Source: Aradus depressus (lineage: Eukaryota > Arthropoda > Insecta > Hemiptera > Aradidae). From it: a DNA stretch of 64,000 nucleotides. The stretch lies in contig OY759217.1 in the NCBI GenBank assembly GCA_963662175.1, positions 6,016,562-6,080,561 of the forward strand, written 5' to 3'. The position numbers were made by a program, and so were the translations under genes. Positions 1 to 64,000 of this stretch are shown one piece after another. How positions within the stretch are numbered: the first letter of the stretch is position 1; the number at the start of each line of letters is the position of its first letter. The notes below the pieces were generated by a model that did no database searches, had not been told where the DNA came from, and worked only from the letters and a program-made list of their open reading frames with translations.

Positions 1-1
1 T

Positions 2-139
2 TTAATGCAAAAGAGGCAACCTAAATGTCCTCTCTGCCGGGAACCACTATCTGTTCCGCACATATTGGAAACTTGCATAGCACTCAAGCCCTGTAAGGAC
101 AGAGAAGAATGGCCTCATGATTCTTCAGCAGTTTTATAA
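2..139 (+). CDS. Non-LTR retrotransposon ORF2, C-terminal end (partial)
   Basis: The frame starting at base 2 is open from the window edge to a TAA at 137-139. It reads as the zinc-binding tail typical of the C-terminus of non-LTR retrotransposon ORF2 proteins: a CPLC pair followed by HILETC, the C-x2-C...H...C arrangement usually found after the reverse transcriptase/RNase H region. Only about 45 residues are inside the window, so the clade cannot be named. The likely untranslated region and A-rich tail follow downstream. Family assignment is by motif resemblance only. Confidence 0.5.
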   Translation, partial: LMQKRQPKCPLCREPLSVPHILETCIALKPCKDREEWPHDSSAVL

Positions 140-670
140 AATTGGTTCTCCATATACGATGCAGTTACTGCAATTCTTGCGGAATATCGATTTATATAAT
201 AAAATATAATGGGAGTTGGGTACTCTCCCCCTTCTGCGGCTCTTGAAGTGACAGGGAGAGAACCCCGATGTAATAGAGTACGGAGTGGTACCATGGGCTG
301 CTGCTCTCTGTGCTGTGACAGTGAGAGCTGTCAGGAGAGGTAGCCGCACTGAAGGTGCCCCCCCGAGAGAATATGTCGATGCGCCAAAGTTAAAAAAAAA
401 AAAAATAATAAAAAGAAAAGAACTACGAATAAATATAATTATTTTACTAAAATATTTATTTGCATTTCTTACATCTAGACTGAGCTATCTTCTCTGGATA
501 ATCTTCATGTTACCGGTTGAACCTGATGTAGATATACAGGGTGTCCCAGATAAACGGGCCACAATCCAAATAATTCGGAAACGATTAGTGCTAGCAAAAT
601 TTTACAAAGAATAAAAGTTGTACGTCTCAACGAGTGGTATGCAGTGGTTTGAAAAAAAAAATGAAAAATT
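140..670. other. Retrotransposon 3' UTR, A-rich tail and AT-rich spacer
   Basis: Sequence after the ORF2 stop, ending in an A-rich stretch with 14 A at 392-405, consistent with the 3' end of the retrotransposon that starts at the window edge. Further on, at 535-560, is a segment beginning ACAGGGTGTCCCAGATAAAC, which resembles ends of dispersed insect repeats but was not assigned. No gene is supported here. Confidence 0.35.
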
Positions 671-1650
671 TAATGTAATAGGGCTTAAATGGCCAACGGA
701 AGGAAAGGGTTTCCTTTTAAGCCCTTTAACAATTAACACAATTTAAAAGTACCTTAAAAAGTTAGGAAGAACCCAGCAAAAGAAATCTTTGTACCTGTAA
801 AACTACCTGAGATATGTTGGTCCTAAATCTGACCTCAGTATTTGACGTGTTAAACCTTTGAAAAGAGTGAGTACTGTAACTGAATTAAGAATGGTTCTTA
901 ATGTATTTTTTTCTTTACTTTCATTTAAAAGTACTCAGATTGTAATAATTATAATAATAAAAGGGCATAATTTGAGTACTCCTATTACTATTCACTTCTA
1001 TTACTATTCACTCCTTTTACTATTCACTCCCATTACTATTCACTTTTTGGTTGTTGCCAAGAGTGTCGAATCGGTCAGCCGAAGATTGGATGCATGTTTG
1101 AGAAATCGGGGAGCAATTTTTGAACATTTAGTGTAAATCAATAATCCTATCTACATGTAAGCATGTGTATATGTATTTTTAACGTAGTTCAGTTCTTCAT
1201 CTCTTGTTCAATTGTAATAATTACTTTATACTTGTATTGGTATTTCATTTCTGAAAGTGTTTATTGTTTATTTTATACCCTACAAAGATACCACTTTTCG
1301 GAAGCTTTTTTATTATGTCAGTTTTGCCCATTATGCCTGACTCAAATTATGCCCTTTTATTATTACAATTATTACAATCTGAGTATTTTTATATGAAAGT
1401 AAAGAAAAAAATACATTAAGAACCATTCTTAACTTCAGTTACAATAGGTACTCACTCTTTTTAAAGGTTGGACACGTCAAACACTGAGGTCAGATTTAGA
1501 ACCAACATATCTCAGGTAGTTTTACAGGTACAAAGATTTCTCTTGTGGGGTTCTTCCTAACTTTTTAAGTGCTTTTAAATTGTGTTAACTGTTAATGGGC
1601 TTAAAAGGAAACCCTTTCCTTCCGTTGGTCATTTAAGCCCTACTACATTA
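671..1650. mobile_element. 980-bp foldback (long-TIR) element
   Basis: Bases 671 to about 979 and about 1341-1650 are inverted copies of each other over about 310 bp with scattered substitutions. The middle contains short tandem copies of a TATTCACT-type unit at about 980-1045. There is no long ORF, so this is a non-autonomous foldback or MITE-like element. No clear target duplication was seen. The outer ends read approximately AATAGGGCTTAAATGGCC (left) and AGTAGGGCTTAAATGACC (right, reverse complement), reminiscent of the nearby Polinton terminus AGTAGGGTCAAATGGCC. Confidence 0.7.
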
Positions 1651-1651
1651 C

Positions 1652-1880
1652 GCCGTCCTTCGGATGGGACGTTAAGCGATGGTCCCGAGCATGTACGATG
1701 CCAGGTACTCGTTAAAGACCCCTGCCCTAGTTGAATAAAATTTTAGGGTAGACAAAATTTAGGACATCCATAGTAGAGTCGGGCTCATGCCCACCAGAGT
1801 GATGAAAGAGAGCTCTGGTAGTAGGCGTAGGCGATTTAACCTCGTAGTTAAAGCCCAAACATGAGTCATAATAACTAACC
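1652..1880 (+). repeat. Repeat tail of unidentified element, copy 1
   Basis: Begins CGTCCTTCGGATGGGACGTT, a motif resembling 3' ends of some invertebrate retroelements. It ends with a segment (about 1815-1875) that recurs in diverged form at about 3413-3478: CTCTGGTAG, then TAGTTAA, then ATGAGTCATAA and CTAAC. It is therefore dispersed repeat sequence. The class is inferred, not established. Confidence 0.4.
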
Positions 1881-2278
1881 AATAATAATTATTATTAATT
1901 GGAAAAAAAAAAGTGTGTTTCTAGTTTATATAAAAAGTATTGTGTTATATTTGATTTCTGTATTTTCTTATGAATAAAAATTGTTCCGCTTGTTGGCTTG
2001 CGAAAATGTTTTTTCTTTTTTTGGTAATTAGATCACCAACTTCACAGGACAGTTGTAAATAGAATATATGTTAGTTAGTTATTCTGCAGCCCTTTTTTCT
2101 TGACGCAACCTAATTTATAATAGTAATCCTATACAGGATTTCAAAAATATTCAGCAAATTTCAACAGGTTAAGACTGTGGCTAATGGGAAGATTTTGAGA
2201 TTAATAAATATCACTCTGCAGCTTGTTCATTCATTTATATTATTTATTATTCTTTCTTTTAGTGTCTGTATATATATA
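1881..2278. other. AT-rich spacer, nothing recognised
   Basis: Low-complexity AT-rich DNA between two repeats. No ORF, RNA gene or repeat that I recognise. Confidence 0.5.
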
Positions 2279-3088
2279 TGGTTTTTCTGATAAACCGAAA
2301 AAAAAAAAAAAATGGAGCAAAACGCCGCTAACCGCACTTTTCTATCTCAACCCGTTCCCGAGATATGTATTGTTAAAATTTTTTTTCGATAAAACCACGT
2401 TTTATACCATAAAACCCGACATTTCTCTAATTTAAACCAATTTTTAAACTTTTGACCACATTTTCGGAATCAGCGTTAAATTTCCTATCAGACTAGTGTA
2501 TGTTCAACTTTGAAAATTAGTGTGGCCAGTTCAGGTCTCAGAATAACAAGGCCACACTTATGATCTCTAGATTAAAAAAAAAAAAATGTAGTATTTGTGA
2601 CCTGCTTAGATTCGATTTACATCACGTTTTTTCGCATTCAACCTTAAATGTTTCCATGAAATCGATACGGAATCGCAAAGTTGACCATACCAATAGAAAG
2701 CCGATCAAATTTGCAAGTTTTTTAGCCCCCTGGGCGGTTGAAGCGGTCCTTGAGCGGGAAAATAGTTGACGTGGAAGTATTTCCCGAATTTTTAATTTTT
2801 CTAAAATGTTAACGTTTTAGCTCTTATTTCGGTTCCAATTTGGTATTTTTCAAAGTTGAACGTACACTAGTCTGATAAGAAATTTAACGCTGATTTCGAA
2901 AATGTGGTCAAAAGTTTAAAAGTTGGTTTAAAATCGAGAAATGTGGGTTTTTATGGTACAAAACGTGGTTTTCTCGAAAAAAAACTTTAACAAAACATAT
3001 CTCGGGTTGAGATAGAAAAGTGCGGTTAGCGGCGTTTTTCGGTCTAGTTTCACCCAAGTTTTTTTTTTCGGTTTATCAGAAACATCCT
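2279..3088. mobile_element. Foldback element with about 235-bp inverted arms
   Basis: The left arm (about 2279-2516) and right arm (about 2847-3088) are inverted copies, outermost common motif TTTCTGATAAACCGAAAAAA. About 330 bp lie between them. CTGTATA occurs on both sides (2266-2272 and 3087-3093) and may be the target duplication, though it lies in AT-rich sequence. No long ORF, hence a non-autonomous element. Confidence 0.65.
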
Positions 3089-3238
3089 GTATAATGTATT
3101 TGCTCTTGAGCTAGAAGTTCCTCAATGTATTAAACTGTAATTAATTATAGTATGGAAATATGCACAGTGTAGTGTAATTAATGTATCCTTCGGTACGATC
3201 TTTTTAAGATCAAGACGAAGAAACTCAGTTTCTTAGTA

Positions 3239-3413
3239 TGTTATTCACAATAAAATTACATCTCTTGCTTCCTAAGCTCAAGATCATGGGTTTATTTTAT
3301 TTGGTAGGTAAAATAAGGTTAAACACGCGGTCCAAGTTTATTTTACCTCCCAGATAAAATAAACCCATGATCTTGAGCTCAATAAGCAAGAGATGTAATT
3401 TTGTTGTGAATAA
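3239..3413. repeat. Near-perfect 75-bp inverted repeat (hairpin)
   Basis: Bases from about 3239 to 3313 (including ACATCTCTTGC and GATCATGGGTTTATTTTAT) are repeated in reverse complement at about 3335-3413 with very few mismatches and a loop of about 20-30 bp. This is a long snap-back, perhaps a small palindromic transposon or a rearrangement junction. Confidence 0.7.
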
Positions 3414-3480
3414 CTCTGGTAGGAGGCGATATGACCTTGTAGTTAATGCCTGGATATGAGTCATAACAACTAACTGTAAT
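3413..3480 (+). repeat. Repeat tail of unidentified element, copy 2
   Basis: Diverged copy of about 1815-1875, in the same orientation: CTCTGGTAGGAGGCG, TTGTAGTTAA, ATGAGTCATAACAACTAAC. It directly abuts the hairpin, so the hairpin may be inserted in, or belong to, this repeat. From 3481 to 3765 I see only AT-rich sequence. Confidence 0.4.
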
Positions 3481-3765
3481 ATTACATGAAGGAGACAGCT
3501 GATCCTTTCTACCCGAATCGGGAGTACATAAGGGTAATAAATCAAACAAACATTTACAAAGAACAAGATAATGGAATTGTATTATCATATTATTATTATT
3601 ATTATTTCACCATTTTTTAGCCCTCTTCTCCTAAGCCTGGAATTGAGATCGGTTCTACAGCTTCCCTACCGCCAACTTTTAGATTTGTTGCGACAACTTA
3701 TGAACTTTTAGAAGTTTTTCTAATGCATTTTTAGTCGGAGGTATTTAAAATTTGTAATCTTCTTT

Positions 3766-3771
3766 ATTCTC
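3766..3771. repeat. Left target site duplication ATTCTC
   Basis: ATTCTC lies immediately left of the element end AGTAGGGTC, and the same hexamer lies immediately right of the opposite end. Six bases is the known target duplication length for Polinton/Maverick integrases. Confidence 0.93.
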
Positions 3772-4190
3772 AGTAGGGTCAAATGGCCGGACCTGGGCCA
3801 GTTAAAGGGGCGCTATGCTGGTCTAGTAGTGCCCAGGCTTAAATGGACCAAAGTAGGTCAGGTTTTAAAGGGTGGGTCACGCTTGGACTCGTGGTTTTAA
3901 AGTCCAGTGGACTGGTGTGTCAGATGTGTGTCAAACAGATGTAAACCTATCATTTATTTATTTTGATATCTCAAAAAAATCGCTAGCGTCTGAGAGGTCA
4001 TTCAACCGTATATGTAAACAGACGACGAGAGGTCATCCAACCTTCGGTGAGTGTGTCTTACAGATGTAATTCATATATTTATTTTGCTATCTCAGTGATT
4101 CGAAAAAAAAAATCGCTAGCGTCTGCCAGGTCATTGAACCTTGCATATAAACACACGAGATTATACCACCACCTCATTCAACTTTCAGTG
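3772..4190 (+). repeat. Polinton left terminal inverted repeat
   Basis: Starts AGTAGGGTCAAATGGCC and matches the reverse complement of 19007-19415. I found only two substitutions and a 10-bp segment near 4146-4155 that is absent on the right. Inside is an imperfect direct repeat with a 133-bp spacing (about 3938-4030 and 4063-4160), each copy carrying the palindrome CGCTAGCG (3981-3988, 4114-4121) followed by a GGTCATT.AACC motif. A 65-codon open frame at 3872-4069 occurs identically in the other repeat and is probably not a gene. Confidence 0.95.
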
Positions 4191-4514
4191 TGTATGTGAA
4201 AACTTATCATTTTGGTATCCTACAGAAATTTTTTCGAAAAACGGTGAGCGAAAAATGTATTATTGAGAAATTAACACAGTCAACGAACTTTCAGTTTAGA
4301 AAGTATGAGAGTGGTTTATCTGGTGAAAGTAGGAGCAAAGATGACCACCTTCGTGAGAGCCTAATTTGCATACCGGTCCAGGACCGTGTCCTCCTTGCTC
4401 CTCATTTTTCGAAAGTGGAATTTTTTGAATATGTTGATTTTTCAAAATTTGATGCTTCTTCCGAGAATATAAAAAGACAGGAATCTAGCGGGTCCCATCA
4501 TTATCTAGCCAAAC
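4191..4514. other. Left subterminal region
   Basis: Non-repeated DNA between the left inverted repeat and the first gene. An overlapping 116-codon open frame (4190-4540) has no recognisable features and runs over the promoter and start of the next gene, so I do not call it. The proximal promoter lies at 4468-4502. Confidence 0.5.
4468..4502 (+). promoter_or_regulatory. Core promoter of first spliced gene
   Basis: TATAAAAA at 4468-4475, followed 32 nt later by an initiator-like TCATTA (A at 4500). The ATG at 4515 would be the first in the mRNA, with a leader of about 14 nt. Confidence 0.55.
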
Positions 4515-4936
4515 ATGGACACAGAAACTCAGGAGAGTGACTTGAACGCTTTAGTACAAAAACTAAATGCATCTAAGGCGGAATTCATACCGATAAATGA
4601 ATTAATAATAGATGAGAAATATTCGATTCTTGCAATGAAAAGAATAAATACAATTTACGGACCCAGTATAATCGCGACTTTCATTGAAGGAGATGTCGAC
4701 GAGCCCAGCGACAGCTTGAAAAGCATTTTTTTGCCGAAGCGCTATACCGAAATGTTTTCCGATGAAGAACTACTTCAAGCTTCAGGTTACTTTTTAAAAA
4801 AGAATAATAATTTAAAAATAAAGTCACTTTTTTAACAAAAACTAAAAATTTTTTTTTTTTTTTTACAGGCAATTTGAAATTGGCGTACAAAGGCCGAAGA
4901 ATCAATAAGGAGCATTTATTTGAATTCTCAGTGTAA
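4515..4936 (+). CDS. Small spliced Polinton protein, paralogue 1 (unknown function)
   Basis: Two exons, 4515-4785 and 4869-4936, with an 83-bp GT-AG intron whose acceptor follows a long T tract (TTTTACAG). The product is about 112 aa. Without splicing, the frame runs into AT-rich intron sequence and stops at 4835. The second exon supplies a conserved ending (LAYKGR ... FEFSV) that matches the end of the next gene, which proves the intron by comparison. Shared motifs with that paralogue are EKY.IL.MK, YG.SI.AT, FLPKRYT.MF and YKGR. I recognise this type from arthropod mobile elements but know no function. The short beta-rich layout could suit a small nucleic-acid-binding (OB-like) fold; that is speculation. 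The start is supported by the TATA box upstream. Confidence 0.75.
4786..4868 (+). other. Intron of paralogue 1 (83 bp, phase 1)
   Basis: Donor CAG|GTTACT, acceptor TTTTACAG|GC after about 17 T. It splits a glycine codon after its first base, exactly as in the neighbouring paralogue. Confidence 0.75.
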
Positions 4937-5091
4937 TCTAGTGTATTTTTGAAAAATATATAATTTGTAATCAAGTGTTGACTTTATTTACACAACCAAA
5001 AATGATGAAATCTCACCCCCCCTCAAACACAAATTTGTGCCAACCTACTTTCTAAAAGAAACTTGTATGAATTTGAAATGTCAAATCCGAG

Positions 5092-5129
5092 TATATAAAC
5101 CCTCTGAGATCCCCGAATTGGTATCAGTC
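5092..5129 (+). promoter_or_regulatory. Core promoter of second spliced gene
   Basis: TATATAAA at 5092-5099 and a consensus arthropod initiator TCAGTC at 5124-5129 (A at 5126, 34 nt downstream). The first ATG after it is at 5159, giving a leader of about 33 nt and pointing to the short 5' coding exon. Confidence 0.65.
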
Positions 5130-5158
5130 TTTCGTCTGAGAACATCTCATCTCCAATA

Positions 5159-5703
5159 ATGAACACTTCTGCTTCTAGCGCTTCCAAGGTATATTCTAAA
5201 ATTCTCTTAGACATTTTTATACTCTAAAAAAATTCGATAATAATTTCATGATGGCACAAATTTTTCAACATCTTGTAGATTTCATCTCTTGTAAGAAAAC
5301 TAAACACCAAAATGCGTGGTGAAGTCGTATCTATGACCGAATTAACAGTAGGTGAAAAATATAGAATTCTTACCATGAAAAAAATTGAGACAAGTTATGG
5401 TCTTAGTATAATGGCAACGGTGATTGAAGATGAGGACCGTAATGCACAAAGATGGAATGATGGTCAGAAAACGGTTTTTTTACCAAAAAGATATACTAAA
5501 ATGTTTACCGATGATGATTTAAAAGATGCAGAAGGTAATAAAAAAAAAGCTTAAGCCGTAATTTTTGACTTAGATAATTTTTTTAAAATTATTAAGCATC
5601 TCATTTATTTTTTTTTTAATTTTAATTTTTTGTAGGTAAGCTAAATATGGTGTATAAAGGTCGTGGATCAAGACAGGAGTATCTCTTAGAGTTTTCAATG
5701 TAG
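5159..5703 (+). CDS. Small spliced Polinton protein, paralogue 2 (unknown function)
   Basis: Three exons, 5159-5188, 5279-5534 and 5636-5703, with GT-AG introns of 90 and 101 bp. The product is about 117 aa. Exon 1 encodes only ten residues rich in Ser and Ala. The start of exon 2, before the ATG at 5312, matches the paralogue's N-terminus (LV.KLN), so the gene does not begin at 5312. The second intron sits in a glycine codon, phase 1, at the same point as in paralogue 1. Shared core motifs are EKY.IL.MK, YG.SI.AT, FLPKRYT.MF and YKGR, with the ending LLEFSM. AATAAA lies at 5735-5740. Both genes therefore arose by duplication of a spliced ancestor. Function is unknown; expression early in the element's cycle is plausible but not shown. 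Confidence 0.75.
5189..5278 (+). other. Intron 1 of paralogue 2 (90 bp, phase 0)
   Basis: Donor AAG|GTATAT, acceptor CTTGTAG|AT. Joining keeps the frame into the body of the gene and restores the N-terminal similarity to paralogue 1, which has no intron at this place. Confidence 0.65.
5535..5635 (+). other. Intron 2 of paralogue 2 (101 bp, phase 1)
   Basis: Donor AAG|GTAATA, acceptor TTTTTTGTAG|GT after a T-rich tract. Same position and phase as the single intron of paralogue 1. Confidence 0.75.
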
Positions 5704-5837
5704 AGAATTCAATGTAATACCGATATTTTGAAATAATAAAAATCTGATTAAAAACGTATTGATATTGATTTATAAACACCTTAAGGGAAGGGGAAAAAAT
5801 AAATAAAATAATTTGAAAAGATTTTATTTTTTTATAT

Positions 5838-6785
5838 TCACACTAATTGAGATAAATTGACCCAACTCTTTTCTGACAGTCCGAACCACTTCACATATAT
5901 ACGATTCCCTTTTCGTCGAAGAACTTTTTCAATGAGATAAACACCAGGATCCTTTACAATCTGTAATTCTTCTTTATAAAATGCGCCAAATATGTCTTGA
6001 TTATTCGCATCTTGTAAAAGGTATGTGATGGGGTTTGTAAATTGCACCTTGACAACTTTGAAGATCTCAGGTGAGAATTGAGCAAGATAGCCTTTGGCAA
6101 ATGCATTGCGTAATTTTGATATGCGGACATAATCCCCCTCCTTGAATTTAGGTTTGGTAGTGGTAGCCGGGACTGAATAAACAGTGGCAATTAGCTCATT
6201 TTGAAGCTTCTTATTAGCGACAACCTCAGACGGAGTGGCTTGAATTGTACGGTGCTTTGTATTATTATATCTTGAAAGCAGAGCAGGTAGCAAGTCGACA
6301 TATTTATGATTTCCATTCAAGGTGAACATTTTCCACATATGTCCTTTTAATGTTCTATTGAATCGTTCAGCAATCGAAGCCTTTTTTCCAGAGTATGTAG
6401 AATAGTGGTGAATATTATTTTTTTTCATAAGAGTCTGGAAGTTAGTATTGTAGAATTCACGTCCTTCATCTGTAAGCAATAATTGAGGTATACGTTTACT
6501 CTCGAGAAATATAGTCTCTAGCGCTTTTGTAACTTCTGGTCCTGTCTTTCGCTTCAATGGTATTGCCCAGGCATATTTCGAGAAGCCATCGATTACGGTC
6601 AATAAATATTTAAAGCCTTTATTGACTCGCCAATATGGCACCATCTCGACTAAATCTGCCTCCCACAAATCGTCCACTCCTTTTAAAAGCACTTTACGTC
6701 GAGGATAATTAACACGAGCTGGTTTATGGAGTTCTCTAACGACAACTTCTCTTGGTGTGTAAGGTTTTGAAAGTATATTCCCCAT
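5838..6785 (-). CDS. INT: Polinton integrase (RVE family, chromodomain-like tail)
   Basis: A 315-aa DDE integrase that would insert the element DNA into the host genome, making 6-bp duplications. The catalytic triad is visible: D44 (WEADLVEM), D106 (LLTDEGREF) and E140 (KASIAERFNRTLK), with 33 residues between the last two. The middle (about 36-190) is the RNase H-like core. The C-terminal 34 residues (YLIEKVL, YVKWFG, SW) look like a chromodomain, known in Polinton and Ty3-type integrases for chromatin targeting. A classic HHCC zinc finger is not obvious at the N-terminus. It is the last gene of the leftward block, 46 bp after the fibre-like gene, with a possible polyadenylation signal (AATAAA on the minus strand, 5823-5828) just past the stop. 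The frame is intact. Confidence 0.95.
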   Translation of the reverse strand: MGNILSKPYTPREVVVRELHKPARVNYPRRKVLLKGVDDLWEADLVEMVPYWRVNKGFKYLLTVIDGFSKYAWAIPLKRKTGPEVTKALETIFLESKRIPQLLLTDEGREFYNTNFQTLMKKNNIHHYSTYSGKKASIAERFNRTLKGHMWKMFTLNGNHKYVDLLPALLSRYNNTKHRTIQATPSEVVANKKLQNELIATVYSVPATTTKPKFKEGDYVRISKLRNAFAKGYLAQFSPEIFKVVKVQFTNPITYLLQDANNQDIFGAFYKEELQIVKDPGVYLIEKVLRRKGNRIYVKWFGLSEKSWVNLSQLV

Positions 6786-6831
6786 GACAAACTCTATCAG
6801 ACTAATACTAAATCAATTGTCTCACTTTAAT

Positions 6832-7398
6832 TTAAGCATCATGGTTCTGCTTTTTTAGCATATATTTCGACAGTTCTCGTTGAAGATGCTGAAGAGTTAC
6901 ATATCCAGAATTATCAATTTTCTTGACCAAGTAAGCCAATTCTCTTTGAAGATAATTCAGTGTGACTACATCATTAGAATCTATGGGAGGGCTGACATTT
7001 ACTAGTCTTTTCTTACTCCCATTGATATATGCTCCAGGCCAATTTTTGAGATCAGTGTAGAACCTTGCCGATCTGTCCACATATCCTTTCGTAGCTGCAT
7101 CAGAGGGGTCCGATGGATCCTCTATATGTATTAGCCTTTTAGCATTAAAGTCAATTTTGCTTCCTGACTGAGAAAAATGTGAAATTCGAGAATCGACATA
7201 ATTTCTGGAAGCAGCATCTGATCCCTCCAATCCTTCTCCTAAATTGATTATTCGCCTATGGTTGACATCGAGAACTCCTCCAGCTTCAACCTGTCTGAAT
7301 CGGTCCTCTCCTTTTAAAGCTTGAACTGTATTGTATAATTTTTGCTGATTGCGGTAATACCGCTTACCAACATGCCGTCCGAACTTGTCAATGGTCAT
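6832..7398 (-). CDS. Fibre-like protein with phage-tail-fibre-type repeats
   Basis: 188 aa. Three successive segments of about 30 residues (roughly 42-72, 80-109 and 122-153) follow one plan: a strand ending in R-[IL]-[IV], a Pro/Gly-rich turn, then DAA..YVD (twice exact: SDAASRNYVD, SDAATKGYVD; the third has degraded to NDVVTLNYLQ). The DAA-x2-YVD signature is well known from phage and large-virus tail-fibre shaft repeats, where it forms trimeric beta structures and helices. The N-terminus is basic and may attach to the capsid. The C-terminus carries LQREL repeated twice (LNYLQREL, LQHLQREL), suggesting a coiled coil. I infer a virion-surface attachment or spike role. A promoter with a perfect TCAGTT initiator precedes it. 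Confidence 0.65.
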   Translation of the reverse strand: MTIDKFGRHVGKRYYRNQQKLYNTVQALKGEDRFRQVEAGGVLDVNHRRIINLGEGLEGSDAASRNYVDSRISHFSQSGSKIDFNAKRLIHIEDPSDPSDAATKGYVDRSARFYTDLKNWPGAYINGSKKRLVNVSPPIDSNDVVTLNYLQRELAYLVKKIDNSGYVTLQHLQRELSKYMLKKQNHDA

Positions 7399-7403
7399 TT
7401 TAG

Positions 7404-7436
7404 AACTGAAACCCCTCAGGTGAAATAGACTCTATA
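7404..7436 (-). promoter_or_regulatory. Core promoter of fibre-like gene
   Basis: On the minus strand, TATAGAG (7436-7430) is followed by the exact initiator TCAGTT (7409-7404, A at 7407), 29 nt apart. The TATA box lies inside the last codons of the upstream RING gene. The predicted leader is about 8 nt. Confidence 0.6.
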
Positions 7437-7622
7437 CACACCAATTTTTGAACTTCTACAATATGGACAAAAAATACAAAAAACAGAACAGTCCATACAG
7501 GTAAAATGACCACATGGTAATATGACCGTATCTACAATGGCATCGAAACACACCTTACAACGAAGATCTACCAAATATTCCTCTGAATTTTCTGATTCCT
7601 CCTCATCTTCACTAGAGCTCAT
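7416..7622 (-). CDS. Small RING-finger protein, IAP-type RING
   Basis: 68 aa: an acidic Ser/Glu-rich N-terminus (1-15), then a C3HC4 RING with ligands C22, C25, C37, H39, C42, C45, C52 and C55. The PCGH, CPYCR and terminal YRVYF motifs place it nearest the C-terminal RING of inhibitor-of-apoptosis proteins. No BIR domain is present. RING proteins of this kind are E3 ubiquitin ligases; I infer possible modulation of host apoptosis or other ubiquitin-dependent pathways. The gene starts 2 bp after the stop of the DUF8207-like gene (TAA-TC-ATG), so it might be translated by reinitiation or from its own unseen promoter. Ligand spacing is intact. Confidence 0.8.
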   Translation of the reverse strand: MSSSEDEEESENSEEYLVDLRCKVCFDAIVDTVILPCGHFTCMDCSVFCIFCPYCRSSKIGVYRVYFT

Positions 7623-7624
7623 GA

Positions 7625-8644
7625 TTAATATATAATATTTGCTTCTCTCAATTCTTCCAATATTGACGCGATTTCATTCGAATGAGGTCCACCTCCTGCT
7701 GCTTCGCTAGCATAGAGCAAGCTTAACCTCGTACAGAGTTCATTGGGATCGTCCCAGCGCTCATATATAGGTCTTGTACAATTCATCCATAAGCCCGAGC
7801 CAGAAAAATGAGATTTTTTTGAACGGGTATGATATTGTCTGGTAGTAGGAGTAAATAATTTTGCAATTATATTTTTATACTTGAAACTTTTATTACCACT
7901 CAAACTTTTAGCTTCACTGAAATGTCTTTTATGAGCATTTGTAACCGTCAGTAGTTCCTTATATATGGCTAAATCCTCATTTTTGTATGTCATAGGTTCT
8001 TTTAAAAACAAAAGTTCATAGAGTCCAGGTGTACCTTCATAAAATTTGTCTTTAATTTCTAAATCATTGTGATCCACTCGAACGCTAGCGTCACCTAACG
8101 TTAACCCACCACTGGGTAGAAAGCGAAGTCCATAGCGAGTGTCAAAGTCCTTTGTATCTCCACTAAGAAATTTTCTAATATATGGGCGCAAAAATGGACC
8201 AATATTGGATGATTCAATCATTCTTTCTACTGCATCTCTGCCTAGCGCAGTCTGAGACAAAAGTTGTGCTTCTTCTACAGGTGTAATAGGAGGTGATGAA
8301 CTTTCAAAGACTTCTTCTTCAAAAGGGACTTCTTCCCTCCTAGGTGTAGTGAATGAAGGAGTATAGAGTTGAGTTTTTGGTTTTCCACTGATTGGTGTGA
8401 TGATTTTTTCTTCTTGCGGATATATTTCAGATTTCTCTATGTTTGGGAATGGTGGAGTCTTGATTATCGATTTGGTAGGTGCTTGTTTCAGAGTTTCCGT
8501 TATTTGTAGCAGTGGTTTTGTAACTGGTTCGAATGTTTTCTCTAGTGACTCATGAGTCTCTAGAGCCCCCTTCTTGAAAGATTTCAACTTTTTTCTCAAA
8601 CCTTTAGAGGTCTTGATAATATCTCGTACTACTGAACGTTTCAT
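7625..8644 (-). CDS. Conserved Polinton protein, DUF8207-like
   Basis: 339 aa. The N-terminus (1-30) is strongly basic (RKKLKSFKKG). A Pro/Ser/Glu-rich linker (about 55-125) follows, then a conserved core: YGLRF, LGDASV, the TPGLYELL box and a YKELL..TNA segment (about 165-240). Near the C-terminus are a GSG hinge, a DPNEL.TRL.LL motif, an AAGGG stretch and a final NEIASILEELREANII helix. I know this combination from arthropod mobile-element proteins annotated as DUF8207; its function is not established. The position between ATPase and RING genes and the basic N-terminus would suit a virion DNA-associated or scaffold protein, which is only inference. Confidence 0.7.
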   Translation of the reverse strand: MKRSVVRDIIKTSKGLRKKLKSFKKGALETHESLEKTFEPVTKPLLQITETLKQAPTKSIIKTPPFPNIEKSEIYPQEEKIITPISGKPKTQLYTPSFTTPRREEVPFEEEVFESSSPPITPVEEAQLLSQTALGRDAVERMIESSNIGPFLRPYIRKFLSGDTKDFDTRYGLRFLPSGGLTLGDASVRVDHNDLEIKDKFYEGTPGLYELLFLKEPMTYKNEDLAIYKELLTVTNAHKRHFSEAKSLSGNKSFKYKNIIAKLFTPTTRQYHTRSKKSHFSGSGLWMNCTRPIYERWDDPNELCTRLSLLYASEAAGGGPHSNEIASILEELREANIIY

Positions 8645-8648
8645 TTTA

Positions 8649-8682
8649 AACTGAGCTGCTGCGGTACACTTACATCAATATA
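8649..8682 (-). promoter_or_regulatory. Core promoter of DUF8207-like gene
   Basis: On the minus strand, TATATTG (8682-8676) lies in the final codons of the ATPase gene, and the exact initiator TCAGTT (8654-8649, A at 8652) follows 30 nt later. The ATG is only about 7 nt further on. Confidence 0.65.
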
Positions 8683-9353
8683 AAGGTGTCAAAGCCCTGT
8701 CGGTACCTCCCCTTGTCTGCCTCTCGAGTTTTATCAAGGACAAAGAACCCATAGGGGTCACTGTCCCAACATAGTGCACACATCTTTTGAAACATACCAA
8801 ATGTAACATCTGTCGAACTAACGTGATCCTGATAAATATGTTTTAAATTTAACAAATTTTGTCTGAAAAGTATTAAAAAATTTGCATTGTCTCTAATTAA
8901 GTGCTTTGGTATATGCGCATATGTCTGCCCAATGTAAATAGGGAATATAGACTTGTGTCGTCCCATACTAAAATACTTTCTTATTATATTATGGTTATCG
9001 AGGCTAATATCATCAAAAATAAAAGCAGAATTAGGTTTTGCATCTTCCAGCTGTATCACACTTTCGGAATCATCAAAAGTGTAATATCCTATTTCGGGAA
9101 CCGTGTCCATTACCTTTTTTAAATAGGTGTATTTCGCCTGTGATAAAGATCGAGAGTAAATGTAGAGATTTTCGAAACAAAGTCCATTTTCATCAAGAAG
9201 GAGGCTAATGACCAAATTGGTTTTCCCCGATCCTGTAGCTCCACAAACAATGATTAAAGGGTTTGGTGGTAAAAGTCTTATTGTTTCATCTTTTTCCTGG
9301 TGAGGAAGAAGGTCAACAACTTTCAGTTGTAAAGGTTGAGGCTCCAAATGCAT
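8670..9353 (-). CDS. ATP: DNA packaging ATPase (FtsK/HerA-A32-like)
   Basis: 227 aa from the preferred start. Walker A GATGSGKT at residues 38-45 and Walker B AFIFDD at 110-115, followed by an IGQTYAHIP sensor-like segment. This is the usual Polinton/adintovirus packaging ATPase, which drives genome entry into the capsid. The frame is open upstream to an ATG at 9416, but a TATATATA box and TCATTT initiator on this strand place transcription start near 9363, inside that extension, so I take the ATG at 9353. It heads the leftward block and is divergent from the PLA2-like gene across 69 bp. Confidence 0.9.
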   Translation of the reverse strand: MHLEPQPLQLKVVDLLPHQEKDETIRLLPPNPLIIVCGATGSGKTNLVISLLLDENGLCFENLYIYSRSLSQAKYTYLKKVMDTVPEIGYYTFDDSESVIQLEDAKPNSAFIFDDISLDNHNIIRKYFSMGRHKSIFPIYIGQTYAHIPKHLIRDNANFLILFRQNLLNLKHIYQDHVSSTDVTFGMFQKMCALCWDSDPYGFFVLDKTREADKGRYRQGFDTFILM

Positions 9354-9359
9354 TTCGGT

Positions 9360-9422
9360 AAATGATACCTTTAGTGAAACCGCTGTATATATAAATTGAG
9401 AGCATGATCCTTTCATTTCAGT
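9360..9422. promoter_or_regulatory. Bidirectional promoter sharing one palindromic TATA box
   Basis: TATATATA at 9386-9393 reads the same on both strands. Leftward, TCATTT (9365-9360, A at 9363) lies 30 nt away. Rightward, TCATTT (9413-9418, A at 9415) lies 29 nt away, with TCAGT overlapping it at 9418-9422. Both flanking ATGs (9353 on minus, 9423 on plus) fall within about 10 nt of the predicted starts, so the leaders would be very short. Confidence 0.65.
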
Positions 9423-10160
9423 ATGAAACGAAAGATAGGAGGCAGTGTAGTAAACGCTCTAATCAACAAGCTACCATTTGAAGCACACATTCCAGGATAT
9501 AATTATTGTGGACCCGGCACCAAGTTACAAGATCGCTTAGCTCGAGGTGATACGGGTATTAATCCTTTAGACGAAGCCTGTCGTGAACACGATATTTCCT
9601 ATTCAAAAACTAATAATTTATCTCAGAGACACGCAGCAGACAGAATCTTAGCAGATAAAGCTTGGGAGAGAGTCAGATCTAAGGACGCAAAGTGGGGGGA
9701 GAAGGCAGCTGCTTGGACTATAACAAATACCATGAAGGCTAAAGTCAAAATGGGGTCTGGACTTCGAGGATCCTTTGGAAAACTTATAAAAGCTGCACGA
9801 GTAGGTCGTCATTTACCTATTGATAGGGCTTCTGCTTTATCATTGAAAAAAGCAAAACGGTATTTGCAAAAATGGAAAATAACAAAAACGCCGAGGATGC
9901 TCCCTTTGCCTAAAACCGGTGGGGTATTACCATTTCTCGTACCACTATTTGCAGGATTATCTGCTCTCGGTAGCTTAGCAGGTGGTGCGTCAGCTATAGC
10001 AAAAACTGTAAGCGATGTCCAAAATGCAAAGGCTAAATTGGAAGAGATGAAAAGACATAATAGGACAATTGAAGGACAAAAAATAGGTCAAGGACTTTAC
10101 GTAAGACCATACAGAAACGGATACGGATTATACGTGAGACCATATAAAAATCAGATGTGA
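9423..10160 (+). CDS. PLA2-domain virion protein
   Basis: 245 aa. Residues about 22-75 form a parvovirus-type phospholipase A2 module: calcium loop YCGPG (28-32), then D50-E-A-C and the catalytic pair H56-D57 with Y60. Such domains in virion proteins breach endosomal membranes during entry. A basic middle region is followed by a hydrophobic Gly/Ala-rich segment (about 168-193: LPFLVPLFAGL, SLAGGASAIA), a short helix, and two copies of a GLYVRPY motif at the C-terminus. The hydrophobic part could be membrane-active, as in adenovirus cement or core proteins; that is inference. The reading frame continues past the TGA directly into protease sequence. Confidence 0.85.
   Translation: MKRKIGGSVVNALINKLPFEAHIPGYNYCGPGTKLQDRLARGDTGINPLDEACREHDISYSKTNNLSQRHAADRILADKAWERVRSKDAKWGEKAAAWTITNTMKAKVKMGSGLRGSFGKLIKAARVGRHLPIDRASALSLKKAKRYLQKWKITKTPRMLPLPKTGGVLPFLVPLFAGLSALGSLAGGASAIAKTVSDVQNAKAKLEEMKRHNRTIEGQKIGQGLYVRPYRNGYGLYVRPYKNQM
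10143..10150 (+). promoter_or_regulatory. Possible TATA box before protease gene
   Basis: TATAAAAA lies within the last codons of the PLA2-like gene. A start about 30 nt downstream would fall near 10173, but no good initiator is visible there. Between it and the first in-frame protease ATG are two out-of-frame ATGs, one forming ATG-TAG at about 10183. Confidence 0.35.
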
Positions 10161-10235
10161 CTTCCAAATAGAGCTCTTACAAATGTAGATCTTGAAAAAT
10201 ATGCTAAAAACTTGTGTCATTTCAGAGGTGTCTTT

Positions 10236-10514
10236 ATGAAGGACACCTTACCGAGGACACCAAAAAAATATGAATCGGGCATTGTGAACCTTAATAGAGT
10301 CAGTGAACCCGGCTCACATTGGGTCTGCTATGTAAAGCGTGACAATAAAATAAAGTATTTCGACTCGTATGGTAATCTACCACCTCCACTCGAAATACTC
10401 AAATACCTGAAAGGATGCTCAATTGAATACAATCGAAACCGGTATCAGGATTGGAACACTCCATATTGTGGACACTTATGTATTCAGTTCCTTTATATTG
10501 AAAACTTGTGTTAG
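10236..10514 (+). CDS. PRO: Adenain-like cysteine protease
   Basis: Cleaves capsid precursors during virion maturation (family role, by homology to adenovirus protease). From the ATG at 10236 it is 92 aa and contains the full active site: H28 (GSHWV), D43 (YFDSYGN), Q71 and C78 (PYCGHLC), with the Q-to-C spacing of seven as in adenain. However, protease-like sequence (LPNRALTN ... FRGVFM) is open from 10161, right after the TGA of the PLA2 gene, with no ATG of its own. The true product could start at 10236, arise by UGA readthrough, or use a non-ATG start (TTG at 10212). The stop TAG at 10512-10514 is followed closely by the minor capsid gene. Confidence 0.85.
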   Translation: MKDTLPRTPKKYESGIVNLNRVSEPGSHWVCYVKRDNKIKYFDSYGNLPPPLEILKYLKGCSIEYNRNRYQDWNTPYCGHLCIQFLYIENLC

Positions 10515-10528
10515 TCTTAGATGCAGTC
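10494..10528 (+). promoter_or_regulatory. Core promoter of minor capsid gene
   Basis: TATATTG at 10494-10500, inside the end of the protease gene, with an initiator-like GCAGTC 31 nt downstream (A at 10525). The capsid ATG at 10529 would be only 4 nt from the start site. Confidence 0.45.
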
Positions 10529-11242
10529 ATGAGTTATACCTTTACCCTTACGGGCACTGAGAACGTATTAAGTGCAGACATTTTTCCTACAATAGACCTA
10601 TCAAATGGAGAGTACTCGATTGGGCTTTTAGGTTTTACAACATATAATTCTATTCCCAACATTATTGATGGTGAGAATGATATGTTTTATTTTGGTGATG
10701 AAAAAATTAAAATACCGATGGGGACATATGAGTTGGAAGCACTTGGGGATTATTTACAAGAACAGATGATGTTTAGAAGAAAAGGCGATCATGTTATAAT
10801 CCGAGCTAATAATAATACATTAAAATCAGAATTACGGTGTACAAAAACTGTATATTTTAATAGAAAAAATTCTATTGGACCCTTATTGGGATGGGATGAC
10901 AGCTTGGATGAAGATAAGCGTACCTTACACCCCGGAGATGGCTATCATACCTCACCAGGGATCGTAAACATGGTTAAAGTCAATACAATTGCTATTGAAT
11001 GTAATATAGTTTACGGTGCATATCGAAATGGAAAACCGGTTCACACATTGTATGAATTCTATCCAACTGTCGAGGCAGGGTACAAAATTGTCGAAACACC
11101 ATCACCCATTGTATATTTAGGAGTTAGCACAAAATCCGTTGACAACATTACATTACGGATAGTAGACCAAGACGGTCATCCAATCAACTTTAGAAACGAA
11201 ACTATAACGATACACCTACATATAAAGAAGAATGGCGATTGA
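10529..11242 (+). CDS. Minor capsid (penton-like) protein
   Basis: 237 aa from ATG 10529. The upstream in-frame GTG at 10508 is not needed. The sequence is beta-rich without membrane segments: MSYTFTLTG at the start, IDLSNGEYSIGLLGF, an internal FNRKNSIGPLLGW, a GPVHTLYEF-like stretch (GKPVHTLYEF), and a final IVDQDG.PINFRNE.ITI.L.IKK. This pattern, immediately upstream of the double-jelly-roll capsid gene, is that of the single-jelly-roll penton protein of Polintons, which would occupy the icosahedral vertices. Its last 11 bp overlap the next small ORF. Confidence 0.85.
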   Translation: MSYTFTLTGTENVLSADIFPTIDLSNGEYSIGLLGFTTYNSIPNIIDGENDMFYFGDEKIKIPMGTYELEALGDYLQEQMMFRRKGDHVIIRANNNTLKSELRCTKTVYFNRKNSIGPLLGWDDSLDEDKRTLHPGDGYHTSPGIVNMVKVNTIAIECNIVYGAYRNGKPVHTLYEFYPTVEAGYKIVETPSPIVYLGVSTKSVDNITLRIVDQDGHPINFRNETITIHLHIKKNGD

Positions 11243-11372
11243 CTTTAGACCTCGGTATATAAGTATTCGACCACATCCAAGACCCATTAGTACGAGACCG
11301 TACATGAGACACTTGACACCAGGCAACATTCGATTTTTGAAAAGTTTAGGCTTGAAAGTGAAACGACAATGA
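11232..11372 (+). CDS. Small basic ORF between the two capsid genes
   Basis: 46 codons, overlapping the minor capsid gene by 11 bp at the front. Its TGA overlaps the ATG of the major capsid gene (ATGA). The product is strongly basic (Arg/Lys about one quarter), Pro-rich in the first half (RPRYISIRPHPRPIS) and ends in a predicted helix (IRFLKSLGLKVKR). I believe similar short basic ORFs lie at this place in other Polintons. A DNA-condensing core peptide like adenovirus pX would fit, but that is inference. The tight overlaps on both sides argue for a real gene, coupled translationally or made by leaky scanning. Confidence 0.55.
   Translation: MAIDFRPRYISIRPHPRPISTRPYMRHLTPGNIRFLKSLGLKVKRQ
11256..11290 (+). 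promoter_or_regulatory. Candidate promoter of major capsid gene
   Basis: TATATAAG at 11256-11263 with an initiator-like CCATTA 30 nt on (A at 11286). Both lie within the small basic ORF. A transcript from here would lack that ORF's first ATG and reach the capsid ATG at 11369 after about 83 nt. Confidence 0.4.
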
Positions 11373-12586
11373 ATGACATTTTAGATATTACAGAGGACGT
11401 TCGGTTTGATGATAGTATCACTCAGCTACAGTTCCACACTTACAACCCATTTAATTCTACAAATTTAAAGAATTCTGATGAGATTCGAATCCCTATTCAC
11501 CAGCAAGATTTGTATATATTACCATGTGCTAGTTATCTTTATTTGGAAGGCTCTATTCAGAAGGAGGGTGCTGATAAAAGAATGACTACATCGAGTGCAA
11601 AATTGTCAAATAATGCCTTTGCATTTATGTTTGATGAAATTCGCTATGAATTGAATGGAGTGGAAATTGATAAAGTCCGAAATCCAGGAATTGTGAGTAC
11701 TCTAAAAGGGTATGTCTCTTTATCACCTAACCAAGTGAGTGGGTTAGGCAATGCAGGATGGATGATGCCGAAGAAAGATGGAGCTATTTCAATAGATAAA
11801 GACGGTCATTTTAATGTATGTCTCCCCCTCAGCACTCTTATTGGTTTCCTCGAAACTTTCAAAAAAGTGATAATCAATTCAAAGCATGAACTGTGTCTTA
11901 TCCGTGCAAAGAGCGACGCTAATTCGATTTTGGAAGACAAGGTACAACTTACACTAAACAAGGTAAATTGGAGAGTCCCTCATATTAAAGTATCTGATGA
12001 ACACCGACTACGACTATTGAGAATATTAGACAGAGATCAGACACTCACTATCCCTTTCCGCTCATGGGAGTTGTCGGAATACCCTGCCTTACCGGAAAAC
12101 ACACAAAATACATGGAGTGTCAAGACTAGTTCAGCTCTAGAAAAACCCCGATATATAATCGTAGCCTTTCAGACAGACAGAGTCGACAATAAGTTAAAAG
12201 ATACCAGTCAATTTGACGCTTGTAACTTGTCCAATGTTAAACTATTTTTGAATAGTGAGATGTTCCCATACGATGATTTAAACCTTGATTTCAATAAGGG
12301 TCGATATGCTGTTCTCTATGATATGTACCAAAGATTTCAAATGAGCTACTATGCTAAGGATCATAGTGAACCCCTACTGTCGAGAAAGGACTTTGGTGAA
12401 ATCGCCCCCATGATAGTTCTTGATGTATCACGTCAGGAAGACACATTGAAGGTAGCTACGGTCGACATTCGTTTAGATCTTCATGCAACCCAACCGTTTC
12501 CACCTCATACTCGAGCTTACTGCCTTTTAATTCACGATAAATTAATTGAATTGAATCCTCTTAGTGGTCTTGTAAGGAAGCTATAA
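11369..12586 (+). CDS. MCP: Major capsid protein, double jelly-roll
   Basis: 405 aa. Conserved elements of the Polinton double-jelly-roll capsid protein are visible: an N-terminal FDDSITQLQFHTYNPF stretch, a LYILPCASYLYLEG strand, the FAFMFDEIRYELNGVEID block at about 85-103, a NPGI.STLKGYVS segment, and a second barrel beginning near residue 205 with SWELSEYPALP. The C-terminal half keeps a CNLSNVKLFLNSE..PYDDLNLDF strand pair. The protein would form the trimeric pseudo-hexameric capsomers. The frame is intact, so the element retains a potentially functional capsid gene. The stop TAA is embedded in the TATA box of the following gene. Confidence 0.9.
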   Translation: MNDILDITEDVRFDDSITQLQFHTYNPFNSTNLKNSDEIRIPIHQQDLYILPCASYLYLEGSIQKEGADKRMTTSSAKLSNNAFAFMFDEIRYELNGVEIDKVRNPGIVSTLKGYVSLSPNQVSGLGNAGWMMPKKDGAISIDKDGHFNVCLPLSTLIGFLETFKKVIINSKHELCLIRAKSDANSILEDKVQLTLNKVNWRVPHIKVSDEHRLRLLRILDRDQTLTIPFRSWELSEYPALPENTQNTWSVKTSSALEKPRYIIVAFQTDRVDNKLKDTSQFDACNLSNVKLFLNSEMFPYDDLNLDFNKGRYAVLYDMYQRFQMSYYAKDHSEPLLSRKDFGEIAPMIVLDVSRQEDTLKVATVDIRLDLHATQPFPPHTRAYCLLIHDKLIELNPLSGLVRKL

Positions 12587-12617
12587 AATGAGTGTGTGTA
12601 AGATGAGGATCATCATT
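12582..12617 (+). promoter_or_regulatory. Core promoter of the 222-aa gene, overlapping the capsid stop
   Basis: TATAAAA at 12582-12588 contains the major capsid TAA stop (12584-12586). TCATCATTA lies about 30-33 nt downstream (A at 12612 or 12615). The next ATG is 12637. Confidence 0.55.
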
Positions 12618-12636
12618 AGATTTCTAACCCTCAAAC

Positions 12637-13305
12637 ATGGAACACCAGTTCGCGATTGTGGATTTTCAAGGTTTTCAAGGGGAAGGTGGCTTTATTGTGA
12701 AGGAGTTGACAGTTCTCACTCACAGTCAGTCACTCCACTGGTTTTTTCTCCCTCCTCAAAATGTTGATGAATCTGATAGTCGTGTGAATCTATGGGTTAA
12801 AAAACACATTCACAATATTCCATGGTGCTATGGAGATACAGAATATTCACGTCTGGAAGAACTCTTATGTACTTCAACTGCTTCATGTAAATTTATTTGG
12901 GCGAAAGGACTAGAAAAATGTACATTTCTTGAAAATATTGTTAAAAAACCAGTTTATGATCTGCTCGACTATGGGTGTCCGAATTTGAAAAAGTTACCCC
13001 CACATGAGACTACCTGTCATTTTCATGGAGGAACCTCTTATACTTGTTCACTTAATCAAGCCTTCAAGTTGGAGGAGTGGATAAGTAAACACCCATCCAA
13101 GACAGATTTGTACAATGAAGAGGTTCGCCAAAAAACCTTTCGTAAATCTAATAAAGTGTTGGCATTTCATGGCTTTGTAAGACATTTGAATAATACTGCA
13201 ATGTGTGTATATTGCAAGCTAAAATGTGATATAGATCAGACGGTATGCCCACACATGTACCATAAAAGACACAGCCCCCGATGTTACTGGTTTAGTCAGT
13301 GCTAG
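12637..13305 (+). CDS. Conserved mobile-element protein of unknown function, 222 aa
   Basis: Opens with FAIVDFQGF and FIVKELTVL. A region with H.HNIPWCYGD, then FIWAKGLEK and a LLDYGCPNLKKLP segment, follows. The C-terminal 35 residues are Cys/His-rich (CVYCK, CPHMYHKRH), probably metal binding. I have seen this D.QGF ... KG.EK arrangement in arthropod mobile elements but know no tested function. The alternation of D, E, D and H is faintly like a DEDD exonuclease, but the first motif lacks the usual acidic partner, so I make no functional call. It ends 1 bp before the next ATG. Confidence 0.65.
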   Translation: MEHQFAIVDFQGFQGEGGFIVKELTVLTHSQSLHWFFLPPQNVDESDSRVNLWVKKHIHNIPWCYGDTEYSRLEELLCTSTASCKFIWAKGLEKCTFLENIVKKPVYDLLDYGCPNLKKLPPHETTCHFHGGTSYTCSLNQAFKLEEWISKHPSKTDLYNEEVRQKTFRKSNKVLAFHGFVRHLNNTAMCVYCKLKCDIDQTVCPHMYHKRHSPRCYWFSQC

Positions 13306-13306
13306 A

Positions 13307-13567
13307 ATGGATCAAGCTTTGGAAAAACTTTCTCAAACTAATATCTGGAATATGGATCCGGTACATCTTCAAAACTTACCACCTGCATTACTGCTTCATC
13401 TCTATGACTATGCAATTGAATATTTATGGGACAACCTACCTGAAGAGTGGCGTGAGGATCCAAGATTCCAATTGTGTCGTCGATGCAACCATCACTTCAA
13501 TACATCTCATGATCAAATCGATGGTCCACCACCGATGAAGAAAAATTGTACTTATTGTGTAAAATAA
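13307..13567 (+). CDS. Small zinc-ribbon protein, 86 aa
   Basis: Starts 1 bp after the TAG of the preceding gene (TAG-A-ATG), so the two are probably translated as a pair. The N-terminal half is helical and Leu/Pro-rich (LQNLPPALLLHLYDYAIEYLW). The C-terminal third has C57-x2-C60 and C81-x2-C84, with H62, H63 and H68 between, a zinc-ribbon layout. AATAAA lies at 13575-13580, just past the stop. Function is unknown; it could be a partner or regulator of the 222-aa protein. A second open frame in another register over the same bases (13299-13538) lacks any motif and is a shadow. Confidence 0.65.
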   Translation: MDQALEKLSQTNIWNMDPVHLQNLPPALLLHLYDYAIEYLWDNLPEEWREDPRFQLCRRCNHHFNTSHDQIDGPPPMKKNCTYCVK

Positions 13568-13675
13568 TGTTGATAATAAATTTAAATTCAACCATATTTT
13601 TTTTCTTTTTTTTAAAAAACCCTCAAAAGTTGTAAAAATAATAGGAAATAAGAAAATAAACAAGTATGATTATAA

Positions 13676-14224
13676 TCATTTATTCATAAATAATGCATAC
13701 ATTTCATTCCAGTCTACAGTGTTTAAATTCACTATAGACTCTTCAGTTGATGTTGGTAATGAAAAAAATTCAAAGCATTTTGATATTACTGATAGTAAAA
13801 GTTTTAAAGAATAGTCTATTTTCTCACAAGACTTGAGCATAAATAACACTTCACTTTTATTGAGCTTGATTTCCGGCTGAGACGACACCGACATGTAAGG
13901 AGAAGGACTATTCAGACACATTGTGACCCATGGGTATGAATTTGATATACTCACACTTCGATTTCTTCCAGTGAGTCCAAATTTGAATACTATGTTGCGT
14001 ATTCGAAGTGAGTCTTGGAGAGGTCTTTTTCTTCCTTTGGGGTTGATGTAGTTTTGAATAGGTCCTATGTTGGTGGAGAGTCCTGTCCAATCTGCCGTGT
14101 CCAAATAAATTGATACCTTCTTGTGGCAAAATACCACTACTGGTGACTGGTTGAGAAGTCCTACCTTGATGACCTTGGTCTTGGACTTGTTGAGAGCAAA
14201 CTCTGTCACTAGATACAACTCCAT
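13676..14224 (-). CDS. Unknown 182-aa protein on the opposite strand
   Basis: Convergent with the zinc-ribbon gene and divergent from the polymerase gene, with about 180 bp to the polymerase ATG. The sequence has a beta-rich N-terminal half (KTKVIKVGLLNQSPVVVF, VSIYLDTADWTGL, RIRNIVFKFG) and a helical C-terminal half (LKSCEKIDYSLKLLLSVISK). It has no transmembrane segment or clear catalytic motif. AATAAA on this strand overlaps the last codons (MNK then TGA). I recognise the general pattern from arthropod Polintons without a known function; the beta half could bind nucleic acid. That it is a gene is inferred from length and context. Confidence 0.6.
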   Translation of the reverse strand: MELYLVTEFALNKSKTKVIKVGLLNQSPVVVFCHKKVSIYLDTADWTGLSTNIGPIQNYINPKGRKRPLQDSLRIRNIVFKFGLTGRNRSVSISNSYPWVTMCLNSPSPYMSVSSQPEIKLNKSEVLFMLKSCEKIDYSLKLLLSVISKCFEFFSLPTSTEESIVNLNTVDWNEMYALFMNK

Positions 14225-14405
14225 TGCGACAACTGGTCTCTCTACATTTTTTCACATCATATCATCTTCTTACCCCCACCTAGTTCCCCCCTCTCTGGTC
14301 TTTTTAAAAACCTGTTTTCATGAGCGGGTTCACAATCTTTTCTCACAATTGTTTTTGTTTTATTTTGATTATATATAGGCAGACTCCTCCTTGGACTATT
14401 ACAAC
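14225..14405. promoter_or_regulatory. Divergent intergenic region before polymerase gene
   Basis: On the plus strand TATATATA (14370-14377) precedes the polymerase ATG at 14406 by 36 nt. The expected start falls in CTATTAC, a weak initiator. No convincing initiator was found for the minus-strand gene. Confidence 0.45.
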
Positions 14406-17400
14406 ATGTTCAAGTGTACAAAGTGTGACACCATTTTTCCATCTTGGAAAAAACGTAATGTTCATCAGTTCAACTGTAAGAGAAATATCGACGAGATATT
14501 GGATGTAGAACCACCAAGGAAAAAAATATTTTTATGTTCATCTTGCGGAGGACGGTTTGAAAACGATTATCATGGACAACGACATGAATCAGTCTGTCAT
14601 GGGGAATATTCATCCTCAAAGGAACCGACCAAGGACGCATTATTGGCTCTGGTGCCTTCTGATAATATTGTACAATATGAAAGTGCCTTTGCTAGTCGAT
14701 TGGAATCCTATTTTATTCGCTCAAACAAATGCAATGATTTGACGTGTTTCCTACTGGATGTGAAACCAACATTAATACACAAAGTATCCAACATACTACA
14801 AATGAAATCTGCAATAAAAATTAATTTGATGGTTGAATGTTTATTTGAAAATGCTCTTGGTGAGAGGACAGATCGAGCCTTTAAGACTATGAATAAGCCA
14901 GTTTTTCGAGCAACAAATCTTGAAAAATTCTTTGACAATGCATTTGAAAAAATACACTCGGAGGTGGAAAATAGTGCATTGAAAGGAAGTGGGTGGAAAA
15001 TATTAGCCGTAGACGGAATTCGTCTACGGGTGAATAGATATGATCCACTACGTGCTTCTACATATATACCATTACCAGCTAGTCTTGAAAATAAAAAGGC
15101 ATGTGTAAATGTACAAAATAATGATGAGAAATGTTTTGCATATTCAATCTTAGCAAAATTCGTGACATCGCATTCTTATCGACCACAGGAATATACTGAT
15201 TTATTCAGTTTATATGATTTTTCATGTGTTTCGTTTCCAGTCGCTCTAACGGATATTTCTAAATTTGAAAAGGTCAACAATATGTCTATAAATGTATTTG
15301 GAATTGATGAAAACGAGAAAATATACCCCCTCAAGGTTGCAGCAGAAGAAAAATCAGATCATCGGGACATCCTCCTTTTGGACAATGAAAAAAAACAACA
15401 CTACGTCTACATAAAAAACTTTAATCGGTTGATTAGTCGTCAATTACGAAAATCTTCTCTGCGAAAATTTTACATCTGTAAAAGATGCTTCATAACTTTT
15501 GAAGAAAGAAGAGGCGGATCTGATAAGCTGGAGATGCATAAAATCTATTGCAAAGATCAGAAGACTGTACGAGTTGAATTACCATCTGATCCGATAATGA
15601 CATTTACAAATGTTGAGCGTCATCACAGAGTTCCCTACGTTATTTATGCCGATTTTGAATCTATCTTGGAACCTATTGCTGGATGTCGTCCATCATCTGA
15701 GTCATCATTTACTACTCGTATTCAAGAACATATTCCAATGTCGTTTTGTACGTATGTGAAAAGTTCTTCTGGTCTTCCACCAATCTCTACTGCTCCGTAT
15801 TTGTATAGAGGACCTGATGCAGCCAGAGTTTTTATAGAACACATCATCGAATTGAGTAAAGCTATATCAGCTGTCTACAATGGTAACCCTGTGGATATTA
15901 ATATGAATTTTGATCAAGAAACCCAGTGGGATTTAGCAACTACATGTTACCTCTGTGATAATGAATTCACAGAGTCGAATTGGAAAGTACGTGATCATTG
16001 TCATCTCACTGGGGATTACAGAGGTGCAGCATGCAATGGTTGTAATTTGAAATGTTGTATTCCTAAATTTATTCCAATTATTTTTCACAATCTCACAAAC
16101 TATGATTCGAAATTTATAATTAGACAGCTGAGTAATACAAAATGTGGGAGAGTTACAATTATACCTCACACTCAGGAAAAGTTTATATCATTTTCAGTTA
16201 AGATTGACAACATTTGGATGAGGTTTATTGATTCTTTTCGTTTTATGGCCTCTAGCTTGGATCAGCTTGCTCGAAATTTACCATCTGATGCATTTTTGGA
16301 AACATCACGTTTCTTTCCGACTGAGCATATGTCTCTCATGACCCGAAAAGGTGTGTTTCCGTATGATTATGTAGATTCTATGAAGAAACTGGATGAAACT
16401 CAATTACCACCAAAGGAAGCATTTTTCAATTCGTTAACACAATCGCATATTGATGAGGAAGATTATGCACATGCTCAGACTGTCTGGAAAACATTTCAAT
16501 GTACTACGTTGGGTAGTTATAGTGATATCTATTTAAAATCAGATGTTTTAATTTTATCGGATACGTTTGAATCATTTCGAAATATGACTATGAAAAACTA
16601 TGGAGTTGATGCGGCCCACTACTATACGACACCAGGACTCTCCTTTGATGCTATGTTACGATATACAAAGACTAAGCTAACACTATTACAGGATTATGAT
16701 ATGATAATGTTTTTCGAGAAAGGTATAAGAGGGGGGATATGTCAAGCATCACATCGATATGCTACAGCAAACAATAAATACATGAAAAATTATGATCCAC
16801 AAAAAGAATCATCATACATCACTTATCTTGATGCTAACAATCTATATGGATATGCCATGAGCAAATATTTACCATATGGCGATTTTCAATGGGTGGAAAG
16901 ACCGGAAGAGGTTGACATTCTTAATTTACGAGAAGACGATGATACAGGCTATGTATTTGAGGTGGACGTGAAGTACGCGACAAAACTTCACGAGATGCAT
17001 GACGATTTACCATTTTTGGCCGAGACGATTCCTCCCCCAGGTGGCAAGGTTAAAAAATTGATTCCTCATTTAAATTCACGCGAACGATATGTGGTACACT
17101 ATGTAGCTCTGAAACAGGCTCTACAGCATGGACTCGAGATTGAAAAGATCCATAGAGCAATCAGTTTCAAGCAATCACCCTGGCTGCGGTCCTATATAGA
17201 TCTTAATACTCAACTTAGACAAAACGCACAAAATGATTTCGAAAAAGATTTCTTCAAACTCATGAATAACTCCATATTCGGGAAGACGATGGAAAATGTA
17301 CGAAATCGACAGAATATACAGCTAGTCAAGACTGCAAGACAAATGATGAAACTAGTAGTAAAAGCTAATTTTCTTGAGAGAATTATCTACGACGAGGAGC

Positions 17401-18029
17401 TAGCAGCGGTTGTAATGGCCAAGACAAAAATATACTTTAATAAGCCGATATATGTGGGTATGTGCATACTCGATTTGTCCAAAGAACTCATGTACAGATT
17501 TCATTATGATTTAATGTTGCCTAGATACGGAAAAGAAAGATTAAAATTAATGTATTGTGATACTGACTCTCTCATCTATCATGTGATAACACAAGACCTC
17601 TACTCAGATATGCATTCAATGCTGGATCATTTCGATACGTCCAATTATCCTCCAGACCATGTGCTATTTTCACTCATTAATAAGCAGGTACTTGGAAAAT
17701 TCAAGGATGAAGTATATGGAGAAATTATAGAAAAATTTATTGCATTACGAGCAAAGGTGTATGCATTTTCCATTGCCTTTAAGAAAATTGTAAAAAAGGC
17801 AAAAGGTGTGTCACGTGCTTCATTGAGACATTTTATTTCTTTGGAAGATTATGAAAGGACACTATTTGATTCCACATTAATGTTTACATCCATGAGAAGT
17901 ATAAGATCATACAAGCATATACTGTACACCATCGATCAAAATAAATTGGCACTAAATCCATTTGATGACAAGCGACACATTCTTGAAGATGGCATATCTA
18001 CTCATGCACATGGTCATTTTTTAAACTAA
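14406..18029 (+). CDS. POLB: Protein-primed family B DNA polymerase
   Basis: 1207 aa from ATG 14406; an upstream TTG in frame is not needed. It replicates the element from its termini using a protein primer (family knowledge). Domains in order: two C2HC fingers (C4-C7-H20-C24, C44-C47-H60-C64); a conserved region with NNDEKCFAYS at about residue 240; a third Cys/His finger near 355-380; ExoI YADFES at about 413; a zinc/HNH-like insert (CYLC, RDHCHLTGDYRGAAC, GCN) at about 511-550; ExoII FHNLTNYDSKF; ExoIII-type YSDIYLKSD; polymerase motif A DANNLYGYAM at about 808; motif B NNSIFGKTMENVR at about 953; motif C YCDTDS at about 1051; then KVYAFS. All key residues are present and the frame is unbroken. 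Confidence 0.95.
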   Translation: MFKCTKCDTIFPSWKKRNVHQFNCKRNIDEILDVEPPRKKIFLCSSCGGRFENDYHGQRHESVCHGEYSSSKEPTKDALLALVPSDNIVQYESAFASRLESYFIRSNKCNDLTCFLLDVKPTLIHKVSNILQMKSAIKINLMVECLFENALGERTDRAFKTMNKPVFRATNLEKFFDNAFEKIHSEVENSALKGSGWKILAVDGIRLRVNRYDPLRASTYIPLPASLENKKACVNVQNNDEKCFAYSILAKFVTSHSYRPQEYTDLFSLYDFSCVSFPVALTDISKFEKVNNMSINVFGIDENEKIYPLKVAAEEKSDHRDILLLDNEKKQHYVYIKNFNRLISRQLRKSSLRKFYICKRCFITFEERRGGSDKLEMHKIYCKDQKTVRVELPSDPIMTFTNVERHHRVPYVIYADFESILEPIAGCRPSSESSFTTRIQEHIPMSFCTYVKSSSGLPPISTAPYLYRGPDAARVFIEHIIELSKAISAVYNGNPVDINMNFDQETQWDLATTCYLCDNEFTESNWKVRDHCHLTGDYRGAACNGCNLKCCIPKFIPIIFHNLTNYDSKFIIRQLSNTKCGRVTIIPHTQEKFISFSVKIDNIWMRFIDSFRFMASSLDQLARNLPSDAFLETSRFFPTEHMSLMTRKGVFPYDYVDSMKKLDETQLPPKEAFFNSLTQSHIDEEDYAHAQTVWKTFQCTTLGSYSDIYLKSDVLILSDTFESFRNMTMKNYGVDAAHYYTTPGLSFDAMLRYTKTKLTLLQDYDMIMFFEKGIRGGICQASHRYATANNKYMKNYDPQKESSYITYLDANNLYGYAMSKYLPYGDFQWVERPEEVDILNLREDDDTGYVFEVDVKYATKLHEMHDDLPFLAETIPPPGGKVKKLIPHLNSRERYVVHYVALKQALQHGLEIEKIHRAISFKQSPWLRSYIDLNTQLRQNAQNDFEKDFFKLMNNSIFGKTMENVRNRQNIQLVKTARQMMKLVVKANFLERIIYDEELAAVVMAKTKIYFNKPIYVGMCILDLSKELMYRFHYDLMLPRYGKERLKLMYCDTDSLIYHVITQDLYSDMHSMLDHFDTSNYPPDHVLFSLINKQVLGKFKDEVYGEIIEKFIALRAKVYAFSIAFKKIVKKAKGVSRASLRHFISLEDYERTLFDSTLMFTSMRSIRSYKHILYTIDQNKLALNPFDDKRHILEDGISTHAHGHFLN

Positions 18030-18433
18030 TTCACTTTCCCCCCTCTAACTCGAGAATTATCATCTTGTGAATTACCTACTGAGTGGACCCCGAATCACTA
18101 GAAGAATTTCAAGATTGTATAAAAATGATATGCCGATACATATGATGAAGAAAATGTGTAAAGTTCATTCTGACCCCTAAATTTCCTCTGTCATCGGAGG
18201 TCCACATTTCATCCCACCTCTCTTATCCACCCCACAACTTCCTCAAATGTGCTTCCGCTTTGACGTAGCGAGGAGGCTTAATTGATTTATATGATCAAGA
18301 ACCAAGAGAAGCACTATTTTTTTCTTTTTTTTTTTTTTTTTTAATTTTATGTCTAATTTTTTTTTTCAGATCTGTCCGCATGATCGAGGGAGCTGAGAAT
18401 AATTCACTAATTTTTTTCTGTTTATTGTTCCAG
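18030..18433. other. Post-polymerase region with probable upstream intron
   Basis: A TATAAAAA box at 18118-18125 could start the right-end gene. Two T-rich acceptor-like sites follow: TTTTTTCAG at 18361-18369 and TTGTTCCAG ending at 18433, the latter preceded by a branch-like CACTAAT. A short first exon between about 18140 and 18160 is possible but could not be fixed. No independent ORF is supported. Confidence 0.4.
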
Positions 18434-18886
18434 TTGTGCCGCCGCCATCAGGGCTTTTTGAGGCGGCTCCAATCAGTCCCCATCCCCTACGTCCACGAGG
18501 TGAGGGAACTCCCTCTATGCGAATCATTCCCCATTAAGCGATTCGGCGGGTCGGGGAAGGAAACAACCGTTGTCCTCCATGTGAGGGGGGGACCTGTGGG
18601 AGGTGCGACTCCCAGAAAAATATAACGATATAATCGATGACAACCTTTTGTGGGAGTCGCCCGAGTACGGGTTTACCCTCACATATGAGGGCAGGGTAGG
18701 AGGAGTAGACAAGATCATTTTTAAGTATGATTTTAAATATATCCATTAACACACAAATTTAATTTTAATATTTGTATTTATTCTTCTTTTTTTTTTTTCT
18801 GTTATAGAGAAAACCCCGACTTCATCCCACCCGAAATATACTACACCGCCCCTTATGCTGATATAGAAGAAGAATTTTGGGATTAA
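18434..18886 (+). pseudogene. Right-end spliced gene with apparent frameshift
   Basis: Coding-like sequence starts at or before 18434 and reads well in one frame (PIPYVHEVREL, KRFGGSGKE, TVVLHVRG) up to a run of seven G at 18585-18591. Beyond it, that frame ends after about 14 poor residues, whereas the frame one base over reads well (LWEVRLPEKYNDIIDD, EYGFTLTYEG). At 18725 is a GT donor; an 83-bp intron ends TTATAG at 18807, and 18808-18886 continues in frame (ENPDFIPPEIYY, ending EEEFWD). AATAAA is at 18894-18899. So one extra G breaks an otherwise coherent multi-exon gene: mutation, assembly error or programmed shift. Function is unknown. The first exon was not identified with certainty. 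Confidence 0.55.
18725..18807 (+). other. Intron in right-end gene (83 bp)
   Basis: Donor TTTAA|GTATGA, T-rich tract, acceptor TTATAG|AG. Splicing joins a lysine codon and extends the frame by about 25 residues; without it the frame stops at ATTAA 24 nt on. Same length as the intron of the first left-end gene. Confidence 0.6.
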
Positions 18887-19006
18887 TTTTATAAATAAAT
18901 TTTTTATTTTTTTCTATATTTTTTTTCATTGACTTCCTACCTCACTGAATATTATAATATGCAAATCTTGGTGTGGTCTGGACGAAGGTCGACGAGATTG
19001 ATGACT

Positions 19007-19415
19007 CACTGAAGGTTGAATGAGGTGGTGGTATAATCTCGTGCAAGGTTCAATGACCTGTCAGACGCTAGCGATTTTTTTTTTCGAATCACTGAGATAG
19101 CAAAATAAATATATGAATTACATCTGTAAGACACACTCACCGAAGGTTGGATGACCTCTCGTCGTCTGTTTACATATACGGTTGAATGACCTCTCAGACG
19201 CTAGCGATTTTTTTGAGATATCAAAATAAATAAATGATAGGTTTACATCTGTTTGACACACATCTGACACACCAGTCCACTGGACTTTAAAACCACGAGT
19301 CCAAGCGTGACCCACCCTTTAAAACCTGACCTACTTTGGTCCATTTAAGCCTGGGCACTACTAGACCAGCATAGCGCCCCTTTAACTGGCCCAGGTCCGG
19401 CCATTTGACCCTACT
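19007..19415 (-). repeat. Polinton right terminal inverted repeat
   Basis: Reverse complement of 3772-4190 apart from two substitutions and the 10 bp absent here. CGCTAGCG palindromes at 19066-19073 and 19199-19206 mirror the left copies exactly (342 and 209 bp from the end). Confidence 0.95.
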
Positions 19416-19421
19416 ATTCTC
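19416..19421. repeat. Right target site duplication ATTCTC
   Basis: Directly follows the element end GACCCTACT and equals the left copy at 3766-3771. Confidence 0.93.
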
Positions 19422-19976
19422 TGATGTATGAAGAAACTTCATTGGATTTGTTTAAACAGATTTTTGTTCTGAAAATGTAAAATTTGTTTTATAATGTTTA
19501 ATTAGCAACATTTTTAATAGATGGTTCAACCTTGGCATATTAATTTGGCCTGGGTGCGTAGTTCTATCTGTAAATAGTTTCTTTGCATATTTAACAACCA
19601 AAATATACATTTGCGTCAAAATTATCCTTCACTTAGTTTGATAATTATTAGGATATTGTCTTCGATCCTCCTTAAAATGTTTATTCTTCAGTAAAGATAT
19701 TTACACTTAAATAAATGATCATAAAATGGTTAGTTTTTTGAAAAATTCAGTTTTTGAAAAATTTCTAGGGTTATGTATGTATGGGGCGGAGTCCAAGCGG
19801 GTTTACCAAGCCTCTCCCCAATATCCCCAAAGAGTAATTTTTGGGGGTTATTTAGTGTTTCTATTCAATAAGCTTCAAATCTATTTGATTCTGTTAACCT
19901 GTCCGGGCATTATACGAAAATGAGTATTACGAAGGTTATACGTCATGGTTATATTTTGTATGCCCTTTTAAGGGTA
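19422..19976. other. Host flank, nothing recognised
   Basis: AT-rich DNA continuing the sequence left of 3766. No gene, RNA or clear repeat seen; a 65-codon frame at 19726 has no features. Confidence 0.5.
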
Positions 19977-20620
19977 ACAAGAGCTTATTGAGCTGTCTCT
20001 ACGGCTAAGCTACAGGTACTGACCGGAGCTCCTCCCACAGACTTGGTCTTGGATGGTGCTGTTGCCTCGTATTACTGTAGACGCAATATCCCTTTAGGAG
20101 CAGATATTGATGAGCCCTTAAGCCTAGCCCTGGAGGAATAGATGCGCGGACAGTCCAGACCAGAGCGTTGCAAGAACATTGCCTCGGAATGGATAGTGGG
20201 AACATGGCAACAACGATGGTCCGAAGCCCGGATGGCCGACCGACTTACCCATACTTTCCGGATGACCGGGTACGCCTCGACTCGACGTAGGTACAGCCTG
20301 ACCACTGGGTGTCCCAGATATTATCAGGTCACGGAGATTTTAACTCCAAACTCTTTTTCTTTAGGAGGAAGAACAACCCAAACTGTTAATGTGGGGGCAT
20401 TGAGACTGCAGAACATGTAGTCCTCGATTGTCCGCTGTATGACCAGCCCAGGGTGGAGTTGATTTGCGGGACTGGATTTGCGGCAGCTGGTGACGGCTCC
20501 TGGCGAGAGCAAAAAAGGCGGTTTGACGTGCTAGGGCGACCATCAATCGCCACACGTTGGTCGACAGGTAGTCGCTCCCGGCCCTCACTTTACACAACTC
20601 AGATCCCTCCACAAAGATGA
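19977..20620 (+). pseudogene. R1-like non-LTR retrotransposon ORF2 remnant
   Basis: Reads as the C-terminal region of an R1-type ORF2: a RAY...VSTAKLQVLTGAPPTDL segment (with a TGA after RAY), then a TAG at 20139-20141. TWQQRW follows in the same frame. After a frameshift just before 20390 comes the terminal zinc motif CGGIETAEHVVLDC, ending at TGA 20618-20620. Several breaks show it is dead. R1 elements are arthropod-typical, supporting an arthropod host. Confidence 0.65.
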
Positions 20621-21587
20621 AGATGGGTGATGTTGCTCACGTGCAACCAAAAACAATAAAAGGAATAAAAACGTTATATGTCATGTCATAGATTGTCCAA
20701 CTTCAGTTATTAGACACATATTTTAAGTTAAAGGGGGGGGGGGGGGGGGGGGGGAGGGGTAAGCGATTAGCTTACAAAAAAAAGAATTTTCTACTTCCCA
20801 ATCTTTCAAATTCTTTAAGAGGTCGACACAAAATAGCTGACACCGGTCTATGCTAGAGTCACTTTTTCGCTACACACTACCCGTATTAGGAAGTCTCTTT
20901 TAGCTTTTCCAATTTCCCAGAAACACTCTAAAAAAAATTGTCAAGCAGCTCTCGGTACGGAGTTGATTAGCATTATTAATGGGGTAGGTAGGCTCAAAGG
21001 GAAAACTACCTGACTATATTAAATTAAGTTTAAAAGGGGTTTGTTCCAATATCACCCCTGGACGGATATACAGTTTCACAAGTAGCATTCTTATAAGAAA
21101 TTATATTTAAAAAAGCTAACTGTTGACTTCTTGAGGCTATAGAGTTCATACTAGCTCGGGGACCTACGCCGCAACTCAACCAAACCACCATCTTCCACCA
21201 TGACACAAAGGAGAGGTAACATCCCTTTCTGGTTATTCGTATCAGGTTATGTCACCATTTTATTTTATACGCAGCTCGCCCAGCCTCCACTCACTAATAT
21301 GGTTCAAGAGCGGTATAACCTCCATTTGTTGTTATCCAGATTGTGTAACCCGATTATGTTAACCGCAACTTCATCGAGTGTGACCTCCAAAACCTACCTA
21401 CAATGAAGATCGGAACATACTCCTTCCAAGCTCTGTACATCTTGTGTGAAAGGTCAGCTTCGACAAGGTGAGAAAGGCGATAGGTCGGAGAGTTGCTACA
21501 TCGAATCTAACATGGGCTCCGAATGATGATGATGATGACGAGGTAGGCTACATCGTTTATTAATCTCATCTGGATGTTCCGGGAGAT
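20621..21587. other. Host flank between retrotransposon fossil and satellite
   Basis: Mixed sequence with no supported gene. It holds a G homopolymer at 20733-20754 and a short GAT-type microsatellite at about 21522-21538, which resembles simple repeats often found at retrotransposon 3' ends. Confidence 0.5.
20733..20754 (+). repeat. Run of 22 G
   Basis: Uninterrupted G22 followed by A and four more G. Capable of G-quadruplex formation and prone to length error. Confidence 0.9.
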
Positions 21588-24500
21588 GTAGTTTTATATC
21601 TCGTGCCGCTGCAAATAGTAATAGCAATACCAGTTTTATGAACCATTATGGAGCTAACGGTACTTTTATATCTCGTGCCGCTGGAAATAGTAATAGCAAT
21701 ACCAGTTTCGTGGATCGTTATGGAGCTAGCGGTACTTTTATATCTTGTGCCGCTGGAAATAGTAATAGCAATACCAGTTTCGTGGATCGTTATGGAGCTA
21801 GCGGTAGTTTTATATCTCGTGCCGCTGGAAATAGTAATAGCAATTCCAGTTTTATGAATCATTATGGAGCTAGCGGTAGTTTTATATCTCGTGCCGCTGC
21901 AAATAGTAAAAGCAATACCAGTTTTATGAATCATTTTGGAGCTAGCGGTAGTTTTATATCTCGTGCCGCTGGAAATAGTAATAGCAATACCAGTTTCGTG
22001 GATCGTTATGGAGCTAGCGGTACTTTGATATCTTGTGCCGCTGGAAATAGTAATAGCAATACCAGTTTCGTGGATCGTTATGGAGCTAGCGGTACTTTTA
22101 TATCTTGTGCCGCTGGAAATAGTAATAGCAATACCAGTTTCGTGGATCGTTATGGAGCTAGCGGTACTTTTATATCTCGTGCCGCTGGAAATAGTAATAG
22201 CAATACCAGTTTCGTGGATCGTTATGGAGCTAGCGGTACTTTTATATCTCGTGCCGCTGGAAATAGTAATAGCAATGCCAGTTTCGTGGATCGTTATGGA
22301 GCTAGCGGTACTTTTATATCTTGTGCCGCTGGAAATAGTAATAGCAATACCAGTTTCGTGGAACGCTATGGAGCTAGCGGTACTTTTATATATTGTGCCG
22401 CTGGAAATAGTAATAGCAATACCAGTTTTGTGAATCGTTATGGAGCTAGCGGTACTTTTATATCTTGTGCCGCTGGAAATAGTAATAGCAATACCAGTTT
22501 CGTGGATCGTTATGGAGCTAGCGGTACTTTTATATCTTGTGCCGCTAGAAATAGTAATAGCAATACCAGTTTCGTGGATCGTTATGGAGCTAGCGGTACT
22601 TTTATATCTTGTGCCGCTGGAAATAGTAATAGCAATACCAGTTTCGTGGATCGCTATGGAGCTAGCGGTACTTTTATATCTTGTGCCACTGGAAATAGTA
22701 AAAGCAATACCAGTTTCGTGGATCGTTATGGAGCTAGCGGTACTTTTATATCTTGTGCCGCTGGAAATAGTAATAGCAATACCAGTTTTGTGAATCGTTA
22801 TGGAGCTAGCGGTACTTTTATATATTGTGCCGCTGGAAATAGTAATAGCAATATCAGTTTCGTGGATCGTTATGGAGCTAGCGGCACTTTTATATCTTGT
22901 GCCGCTGGAAATAGTAATAGCAATACCAGTTTCGTGGATCGTTATGGAGCTAGCGGTACTTTTATATCTTGTGCCGCTGGAAATAGTAATAGCAATACCA
23001 GTTTTGTGAATCGTTATGGAGCTAGCGGTACTTTTATATCTTGTGCCGCTGGAAATAGTAATAGCAATACCAGTTTCGTGGATCGCTATGGAGCTAGCGG
23101 TACTTTTATATCTTGTGCCGCTGGAAATAGTAATAGCAATACCAGTTTCGTGGATCGTATGGAGCTAGCGGTACTTTTATATATTGTGCCGCTGGAAATA
23201 GTAATAGCAATACCAGTTTCGTGGATCGCTATGGAGCTGGCGGTACTTTTATATCTTGTGCCGCTGGAAATAGTAATAGCAATACCAGTTTCGTGGATCG
23301 TTATGGAGCTAGCGGTACTTTTATATCTTGTGCCGCTGGAAATAGTAATAGCCATACCAGTTTTGTGAATCGTTATGGAGCTAGCGGTACTTTTATATCT
23401 TGTGCCGCTGGAAATAGTAATAGCAATACCAGTTTCGTGGATCGTTATGGAGCTAGCGGTACTTTTATATCTTGTGCCGCTGGAAATAGTAATAGCAATA
23501 ACAGTTTCGTGGATCGTTATGGAGCTAGCGCTACTTTTATATCTTGTGCCGCTGGAAATAGTAATAGCAGTACCAGTTTCGTGGGTCGCTATGGAGCTAG
23601 CGGTACTTTTATATCTTGTGCCGCTGGAAATAGTAATAGCAATACCAGTTTCGTGGATCGTTATGGAGCTAGCGGTACTTTTATATCTTGTGCCGCTGGA
23701 AATAGTAATAGCAATACCAGTTTTGTGAATCGTTATGGAGCTAGCGGTACTTTTATATCTTGTGCCGCTGGAAATAGTAATAGCAATACCAGTTTCGTGG
23801 ATCGTTATGGAGCTAGCGGTACATTTATATCTTGTGCCGCTGGAAATAGTAATAGCAATACCAGTTTTGTGGATCTTTATGGAGCTAGCGGTACTTTTAT
23901 ATCTTGTGCCGCTGGAAATAGTAATAGCACTACCAGTTTCGTGGATCGTTATGGAGCTAGCGGTACATTTATATCTTGTGCCGCTGGAAATAGTAATAGC
24001 AATACCAGGTTTGTGGATCTTTATGGAGCTAGCGGTACTTTTATATCTTGTGCCGCTGGAAATAGTAATAGCAATACCAGTTTCGTGGATCGTTATCGAG
24101 CTAGCGGTCCTTTTATATCTTGTGCCGCTGGAAATAGTAATAGCAATGCCAGTTTTGTGGATCGTTATGGAGCTGGCGGTACTTTTATATCTTGTGCCGC
24201 TGGAAATAGTAATAGCAATACCAGTTTTGTGAATCGTTATGGAGCTAGCGGTACTTTTATATCTTGTGCCGCTGGAAATAGTAATAGCAGTACCAGTTTC
24301 GTGGGTCGCTATGGAGCTAGCGGTACTTTTATATCTTGTGCCGCTGGAAATAGTAATAGCAATACCAGTTTCGTGGATCGTTATGGAGCTAGCGGTACTT
24401 TTATATCTTGTGCCGCTGGAAATAGTAATAGCAATACCAGTTTTGTGAATCGTTATGGAGCTAGCGGTACTTTTATATCTTGTGCCGCTGGAAATAGTAA

Positions 24501-27500
24501 TAGCAATACCAGTTTCGTGGATCGTTATGGAGCTAGCGGTACATTTATATCTTGTGCCGCTGGAAATAGTAATAGCAATACCAGTTTTGTGGATCTTTAT
24601 GGAGCTAGCGGTACTTTTATATCTTGTGCCGCTGGAAATAGTAATAGCACTACCAGTTTCGTGGATCGTTATGGAGCTAGCGGTACATTTATATCTTGTG
24701 CCGCTGGAAATAGTAATAGCAATACCAGGTTTGTGGATCTTTATGGAGCTAGCGGTACTTTTATATCTTGTGCCGCTGGAAATAGTAATAGCAATACCAG
24801 TTTCGTGGATCGTTATCGAGCTAGCGGTACTTTTATATCTTGTGCCGCTGGAAATAGTAATAGCAATACCAGTTTTGTGAATCGTTATGGAGCTAGCGGT
24901 ACATTTATATCTTGTGCCGCTGGAAATAGTAATAGCAATACCAGTTTTGTGGATCTTTATGGAGCTAGCGGTACTTTTATATCTTGTGCCGCTGGAAATA
25001 GTAATAGCAATACCAGTTTCGTGGATCGTTATGGAGCTAGCGGTACTTTTATATCTTGTGCCGCTGGAAATAGGAATAGCAATACCAGTTTCGTGGATCG
25101 TTATCGAGCTAGCGGTACTTTTATATCTTGTGCCGCTGGAAATAGTAATAGCAATGCCAGTTTTGTGGATCGTTATGGAGCTGGCGGTACTTTTATATCT
25201 TGTGCCGCTGGATATAGTGACAGCAATACCAGTTTCGTGGATCGTTATGGAGCTAGCGGTAGTTTTATATCTTGTGCCGCTGGAAATAGTAATAGCAATA
25301 CCAGTTTTGTGAATCGTTATGGAGCTAGTGGTACTTCTATATCTCGTGCCGCTGGAAATAGTAATAGCAATACCAATTTTGTGGATCGTTATGGAGCTAG
25401 CGGTACTTTTATATCTTGTGCCGCTGGAAATAGTAATAGCAATACCAGTTTCGTGGATCGTTATGGAGCTAGCGTTACTTTTATATCTTGTGCCGTTGGA
25501 AATAGTAATAGCAATACCAGTTTCGTGGATCGTTATGGAGCTAGCGGTACTTTTATATCTTGTGCCGCTGGAAATAGTAATAGCAATACCAGTTTCGTGG
25601 ATCGTTATCGAGCTAGCGGTCCTTTTATATCTTGTGCCGCTGGAAATAGTAATAGCAATGCCAGTTTTGTGGATCGTTATGGAGCTGGCGGTACTTTTAT
25701 ATCTTGTGCCGCTGGAAATAGTAATAGCAATACCAGTTTTGTGAATCGTTATGGAGCTAGCGGTACTTTTATATCTTGTGCCGCTGGAAATAGTAATAGC
25801 AATACCAGTTTCGTGGATCGTTATGGAGCTAGCGGTACTTTTATATCTTGTGCCGCTGGAAATAGTAATAGCAATACCAGTTTCGTGGATCGTTATGGAG
25901 CTAGCGGTACATTTATATCTTGTGCCGCTGGGAATAGTAATAGCAATACCAGTTTTGTGGATCTTTATGGAGCTAGCGGTACTTTTATATCTTGTGCCGC
26001 TGGAAATAGTAATAGCAATACCAGTTTTTGAATCGTTATGGAGCTAGTGGTACTTTTATATCTCGTGCCGCTGGAAATAGTAATAGCAATACCAATTTTG
26101 TGGATCGTTATGAAGCTAGCGGTACTTTTATATCTTGTGCCGCTGGAAATAGTAATAGCAATACCAGTTTTGTGAATCGTTATGGAGCTAGCGGTACTTT
26201 TATATCTTGTGCCGCTGGAAATAGTAATAGCAATACCAGTTTCGTGGATCGTTATGGAGCTAGCGCTACTTTTATATCTTGTGCCGCTGGAAATAGTAAT
26301 AGCAATACCAGTTTCGTGGATCGTATGGAGCTAGCGGTACTTTTATATCTTGTGCCGCTGGAACTAGTAATAGCAATACCAGTTTCGTGGATCGTTATGG
26401 AGCTAGTGGTACTTTTATATCTCGTGCCGGTGGAAATAGTAATAGCAATACCAATTTTGTGGATCGTTATGGAACTAGCGGTACTTTTATATCTTGTGCC
26501 GCTGGGAATAGTAATAGCAATACCAGTTTCGTGGATCGTTATGGAGCTAGCGGTACTTTTCTATCTCGTGTCGCTGGAAATAGTAATAGCAATACCAGTT
26601 TCGTGGATCGTTATGGAGCTAGCGGTACTTATATATCTTGTGCCGCTGGAAATAGTAATAGCAATACCAGTTTCGTGGATCGTTATGGAGCTAGCGGTAC
26701 TTTTATATCTTGTGCCGCTGGAAATAGTAATAGCAATACCAGTTTCGTGGATCGTTATGGGGCTAGCGGTACTTTTATATCTCGTGCCGCTGGAAATAGT
26801 AATAGCTATACCAGTTTCGTGGATCGTTATGGAGCTAGCGGTACTTTTATATCTCGTGCCGCTGGAAATAGTAATAGCAATACCAGTTTCGTGGATCGTT
26901 ATGGAGCTAGCGGTACTTTTATATCTCGTGCCGCTGGAAATAGTAATAGCAATACCAGTTTCGTGGATCGTTATGGAGCTAGCGGTACATTTATATCTTG
27001 TGCCGCTGGGAATAGTAATAGCAATACCAGTTTTGTGGATCTTTATGGAGCTAGCGGTACTTTTATATCTTGTGCCGCTGGAAATAGTAATAGCAATACC
27101 AGTTTTTGAATCGTTATGGAGCTAGTGGTACTTTTATATCTCGTGCCGCTGGAAATAGTAATAGCAATACCAGTTTCGTGGATCGTTATGGAGCAAGCGG
27201 TACTTTTATATCTTGTGCCGCCGAAAATAATAATAGCAATACCAGTTTCGTGGATCGTTATGGAGCTAGCGGTACTTATATATCTTGTGCCGCTGGAAAT
27301 AGTAATAGCAATACCAGTTTCGTGGATCGTTATGGAGCTAGCGGTACTTTTATATCTTGTGCCGCTGGAAATAGTAATAGCAATACCAGTTTCGTGGATC
27401 GTTATGGGGCTAGCGGTACTTTTATATCTCGTGCCGCTGGAAATAGTAATAGCTATACCAGTTTCGTGGATCGTTATGGAGCTAGCGGTACTTTTATATC

Positions 27501-30500
27501 TCGTGCCGCTGGAAATAGTAATAGCAATACCAGTTTCGTGGATCGTTATGGAGCTAGCGGTACTTTTATATCTCGTGCCGCTGGAAATAGTAATAGCAAT
27601 ACCAGTTTCGTGGATCGTTATGGAGCTAGCGTTACTTTTATATCTTGTGCCGTTGGAAATAGTAATAGCAATACCAGTTTCGTGGATCGTTATGGAGCTA
27701 GCGGTACTTTTATATCTTGTGCCGCTGGAAATAGTAATAGCAATACCAGTTTCGTGGATCGTTATGGAGCTAGCGGTACTTTTATATCTCGTGCCGCTGG
27801 AAATAGTAATAGCAATACCAGTTTCGTGGATCGTTATGGAGCTAGCGGTACTTTTCTATCTTGTGCCGCTGGAAATAGTAATAGCAATACCAGTTTTGTG
27901 GATCTTTATGGAGCTAGCGGTACTTTTATATCTTGTGCCGCTGGAAATAGTAATAGCAATACCAGTTTCGTGGATCGTTATGGAGCTAGCGGTACTTTTA
28001 TATCTCGTGCCGCTGGAAATAGTAATAGCAATACCAGTTTCGTGGATCGTTATGGAGCTAGCGTTACTTTTATATCTTGTGCCGTTGGAAATAGTAATAG
28101 CAATACCAGTTTCGTGGATCGTTATGGAGCTAGCGGTACTTTTATATCTTGTGCCGCTGGAAATAGTAATAGCAATACCAGTTTCGTGGATCGTTATGGA
28201 GCTAGCGGTACTTTTATATCTCGTGCCGCTGGAAATAGTAATAGCAATACCAGTTTCGTGGATCGTTATGGAGCTAGCGGTACTTTTCTATCTCGTGTCG
28301 CTGGAAATAGTAATAGCAATACCAGTTTCGTGTATCGTTATGGAGCTAGCGGTACTTATATATCTTGTGCCGCTGGAAATAGTAATAGCAATACCAGTTT
28401 CGTGGATCGTTATGGAGCTAGCGGTACTTTTATGTCTTGTGCCGCTGGAAATAGTAATAGCAATACCAGTTTCGTGGATCGTTATGGGGCTAGCGGTACT
28501 TTTATATCTCGTGCCGCTGGAAATAGTAATAGCTATACCAGTTTCGTGGATCGTTATGGAGCTAGCGGTACTTTTATATCTCGTGCCGCTGGAAATAGTA
28601 ATAGCAATACCAGTTTCGTGGATCGTTATGGAGCTAGCGGTACTTTTATATCTTGTGCCGCTGGAAATAGTAATAGCAATACCAGTTTCGTGGATCGTTA
28701 TGGAGCTAGCGGTACTTTTATGTCTTGTGCCGCTGGAAATAGTAATAGCAATACCAGTTTCGTGGATCGTTATGGGGCTAGCGGTACTTTTATATCTCGT
28801 GCCGCTGGAAATAGTAATAGCTATACCAGTTTCGTGGATCGTTATGGAGCTAGCGGTACTTTTATATCTCGTGCCGCTGGAAATAGTAATAGCAATACCA
28901 GTTTCGTGGATCGTTATGGAGCTAGCGGTACTTTTATATCTCGTGCCGCTGGAAATAGTAATAGCAATACCAGTTTCGTGGATCGTTATGGAGCTAGCGG
29001 TACTTTTATATCTTGTGCCGCTGGAAATAGTAATAGCAATACCAGTTTCGTGGATCGTTATGGAGCAAGCGGTACTTTTATATCTTGTGCCGCCGAAAAT
29101 AATAATAGCAATACCAGTTTCGTGGATCGTTATGGAGCTAGCGGTACTTTTATATCTTGTGCCGTTGGAAATAGTAATAGCAATACCAGTTTCGTGGATC
29201 GTTATGGAGCTAGCGGTAGTTTTATATCTCGTGCCGCTGGAAATAGTAATAGCAATACCAGTTTCGTGGATCGTTATCGAGCTAGCGGTACTTTTATATC
29301 TTGTGCCGCTGGAAATAGTAATAGCAATGCCAGTTTTGTGGATCGTTATGGAGCTGGCTGTACTTTTATATCTTGTGCCGCTGGAAATAGTAATAGCAAT
29401 GCCAGTTTCGTGGATCGTTATGGAGCTAGCGTTACTTTTATATCTCGTGCCGCTGGAAATAGTAATAGCAATACCAGTTTCGTGGATCGTTATCGAGCTA
29501 GCGGTACTTTTATATCTTGTGCCGCTGGAAATAGTAATAGCAATGCCAGTTTTGTGGATCGTTATGGAGCTGGCGGTACTTTTATATCTTGTGCCGCTGG
29601 AAATAGTAATAGCAATACCAGTTTTGTGATTCGTTATGGAGCTAGCGGTAGTTTTATATCTTGTGCCGCTGGAAATAGTAATAGCAATGACAGTTTTGTG
29701 AATCGTTATGGAGCTAGTGGTACTTTTATATCTCGTGCCGCTGGAAATAGTAATAGCAATACCAGTTTCGTGGATCGTTATGGAGCTAGCGGTACTTTTA
29801 TATCTCGTGCCGCTGGAAATAGTAATAGCAATACCAGTTTCGTGGATCGTTATGGAGCTAGCGGTACTTATATATCTTGTGCCGCTGGAAATAGTAATAG
29901 CAATACCAGTTTCGTGGATCGTTATGGAGCTAGCGGTACTTTTATATCTTGTGCCGCTGGAAATAGTAATAGCAATACCAGTTTCGTGGATCGTTATGGA
30001 GCTAGCGGTACTTTTATATCTTGTGCCGCTGGAAATAGTAATAGCAATACCAGTTTCGTGGATCGTTATGGAGCTAGCGGTACTTTTATATCTTGTGCCG
30101 CCCGAAATAGTAATAGCAATACCAGTTTCGTGGATCGTTATGGAGCTAGCGGTACTTTTATATCTTGTGCCGTTGGAAATAGTAATAGCAATACCAGTTT
30201 CGTAGATCGTTATGGAGCTAGCGGTAGTTTTATATCTCGTGCCGCTGGAAATAGTAATAGCAATACCAGTTTCGTGGATCGTTATGGAGCTAGCGGTACT
30301 TTTATATCTTGTGCCGTTGGAAATAGTAATAGCAATACCAGTTTCGTGGATCGTTATGGAGCTAGCGGTAGTTTTATATCTCGTGCCGCTGGAAATAGTA
30401 ATAGCAATACCAGTTTCGTGGATCGTTATCGAGCTAGCGGTACTTTTATATCTTGTGCCGCTGGAAATAGTAATAGCAATGCCAGTTTTGTGGATCGTTA

Positions 30501-30929
30501 TGGAGCTGGCGGTACTTTTATATCTTGTGCCGCTGGAAATAGTAATAGCAATGCCAGTTTCGTGGATCGTTATGGAGCTAGCGTTACTTTTATATCTCTT
30601 GCCGCTGGAAATAGTAATAGCAATACCAGTTTCGTGGATCGTTATCGAGCTAGCGGTACTTTTATATCTTGTGCCGCTGGAAATAGTAATAGCAATGCCA
30701 GTTTTGTGGATCGTTATGGAGCTGGCGGTACTTTTATATCTTGTGCCGCTGGAAATAGTAATAGCAATACCAGTTTCGTGGATCGTTATGGAGCTAGCGG
30801 TAGTTTTATATCTTGTGCCGCTGGAAATAGTAATAGCAATACCAGTTTTGTGAATCGTTATGGAGCTAGTGGTACTTTTATATCTCGTGCCGCTGGAAAT
30901 AGTAATAGCAATACCAGTTTCGTGGATCG

Positions 30930-33900
30930 TTATGGAGCTAGCGGTACTTTTATATCTTGTGCCGCTGGAAATAGTAATAGCAATGCCAGTTTCGTGGATC
31001 GTTATGGAGCTAGCGTTACTTTTATATCTCGTGCCGCTGGAAATAGTAATAGCAATACCAGTTTCGTGGATCGTTATCGAGCTAGCGGTACTTTTATATC
31101 TTGTGCCGCTGGAAATAGTAATAGCAATGCCAGTTTTGTGGATCGTTATGGAGCTGGCGGTACTTTTATATCTTGTGCCGCTGGAAATAGTAATAGCAAT
31201 ACCAGTTTCGTGGATCGTTATGGAGCTAGCGGTAGTTTTATATCTTGTGCCGCTGGAAATAGTAATAGCAATACCAGTTTTGTGAATCGTTATGGAGCTA
31301 GTGGTACTTTTATATCTCGTGCCGCTGGAAATAGTAATAGCAATACCAGTTTCGTGGATCGTTATGGAGCTAGCGGTACTTTTATATCTCGTGCCGCTGG
31401 AAATAGTAATAGCAATACCAGTTTCGTGGATCGTTATGGAGCTAGCGGTACTTATATATCTTGTGCCGCTGGAAATAGTAATAGCAATACCAGTTTCGTG
31501 GATCGTTATGGAGCTAGCGGTACTTTTATATCTTGTGCCGCTGGAAATAGTAATAGCAATACCAGTTTCGTGGATCGTTATGGAGCTAGCGGTACTTTTA
31601 TATCTTGTGCCGCTGGAAATAGTAATAGCAATACCAGTTTCGTGGATCGTTATGGAGCTAGCGGTACTTTTATATCTTGTGCCGCCGGAAATAGTAATAG
31701 CAATACCAGTTTCGTGGATCGTTATGGAGCTAGCGGTACTTTTATATCTTGTGCCGTTGGAAATAGTAATAGCAATACCAGTTTCGTGGATCGTTATGGA
31801 GCTAGCGGTAGTTTTATATCTCGTGCCGCTGGAAATAGTAATAGCAATAACAGTTTCGTGGATCGTTATCGAGCTAGCGGTACTTTTATATCTTGTGCCG
31901 CTGGAAATAGTAATAGCAATGCCAGTTTTGTGGATCGTTATGGAGCTGGCGGTACTTTTATATCTTGTGCCGCTGGAAATAGTAATAGCAATACCAGTTT
32001 CGTGGATCGTTATAGAGCTAGCGGTAGTTTTATATCTTGTGCCGCTAGAAATAGTAATAGCAATACCAGTTTTGTGAATCGTTATGGAGCTAGTGGTACT
32101 TTTATATCTCGTGCCGCTGGAAATAGTAATAGCAATACCAATTTTGTGGATCGTTATGGAGCTAGCGGTACTTTTATATCTTGTGCCGCTGGAAATAGTA
32201 ATAGCAATACCAGTTTCGTGGATCGTTATGGAGCTAGCGGTACTTTTATATCTTGTGCCGCTGGAAATAGTAATAGCAATACCAGTTTCGTGGATCGTTA
32301 TGGAGCTAGCGGTACTTTTATATCTTGTGCCGCTGGAAATAGTAATAGCAATACCAGTTTCGTGGATCGTTATGGAGCTAGCGGTACTTTTATATCTTGT
32401 GCCGCCCGAAATAGTAATAGCAAAACCAGTTTCGTGGATCGTTATGGAGCTAGCGGTACTTTTATATCTTGTGCCGTTGGAAATAGTAATAGCAATACCA
32501 GTTTCGTGGATCGTTATGGAGCTAGCGGTAGTTTTATATCTCGTGCCGCTGGAAATAGTAATAGCAATACCAGTTTCGTGGATCGTTATGGAGCTAGCGG
32601 TACTTTTATATCTTGTGCCGTTGGAAATAGTAATAGCAATACCAGTTTCGTGGATCGTTATGGAGCTAGCGGTAGTTTTATATCTTGTGCCGCCCGAAAT
32701 AGTAATAGCAAAACCAGTTTCGTGGATCGTTATGGAGCTAGCGGTACTTTTATATCTTGTGCCGTTGGAAATAGTAATAGCAATACCAGTTTCGTGGATC
32801 GTTATGGAGCTAGCGGTAGTTTTATATCTCGTGCCGCTGGAAATAGTAATAGCAATACCAGTTTCGTGGATCGTTATGGAGCTAGCGGTACTTTTATATC
32901 TTGTGCCGTTGGAAATAGTAATAGCAATACCAGTTTCGTGGATCGTTATGGAGCTAGCGGTAGTTTTATATCTCGTGCCGCTGGAAATAGTAATAGCAAT
33001 ACCAGTTTCGTGGATCGTTATCGAGCTAGCGGTACTTTTATATCTTGTGCCGCTGGAAATAGTAATAGCAATGCCAGTTTTGTGAATCGTTATGGAGCTA
33101 GCGGTACTTTCATATCTTGTGCCGCTGGAAATAGTAATAGCAATGCCAGTTTCGTGGATCGTTATGGAGCTAGCGTTACTTTTATATCTCGTGCCGCTGG
33201 AAATAGTAATAGCAATACCAGTTTCGTGGATCGTTATCGAGCTAGCGGTACTTTTATATCTTGTGCCGCTGGAAATAGTAATAGCAATGCCAGTTTTGTG
33301 GATCGTTATGGAGCTGGCGGTACTTTTATATCTTGTGCCGCTGGAAATAGTAATAGCAATACCAGTTTCGTGGATCGTTATGGAGCTAGCGGTAGTTTTA
33401 TATCTTGTGCCGCTGGAAATAGTAATAGCAATACCAGTTTTGTGAATCGTTATGGAGCTAGTGGTACTTTTATATCTCGTGCCGCTGGAAATAGTAATAG
33501 CAATTCCAGTTTCGTGGATCGTTATGGAGCTAGCGGTACTTTTATATCTCGTGCCGCTGGAAATAGTAATAGCAATACCAGTTTCGTGGATCGTTATGGA
33601 GCTAGCGGTACTTATATATCTTGTGCCGCTGGAAATAGTAATAGCAATACCAGTTTCGTGGATCGTTATGGAGCTAGCGGTACTTTTATATCTTGTGCCG
33701 CTGGAAATAGTAATAGCAATACCAGTTTCGTGGATCGTTATGGAGCTAGCGGTACTTTTATATCTTGTGCCGCTGGAAATAGTAATAGCAATACCAGTTT
33801 CGTGGATCGTTATGGAGCTAGCGGTACTTTTATATCTTGTGCCGCCGGAAATAGTAATAGCAATACCAGTTTCGTGGATCGTTATGGAGCTAGCGGTACT

Positions 33901-34310
33901 TTTATATCTTGTGCCGTTGGAAATAGTAATAGCAATACCAGTTTCGTGGATCGTTATGGAGCTAGCGGTAGTTTTATATCTCGTGTCACTGGAAATAGTA
34001 ATAGCAATAACAGTTTCGTGGATCGTTATCGAGCTAGCGGTACTTTTATATCTTGTGCCGCTGGAAATAGTAATAGCAATGCCAGTTTTGTGGATCGTTA
34101 TGGAGCTGGCGGTACTTTTATATCTTGTGCCGCTGGAAATAGTAATAGCAATACCAGTTTCGTGGATCGTTATAGAGCTAGCGGTAGTTTTATATCTTGT
34201 GCCGCTAGAAATAGTAATAGCAATACCAGTTTTGTGAATCGTTATGGAGCTAGTGGTACTTTTATATCTCGTGCCGCTGGAAATAGTAATAGCAATACCA
34301 GTTTCGTGGA
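30930..34310. repeat. 2160-bp (30-unit) higher-order repeat, older pair
   Basis: Variant-unit order from about 30930 to 33089 recurs from about 33090 to 34310 at an offset of 2160 bp, exactly 30 units of 72, with a few substitutions. The second copy is incomplete. Confidence 0.7.
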
Positions 34311-34631
34311 TCGTTATGGAGCTAGCGTTACTTTTATATCTCGTGCCGCTGGAAATAGTAATAGCAATACCAGTTTCGTGGATCGTTATCGAGCTAGCGG
34401 TACTTTTATATCTTGTGCCGCTGGAAATAGTAATAGCAATGCCAGTTTTGTGGATCGTTATGGAGCTGGCGGTACTTTTATATCTTGTGCCGCTGGAAAT
34501 AGTAATAGCAATACCAGTTTTGTGAATCGTTATGGAGCTAGTGGTACTTTTATATCTCGTGCCGCTGGAAATAGTAATAGCAATACCAATTTTGTGGATC
34601 GTTATGGAGCTAGCGGTACTTTTATATCTTG

Positions 34632-37600
34632 TGCCGCTGGAAATAGTAATAGCAATACCAGTTTCGTGGATCGTTATGGAGCTAGCGGTACTTTTATATC
34701 TTGTGCCGCTGGAAATAGTAATAGCAATACCAGTTTCGTGGATCGTTATGGAGCTAGCGGTAGTTTTATATCTCGTGCCGCTGGAAATAGTAATAGCAAT
34801 ACCAGTTTCGTGGATCGTTATCGAGCTAGCGGTACTTTTATATCTCGTGCCGCTGGAAATAGTAATAGCAATACCAGTTTCGTGGATCGTTATGGAGCTA
34901 GCGGTACTTTTATATCTCGTGCCGCTGGAAATAGTAATAGCAATACCAGTTTCGTGGATCGTTATGGAGCTAGCGGTACTTATATATCTTGTGCCGCTGG
35001 AAATAGTAATAGCAATACCAGTTTCGTGGATCGTTATGGAGCTAGCGGTACTTTTATATCTTGTGCCGCTGGAAATAGTAATAGCAATACCAGTTTCGTG
35101 GATCGTTATGGAGCTAGCGGTACTTTTATATCTCGTGCCGCTATAAATAGTAATAGCAATACCAGTTTTGTGAATCGTTATGGAGCCAGCGGTACTTTTA
35201 TATCTTGTGCCGCTGGAAATAGTAATAGCAATACCAGTTTTTGAATCGTTATGGAGCTAGTGGTACTTTTATATCTCGTGCCGCTGGAAATAGTAATAGC
35301 AATACCAATTTTGTGGATCGTTATGGAGCTAGCGGTACTTTTATATCTTGTGCCGCTGGAAATAGTAATAGCAATACCAGTTTTGTGAATCGTTATGGAG
35401 CTAGCGGTACTTTTATATCTTGTGCCGCTGGAAATAGTAATAGCAATACCAGTTTCGTGGATCTTTATGGAGCTAGCGGTACTTTTATACATTGTGCCGC
35501 TGGAAATAGTAATAGCAATACCAGTTTCGTGGATCGTTATGGAGCTAGCGGTACTTTTATATCTTGTGCCGCTGGAAATAGTAATAGCAATACCAGTTTT
35601 GTGAATCGTTATAGAGCTAGCGGTACTTTTATATCTTGTGATGCTAGAAATAGTAATAGCAATACCAGTTTCGTGGATCGTTATGGAGCTAGCGGTACTT
35701 TTATATCTTGTGCCGCTGGAAATAGTAATAGCAATACCAGTTTCGTGGATCGCTATGGAGCTAGCGGTACTTTTATATCTTGTGCCACTGGAAATATTAA
35801 TAGCAATACCAGTTTCGTGGATCATTATGGAGCTAGCGGTACTTTTATATCTTGTGCCGCTGGAAATAGTAATAGCAATACCAGTTTTGTGATTCGTTAT
35901 GGAGCTAGCGGTACTTTTATATATTGTGCCACTGGAAATAGTAATAGCAATACCAGTTTCGTGGATCGTTATGGAGCTAGCGGCACTTTTATATCTTGTG
36001 CCGCTGGAAATAGTAATAGCAATACCAGTTTCGTGGATCGTTATGGAGCTAGCAGTACTTTTATATCTTGTGCCGCTGGAAATAGTAATAGCAATACCAG
36101 TTTTGTGAATCGTTATGGAGCTAGCGGTACTTTTATATCTTGTGCCGCCGGAAATAGTAATAGCAATACCAGTTTCGTGGATCGTTATGGAGCTAGCGGT
36201 ACTTTTATATCTTGTGCCGCTGGAAATAGTAATAGCAATACCAGTTTCGTGGATCGTATGGAGCTAGCGGTACTTTTAAATCTTGTGCCGCTGGAAATAG
36301 TAATAGCAATACCAGTTTCGTGGATCGCTATGGAGCTGGCGGTACTTTTATATCTTGTGCCGCTGGAAATAGTAATAGCAATACCAGTTTCGTGGATCGT
36401 TATGGAGCTAGCGGCACTTTTATATCTTGTGCCGCTGGAAATGGTAATAGCAATACCAGTTTCGTGGATCGTTATGGAGCTAGCAGTACTTTTATATCTT
36501 GTGCCGCTGGAAATAGTAATAGCAATACCAGTTTTGTGAATCGTTATGGAGCTAGCGGTACTTTTATATCTTTTGCCGCTGGAAATAGTAATAGCAATAC
36601 CAGTTTCGTGGATCGTTATGGAGCTAGCGGTACTTTTATATCTTGTGCCGCTGGAAATAGTAATAGCAATACCAGTTTCGTGGATCGTATGGAGCCAGCG
36701 GTACTTTTAAATCTTGTGCCGCTGGAAATAGTAATAGCAATACCAGTTTCGTGGATCGCTATGGAGCTGGCGGTACTTTTATATCTTGTGCCGCTGGAAA
36801 TAGTAATAGCAATACCAGTTTCGTGGATCGTTATGGAGCTAGCGGTACTTTTATATCTTGTGCCGCTGGAAATAGTAATAGCAATACCAGTTTCGTGGAT
36901 CGTTATGGAGCTAGCGGTACTTTTATATCTTGTGCCGCTGGAAATAGTAATAGCAATACCAGTTTCGTGGATCGCTATGGAGCTAGCGGTACTTTTATAT
37001 CTTGTGCCACTGGAAATAGTAATAGCAATACCAGTTTCGTGGATCATTATGGAGCTAGCGGTACTTTTATATCTTGTGCCGCTGGAAATAGTAATAGCAA
37101 TACCAGTTTTGTGATTCGTTATGGAGCTAGCGGTACTTTTATATATTGTGCCACTGGAAATAGTAATAGCAATACCAGTTTCGTGGATCGTTATGGAGCT
37201 AGCGGCACTTTTATATCTTGTGCCGCTGGAAATAGTAATAGCAATACCAGTTTCGTGGATCGTTATGGAGCTAGCAGTACTTTTATATCTTGTGCCGCTG
37301 GAAATAGTAATAGCAATACCAGTTTTGTGAATCGTTATGGAGCTAGCGGTACTTTTATATCTTTTGCCGCTGGAAATAGTAATAGCAATACCAGTTTCGT
37401 GGATCGTTATGGAGCTAGCGGTACTTTTATATCTTGTGCCGCTGGAAATAGTAATAGCAATACCAGTTTCGTGGATCGTATGGAGCCAGCGGTACTTTTA
37501 AATCTTGTGCCGCTGGAAATAGTAATAGCAATACCAGTTTCGTGGATCGCTATGGAGCTGGCGGTACTTTTATATCTTGTGCCGCTGGAAATAGTAATAG

Positions 37601-40600
37601 CAATACCAGTTTCGTGGATCGTTATGGAGCTAGCGGTACTTTTATATCTTGTGCCGCTGGAAATAGTAATAGCAATACCAGTTTCGTGGATCGTTATCGA
37701 GCTAGCGGTCCTTTTATATCTTGTGCCGCTGGAAATAGTAATAGCAATGCCAGTTTTGTGGATCGTTATGGAGCTGGCGGTACTTTTATATCTTGTGCCG
37801 CTGGAAATAGTAATAGCAGTACCAGTTTCGTGGGTCGCTATGGAGCTAGCGGTACTTTTATATCTTGTGCCGCTGGAAATAGTAATAGCAATACCAGTTT
37901 CGTGGATCGTTATGGAGCTAGCGGTTTTTTTATATCTTGTGCCGCTGGAAATAGTAATAGCAATACCAGTTTTGTGAATCGTTATGGAGCTAGCGGTACT
38001 TTTATATCTTGTGCCGCTGGAAATAGTAATAGCAATACCAGTTTCGTGGATCGTTATGGAGCTAGCGGTACATTTATATCTTGTGCCGCTGGAAATAGTA
38101 ATAGCAATACCAGTTTTGTGGATCTTTATGGAGCTAGCGGTACTTTTATATCTTGTGCCGCTGGAAATAGTAATAGCAATACCAGTTTTTGAATCGTTAT
38201 GGAGCTAGTGGTACTTTTATATCTCGTGCCGCTGGAAATAGTAATAGCAATACCAATTTTGTGGATCGTTATGGAGCTAGCGGTACTTTTATATCTTGTG
38301 CCGCTGGAAATAGTAATAGCAATACCAGTTTTGTGAATCGTTATGGAGCTAGCGGTACTTTTATATCTTGTGCCGCTGGAAATAGTAATAGAAATACCAG
38401 TTTCGTGGATCTTTATGGAGCTAGCGGTACTTTTATATATTGTGCCGCTGGAAATAGTAATAGCAATACCAGTTTCGTGGATCGTTATGGAGCTAGCGGT
38501 ACTTTTATATCTTGTGCCGCTGGAAATAGTAATAGCAATACCAGTTTTGTGAATCGTTATAGAGCTAGCGGTACTTCTATATCTTGTGATGCTAGAAATA
38601 GTAATAGCAATACCAGTTTCGTGGATCGTTATGGAGCTAGCGGTACTTTTATATCTTGTGCCGCTGGAAATAGTAATAGCAATACCAGTTTCGTGGATCG
38701 CTATGGAGCTAGCGGTACTTTTATATCTTGTGCCACTGGAAATAGTAATAGCAATACCAGTTTCGTGGATCATTAGGGAGCTAGCGGTACTTTTATATCT
38801 TGTGCCGCTGGAAATAGTAATAGCAATACCAGTTTTGTGATTCGTTATGGAGCTAGCGGTACTTTTATATATTGTGCCACTGGAAATAGTAATAGCAATA
38901 CCAGTTTCGTGGATCGTTATGGAGCTAGCGGCACTTTTATATCTTGTGCCGCTGGAAATAGTAATAGCAATACCAGTTTCGTGGATCGTTATGGAGCTAG
39001 CAGTACTTTTATATCTTGTGCCGCTGGAAATAGTAATAGCAATACCAGTTTTGTGAATCGTTATGGAGCTAGCGGTACTTTTATATCTTGTGCCGCTGGA
39101 AATAGTAATAGCAATACCAGTTTCGTGGATCGTTATGGAGCTAGCGGTACTTTTATATCTTGTGCCGCTGGAAATAGTAATAGCAATACCAGTTTCGTGG
39201 ATCGTATGGAGCCAGCGGTACTTTTAAATCTTGTGCCGCTGGAAATAGTAATAGCAATACCAGTTTCGTGGATCGCTATGGAGCTGGCGGTACTTTTATA
39301 TCTTGTGCCGCTGGAAATAGTAATAGCAATACCAGTTTCGTGGATCGTTATGGAGCTAGCGGTACTTTTATATCTTGTGCCGCTGGAAATAGTAATAGCA
39401 ATACCAGTTTCGTGGATCGTTATCGAGCTAGCGGTCCTTTTATATCTTGTGCCGCTGGAAATAGTAATAGCAATGCCAGTTTTGTGGATCGTTATGGAGC
39501 TGGCGGTACTTTTATATCTTGTGCCGCTGGAAATAGTAATAGCAGTACCAGTTTCGTGGGTCGCTATGGAGCTAGCGGTACTTTTATATCTTGTGCCGCT
39601 GGAAATAGTAATAGCAATACCAGTTTCGTGGATCGTTATGGAGCTAGCGGTACTTTTATATCTTGTGCCGCTGGAAATAGTAATAGCAATACCAGTTTCG
39701 TGGATCGCTATGGAGCTAGCGGTACTTTTATATCTTGTGCCGCTGGAAATAGTAATAGCAATACCAGTTTCGTGGATCGTTATGGAGCTAGCGGTACTTT
39801 TATATCTTGTGCCGCTGGAAATAGTAATAGCAATACCAGTTTCGTGGATCGTTATGGAGCTAGCGGTACTTTTATATCTTGTGCCGCTGGAAATAGTAAT
39901 AGCAATACCAGTGTTTGAATCGTTATGGAGCTAGTGGTCCTTTTATATCTCGTGCCGCTGGAAATAGTAATAGCAATACCAATTTTGTGGATTGTATGGA
40001 GCTAGCGGTACTTTTATATCTTGTGCCGCTGGAAATAGTAATAGCCATACCAGTTTTGTGAATCGTTATGGAGCTAGCGGTACTTTTATATCTTGTGCCG
40101 CTGGAAATAGTAATAGCAATACCAGTTTCGTGGATCGCTATGGAGCTGGCGGTACTTTTATATCTTGTGCCGCTGGAAATAGTAATAGCAATACCAGTTT
40201 CGTGGATCGTTATCGAGCTAGCGGTACTTTTATATCTCGTGCCGCTGGAAATAGTAATAGCAATACCAGTTTCGTGGATCGTTATGGAGCTAGCGGTACT
40301 TTTATATCTTGTGCCGCTGGAAATAGTAATAGCAATACCAGTTTCGTGGATCGTTATGGAGCTAGCGGTAGTTTTATATCTCGTGCCGCTGGAAATAGTA
40401 ATAGCAATACCAGTTTCGTGGATCGTTATCGAGCTAGCGGTACTTTTATATCTCGTGCCGCTGGAAATAGTAATAGCAATACCAGTTTCGTGGATCGTTA
40501 TGGAGCTAGCGGTACTTTTATATCTCGTGCCGCTGGAAATAGTAATAGCAATACCAGTTTCGTGGATCGTTATGGAGCTAGCGGTACTTATATATCTTGT

Positions 40601-43600
40601 GCCGCTGGAAATAGTAATAGCAATACCAGTTTCGTGGATCGTTATGGAGCTAGCGGTACTTTTATATCTTGTGCCGCTGGAAATAGTAATAGCAATACCA
40701 GTTTCGTGGATCGTTATGGAGCTAGCGGTACTTTTATATCTCGTGCCGCTATAAATAGTAATAGCAATACCAGTTTTGTGAATCGTTATGGAGCCAGCGG
40801 TACTTTTATATCTTGTGCCGCTGGAAATAGTAATAGCAATACCAGTTTTTGAATCGTTATGGAGCTAGTGGTACTTTTATATCTCGTGCCGCTGGAAATA
40901 GTAATAGCAATACCAATTTTGTGGATCGTTATGGAGCTAGCGGTACTTTTATATCTTGTGCCGCTGGAAATAGTAATAGCAATACCAGTTTTGTGAATCG
41001 TTATGGAGCTAGCGGTACTTTTATATCTTGTGCCGCTGGAAATAGTAATAGCAATACCAGTTTCGTGGATCTTTATGGAGCTAGCGGTACTTTTATACAT
41101 TGTGCCGCTGGAAATAGTAATAGCAATACCAGTTTCGTGGATCGTTATGGAGCTAGCGGTACTTTTATATCTTGTGCCGCTGGAAATAGTAATAGCAATA
41201 CCAGTTTTGTGAATCGTTATAGAGCTAGCGGTACTTTTATATCTTGTGATGCTAGAAATAGTAATAGCAATACCAGTTTCGTGGATCGTTATGGAGCTAG
41301 CGGTACTTTTATATCTTGTGCCGCTGGAAATAGTAATAGCAATACCAGTTTCGTGGATCGCTATGGAGCTAGCGGTACTTTTATATCTTGTGCCACTGGA
41401 AATATTAATAGCAATACCAGTTTCGTGGATCATTATGGAGCTAGCGGTACTTTTATATCTTGTGCCGCTGGAAATAGTAATAGCAATACCAGTTTTGTGA
41501 TTCGTTATGGAGCTAGCGGTACTTTTATATATTGTGCCACTGGAAATAGTAATAGCAATACCAGTTTCGTGGATCGTTATGGAGCTAGCGGCACTTTTAT
41601 ATCTTGTGCCGCTGGAAATAGTAATAGCAATACCAGTTTCGTGGATCGTTATGGAGCTAGCAGTACTTTTATATCTTGTGCCGCTGGAAATAGTAATAGC
41701 AATACCAGTTTTGTGAATCGTTATGGAGCTAGCGGTACTTTTATATCTTGTGCCGCCGGAAATAGTAATAGCAATACCAGTTTCGTGGATCGTTATGGAG
41801 CTAGCGGTACTTTTATATCTTGTGCCGCTGGAAATAGTAATAGCAATACCAGTTTCGTGGATCGTATGGAGCTAGCGGTACTTTTAAATCTTGTGCCGCT
41901 GGAAATAGTAATAGCAATACCAGTTTCGTGGATCGCTATGGAGCTGGCGGTACTTTTATATCTTGTGCCGCTGGAAATAGTAATAGCAATACCAGTTTCG
42001 TGGATCGTTATGGAGCTAGCGGCACTTTTATATCTTGTGCCGCTGGAAATGGTAATAGCAATACCAGTTTCGTGGATCGTTATGGAGCTAGCAGTACTTT
42101 TATATCTTGTGCCGCTGGAAATAGTAATAGCAATACCAGTTTTGTGAATCGTTATGGAGCTAGCGGTACTTTTATATCTTTTGCCGCTGGAAATAGTAAT
42201 AGCAATACCAGTTTCGTGGATCGTTATGGAGCTAGCGGTACTTTTATATCTTGTGCCGCTGGAAATAGTAATAGCAATACCAGTTTCGTGGATCGTATGG
42301 AGCCAGCGGTACTTTTAAATCTTGTGCCGCTGGAAATAGTAATAGCAATACCAGTTTCGTGGATCGCTATGGAGCTGGCGGTACTTTTATATCTTGTGCC
42401 GCTGGAAATAGTAATAGCAATACCAGTTTCGTGGATCGTTATGGAGCTAGCGGTACTTTTATATCTTGTGCCGCTGGAAATAGTAATAGCAATACCAGTT
42501 TCGTGGATCGTTATGGAGCTAGCGGTACTTTTATATCTTGTGCCGCTGGAAATAGTAATAGCAATACCAGTTTCGTGGATCGCTATGGAGCTAGCGGTAC
42601 TTTTATATCTTGTGCCACTGGAAATAGTAATAGCAATACCAGTTTCGTGGATCATTATGGAGCTAGCGGTACTTTTATATCTTGTGCCGCTGGAAATAGT
42701 AATAGCAATACCAGTTTTGTGATTCGTTATGGAGCTAGCGGTACTTTTATATATTGTGCCACTGGAAATAGTAATAGCAATACCAGTTTCGTGGATCGTT
42801 ATGGAGCTAGCGGCACTTTTATATCTTGTGCCGCTGGAAATAGTAATAGCAATACCAGTTTCGTGGATCGTTATGGAGCTAGCAGTACTTTTATATCTTG
42901 TGCCGCTGGAAATAGTAATAGCAATACCAGTTTTGTGAATCGTTATGGAGCTAGCGGTACTTTTATATCTTTTGCCGCTGGAAATAGTAATAGCAATACC
43001 AGTTTCGTGGATCGTTATGGAGCTAGCGGTACTTTTATATCTTGTGCCGCTGGAAATAGTAATAGCAATACCAGTTTCGTGGATCGTATGGAGCCAGCGG
43101 TACTTTTAAATCTTGTGCCGCTGGAAATAGTAATAGCAATACCAGTTTCGTGGATCGCTATGGAGCTGGCGGTACTTTTATATCTTGTGCCGCTGGAAAT
43201 AGTAATAGCAATACCAGTTTCGTGGATCGTTATGGAGCTAGCGGTACTTTTATATCTTGTGCCGCTGGAAATAGTAATAGCAATACCAGTTTCGTGGATC
43301 GTTATCGAGCTAGCGGTCCTTTTATATCTTGTGCCGCTGGAAATAGTAATAGCAATGCCAGTTTTGTGGATCGTTATGGAGCTGGCGGTACTTTTATATC
43401 TTGTGCCGCTGGAAATAGTAATAGCAGTACCAGTTTCGTGGGTCGCTATGGAGCTAGCGGTACTTTTATATCTTGTGCCGCTGGAAATAGTAATAGCAAT
43501 ACCAGTTTCGTGGATCGTTATGGAGCTAGCGGTTTTTTTATATCTTGTGCCGCTGGAAATAGTAATAGCAATACCAGTTTTGTGAATCGTTATGGAGCTA

Positions 43601-45847
43601 GCGGTACTTTTATATCTTGTGCCGCTGGAAATAGTAATAGCAATACCAGTTTCGTGGATCGTTATGGAGCTAGCGGTACATTTATATCTTGTGCCGCTGG
43701 AAATAGTAATAGCAATACCAGTTTTGTGGATCTTTATGGAGCTAGCGGTACTTTTATATCTTGTGCCGCTGGAAATAGTAATAGCAATACCAGTTTTTGA
43801 ATCGTTATGGAGCTAGTGGTACTTTTATATCTCGTGCCGCTGGAAATAGTAATAGCAATACCAATTTTGTGGATCGTTATGGAGCTAGCGGTACTTTTAT
43901 ATCTTGTGCCGCTGGAAATAGTAATAGCAATACCAGTTTTGTGAATCGTTATGGAGCTAGCGGTACTTTTATATCTTGTGCCGCTGGAAATAGTAATAGA
44001 AATACCAGTTTCGTGGATCTTTATGGAGCTAGCGGTACTTTTATATATTGTGCCGCTGGAAATAGTAATAGCAATACCAGTTTCGTGGATCGTTATGGAG
44101 CTAGCGGTACTTTTATATCTTGTGCCGCTGGAAATAGTAATAGCAATACCAGTTTTGTGAATCGTTATAGAGCTAGCGGTACTTCTATATCTTGTGATGC
44201 TAGAAATAGTAATAGCAATACCAGTTTCGTGGATCGTTATGGAGCTAGCGGTACTTTTATATCTTGTGCCGCTGGAAATAGTAATAGCAATACCAGTTTC
44301 GTGGATCGCTATGGAGCTAGCGGTACTTTTATATCTTGTGCCACTGGAAATAGTAATAGCAATACCAGTTTCGTGGATCATTAGGGAGCTAGCGGTACTT
44401 TTATATCTTGTGCCGCTGGAAATAGTAATAGCAATACCAGTTTTGTGATTCGTTATGGAGCTAGCGGTACTTTTATATATTGTGCCACTGGAAATAGTAA
44501 TAGCAATACCAGTTTCGTGGATCGTTATGGAGCTAGCGGCACTTTTATATCTTGTGCCGCTGGAAATAGTAATAGCAATACCAGTTTCGTGGATCGTTAT
44601 GGAGCTAGCAGTACTTTTATATCTTGTGCCGCTGGAAATAGTAATAGCAATACCAGTTTTGTGAATCGTTATGGAGCTAGCGGTACTTTTATATCTTGTG
44701 CCGCTGGAAATAGTAATAGCAATACCAGTTTCGTGGATCGTTATGGAGCTAGCGGTACTTTTATATCTTGTGCCGCTGGAAATAGTAATAGCAATACCAG
44801 TTTCGTGGATCGTATGGAGCCAGCGGTACTTTTAAATCTTGTGCCGCTGGAAATAGTAATAGCAATACCAGTTTCGTGGATCGCTATGGAGCTGGCGGTA
44901 CTTTTATATCTTGTGCCGCTGGAAATAGTAATAGCAATACCAGTTTCGTGGATCGTTATGGAGCTAGCGGTACTTTTATATCTTGTGCCGCTGGAAATAG
45001 TAATAGCAATACCAGTTTCGTGGATCGTTATCGAGCTAGCGGTCCTTTTATATCTTGTGCCGCTGGAAATAGTAATAGCAATGCCAGTTTTGTGGATCGT
45101 TATGGAGCTGGCGGTACTTTTATATCTTGTGCCGCTGGAAATAGTAATAGCAGTACCAGTTTCGTGGGTCGCTATGGAGCTAGCGGTACTTTTATATCTT
45201 GTGCCGCTGGAAATAGTAATAGCAATACCAGTTTCGTGGATCGTTATGGAGCTAGCGGTACTTTTATATCTTGTGCCGCTGGAAATAGTAATAGCAATAC
45301 CAGTTTCGTGGATCGCTATGGAGCTAGCGGTACTTTTATATCTTGTGCCGCTGGAAATAGTAATAGCAATACCAGTTTCGTGGATCGTTATGGAGCTAGC
45401 GGTACTTTTATATCTTGTGCCGCTGGAAATAGTAATAGCAATACCAGTTTCGTGGATCGTTATGGAGCTAGCGGTACTTTTATATCTTGTGCCGCTGGAA
45501 ATAGTAATAGCAATACCAGTGTTTGAATCGTTATGGAGCTAGTGGTCCTTTTATATCTCGTGCCGCTGGAAATAGTAATAGCAATACCAATTTTGTGGAT
45601 TGTATGGAGCTAGCGGTACTTTTATATCTTGTGCCGCTGGAAATAGTAATAGCCATACCAGTTTTGTGAATCGTTATGGAGCTAGCGGTACTTTTATATC
45701 TTGTGCCGCTGGAAATAGTAATAGCAATACCAGTTTCGTGGATCGCTATGGAGCTGGCGGTACTTTTATATCTTGTGCCGCTGGAAATAGTAATAGCAAT
45801 ACCAGTTTCGTGGATCGTTATGGAGCTAGCGGTACTTTTATATCTTG
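34632..45847. repeat. 5608-bp tandem duplication inside the satellite
   Basis: About 34632-40239 and 40240-45847 carry the same series of variant units at a constant offset of 5608 bp (78 units, eight of them 71 bp). Rare variants such as TACATTGTGCC, GCCGCTATAAATAG, GGAAATATTAAT and CATTAGGGAG are or should be present at matching places. Ends are approximate. Confidence 0.85.
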
Positions 45848-48486
45848 TGCCGCTGGAAATAGTAATAGCAATACCAGTTTCGTGGATCGTTATGGAGCTA
45901 GCGGTACTTTTATATCTTGTGCCGCTGGAAATAGTAATAGCAATACCAGTTTCGTGGATCGTTATGGAGCTAGCGGTACTTTTATATCTTGTGCCGCTGG
46001 AAATAGTAATAGCAGTACCAGTTTCGTGGGTCGCTATGGAGCTAGCGGTACTTTTATATCTTGTGCCGCTGGAAATAGTAATAGCAGTACCAGTTTCGTG
46101 GGTCGCTATGGAGCTAGCGGTACTTTTATATCTTGTGCCGCTGGAAATAGTAATAGCAATACCAGTTTCGTGGATCGTTATGGAGCTAGCGGTACTTTTA
46201 TATCTTGTGCCGCTGGAAATAGTAATAGCAATACCAGTTTTGTGAATCGTTATGGAGCTAGCGGTACTTTTATATCTTGTGCCGCTGGAAATAGTAATAG
46301 CAATACCAGTTTCGTGGATCGTTATGGAGCTAGCGGTACATTTATATCTTGTGCCGCTGGAAATAGTAATAGCAATACCAGTTTTGTGGATCTTTATGGA
46401 GCTAGCGGTACTTTTATATCTTGTGCCGCTGGAAATAGTAATAGCAATACCAGTTTTTGAATCGTTATGGAGCTAGTGGTACTTTTATATCTCGTGCCGC
46501 TGGAAATAGTAATAGCAATACCAATTTTGTGGATCGTTATGGAGCTAGCGGTACTTTTATATCTTGTGCCGCTGGAAATAGTAATAGCAATACCAGTTTT
46601 GTGAATCGTTATGGAGCTAGCGGTACTTTTATATCTTGTGCCGCTGGAAATAGTAATAGCAATACCAGTTTCGTGGATCTTTATGGAGCTAGCGGTACTT
46701 TTATATATTGTGCCGCTGGAAATAGTAATAGCAATACCAGTTTCGTGGATCGTTATGGAGCTAGCGGTACTTTTATATCTTGTGCCGCTGGAAATAGTAA
46801 TAGCAATACCAGTTTTGTGAATCGTTATAGAGCTAGCGGTACTTTTATATCTTGTGATGCTAGAAATAGTAATAGCAATACCAGTTTCGTGGATCGTTAT
46901 GGAGCTAGCGGTACTTTTATATCTTGTGCCGCTGGAAATAGTAATAGCAATACCAGTTTCGTGGATCGCTATGGAGCTAGCGGTACTTTTATATCTTGTG
47001 CCACTGGAAATAGTAATAGCAATACCAGTTTCGTGGATCATTATGGAGCTAGCGGTACTTTTATATCTTGTGCCGCTGGAAATAGTAATAGCAATACCAG
47101 TTTTGTGATTCGTTATGGAGCTAGCGGTACTTTTATATATTGTGCCACTGGAAATAGTAATAGCAATACCAGTTTCGTGGATCGTTATGGAGCTAGCGGC
47201 ACTTTTATATCTTGTGCCGCTGGAAATAGTAATAGCAATACCAGTTTCGTGGATCGTTATGGAGCTAGCAGTACTTTTATATCTTGTGCCGCTGGAAATA
47301 GTAATAGCAATACCAGTTTTGTGAATCGTTATGGAGCTAGCGGTACTTTTATATCTTTTGCCGCTGGAAATAGTAATAGCAATACCAGTTTCGTGGATCG
47401 TTATGGAGCTAGCGGTACTTTTATATCTTGTGCCGCTGGAAATAGTAATAGCAATACCAGTTTCGTGGATCGTTATGGAGCTAGCGGTACTTTTATATCT
47501 TGTGCCGCTGGAAATAGTAATAGCAATACCAGTTTCGTGGATCGCTATGGAGCTAGCGGTACTTTTATATCTTGTGCCACTGGAAATAGTAATAGCAATA
47601 CCAGTTTCGTGGATCATTATGGAGCTAGCGGTACTTTTATATCTTGTGCCGCTGGAAATAGTAATAGCAATACCAGTTTCGTGGATCGTTATGGAGCTAG
47701 CAGTACTTTTATATCTTGTGCCGCTGGAAATAGTAATAGCAATACCAGTTTTGTGAATCGTTATGGAGCTAGCGGTACTTTTATATCTTTTGCCGCTGGA
47801 AATAGTAATAGCAATACCAGTTTCGTGGATCGTTATGGAGCTAGCGGTACTTTTATATCTTGTGCCGCTGGAAATAGTAATAGCAATACCAGTTTCGTGG
47901 ATCGTTATGGAGCTAGCGGTACTTTTATATCTTGTGCCGCTGGAAATAGTAATAGCAATACCAGTTTCGTGGATCGCTATGGAGCTAGCGGTACTTTTAT
48001 ATCTTGTGCCACTGGAAATAGTAATAGCAATACCAGTTTCGTGGATCATTATGGAGCTAGCGGTACTTTTATATCTTGTGCCGCTGGAAATAGTAATAGC
48101 AATACCAGTTTTGTGATTCGTTATGGAGCTAGCGGTACTTTTATATATTGTGCCACTGGAAATAGTAATAGCAATACCAGTTTCGTGGATCGTTATGGAG
48201 CTAGCGGCACTTTTATATCTTGTGCCGCTGGAAATAGTAATAGCAATACCAGTTTCGTGGATCGTTATGGAGCTAGCAGTACTTTTATATCTTGTGCCGC
48301 TGGAAATAGTAATAGCAATACCAGTTTTGTGAATCGTTATGGAGCTAGCGGTACTTTTATATCTTTTGCCGCTGGAAATAGTAATAGCAATACCAGTTTC
48401 GTGGATCGTTATGGAGCTAGCGGTACTTTTATATCTTGTGCCGCTGGAAATAGTAATAGCAATACCAGTTTCGTGGATCGTATGGA

Positions 48487-51400
48487 GCCAGCGGTACTTT
48501 TAAATCTTGTGCCGCTGGAAATAGTAATAGCAATACCAGTTTCGTGGATCGCTATGGAGCTGGCGGTACTTTTATATCTTGTGCCGCTGGAAATAGTAAT
48601 AGCAATACCAGTTTCGTGGATCGTTATGGAGCTAGCGGTACTTTTATATCTTGTGCCGCTGGAAATAGTAATAGCAATACCAGTTTCGTGGATCGTTATC
48701 GAGCTAGCGGTCCTTTTATATCTTGTGCCGCTGGAAATAGTAATAGCAATGCCAGTTTTGTGGATCGTTATGGAGCTGGCGGTACTTTTATATCTTGTGC
48801 CGCTGGAAATAGTAATAGCAGTACCAGTTTCGTGGGTCGCTATGGAGCTAGCGGTACTTTTATATCTTGTGCCGCTGGAAATAGTAATAGCAATACCAGT
48901 TTCGTGGATCGTTATGGAGCTAGCGGTTTTTTTATATCTTGTGCCGCTGGAAATAGTAATAGCAATACCAGTTTTGTGAATCGTTATGGAGCTAGCGGTA
49001 CTTTTATATCTTGTGCCGCTGGAAATAGTAATAGCAATACCAGTTTCGTGGATCGTTATGGAGCTAGCGGTACATTTATATCTTGTGCCGCTGGAAATAG
49101 TAATAGCAATACCAGTTTTGTGGATCTTTATGGAGCTAGCGGTACTTTTATATCTTGTGCCGCTGGAAATAGTAATAGCAATACCAGTTTTTGAATCGTT
49201 ATGGAGCTAGTGGTACTTTTATATCTCGTGCCGCTGGAAATAGTAATAGCAATACCAATTTTGTGGATCGTTATGGAGCTAGCGGTACTTTTATATCTTG
49301 TGCCGCTGGAAATAGTAATAGCAATACCAGTTTTGTGAATCGTTATGGAGCTAGCGGTACTTTTATATCTTGTGCCGCTGGAAATAGTAATAGAAATACC
49401 AGTTTCGTGGATCTTTATGGAGCTAGCGGTACTTTTATATATTGTGCCGCTGGAAATAGTAATAGCAATACCAGTTTCGTGGATCGTTATGGAGCTAGCG
49501 GTACTTTTATATCTTGTGCCGCTGGAAATAGTAATAGCAATACCAGTTTTGTGAATCGTTATAGAGCTAGCGGTACTTCTATATCTTGTGATGCTAGAAA
49601 TAGTAATAGCAATACCAGTTTCGTGGATCGTTATGGAGCTAGCGGTACTTTTATATCTTGTGCCGCTGGAAATAGTAATAGCAATACCAGTTTCGTGGAT
49701 CGCTATGGAGCTAGCGGTACTTTTATATCTTGTGCCACTGGAAATAGTAATAGCAATACCAGTTTCGTGGATCATTAGGGAGCTAGCGGTACTTTTATAT
49801 CTTGTGCCGCTGGAAATAGTAATAGCAATACCAGTTTTGTGATTCGTTATGGAGCTAGCGGTACTTTTATATATTGTGCCACTGGAAATAGTAATAGCAA
49901 TACCAGTTTCGTGGATCGTTATGGAGCTAGCGGCACTTTTATATCTTGTGCCGCTGGAAATAGTAATAGCAATACCAGTTTCGTGGATCGTTATGGAGCT
50001 AGCAGTACTTTTATATCTTGTGCCGCTGGAAATAGTAATAGCAATACCAGTTTTGTGAATCGTTATGGAGCTAGCGGTACTTTTATATCTTGTGCCGCTG
50101 GAAATAGTAATAGCAATACCAGTTTCGTGGATCGTTATGGAGCTAGCGGTACTTTTATATCTTGTGCCGCTGGAAATAGTAATAGCAATACCAGTTTCGT
50201 GGATCGTATGGAGCCAGCGGTACTTTCAAATCTTGTGCCGCTGGAAATAGTAATAGCAATACCAGTTTCGTGGATCGCTATGGAGCTGGCGGTACTTTTA
50301 TATCTTGTGCCGCTGGAAATAGTAATAGCAATACCAGTTTCGTGGATCGTTATGGAGCTAGCGGTACTTTTATATCTTGTGCCGCTGGAAATAGTAATAG
50401 CAATACCAGTTTCGTGGATCGTTATCGAGCTAGCGGTCCTTTTATATCTTGTGCCGCTGGAAATAGTAATAGCAATGCCAGTTTTGTGGATCGTTATGGA
50501 GCTGGCGGTACTTTTATATCTTGTGCCGCTGGAAATAGTAATAGCAGTACCAGTTTCGTGGGTCGCTATGGAGCTAGCGGTACTTTTATATCTTGTGCCG
50601 CTGGAAATAGTAATAGCAATACCAGTTTCGTGGATCGTTATGGAGCTAGCGGTACTTTTATATCTTGTGCCGCTGGAAATAGTAATAGCAATACCAGTTT
50701 TGTGAATCGTTATGGAGCTAGCGGTACTTTTATATCTTGTGCCGCTGGAAATAGTAATAGCAATACCAGTTTCGTGGATCGTTATGGAGCTAGCGGTACA
50801 TTTATATCTTGTGCCGCTGGAAATAGTAATAGCAATACCAGTTTTGTGGATCTTTATGGAGCTAGCGGTACTTTTATATCTTGTGCCGCTGGAAATAGTA
50901 ATAGCAATACCAGTGTTTGAATCGTTATGGAGCTAGTGGTCCTTTTATATCTCGTGCCGCTGGAAATAGTAATAGCAATACCAATTTTGTGGATCGTTAT
51001 GGAGCTAGCGGTACTTTTATATCTTGTGCCGCTGGAAATAGTAATAGCAATACCAGTTTTGTGAATCGTTATGGAGCCAGCGGTACTTTTATATCTTGTG
51101 CCGCTGGAAATAGTAATAGCAATACCAGTTTCGTGGATCGCTATGGAGCTAGCGGTACTTTTATATCTTGTGCCGCTGGAAATAGTAATAGCAATACCAG
51201 TTTCGTGGATCGTTATGGAGCTAGCGGTACTTTTATATCTTGTGCCGCTGGAAATAGTAATAGCAATACCAGTTTTGTGAATCGTTATGGAGCTAGCGGT
51301 ACTTTTATATCTTGTGCCGCTAGAAATAGTAATAGCAATACCAGTTTCGTGGATCGTTATGGAGCTAGCGGTACTTTTATATCATGTGCCGCTGGAAATA

Positions 51401-54400
51401 GTAATAGCAATACCAGTTTCGTGGATCGCTATGGAGCTAGCGGTACTTTTATATCTTGTGCCACTGGAAATAGTAATAGCAATACCAGTTTCGTGGATCG
51501 TTATGGAGCTAGCGGTACTTTTATATCTTGTGCCGCTGGAAATAGTAATAGCAATACCAGTGTTTGAATCGTTATGGAGCTAGTGGTCCTTTTATATCTC
51601 GTGCCGCTGGAAATAGTAATAGCAATACCAATTTTGTGGATTGTATGGAGCTAGCGGTACTTTTATATCTTGTGCCGCTGGAAATAGTAATAGCCATACC
51701 AGTTTTGTGAATCGTTATGGAGCTAGCGGTACTTTTATATCTTGTGCCGCTGGAAATAGTAATAGCAATACCAGTTTCGTGGATCGCTATGGAGCTGGCG
51801 GTACTTTTATATCTTGTGCCGCTGGAAATAGTAATAGCAATACCAGTTTCGTGGATCGTATGGAGCCAGCGGTACTTTTAAATCTTGTGCCGCTGGAAAT
51901 AGTAATAGCAATACCAGTTTCGTGGATCGCTATGGAGCTGGCGGTACTTTTATATCTTGTGCCGCTGGAAATAGTAATAGCAATACCAGTTTCGTGGATC
52001 GTTATGGAGCTAGCGGTACTTTTATATCTTGTGCCGCTGGAAATAGTAATAGCAATACCAGTTTCGTGGATCGTTATCGAGCTAGCGGTCCTTTTATATC
52101 TTGTGCCGCTGGAAATAGTAATAGCAATGCCAGTTTTGTGGATCGTTATGGAGCTGGCGGTACTTTTATATCTTGTGCCGCTGGAAATAGTAATAGCAGT
52201 ACCAGTTTCGTGGGTCGCTATGGAGCTAGCGGTACTTTTATATCTTGTGCCGCTGGAAATAGTAATAGCAATACCAGTTTCGTGGATCGTTATGGAGCTA
52301 GCGGTTTTTTTATATCTTGTGCCGCTGGAAATAGTAATAGCAATACCAGTTTTGTGAATCGTTATGGAGCTAGCGGTACTTTTATATCTTGTGCCGCTGG
52401 AAATAGTAATAGCAATACCAGTTTCGTGGATCGTTATGGAGCTAGCGGTACATTTATATCTTGTGCCGCTGGAAATAGTAATAGCAATACCAGTTTTGTG
52501 GATCTTTATGGAGCTAGCGGTACTTTTATATCTTGTGCCGCTGGAAATAGTAATAGCAATACCAGTTTTTGAATCGTTATGGAGCTAGTGGTACTTTTAT
52601 ATCTCGTGCCGCTGGAAATAGTAATAGCAATACCAATTTTGTGGATCGTTATGGAGCTAGCGGTACTTTTATATCTTGTGCCGCTGGAAATAGTAATAGC
52701 AATACCAGTTTTGTGAATCGTTATGGAGCTAGCGGTACTTTTATATCTTGTGCCGCTGGAAATAGTAATAGAAATACCAGTTTCGTGGATCTTTATGGAG
52801 CTAGCGGTACTTTTATATATTGTGCCGCTGGAAATAGTAATAGCAATACCAGTTTCGTGGATCGTTATGGAGCTAGCGGTACTTTTATATCTTGTGCCGC
52901 TGGAAATAGTAATAGCAATACCAGTTTTGTGAATCGTTATAGAGCTAGCGGTACTTCTATATCTTGTGATGCTAGAAATAGTAATAGCAATACCAGTTTC
53001 GTGGATCGTTATGGAGCTAGCGGTACTTTTATATCTTGTGCCGCTGGAAATAGTAATAGCAATACCAGTTTCGTGGATCGCTATGGAGCTAGCGGTACTT
53101 TTATATCTTGTGCCACTGGAAATAGTAATAGCAATACCAGTTTCGTGGATCATTAGGGAGCTAGCGGTACTTTTATATCTTGTGCCGCTGGAAATAGTAA
53201 TAGCAATACCAGTTTTGTGATTCGTTATGGAGCTAGCGGTACTTTTATATATTGTGCCACTGGAAATAGTAATAGCAATACCAGTTTCGTGGATCGTTAT
53301 GGAGCTAGCGGCACTTTTATATCTTGTGCCGCTGGAAATAGTAATAGCAATACCAGTTTCGTGGATCGTTATGGAGCTAGCAGTACTTTTATATCTTGTG
53401 CCGCTGGAAATAGTAATAGCAATACCAGTTTTGTGAATCGTTATGGAGCTAGCGGTACTTTTATATCTTGTGCCGCTGGAAATAGTAATAGCAATACCAG
53501 TTTCGTGGATCGTTATGGAGCTAGCGGTACTTTTATATCTTGTGCCGCTGGAAATAGTAATAGCAATACCAGTTTCGTGGATCGTATGGAGCCAGCGGTA
53601 CTTTTAAATCTTGTGCCGCTGGAAATAGTAATAGCAATACCAGTTTCGTGGATCGCTATGGAGCTGGCGGTACTTTTATATCTTGTGCCGCTGGAAATAG
53701 TAATAGCAATACCAGTTTCGTGGATCGTTATGGAGCTAGCGGTACTTTTATATCTTGTGCCGCTGGAAATAGTAATAGCAATACCAGTTTCGTGGATCGT
53801 TATCGAGCTAGCGGTCCTTTTATATCTTGTGCCGCTGGAAATAGTAATAGCAATGCCAGTTTTGTGGATCGTTATGGAGCTGGCGGTACTTTTATATCTT
53901 GTGCCGCTGGAAATAGTAATAGCAGTACCAGTTTCGTGGGTCGCTATGGAGCTAGCGGTACTTTTATATCTTGTGCCGCTGGAAATAGTAATAGCAATAC
54001 CAGTTTCGTGGATCGTTATGGAGCTAGCGGTACTTTTATATCTTGTGCCGCTGGAAATAGTAATAGCAATACCAGTTTTGTGAATCGTTATGGAGCTAGC
54101 GGTACTTTTATATCTTGTGCCGCTGGAAATAGTAATAGCAATACCAGTTTCGTGGATCGTTATGGAGCTAGCGGTACATTTATATCTTGTGCCGCTGGAA
54201 ATAGTAATAGCAATACCAGTTTTGTGGATCTTTATGGAGCTAGCGGTACTTTTATATCTTGTGCCGCTGGAAATAGTAATAGCAATACCAGTGTTTGAAT
54301 CGTTATGGAGCTAGTGGTCCTTTTATATCTCGTGCCGCTGGAAATAGTAATAGCAATACCAATTTTGTGGATCGTTATGGAGCTAGCGGTACTTTTATAT

Positions 54401-55240
54401 CTTGTGCCGCTGGAAATAGTAATAGCAATACCAGTTTTGTGAATCGTTATGGAGCCAGCGGTACTTTTATATCTTGTGCCGCTGGAAATAGTAATAGCAA
54501 TACCAGTTTCGTGGATCGCTATGGAGCTAGCGGTACTTTTATATCTTGTGCCGCTGGAAATAGTAATAGCAATACCAGTTTCGTGGATCGTTATGGAGCT
54601 AGCGGTACTTTTATATCTTGTGCCGCTGGAAATAGTAATAGCAATACCAGTTTTGTGAATCGTTATGGAGCTAGCGGTACTTTTATATCTTGTGCCGCTA
54701 GAAATAGTAATAGCAATACCAGTTTCGTGGATCGTTATGGAGCTAGCGGTACTTTTATATCATGTGCCGCTGGAAATAGTAATAGCAATACCAGTTTCGT
54801 GGATCGCTATGGAGCTAGCGGTACTTTTATATCTTGTGCCACTGGAAATAGTAATAGCAATACCAGTTTCGTGGATCGTTATGGAGCTAGCGGTACTTTT
54901 ATATCTTGTGCCGCTGGAAATAGTAATAGCAATACCAGTGTTTGAATCGTTATGGAGCTAGTGGTCCTTTTATATCTCGTGCCGCTGGAAATAGTAATAG
55001 CAATACCAATTTTGTGGATTGTATGGAGCTAGCGGTACTTTTATATCTTGTGCCGCTGGAAATAGTAATAGCCATACCAGTTTTGTGAATCGTTATGGAG
55101 CTAGCGGTACTTTTATATCTTGTGCCGCTGGAAATAGTAATAGCAATACCAGTTTCGTGGATCGCTATGGAGCTGGCGGTACTTTTATATCTTGTGCCGC
55201 TGGAAATAGTAATAGCAATACCAGTTTCGTGGATCGTTAT
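48487..55240. repeat. 3378-bp tandem duplication inside the satellite
   Basis: About 48487-51864 and 51865-55240 match at an offset of 3378 bp (47 units, six of 71 bp). Within 49839-50705 versus 53217-54083 I saw one difference (CTTTCAAATC versus CTTTTAAATC), so the copies are very recent. Confidence 0.85.
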
Positions 55241-58200
55241 GGAGCTAGCGGTACTTTTATATCTTGTGCCGCTGGAAATAGTAATAGCCATACCAGTTTT
55301 GTGAATCGTTATGGAGCTAGCGGTACTTTTATATCTTGTGCCGCTGGAAATAGTAATAGAAATACCAGTTTCGTGGATCGTTATGGAGCTAGCGGTACTT
55401 TTATATCTTGTGCCGCTGGAAATAGTAATAGCAATACCAGTTTCGTGGATCGTTATGGAGCTAGCGGTACTTTTATATCTTGTGCCGCTGGAAATAGTAA
55501 TAGCAATACCAGTTTCGTGGGTCGTTATGGAGCTAGCGGTACTTTTATATCTTGTGCCGCTGGAAATAGTAATAGCAATACCAGTTTCGTGGATCGTATG
55601 GAGCTAGCGGTACATTTAAATCTTGTGCCGCTGGAAATAGTAATAGCAATACCAGTTTCGTGGATCGCTATGGAGCTGGCGGTACTTTTATATCTTGTGC
55701 CGCTGGAAATAGTAATAGCAATACCAGTTTCGTGGATCGTTATGGAGCTAGCGGTAATTTTATATCTTGTGCCGCTGGAAATAGTAATAGCCATACCAGT
55801 TTTGTGAATCGTTATGGAGCTAGCGGTACTTTTATATCTTGTGCCGCTGGAAATAGTAATAGCAATACCAGTTTCGTGGATCGTTATGGAGCTAGCGGTA
55901 CTTTTATATCTTGTGCCGCTGGAAATAGTAATAGCAGTACCAGTTTCGTGGGTCGCTATGGAGCTAGCGGTACATTTATATCTTGTGCCGCTGGAAATAG
56001 TAATAGCAATACCAGTTTTGTGGATCTTTATGGAGCTAGCGGTACTTTTATATCTTGTGCCGCTGGAAATAGTAATAGCAATACCAGTTTCGTGGATCGT
56101 TATCGAGCTAGCGGTCCTTTTATATCTTGTGCCGCTGGAAATAGTAATAGCAATGCCAGTTTTGTGGATCGTTATGGAGCTAGCGGTAGTTTTATATCTT
56201 GTGCCGCTGGAAATAGTAATAGCAATACCAGTTTTGTGAATCGTTATGGAGCTAGTGGTACTTTTATATCTCGTGCCGCTGGAAATAGTAATAGCAATAC
56301 CAATTTTGTGGATCGTTATGGAGCTAGCGGTACTTTTATATCTTGTGCCGCTGGAAATAGCAATAGCAATACCAGTTTCGTGGATCGTTATGGAGCTAGC
56401 GGTACTTTTATATCTTGTGCCGCTGGAAATAGTAATAGCAATACCAGTTTCGTGGATCGTTATGGAGCTAGCGGTAGTTTTATATCTCGTGCCGCTGGAA
56501 ATAGTAATAGCAATACCAGTTTCGTGTATCGTTATGGAGCTAGCGGTACTTTTATATCTTGTGCCGCTGGAAATAGTAATAGCAATACCAGTTTTGTGAA
56601 TCGTTATGGAGCTAGCGGTACTTTTATATCTTGTGCCGCTGGAAATAGTAATAGCAGTACCAGTTTCGTGGGTCGCTATGGAGCTAGCGGTACTTTTATA
56701 TCTTGTGCCGCTGGAAATAGTAATAGCAATACCAGTTTCGTGGATCGTTATGGAGCTAGCGGTACTTTTATATCTTGTGCCGCTGGAAATAGTAATAGCA
56801 ATACCAGTTTTGTGAATCGTTATGGAGCTAGCGGTACTTTTATATCTTGTGCCGCTGGAAATAGTAATAGCAATACCAGTTTCGTGGATCGTTATGGAGC
56901 TAGCGGTACATTTATATCTTGTGCCGCTGGAAATAGTAATAGCAATACCAGTTTTGTGGATCTTTATGGAGCTAGCGGTACTGTTATATCTTGTGCCGCT
57001 GGAAATAGTAATAGCAATACCAGTGTTTGAATCGTTATGGAGCTAGTGGTCCTTTTATATCTCGTGCCGCTGGAAATAGTAATAGCAATACCAATTTTGT
57101 GGATTGTATGGAGCTAGCGGTAATTTTATATCTTGTATCGCTGGAAATAGTAATAGCAATACCAGTTTTGTGAATCGTTATGGAGCTAGCGGTACTTTTA
57201 TATCTTGTGCCGCTGGAAATAGTAATAGCAATACCAGTTTCGTGGATCGCTATGGAGCTAGCGGTACTTTTATATCTTGTGCCGCTGGAAATAGTAATAG
57301 CAATACCAGTTTCGTGGATCGTTCTGGAGCTAGCGGTACTTTTATATCTTGTGCCGCTAGAAATAGTAATAGCAATACCAGTTTCGTGGATCGTTATGGA
57401 GCTACCGGTACTTTTATATCATGTGCCGCTGGAAATAGTAATAGCAATACCAGTTTCGTGGATCGCTATGGAGCTAGCGGTACTTTTATATCTTGTGCCA
57501 CTGGAAATAGTAATAGCAATACCAGTTTCGTGGATCGTTATGGAGCTAGCGGTACTTTTATATCTTGTGCCGCTGGAAATAGTAATAGCAATACCAGTTT
57601 TGTGAATCGTTATGGAGCTAGCGGTACTTTTATATCTTGTGCCGCTGGAAATAGTAATAGCAATACCAGTTTCGTGGATCGTTATGGAGCTAGCGGTACT
57701 TTTATATCTTGTGCCGCTGGAAATAGTAATAGCAATACCAGTTTTGTGAATCGTTATGGAGCTAGCGGTACTTTTATATTTTGTGCCGCTGGAAATAGTA
57801 ATAGCAATACCAGTTTCGTGGATCGCTATGGAGCTAGCGGTACTTTTATATCTTGTGCCGCTGGAAATAGTAATAGCAATACCAGTTTCGTGGATCGTAT
57901 GGAGCTAGCGGTACTTTTATATCTTGTGCCGCTGGAAATAGTAATAGCAATACCAGTTTCGTGGATCGCTATGGAGCTGGCGGTACTTTTATATCTTGTG
58001 CCGCTGGAAATAGTAATAGCAATACCAGTTTCGTGGATCGTTATGGAGCTAGCGGTACTTTTATATCTTGTGCCGCTGGAAATAGTAATAGCCATACCAG
58101 TTTTGTGAATCGTTATGGAGCTAGCGGTACTTTTATATCTTGTGCCGCTGGAAATAGTAATAGCAATACCAGTTTCGTGGATCGTTATGGAGCTAGCGGT

Positions 58201-59699
58201 ACTTTTATATCTTGTGCCGCTGGAAATAGTAATAGCAATACCAGTTTCGTGGATCGTTATGGAGCTAGCGGTACTTTTATATCTTGTGCCGCTGGAAATA
58301 GTTATAGCAGTACCAGTTTCGTGGGTCGCTATGGAGCTAGCGGTACTTTTATATCTTGTGCCGCTGGAAATAGTAATAGCAATACCAGTTTCGTGGATCG
58401 TTATGGAGCTAGCGGTACTTTTATATCTTGTGCCGCTGGAAATAGTAATAGCAATACCAGTTTCGTGGATCGTTATGGAGCTAGCGGTACTTTTATATCT
58501 TGTGCCGCTGGAAATAGTAATAGCAATACCAGTTTCGTGGATCGTATGGAGCTAGCGGTACATTTAAATCTTGTGCCGCTGGAAATAGTAATAGCAATAC
58601 CAGTTTCGTGGATCGCTATGGAGCTGGCGGTACTTTTATATCTTGTGCCGCTGGAAATAGTAATAGCAATACCAGTTTCGTGGATCGTTATGGAGCTAGC
58701 GGTACTTTTATATCTTGTGCCGCTGGAAATAGTAATAGCCATACCAGTTTTGTGAATCGTTATGGAGCTAGCGGTACTTTTATATCTTGTGCCGCTGGAA
58801 ATAGTAATAGCAATACCAGTTTCGTGGATCGTTATGGAGCTAGCGGTACTTTTATATCTTGTGCCGCTGGAAATAGTAATAGCAGTACCAGTTTCGTGGG
58901 TCGCTATGGAGCTAGCGGTACATTTATATCTTGTGCCGCTGGAAATAGTAATAGCAATACCAGTTTTGTGGATCTTTATGGAGCTAGCGGTACTTTTATA
59001 TCTTGTGCCGCTGGAAATAGTAATAGCAATACCAGTTTCGTGGATCGTTATCGAGCTAGCGGTCCTTTTATATCTTGTGCCGCTGGAAATAGTAATAGCA
59101 ATGCCAGTTTTGTGGATCGTTATGGAGCTAGCGGTAGTTTTATATCTTGTGCCGCTGGAAATAGTAATAGCAATACCAGTTTTGTGAATCGTTATGGAGC
59201 TAGTGGTACTTTTATATCTCGTGCCGCTGGAAATAGTAATAGCAATACCAATTTTGTGGATCGTTATGGAGCTAGCGGTACTTTTATATCTTGTGCCGCT
59301 GGAAATAGCAATAGCAATACCAGTTTCGTGGATCGTTATGGAGCTAGCGGTACTTTTATATCTTGTGCCGCTGGAAATAGTAATAGCAATACCAGTTTCG
59401 TGGATCGTTATGGAGCTAGCGGTAGTTTTATATCTCGTGCCGCTGGAAATAGTAATAGCAATACCAGTTTCGTGTATCGTTATGGAGCTAGCGGTACTTT
59501 TATATCTTGTGCCGCTGGAAATAGTAATAGCAATACCAGTTTCGTGGATCGTTATGGAGCTAGCGGTACTTTTATATCTTGTGCCGCTGGAAATAGTAAT
59601 AGCAGTACCAGTTTCGTGGGTCGCTATGGAGCTAGCGGTACATTTATATCTTGTGCCGCTGGAAATAGTAATAGCAATACCAGTTTTGTAGATCTTAAT

Positions 59700-62600
59700 G
59701 GAGCTAGCGGTACTTTTATATCTTGTGCCGCTGGAAATAGTAATAGCAATACCAGTTTCGTGGATCGTTATCGAGCTAGCGGTCCTTTTATATCTTGTGC
59801 CGCTGGAAATAGTAATAGCAATACCAGCTTTGTGGATCGTTATGGAGCTAGCGGTAGTTTTATATCTTGTGCCGCTGGAAATAGTAATAGCAATACCAGT
59901 TTTGTGAATCGTTATGGAGCTAGTGGTACTTTTATATCTCGTGCCGCTGGAAATAGTAATAGCAATACCAATTTTGTGGATCGTTATGGAGCTAGCGGTA
60001 CTTTTATATCTTGTGCCGCTGGAAATAGCAATAGCAATACCAGTTTCGTGGATCGTTATGGAGCTAGCGGTACTTTTATATCTTGTGCCGCTGGAAATAG
60101 TAATAGCAATACCAGTTTCGTGGATCGTTATGGAGCTAGCGGTAGTTTTATATCTCGTGCCGCTGGAAATAGTAATAGCAATACCAGTTTCGTGTATCGT
60201 TATGGAGCTAGCGGTACTTTTATATCTTGTGCCGCTGGAAATAGTAATAGCAATACCAGTTTCGTGGATCGTTATGGAGCTAGCGGTACTTTTATATCTT
60301 GTGCCGCTGGAAATAGTAATAGCAATACCAGTTTTGTGAATCGTTATGGAGCTAGTGGTACTTTTATATCTCGTGCCGCTGGAAATAATAATAGCAATAC
60401 CAATTTTGTGGATCGTTATGGAGCTAGCGGTACTTTTATATCTTGTGCCGCTGGAAATAGTAATAGCAATACCAGTTTCGTGGATCGTTATGGAGCTAGC
60501 GTTACTTTTATATCTTGTGCCGTTTGAAATAGTAATAGCAATACCAGTTTCGTGTATCGTTATGGAGCTAGCGGTACTTTTATATCTTGTGCCGCTGGAA
60601 ATAGTAATAGCAATACCAGTTTCGTGGATCGTTATGGAGCTAGCGGTACTTTTATATCTCGTGCCGCTGGAAATAGTAATAGCAATACCAGTTTCGTGGA
60701 TCGTTATGGAGCTAGCGGTACTTTTATATCTCGTGCCGCTGGAAATAGTAATAGCAATACCAGTTTCGTGGATCGTTATGGAGCTAGCGGTACTTATATA
60801 TCTTGTGCCGCTGGAAATAGTAATAGCAATACCAGTTTCGTGGATCGTTATGGAGCTAGCGGTACTTTTATATCTTGTGCCGCTGGAAATAGTGATAGCA
60901 ATACCAGTTTCGTGGATCGTTATGGAGCTAGCGGTACTTTTATATCTTGTGCCGCTGGAAATAGTAATAGCAATACCAGTTTCGTGGATCGTTATGGAGC
61001 TAGCGGTACTTTTATATCTCGTGCCGCTGGAAATAGTAATAGCAATACCAGTTTCGTGGATCGTTATGGAGCTAGCGGTACCTTTATATCTTGTGCCGCT
61101 GGAAATAGTAATAGCAATACCAGTTTCGTGGATCGTTATGGAGCTAGCGGTAGTTTTATATCTTGTGCCGCTGGAAATAGTAATAGCAATACCAGTTTTG
61201 TGAATCGTTATGGAGCTAGTGGTACTTTTATATCTCGTGCCGCTGGAAATAGTAATAGCAATACCAATTTTGTGGATCGTTATGGAGCTAGCGGTACTTT
61301 TATATCTTGTACCGCTGGAAATAGTAATAGCAATACCAGTTTCGTGGATCGTTATGGAGCTAGCGTTACTTTTATATCTCGTGCCGCTGGAAATGGTAAT
61401 AGCAATACCAGTTTCGTGGATCGTTATCGAGCTAGCGGTACTTTTATATCTTGTGCCGCTGGAAATAGTAATAGCAATGCCAGTTTTGTGGATCGTTATG
61501 GAGCTGGCGGTACTTTTATATCTTGTGCCGCTAGAAATAGTAATAGCAATACCAGGTTCGTGGATCGTTATGGAGCTAGCGGTACTTTTATATCTTGTGC
61601 CGCTGGAAATAGTAATAGCAATACCAGTTTTATGAATCGTTATGGAGCTAGTGGTACTTTTATATCTTGTGCCGCTGGAAATAGTAATAGCAATACCAAT
61701 TTTGTGGATCGTTATGGAGCTAGCGGTACTTTTATATCTTGTGCCGCTGGAAATAGTAATAGCAATACCAGTTTCGTGGATCGTTATGGAGCTAGCGTTA
61801 CTTTTATATCTTGTGCCGTTTGAAATAGTAATAGCAATACCAGTTTCGTGAATCGTTATGGAGCTAGCGGTACTTTTATATCTTGTGCCGCTGGAAATAG
61901 TAATAGCAATACCAGTTTCGTGGATCGTTATCGAGCTAGCGGTCCTTTTATATCTTGTGCCGCTGGAAATAGTAATAGCAATACCAGCTTTGTGGATCGT
62001 TATGGAGCTAGCGGTAGTTTTATATCTTGTGCCGCTGGAAATAGTAATAGCAATACCAGTTTTGTGAATCGTTATGGAGCTAGTGGTACTTTTATATCTC
62101 GTGCCGCTGGAAATAGTAATAGCAATACCAATTTTGTGGATCGTTATGGAGCTAGCGGTACTTTTATATCTTGTGCCGCTGGAAATAGCAATAGCAATAC
62201 CAGTTTCGTGGATCGTTATGGAGCTAGCGGTACTTTTATATCTTGTGCCGCTGGAAATAGTAATAGCAATACCAGTTTCGTGGATCGTTATGGAGCTAGC
62301 GGTAGTTTTATATCTCGTGCCGCTGGAAATAGTAATAGCAATACCAGTTTCGTGTATCGTTATGGAGCTAGCGGTACTTTTATATCTTGTGCCGCTGGAA
62401 ATAGTAATAGCAATACCAGTTTCGTGGATCGTTATGGAGCTAGCGGTACTTTTATATCTTGTGCCGCTGGAAATAGTAATAGCAATACCAGTTTTGTGAA
62501 TCGTTATGGAGCTAGTGGTACTTTTATATCTCGTGCCGCTGGAAATAATAATAGCAATACCAATTTTGTGGATCGTTATGGAGCTAGCGGTACTTTTATA

Positions 62601-64000
62601 TCTTGTGCCGCTGGAAATAGTAATAGCAATACCAGTTTCGTGGATCGTTATGGAGCTAGCGTTACTTTTATATCTTGTGCCGTTTGAAATAGTAATAGCA
62701 ATACCAGTTTCGTGTATCGTTATGGAGCTAGCGGTACTTTTATATCTTGTGCCGCTGGAAATAGTAATAGCAATACCAGTTTCGTGGATCGTTATGGAGC
62801 TAGCGGTACTTTTATATCTCGTGCCGCTGGAAATAGTAATAGCAATACCAGTTTCGTGGATCGTTATGGAGCTAGCGGTACTTTTATATCTCGTGCCGCT
62901 GGAAATAGTAATAGCAATACCAGTTTCGTGGATCGTTATGGAGCTAGCGGTACTTATATATCTTGTGCCGCTGGAAATAGTAATAGCAATACCAGTTTCG
63001 TGGATCGTTATGGAGCTAGCGGTACTTTTATATCTTGTGCCGCTGGAAATAGTGATAGCAATACCAGTTTCGTGGATCGTTATGGAGCTAGCGGTACTTT
63101 TATATCTTGTGCCGCTGGAAATAGTAATAGCAATACCAGTTTCGTGGATCGTTATGGAGCTAGCGGTACTTTTATATCTCGTGCCGCTGGAAATAGTAAT
63201 AGCAATACCAGTTTCGTGGATCGTTATGGAGCTAGCGGTACCTTTATATCTTGTGCCGCTGGAAATAGTAATAGCAATACCAGTTTCGTGGATCGTTATG
63301 GAGCTAGCGGTAGTTTTATATCTTGTGCCGCTGGAAATAGTAATAGCAATACCAGTTTTGTGAATCGTTATGGAGCTAGTGGTACTTTTATATCTCGTGC
63401 CGCTGGAAATAGTAATAGCAATACCAATTTTGTGGATCGTTATGGAGCTAGCGGTACTTTTATATCTTGTACCGCTGGAAATAGTAATAGCAATACCAGT
63501 TTCGTGGATCGTTATGGAGCTAGCGTTACTTTTATATCTCGTGCCGCTGGAAATGGTAATAGCAATACCAGTTTCGTGGATCGTTATCGAGCTAGCGGTA
63601 CTTTTATATCTTGTGCCGCTGGAAATAGTAATAGCAATGCCAGTTTTGTGGATCGTTATGGAGCTGGCGGTACTTTTATATCTTGTGCCGCTAGAAATAG
63701 TAATAGCAATACCAGGTTCGTGGATCGTTATGGAGCTAGCGGTACTTTTATATCTTGTGCCGCTGGAAATAGTAATAGCAATACCAGTTTTATGAATCGT
63801 TATGGAGCTAGTGGTACTTTTATATCTTGTGCCGCTGGAAATAGTAATAGCAATACCAATTTTGTGGATCGTTATGGAGCTAGCGGTACTTTTATATCTT
63901 GTGCCGCTGGAAATAGTAATAGCAATACCAGTTTCGTGGATCGTTATGGAGCTAGCGTTACTTTTATATCTTGTGCCGTTTGAAATAGTAATAGCAATAC
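59700..64000. repeat. 2160-bp tandem duplication at the window end
   Basis: About 59700-61858 and 61859-64000 match at an offset of exactly 2160 bp (30 full units). Both contain the rare TGCCGTTTGAAATAG unit that makes a TGA. The second copy continues beyond the window. Confidence 0.85.

What the first reader, a model, noticed from the sequence alone, without database searches (positions are those of the whole stretch)
4468..14405. Nearly gene-by-gene arthropod TATA plus initiator promoters, packed into preceding gene ends
Eight genes show a TATA-like box 29-34 nt before a TCAGT/TCATT-type initiator: 4468/4500, 5092/5126, 7436/7407, 8682/8652, 9393/9363, 9386/9415, 10494/10525 and 12582/12612. 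Three have exact TCAGTT or TCAGTC. Several boxes lie in the last codons of the upstream gene and predicted leaders are mostly 4-25 nt. This suggests single-gene transcription units driven by host RNA polymerase II rather than operon-like messages.
Basis: partly seen in the sequence, partly recalled or inferred. Interest (0 to 1): 0.8.

Follow-up and report, generated by a model that had tools for sequence, protein, structure and literature searches.

The report
Host-style promoters inside a Polinton
A virus-like jumping DNA element appears to give many of its genes their own small start signal of the kind its host uses, tucked into the ends of neighbouring genes, which suggests that it borrows the host's gene-reading machinery.

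Summary
All eight TATA/initiator pairs are at the stated coordinates, in a 15.6-kb Polinton at 3772-19415 (374-nt identical inverted repeats; 6-bp target duplication). AT-rich chance does not explain it. Over 61 gene starts in the window and six other family representatives of the same genome, 21 score >=12 of 13, against 301 of 6,217 control windows; 200 Markov shuffles gave at most 8. The signal is specific for spacing and strand, and TCAG is the top 4-mer 26-34 nt after TATAWAW without being asked for. Host histone genes show the same type (6 of 21 regions versus 115 of 1,962 control windows). Giant-virus TCTA and baculovirus TAAG motifs are not enriched.

Extensions: a TATA word lies inside a small ORF before the capsid gene in 7 of 7 families, and ATPase and PLA2 share one TATA in opposite directions in the window. 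Correction: 'single-gene units' is too strong. Poly(A) signals are missing at most internal gene ends, so nested mRNAs with shared 3' ends are likelier; the protease may be made by recoding. Integrase, PolB and g13676 lack a clear site. No transcript data exist here.

The parts
3772..4145 (+). left terminal inverted repeat of the Polinton (similarity continues to about 4193)
   Evidence: 374 nt, 100% complementary to 19042-19415; flanked by 6-bp duplication ATTCTC
19042..19415 (-). right terminal inverted repeat
4468..4503 (+). promoter of small gene 4515: TATAAAA, 32 nt, TCATTA (A+1 4500); leader 15 nt
   Evidence: score 12
5092..5129 (+). promoter of small gene 5159: TATATAA, 34 nt (or TATAAAC 32 nt), TCAGTC (A+1 5126); leader 33 nt
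   Evidence: score 13
7404..7436 (-). promoter of g6832: weak TATAGAG, 29 nt, TCAGTT (A+1 7407); leader 9 nt
   Evidence: score 11; no TATA at this place in L003, TCAGTT kept in L017
8649..8684 (-). promoter of g7625: TATATT inside the ATPase's last codons, 30 nt, TCAGTT (A+1 8652); leader 8 nt
   Evidence: (score 12); TATA kept in 27% of synonymous resamplings
9360..9393 (-). promoter of ATPase: shared TATATATA, 30 nt, TCATTT (A+1 9363); start codon 9353, leader 10 nt
9386..9423 (+). promoter of PLA2: the same TATATATAAATT read the other way, 30-34 nt, TTCAGT (A+1 9420), leader 3 nt; TATA + T[CT]AGT kept in 6 of 6 families
10494..10528 (+). promoter of g10529: TATATT in the protease's last codons, 31 nt, GCAGTC (A+1 10525); leader 4 nt; TATA in 6 of 6 families, CAGT in 5 of 6
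   Evidence: (score 11); codons alone keep TATA in 69% of resamplings
11232..11372 (+). small basic ORF 'pX' (46 aa), overlapping the end of g10529 and the MCP start
   Evidence: name recalled, not tested
   Evidence: score >=11 in 7 of 7 families (21% of control windows); at a fixed place (-130 to -96) TATAWA in 4 of 7 (5% background)
12582..12618 (+). promoter of BIR gene: TATAAAA over the MCP stop codon, 33 nt, TCATTA (A+1 12615); leader 22 nt
   Evidence: score 12; strong in L002 (13), absent in L017 (9)
5838..6785 (-). integrase (rve); no convincing TATA-initiator in the window; AATAAA 10 nt after its stop
8670..9353 (-). packaging ATPase (Pox_A32-like)
9423..10160 (+). PLA2-domain protein, stop TGA followed by CTT
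10161..10514 (+). protease ORF with no ATG at its conserved N-terminal part; no own promoter found; protease identity recalled, no Pfam match
11369..12586 (+). major capsid protein (double jelly roll)
   Evidence: E 2e-118
13575..13580 (+). AATAAA at the end of the rightward block
14406..18029 (+). family B DNA polymerase; promoter uncertain

Best explanation
The element is a recently amplified Polinton that is transcribed in the nucleus by host RNA polymerase II. Many cistrons (nine in the window, counting MCP; six of them with strict matches, while g6832, g10529 and MCP rest on weaker ones) have their own focused core promoter: TBP/TFIID on a TATA box 29-34 nt before a TCA(G/T)T-like initiator, with short leaders (3-33 nt; MCP 83). 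Boxes sit in the last codons of upstream genes or inside an overlapping ORF; one TATA serves ATPase and PLA2 in opposite directions. Transcripts of a block probably run on to a shared poly(A) site, so mRNAs differ in their 5' ends and share 3' ends. Shown here: the sequences, enrichment, spacing and strand specificity, recurrence across families, likeness to host histone promoters, distribution of poly(A) signals. Inferred: actual start sites, Pol II use, message ends.
For: Enrichment at gene starts, spacing and strand specificity, TCAG found without being asked for at 26-34 nt after TATAWAW, 16 of 138 TATA clusters versus 4.1 expected. At PLA2, TATA + T[CT]AGT in 6 of 6 families, while bins between box and initiator are 16-37% identical in an ungapped comparison. 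TCAGT within 60 nt upstream of 19 of 61 starts versus 6% control; TATAWA 21 of 61 versus 10%. Host histone upstream regions: 6 of 21 score >=12, both printed H4 regions 13, versus 115 of 1,962 control windows of the same loci. 34 of 40 scored places in the genome, the window's own included, are identical over the 161-nt ATPase/PLA2 promoter stretch, so recently amplified. Poly(A) signals mainly at block ends.
Against: No transcript has been mapped. 8 of 14 window starts and 40 of 61 in all score below 12; integrase, PolB, g13676 and protease lack a clear site in the window. TATA is missing at some orthologues (g6832 in L003, BIR in L017, g7625 in L006). In g10529 the TATA could be coding constraint (69%). 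The comparison families come from one genome and are related, so they are not independent draws, and control windows overlap; gene starts were chosen by hand from ORF lists and some are wrong. Leaders of 3-10 nt are unusually short for scanning ribosomes (general knowledge). The host is not identified; that it is an arthropod is inferred from the insect names among the capsid relatives.
Confidence: 0.8

Rival explanations
1. The CAGT-like words are 3' splice sites just before start codons: one or two distant promoters make long pre-mRNAs with spliced leaders, as in adenovirus late genes.
For: 18 of 24 predicted sites that I listed have AG at the place; adenoviruses use this (recalled); the element's small genes look spliced (by eye).
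Against: 6 of 24 sites read CAT with no AG; pyrimidine content in the 15 nt before is 0.51 on average (0.27-0.73) against 0.50 in the element, versus 0.93, 0.73 and 0.67 at three putative acceptors; a TATA box at a preferred distance is unexplained.
Confidence: 0.08
2. Chance: an element of about 63% A+T offers TATA-like and TCA-like words everywhere.
For: Loose matches (score >=10) occur in 85% and >=11 in 36% of control windows.
Against: Strict matches 21 of 61 versus 4.8%, shuffles at most 8; 0 of 49 antisense without the divergent pair; orthologous recurrence.
Confidence: 0.04
3. Virophage-like transcription by a co-infecting giant virus (TCTA late motif) or a viral polymerase.
For: Mavirus-like endogenous elements carry TCTA motifs (PMC8547959, passages seen).
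Against: TCTA 17 of 61 upstream regions versus 24% control; TAAG 9 of 61 versus 16%; ATNAC 8 of 61 versus 23%; no RNA polymerase domain among the 12 window ORFs given to Pfam.
Confidence: 0.02
4. Operon-like: one promoter per block and polycistronic translation; internal boxes are decayed or coding by-products.
For: Few poly(A) signals between genes; overlapping ORFs g10529-pX-MCP; coding constraint can keep some TATA words.
Against: Internal genes of L002 carry strong pairs (TATAAATA + TCAGT/TCATT before ATPase, integrase and BIR), and pairs recur across families.
Confidence: 0.08

Closest known systems
White spot syndrome virus early promoters (PMC1550435; abstract and the section on start sites read)
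   Same: TATA(a/t)A plus (a/c)TCANT initiator, described there as like Drosophila Pol II core promoters
   Different: Leaders there 20-85 nt and box-start distance 20-30; here mostly 3-15 nt and 29-34. There most major structural genes lack a functional TATA and show ATNAC; here structural genes have TATA pairs and ATNAC is not enriched
Baculovirus early promoters (PMC8789824; passages seen)
   Same: TATA a mean 32 nt before the start and arthropod CAGT initiator, host Pol II
   Different: Baculovirus late genes switch to a viral polymerase at TAAG; TAAG is not enriched here
Host histone gene promoters (same genome)
   Same: H4: TATATAT or TATAAAT, 32-33 nt, TCAGTC/TCAGTT; six best regions 31-33 nt
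   Different: Leaders 19-29 nt; Polinton leaders are mostly shorter and boxes overlap coding sequence
Mavirus-type virophages (PMC8547959; passages seen)
   Same: related gene set (recalled); motifs in the upstream 100 nt
   Different: TCTA motif of a giant virus there; host-type TATA-initiator here

Membership tests
arthropod Pol II TATA-initiator core promoter | TATAWAW box | tested here: met
   full match in 5 of 8 claimed sites, weaker in 7436, 8682, 10494
arthropod Pol II TATA-initiator core promoter | TCAKTY-like initiator at about 30 nt | tested here: met
arthropod Pol II TATA-initiator core promoter | strand-specific placement upstream of genes | tested here: met
   12 of 49 sense, 0 of 49 antisense without the divergent pair; 21 and 9 of 61 with it
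arthropod Pol II TATA-initiator core promoter | capped 5' end at the initiator A | not testable with these tools
   no RNA data
Polinton/Maverick | long terminal inverted repeats and 6-bp target duplication | tested here: met
Polinton/Maverick | PolB and integrase | tested here: met
   PF03175 4e-32, PF00665 4e-14
Polinton/Maverick | DJR capsid and packaging ATPase | tested here: met
   PF21738 2e-118, PF04665 2e-5
Polinton/Maverick | adenovirus-type protease | tested here: inconclusive
   no Pfam match; identity recalled from the look of the sequence only
virophage (mavirus) promoter class | TCTA motif upstream of genes | tested here: not met
   17 of 61 versus 24% control
baculovirus late promoter class | TAAG initiator | tested here: not met
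   9 of 61 versus 16% control

The most novel reading that the evidence does not exclude
Arthropod Polintons run a complete, self-sufficient nuclear expression programme: each cistron or cistron group has a host-type promoter hidden in neighbouring coding sequence, MCP is driven from inside an overlapping small ORF, ATPase and PLA2 share one bidirectional TATA, messages are 3'-coterminal, and the protease is made only by recoding of the PLA2 message (UGA readthrough in some families, -1 frameshifting in others). This would separate them functionally from virophages that depend on a giant virus.
Probability: 0.4. Interest if true: 0.7.

Novelty: new member of a known kind. Interest (0 to 1): 0.52.

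Why it matters
How Polintons express their virus-like genes in animals seems little documented. My searches of the held library (Polinton, Maverick or adintovirus with promoter, TATA, initiator, transcription start or promoter motif) listed no study of their core promoters, judged by titles and abstract starts; some listings were capped (15 of 17, 15 of 39, 12 of 1,043 and 12 of 95 papers shown), subscription papers are not held, and the adintovirus founding paper was not held. Host-type promoters at capsid and packaging genes would mean that the element can be read without a helper virus wherever Pol II has access. They predict exact, testable start sites and help to find true start codons in Polintons.

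Tried and rejected
Relatives with DNA context from elsewhere: two scans of viral contigs with the capsid found none, so all comparison is within one genome. The protein search found 1,544 capsid relatives among 3,976 candidates (best 120 listed; the organism names given there are insects), but gives no DNA.

Alignment A2 mixed ATPase and capsid proteins by my mistake and was not used. Broken copies L007 and L019 were printed but left out of the 61 starts. Of the 32 Polinton loci fetched, starts came from L002, L003, L006, L013, L014, L017 and the flank pieces L027, L028, L029, L032; the other 12 of the 20 main loci were judged too alike to one of these, or broken, and the remaining flank pieces gave no start that I used. 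PLA2 of L017 is not in the 61 because its reading frame is interrupted; the window's pX start was entered one base off (11231 for 11232).

RNA folding downstream of the PLA2 stop (five loci) gave no common structure: z-scores 1.6, -1.1, 0.8, -0.5, -2.2. TGACT[AT] occurs at 8 of 101 ORF ends overall, A AAA AAC at 2 of 101, so the readthrough reading is weaker than the frameshift one. PolB: TATATATA at 14371 is 35 nt before the start codon but no initiator fits; left open.
Full report
What is there. Positions 3772-19415 are a Polinton: inverted repeats of 374 nt at 100%, a 6-bp flanking duplication ATTCTC, integrase, packaging ATPase, PLA2-domain protein, double-jelly-roll capsid, BIR protein and PolB. 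A 161-nt stretch over the ATPase/PLA2 promoter is identical at 34 of the 40 places scored, the window's own included, and 99% at the other 6 (124 candidates), so the element spread recently.

The observation. The eight boxes and initiators are real and correctly placed. A strict scan of both strands gives only gene-start hits; a loose one adds five elsewhere. A graded score (TATAWAW plus TCAKTY, 28-34 nt) reaches 12 of 13 at 6 of 14 window gene starts and 21 of 61 starts over seven families, against 301 of 6,217 control windows from the same DNA; 200 first-order Markov shuffles averaged 2.3 and never passed 8. Control windows overlap and families are related, so the nominal Fisher value (8e-13) overstates the case, but other controls agree: 2-6 hits in seven spacing bins away from 28-34, with 16 and 9 in the two bins just above (33-39 shares two spacings with the main bin, and repeated TATATATA can be read in several registers); 12 sense versus 0 antisense of 49 without the divergent pair, 21 versus 9 of 61 with it. 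Without asking for an initiator, TCAG is the most over-represented 4-mer 26-34 nt after TATAWAW (16 of 138 versus 4.1 expected).

Comparison between families. A Pfam capsid search scored 126 of 457 candidate places, which fall into several families. Capsids of five representatives are 47-57% identical to the window's; L003 is a near sister (about 89%). At PLA2 all six families with that gene in place keep TATATATA or TATAAATA and, 30-33 nt after the TATAAAT register, T[CT]AGT 3-7 nt before the start codon, while bins between are 16-37% identical in an ungapped comparison. The same TATA read backwards could serve the ATPase in the window, in L003 (a place that the count of 61 missed) and, weakly (score 10), in L017; L006 and probably L013 have a second box. 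At g10529 a TATA in the last codons of the protease recurs in 6 of 6 families and CAGT in 5 of 6 (L006 has TTTAATC), but there the codons alone would keep TATA in 69% of resamplings; for the ATPase-end and MCP-end boxes the figure is 27%. L002, with another gene order, carries TATAAATA plus TCAGT/TCATT at ATPase, integrase and BIR, and TATATAAT plus CCAGTC at g7625. Losses are as real: BIR in L017, g7625 in L006 and g6832 in L003 have no TATA at the place.

The capsid gene is preceded by a small basic ORF (46-65 codons, 7 of 7 families) that overlaps its start; TATA[AT] lies inside that ORF in 7 of 7, TATAWA in 6 of 7 (L017 has TATAATG). With a scored initiator 29-33 nt on, the pair reaches >=11 in 7 of 7 where 21% of control windows do; only L013 and L014 reach 12, the initiators of L002 and L014 are poor, and at one fixed place (-130 to -96) TATAWA is found in 4 of 7 (5% background) because its distance from the start codon varies. 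I read it as the capsid promoter, with moderate confidence.

Message ends. In the window AATAAA/ATTAAA is missing at 7 of 8 internal gene ends (g6832 has ATTAAA one base after its stop; variant TATAAA hexamers lie at the PLA2 and MCP ends) and present after the integrase, the ORF ending at 13567 and at g13676; PolB has neither within 120 nt. In six other families 32 of 34 ends lack it within 60 nt; the two with it are g7625 in L013 and L014, the last recognised gene of its strand there. In those two families the capsid gene has no recognised gene behind it and AATAAA at +97 and +144; where BIR follows (window, L003, L006, L017) the first signal within 400 nt is one at +379 in L006; BIR in L002 has none within 400 nt, and whether it is terminal is unknown. 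So start sites look gene-specific and end sites shared.

Missing promoters. The protease's conserved N-terminal residues lie upstream of its first ATG. In the window, L003, L006 and L017 they follow the PLA2 stop in the same frame, separated by TGA CTT/CTA; in L013 and L014 they are in the -1 frame and PLA2 ends with A_AAA_AAC right before the stop. That would make a PLA2-protease product by recoding and explain why no promoter is needed. It is a prediction: no common downstream structure was found. L002 has neither arrangement. Integrase has only a weak TTAAATT/TTAGT pair shared by the window and L027 (by eye).

Host match and rivals. Of 21 histone upstream regions printed (some with doubtful start codons), 6 score >=12, with spacings 31-33 nt and leaders 19-29 nt, among them both H4 regions; 115 of 1,962 control windows of the same loci do. 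Splice acceptors are unlikely: 6 of 24 listed sites have no AG, and there is no pyrimidine tract on average. Giant-virus TCTA, baculovirus TAAG and the WSSV late motif ATNAC are not enriched.

Known kind. The promoter itself is the canonical arthropod type, described for WSSV early genes (PMC1550435) and baculovirus early genes (PMC8789824, passages). What is unusual is its use at structural genes of a Polinton, the packing into coding sequence and the very short leaders. In related virophage-like elements the motif is that of a giant virus (PMC8547959, passages). In the paper on Drosophila-associated adintoviruses the word 'promoter' does not occur (PMC8363768).

Noticed in passing
window 10158-10190; L003 2947-, L006 2932-, L017 2959-; L013 2889-2898, L014 2879-2888: PLA2-protease junction looks recoded: in-frame TGA CTT/CTA in some families, canonical -1 slippery A_AAA_AAC right before the PLA2 stop in two others.
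   Followed up: partly
contig C14 of the genome (16.4 Mb): 47 of the 126 scored capsid copies lie on C14, which is 2.3% of the genome; 17 of the 47 hold stops, against 7 of the 79 elsewhere. Looks like a non-recombining (Y/W/B-like) or repeat-rich chromosome.
   Followed up: no
window 4515-4930 and 5159-5700: Two small paralogous genes (...LPKRYTxMFxD...) that look spliced (GT-AG by eye), each with its own TATA-initiator; a relative in L027 (64%).
   Followed up: partly
window 11232-11372: Small basic ORF (mostly M[AG]IDF...LTPxNxRFLxxLG; different start in L002) overlapping the end of g10529 and the MCP start, found in 7 of 7 families.
   Followed up: partly
window 21505-64000: 72-nt satellite in tandem copies; copies were searched to 25000 and base skew stays constant to the end of the window.
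   Followed up: no
window 4146-4181: TATAAAC + 30 nt + TCATTC inside the left inverted-repeat region, away from any gene start; could be chance or a terminal transcript start.
   Followed up: no
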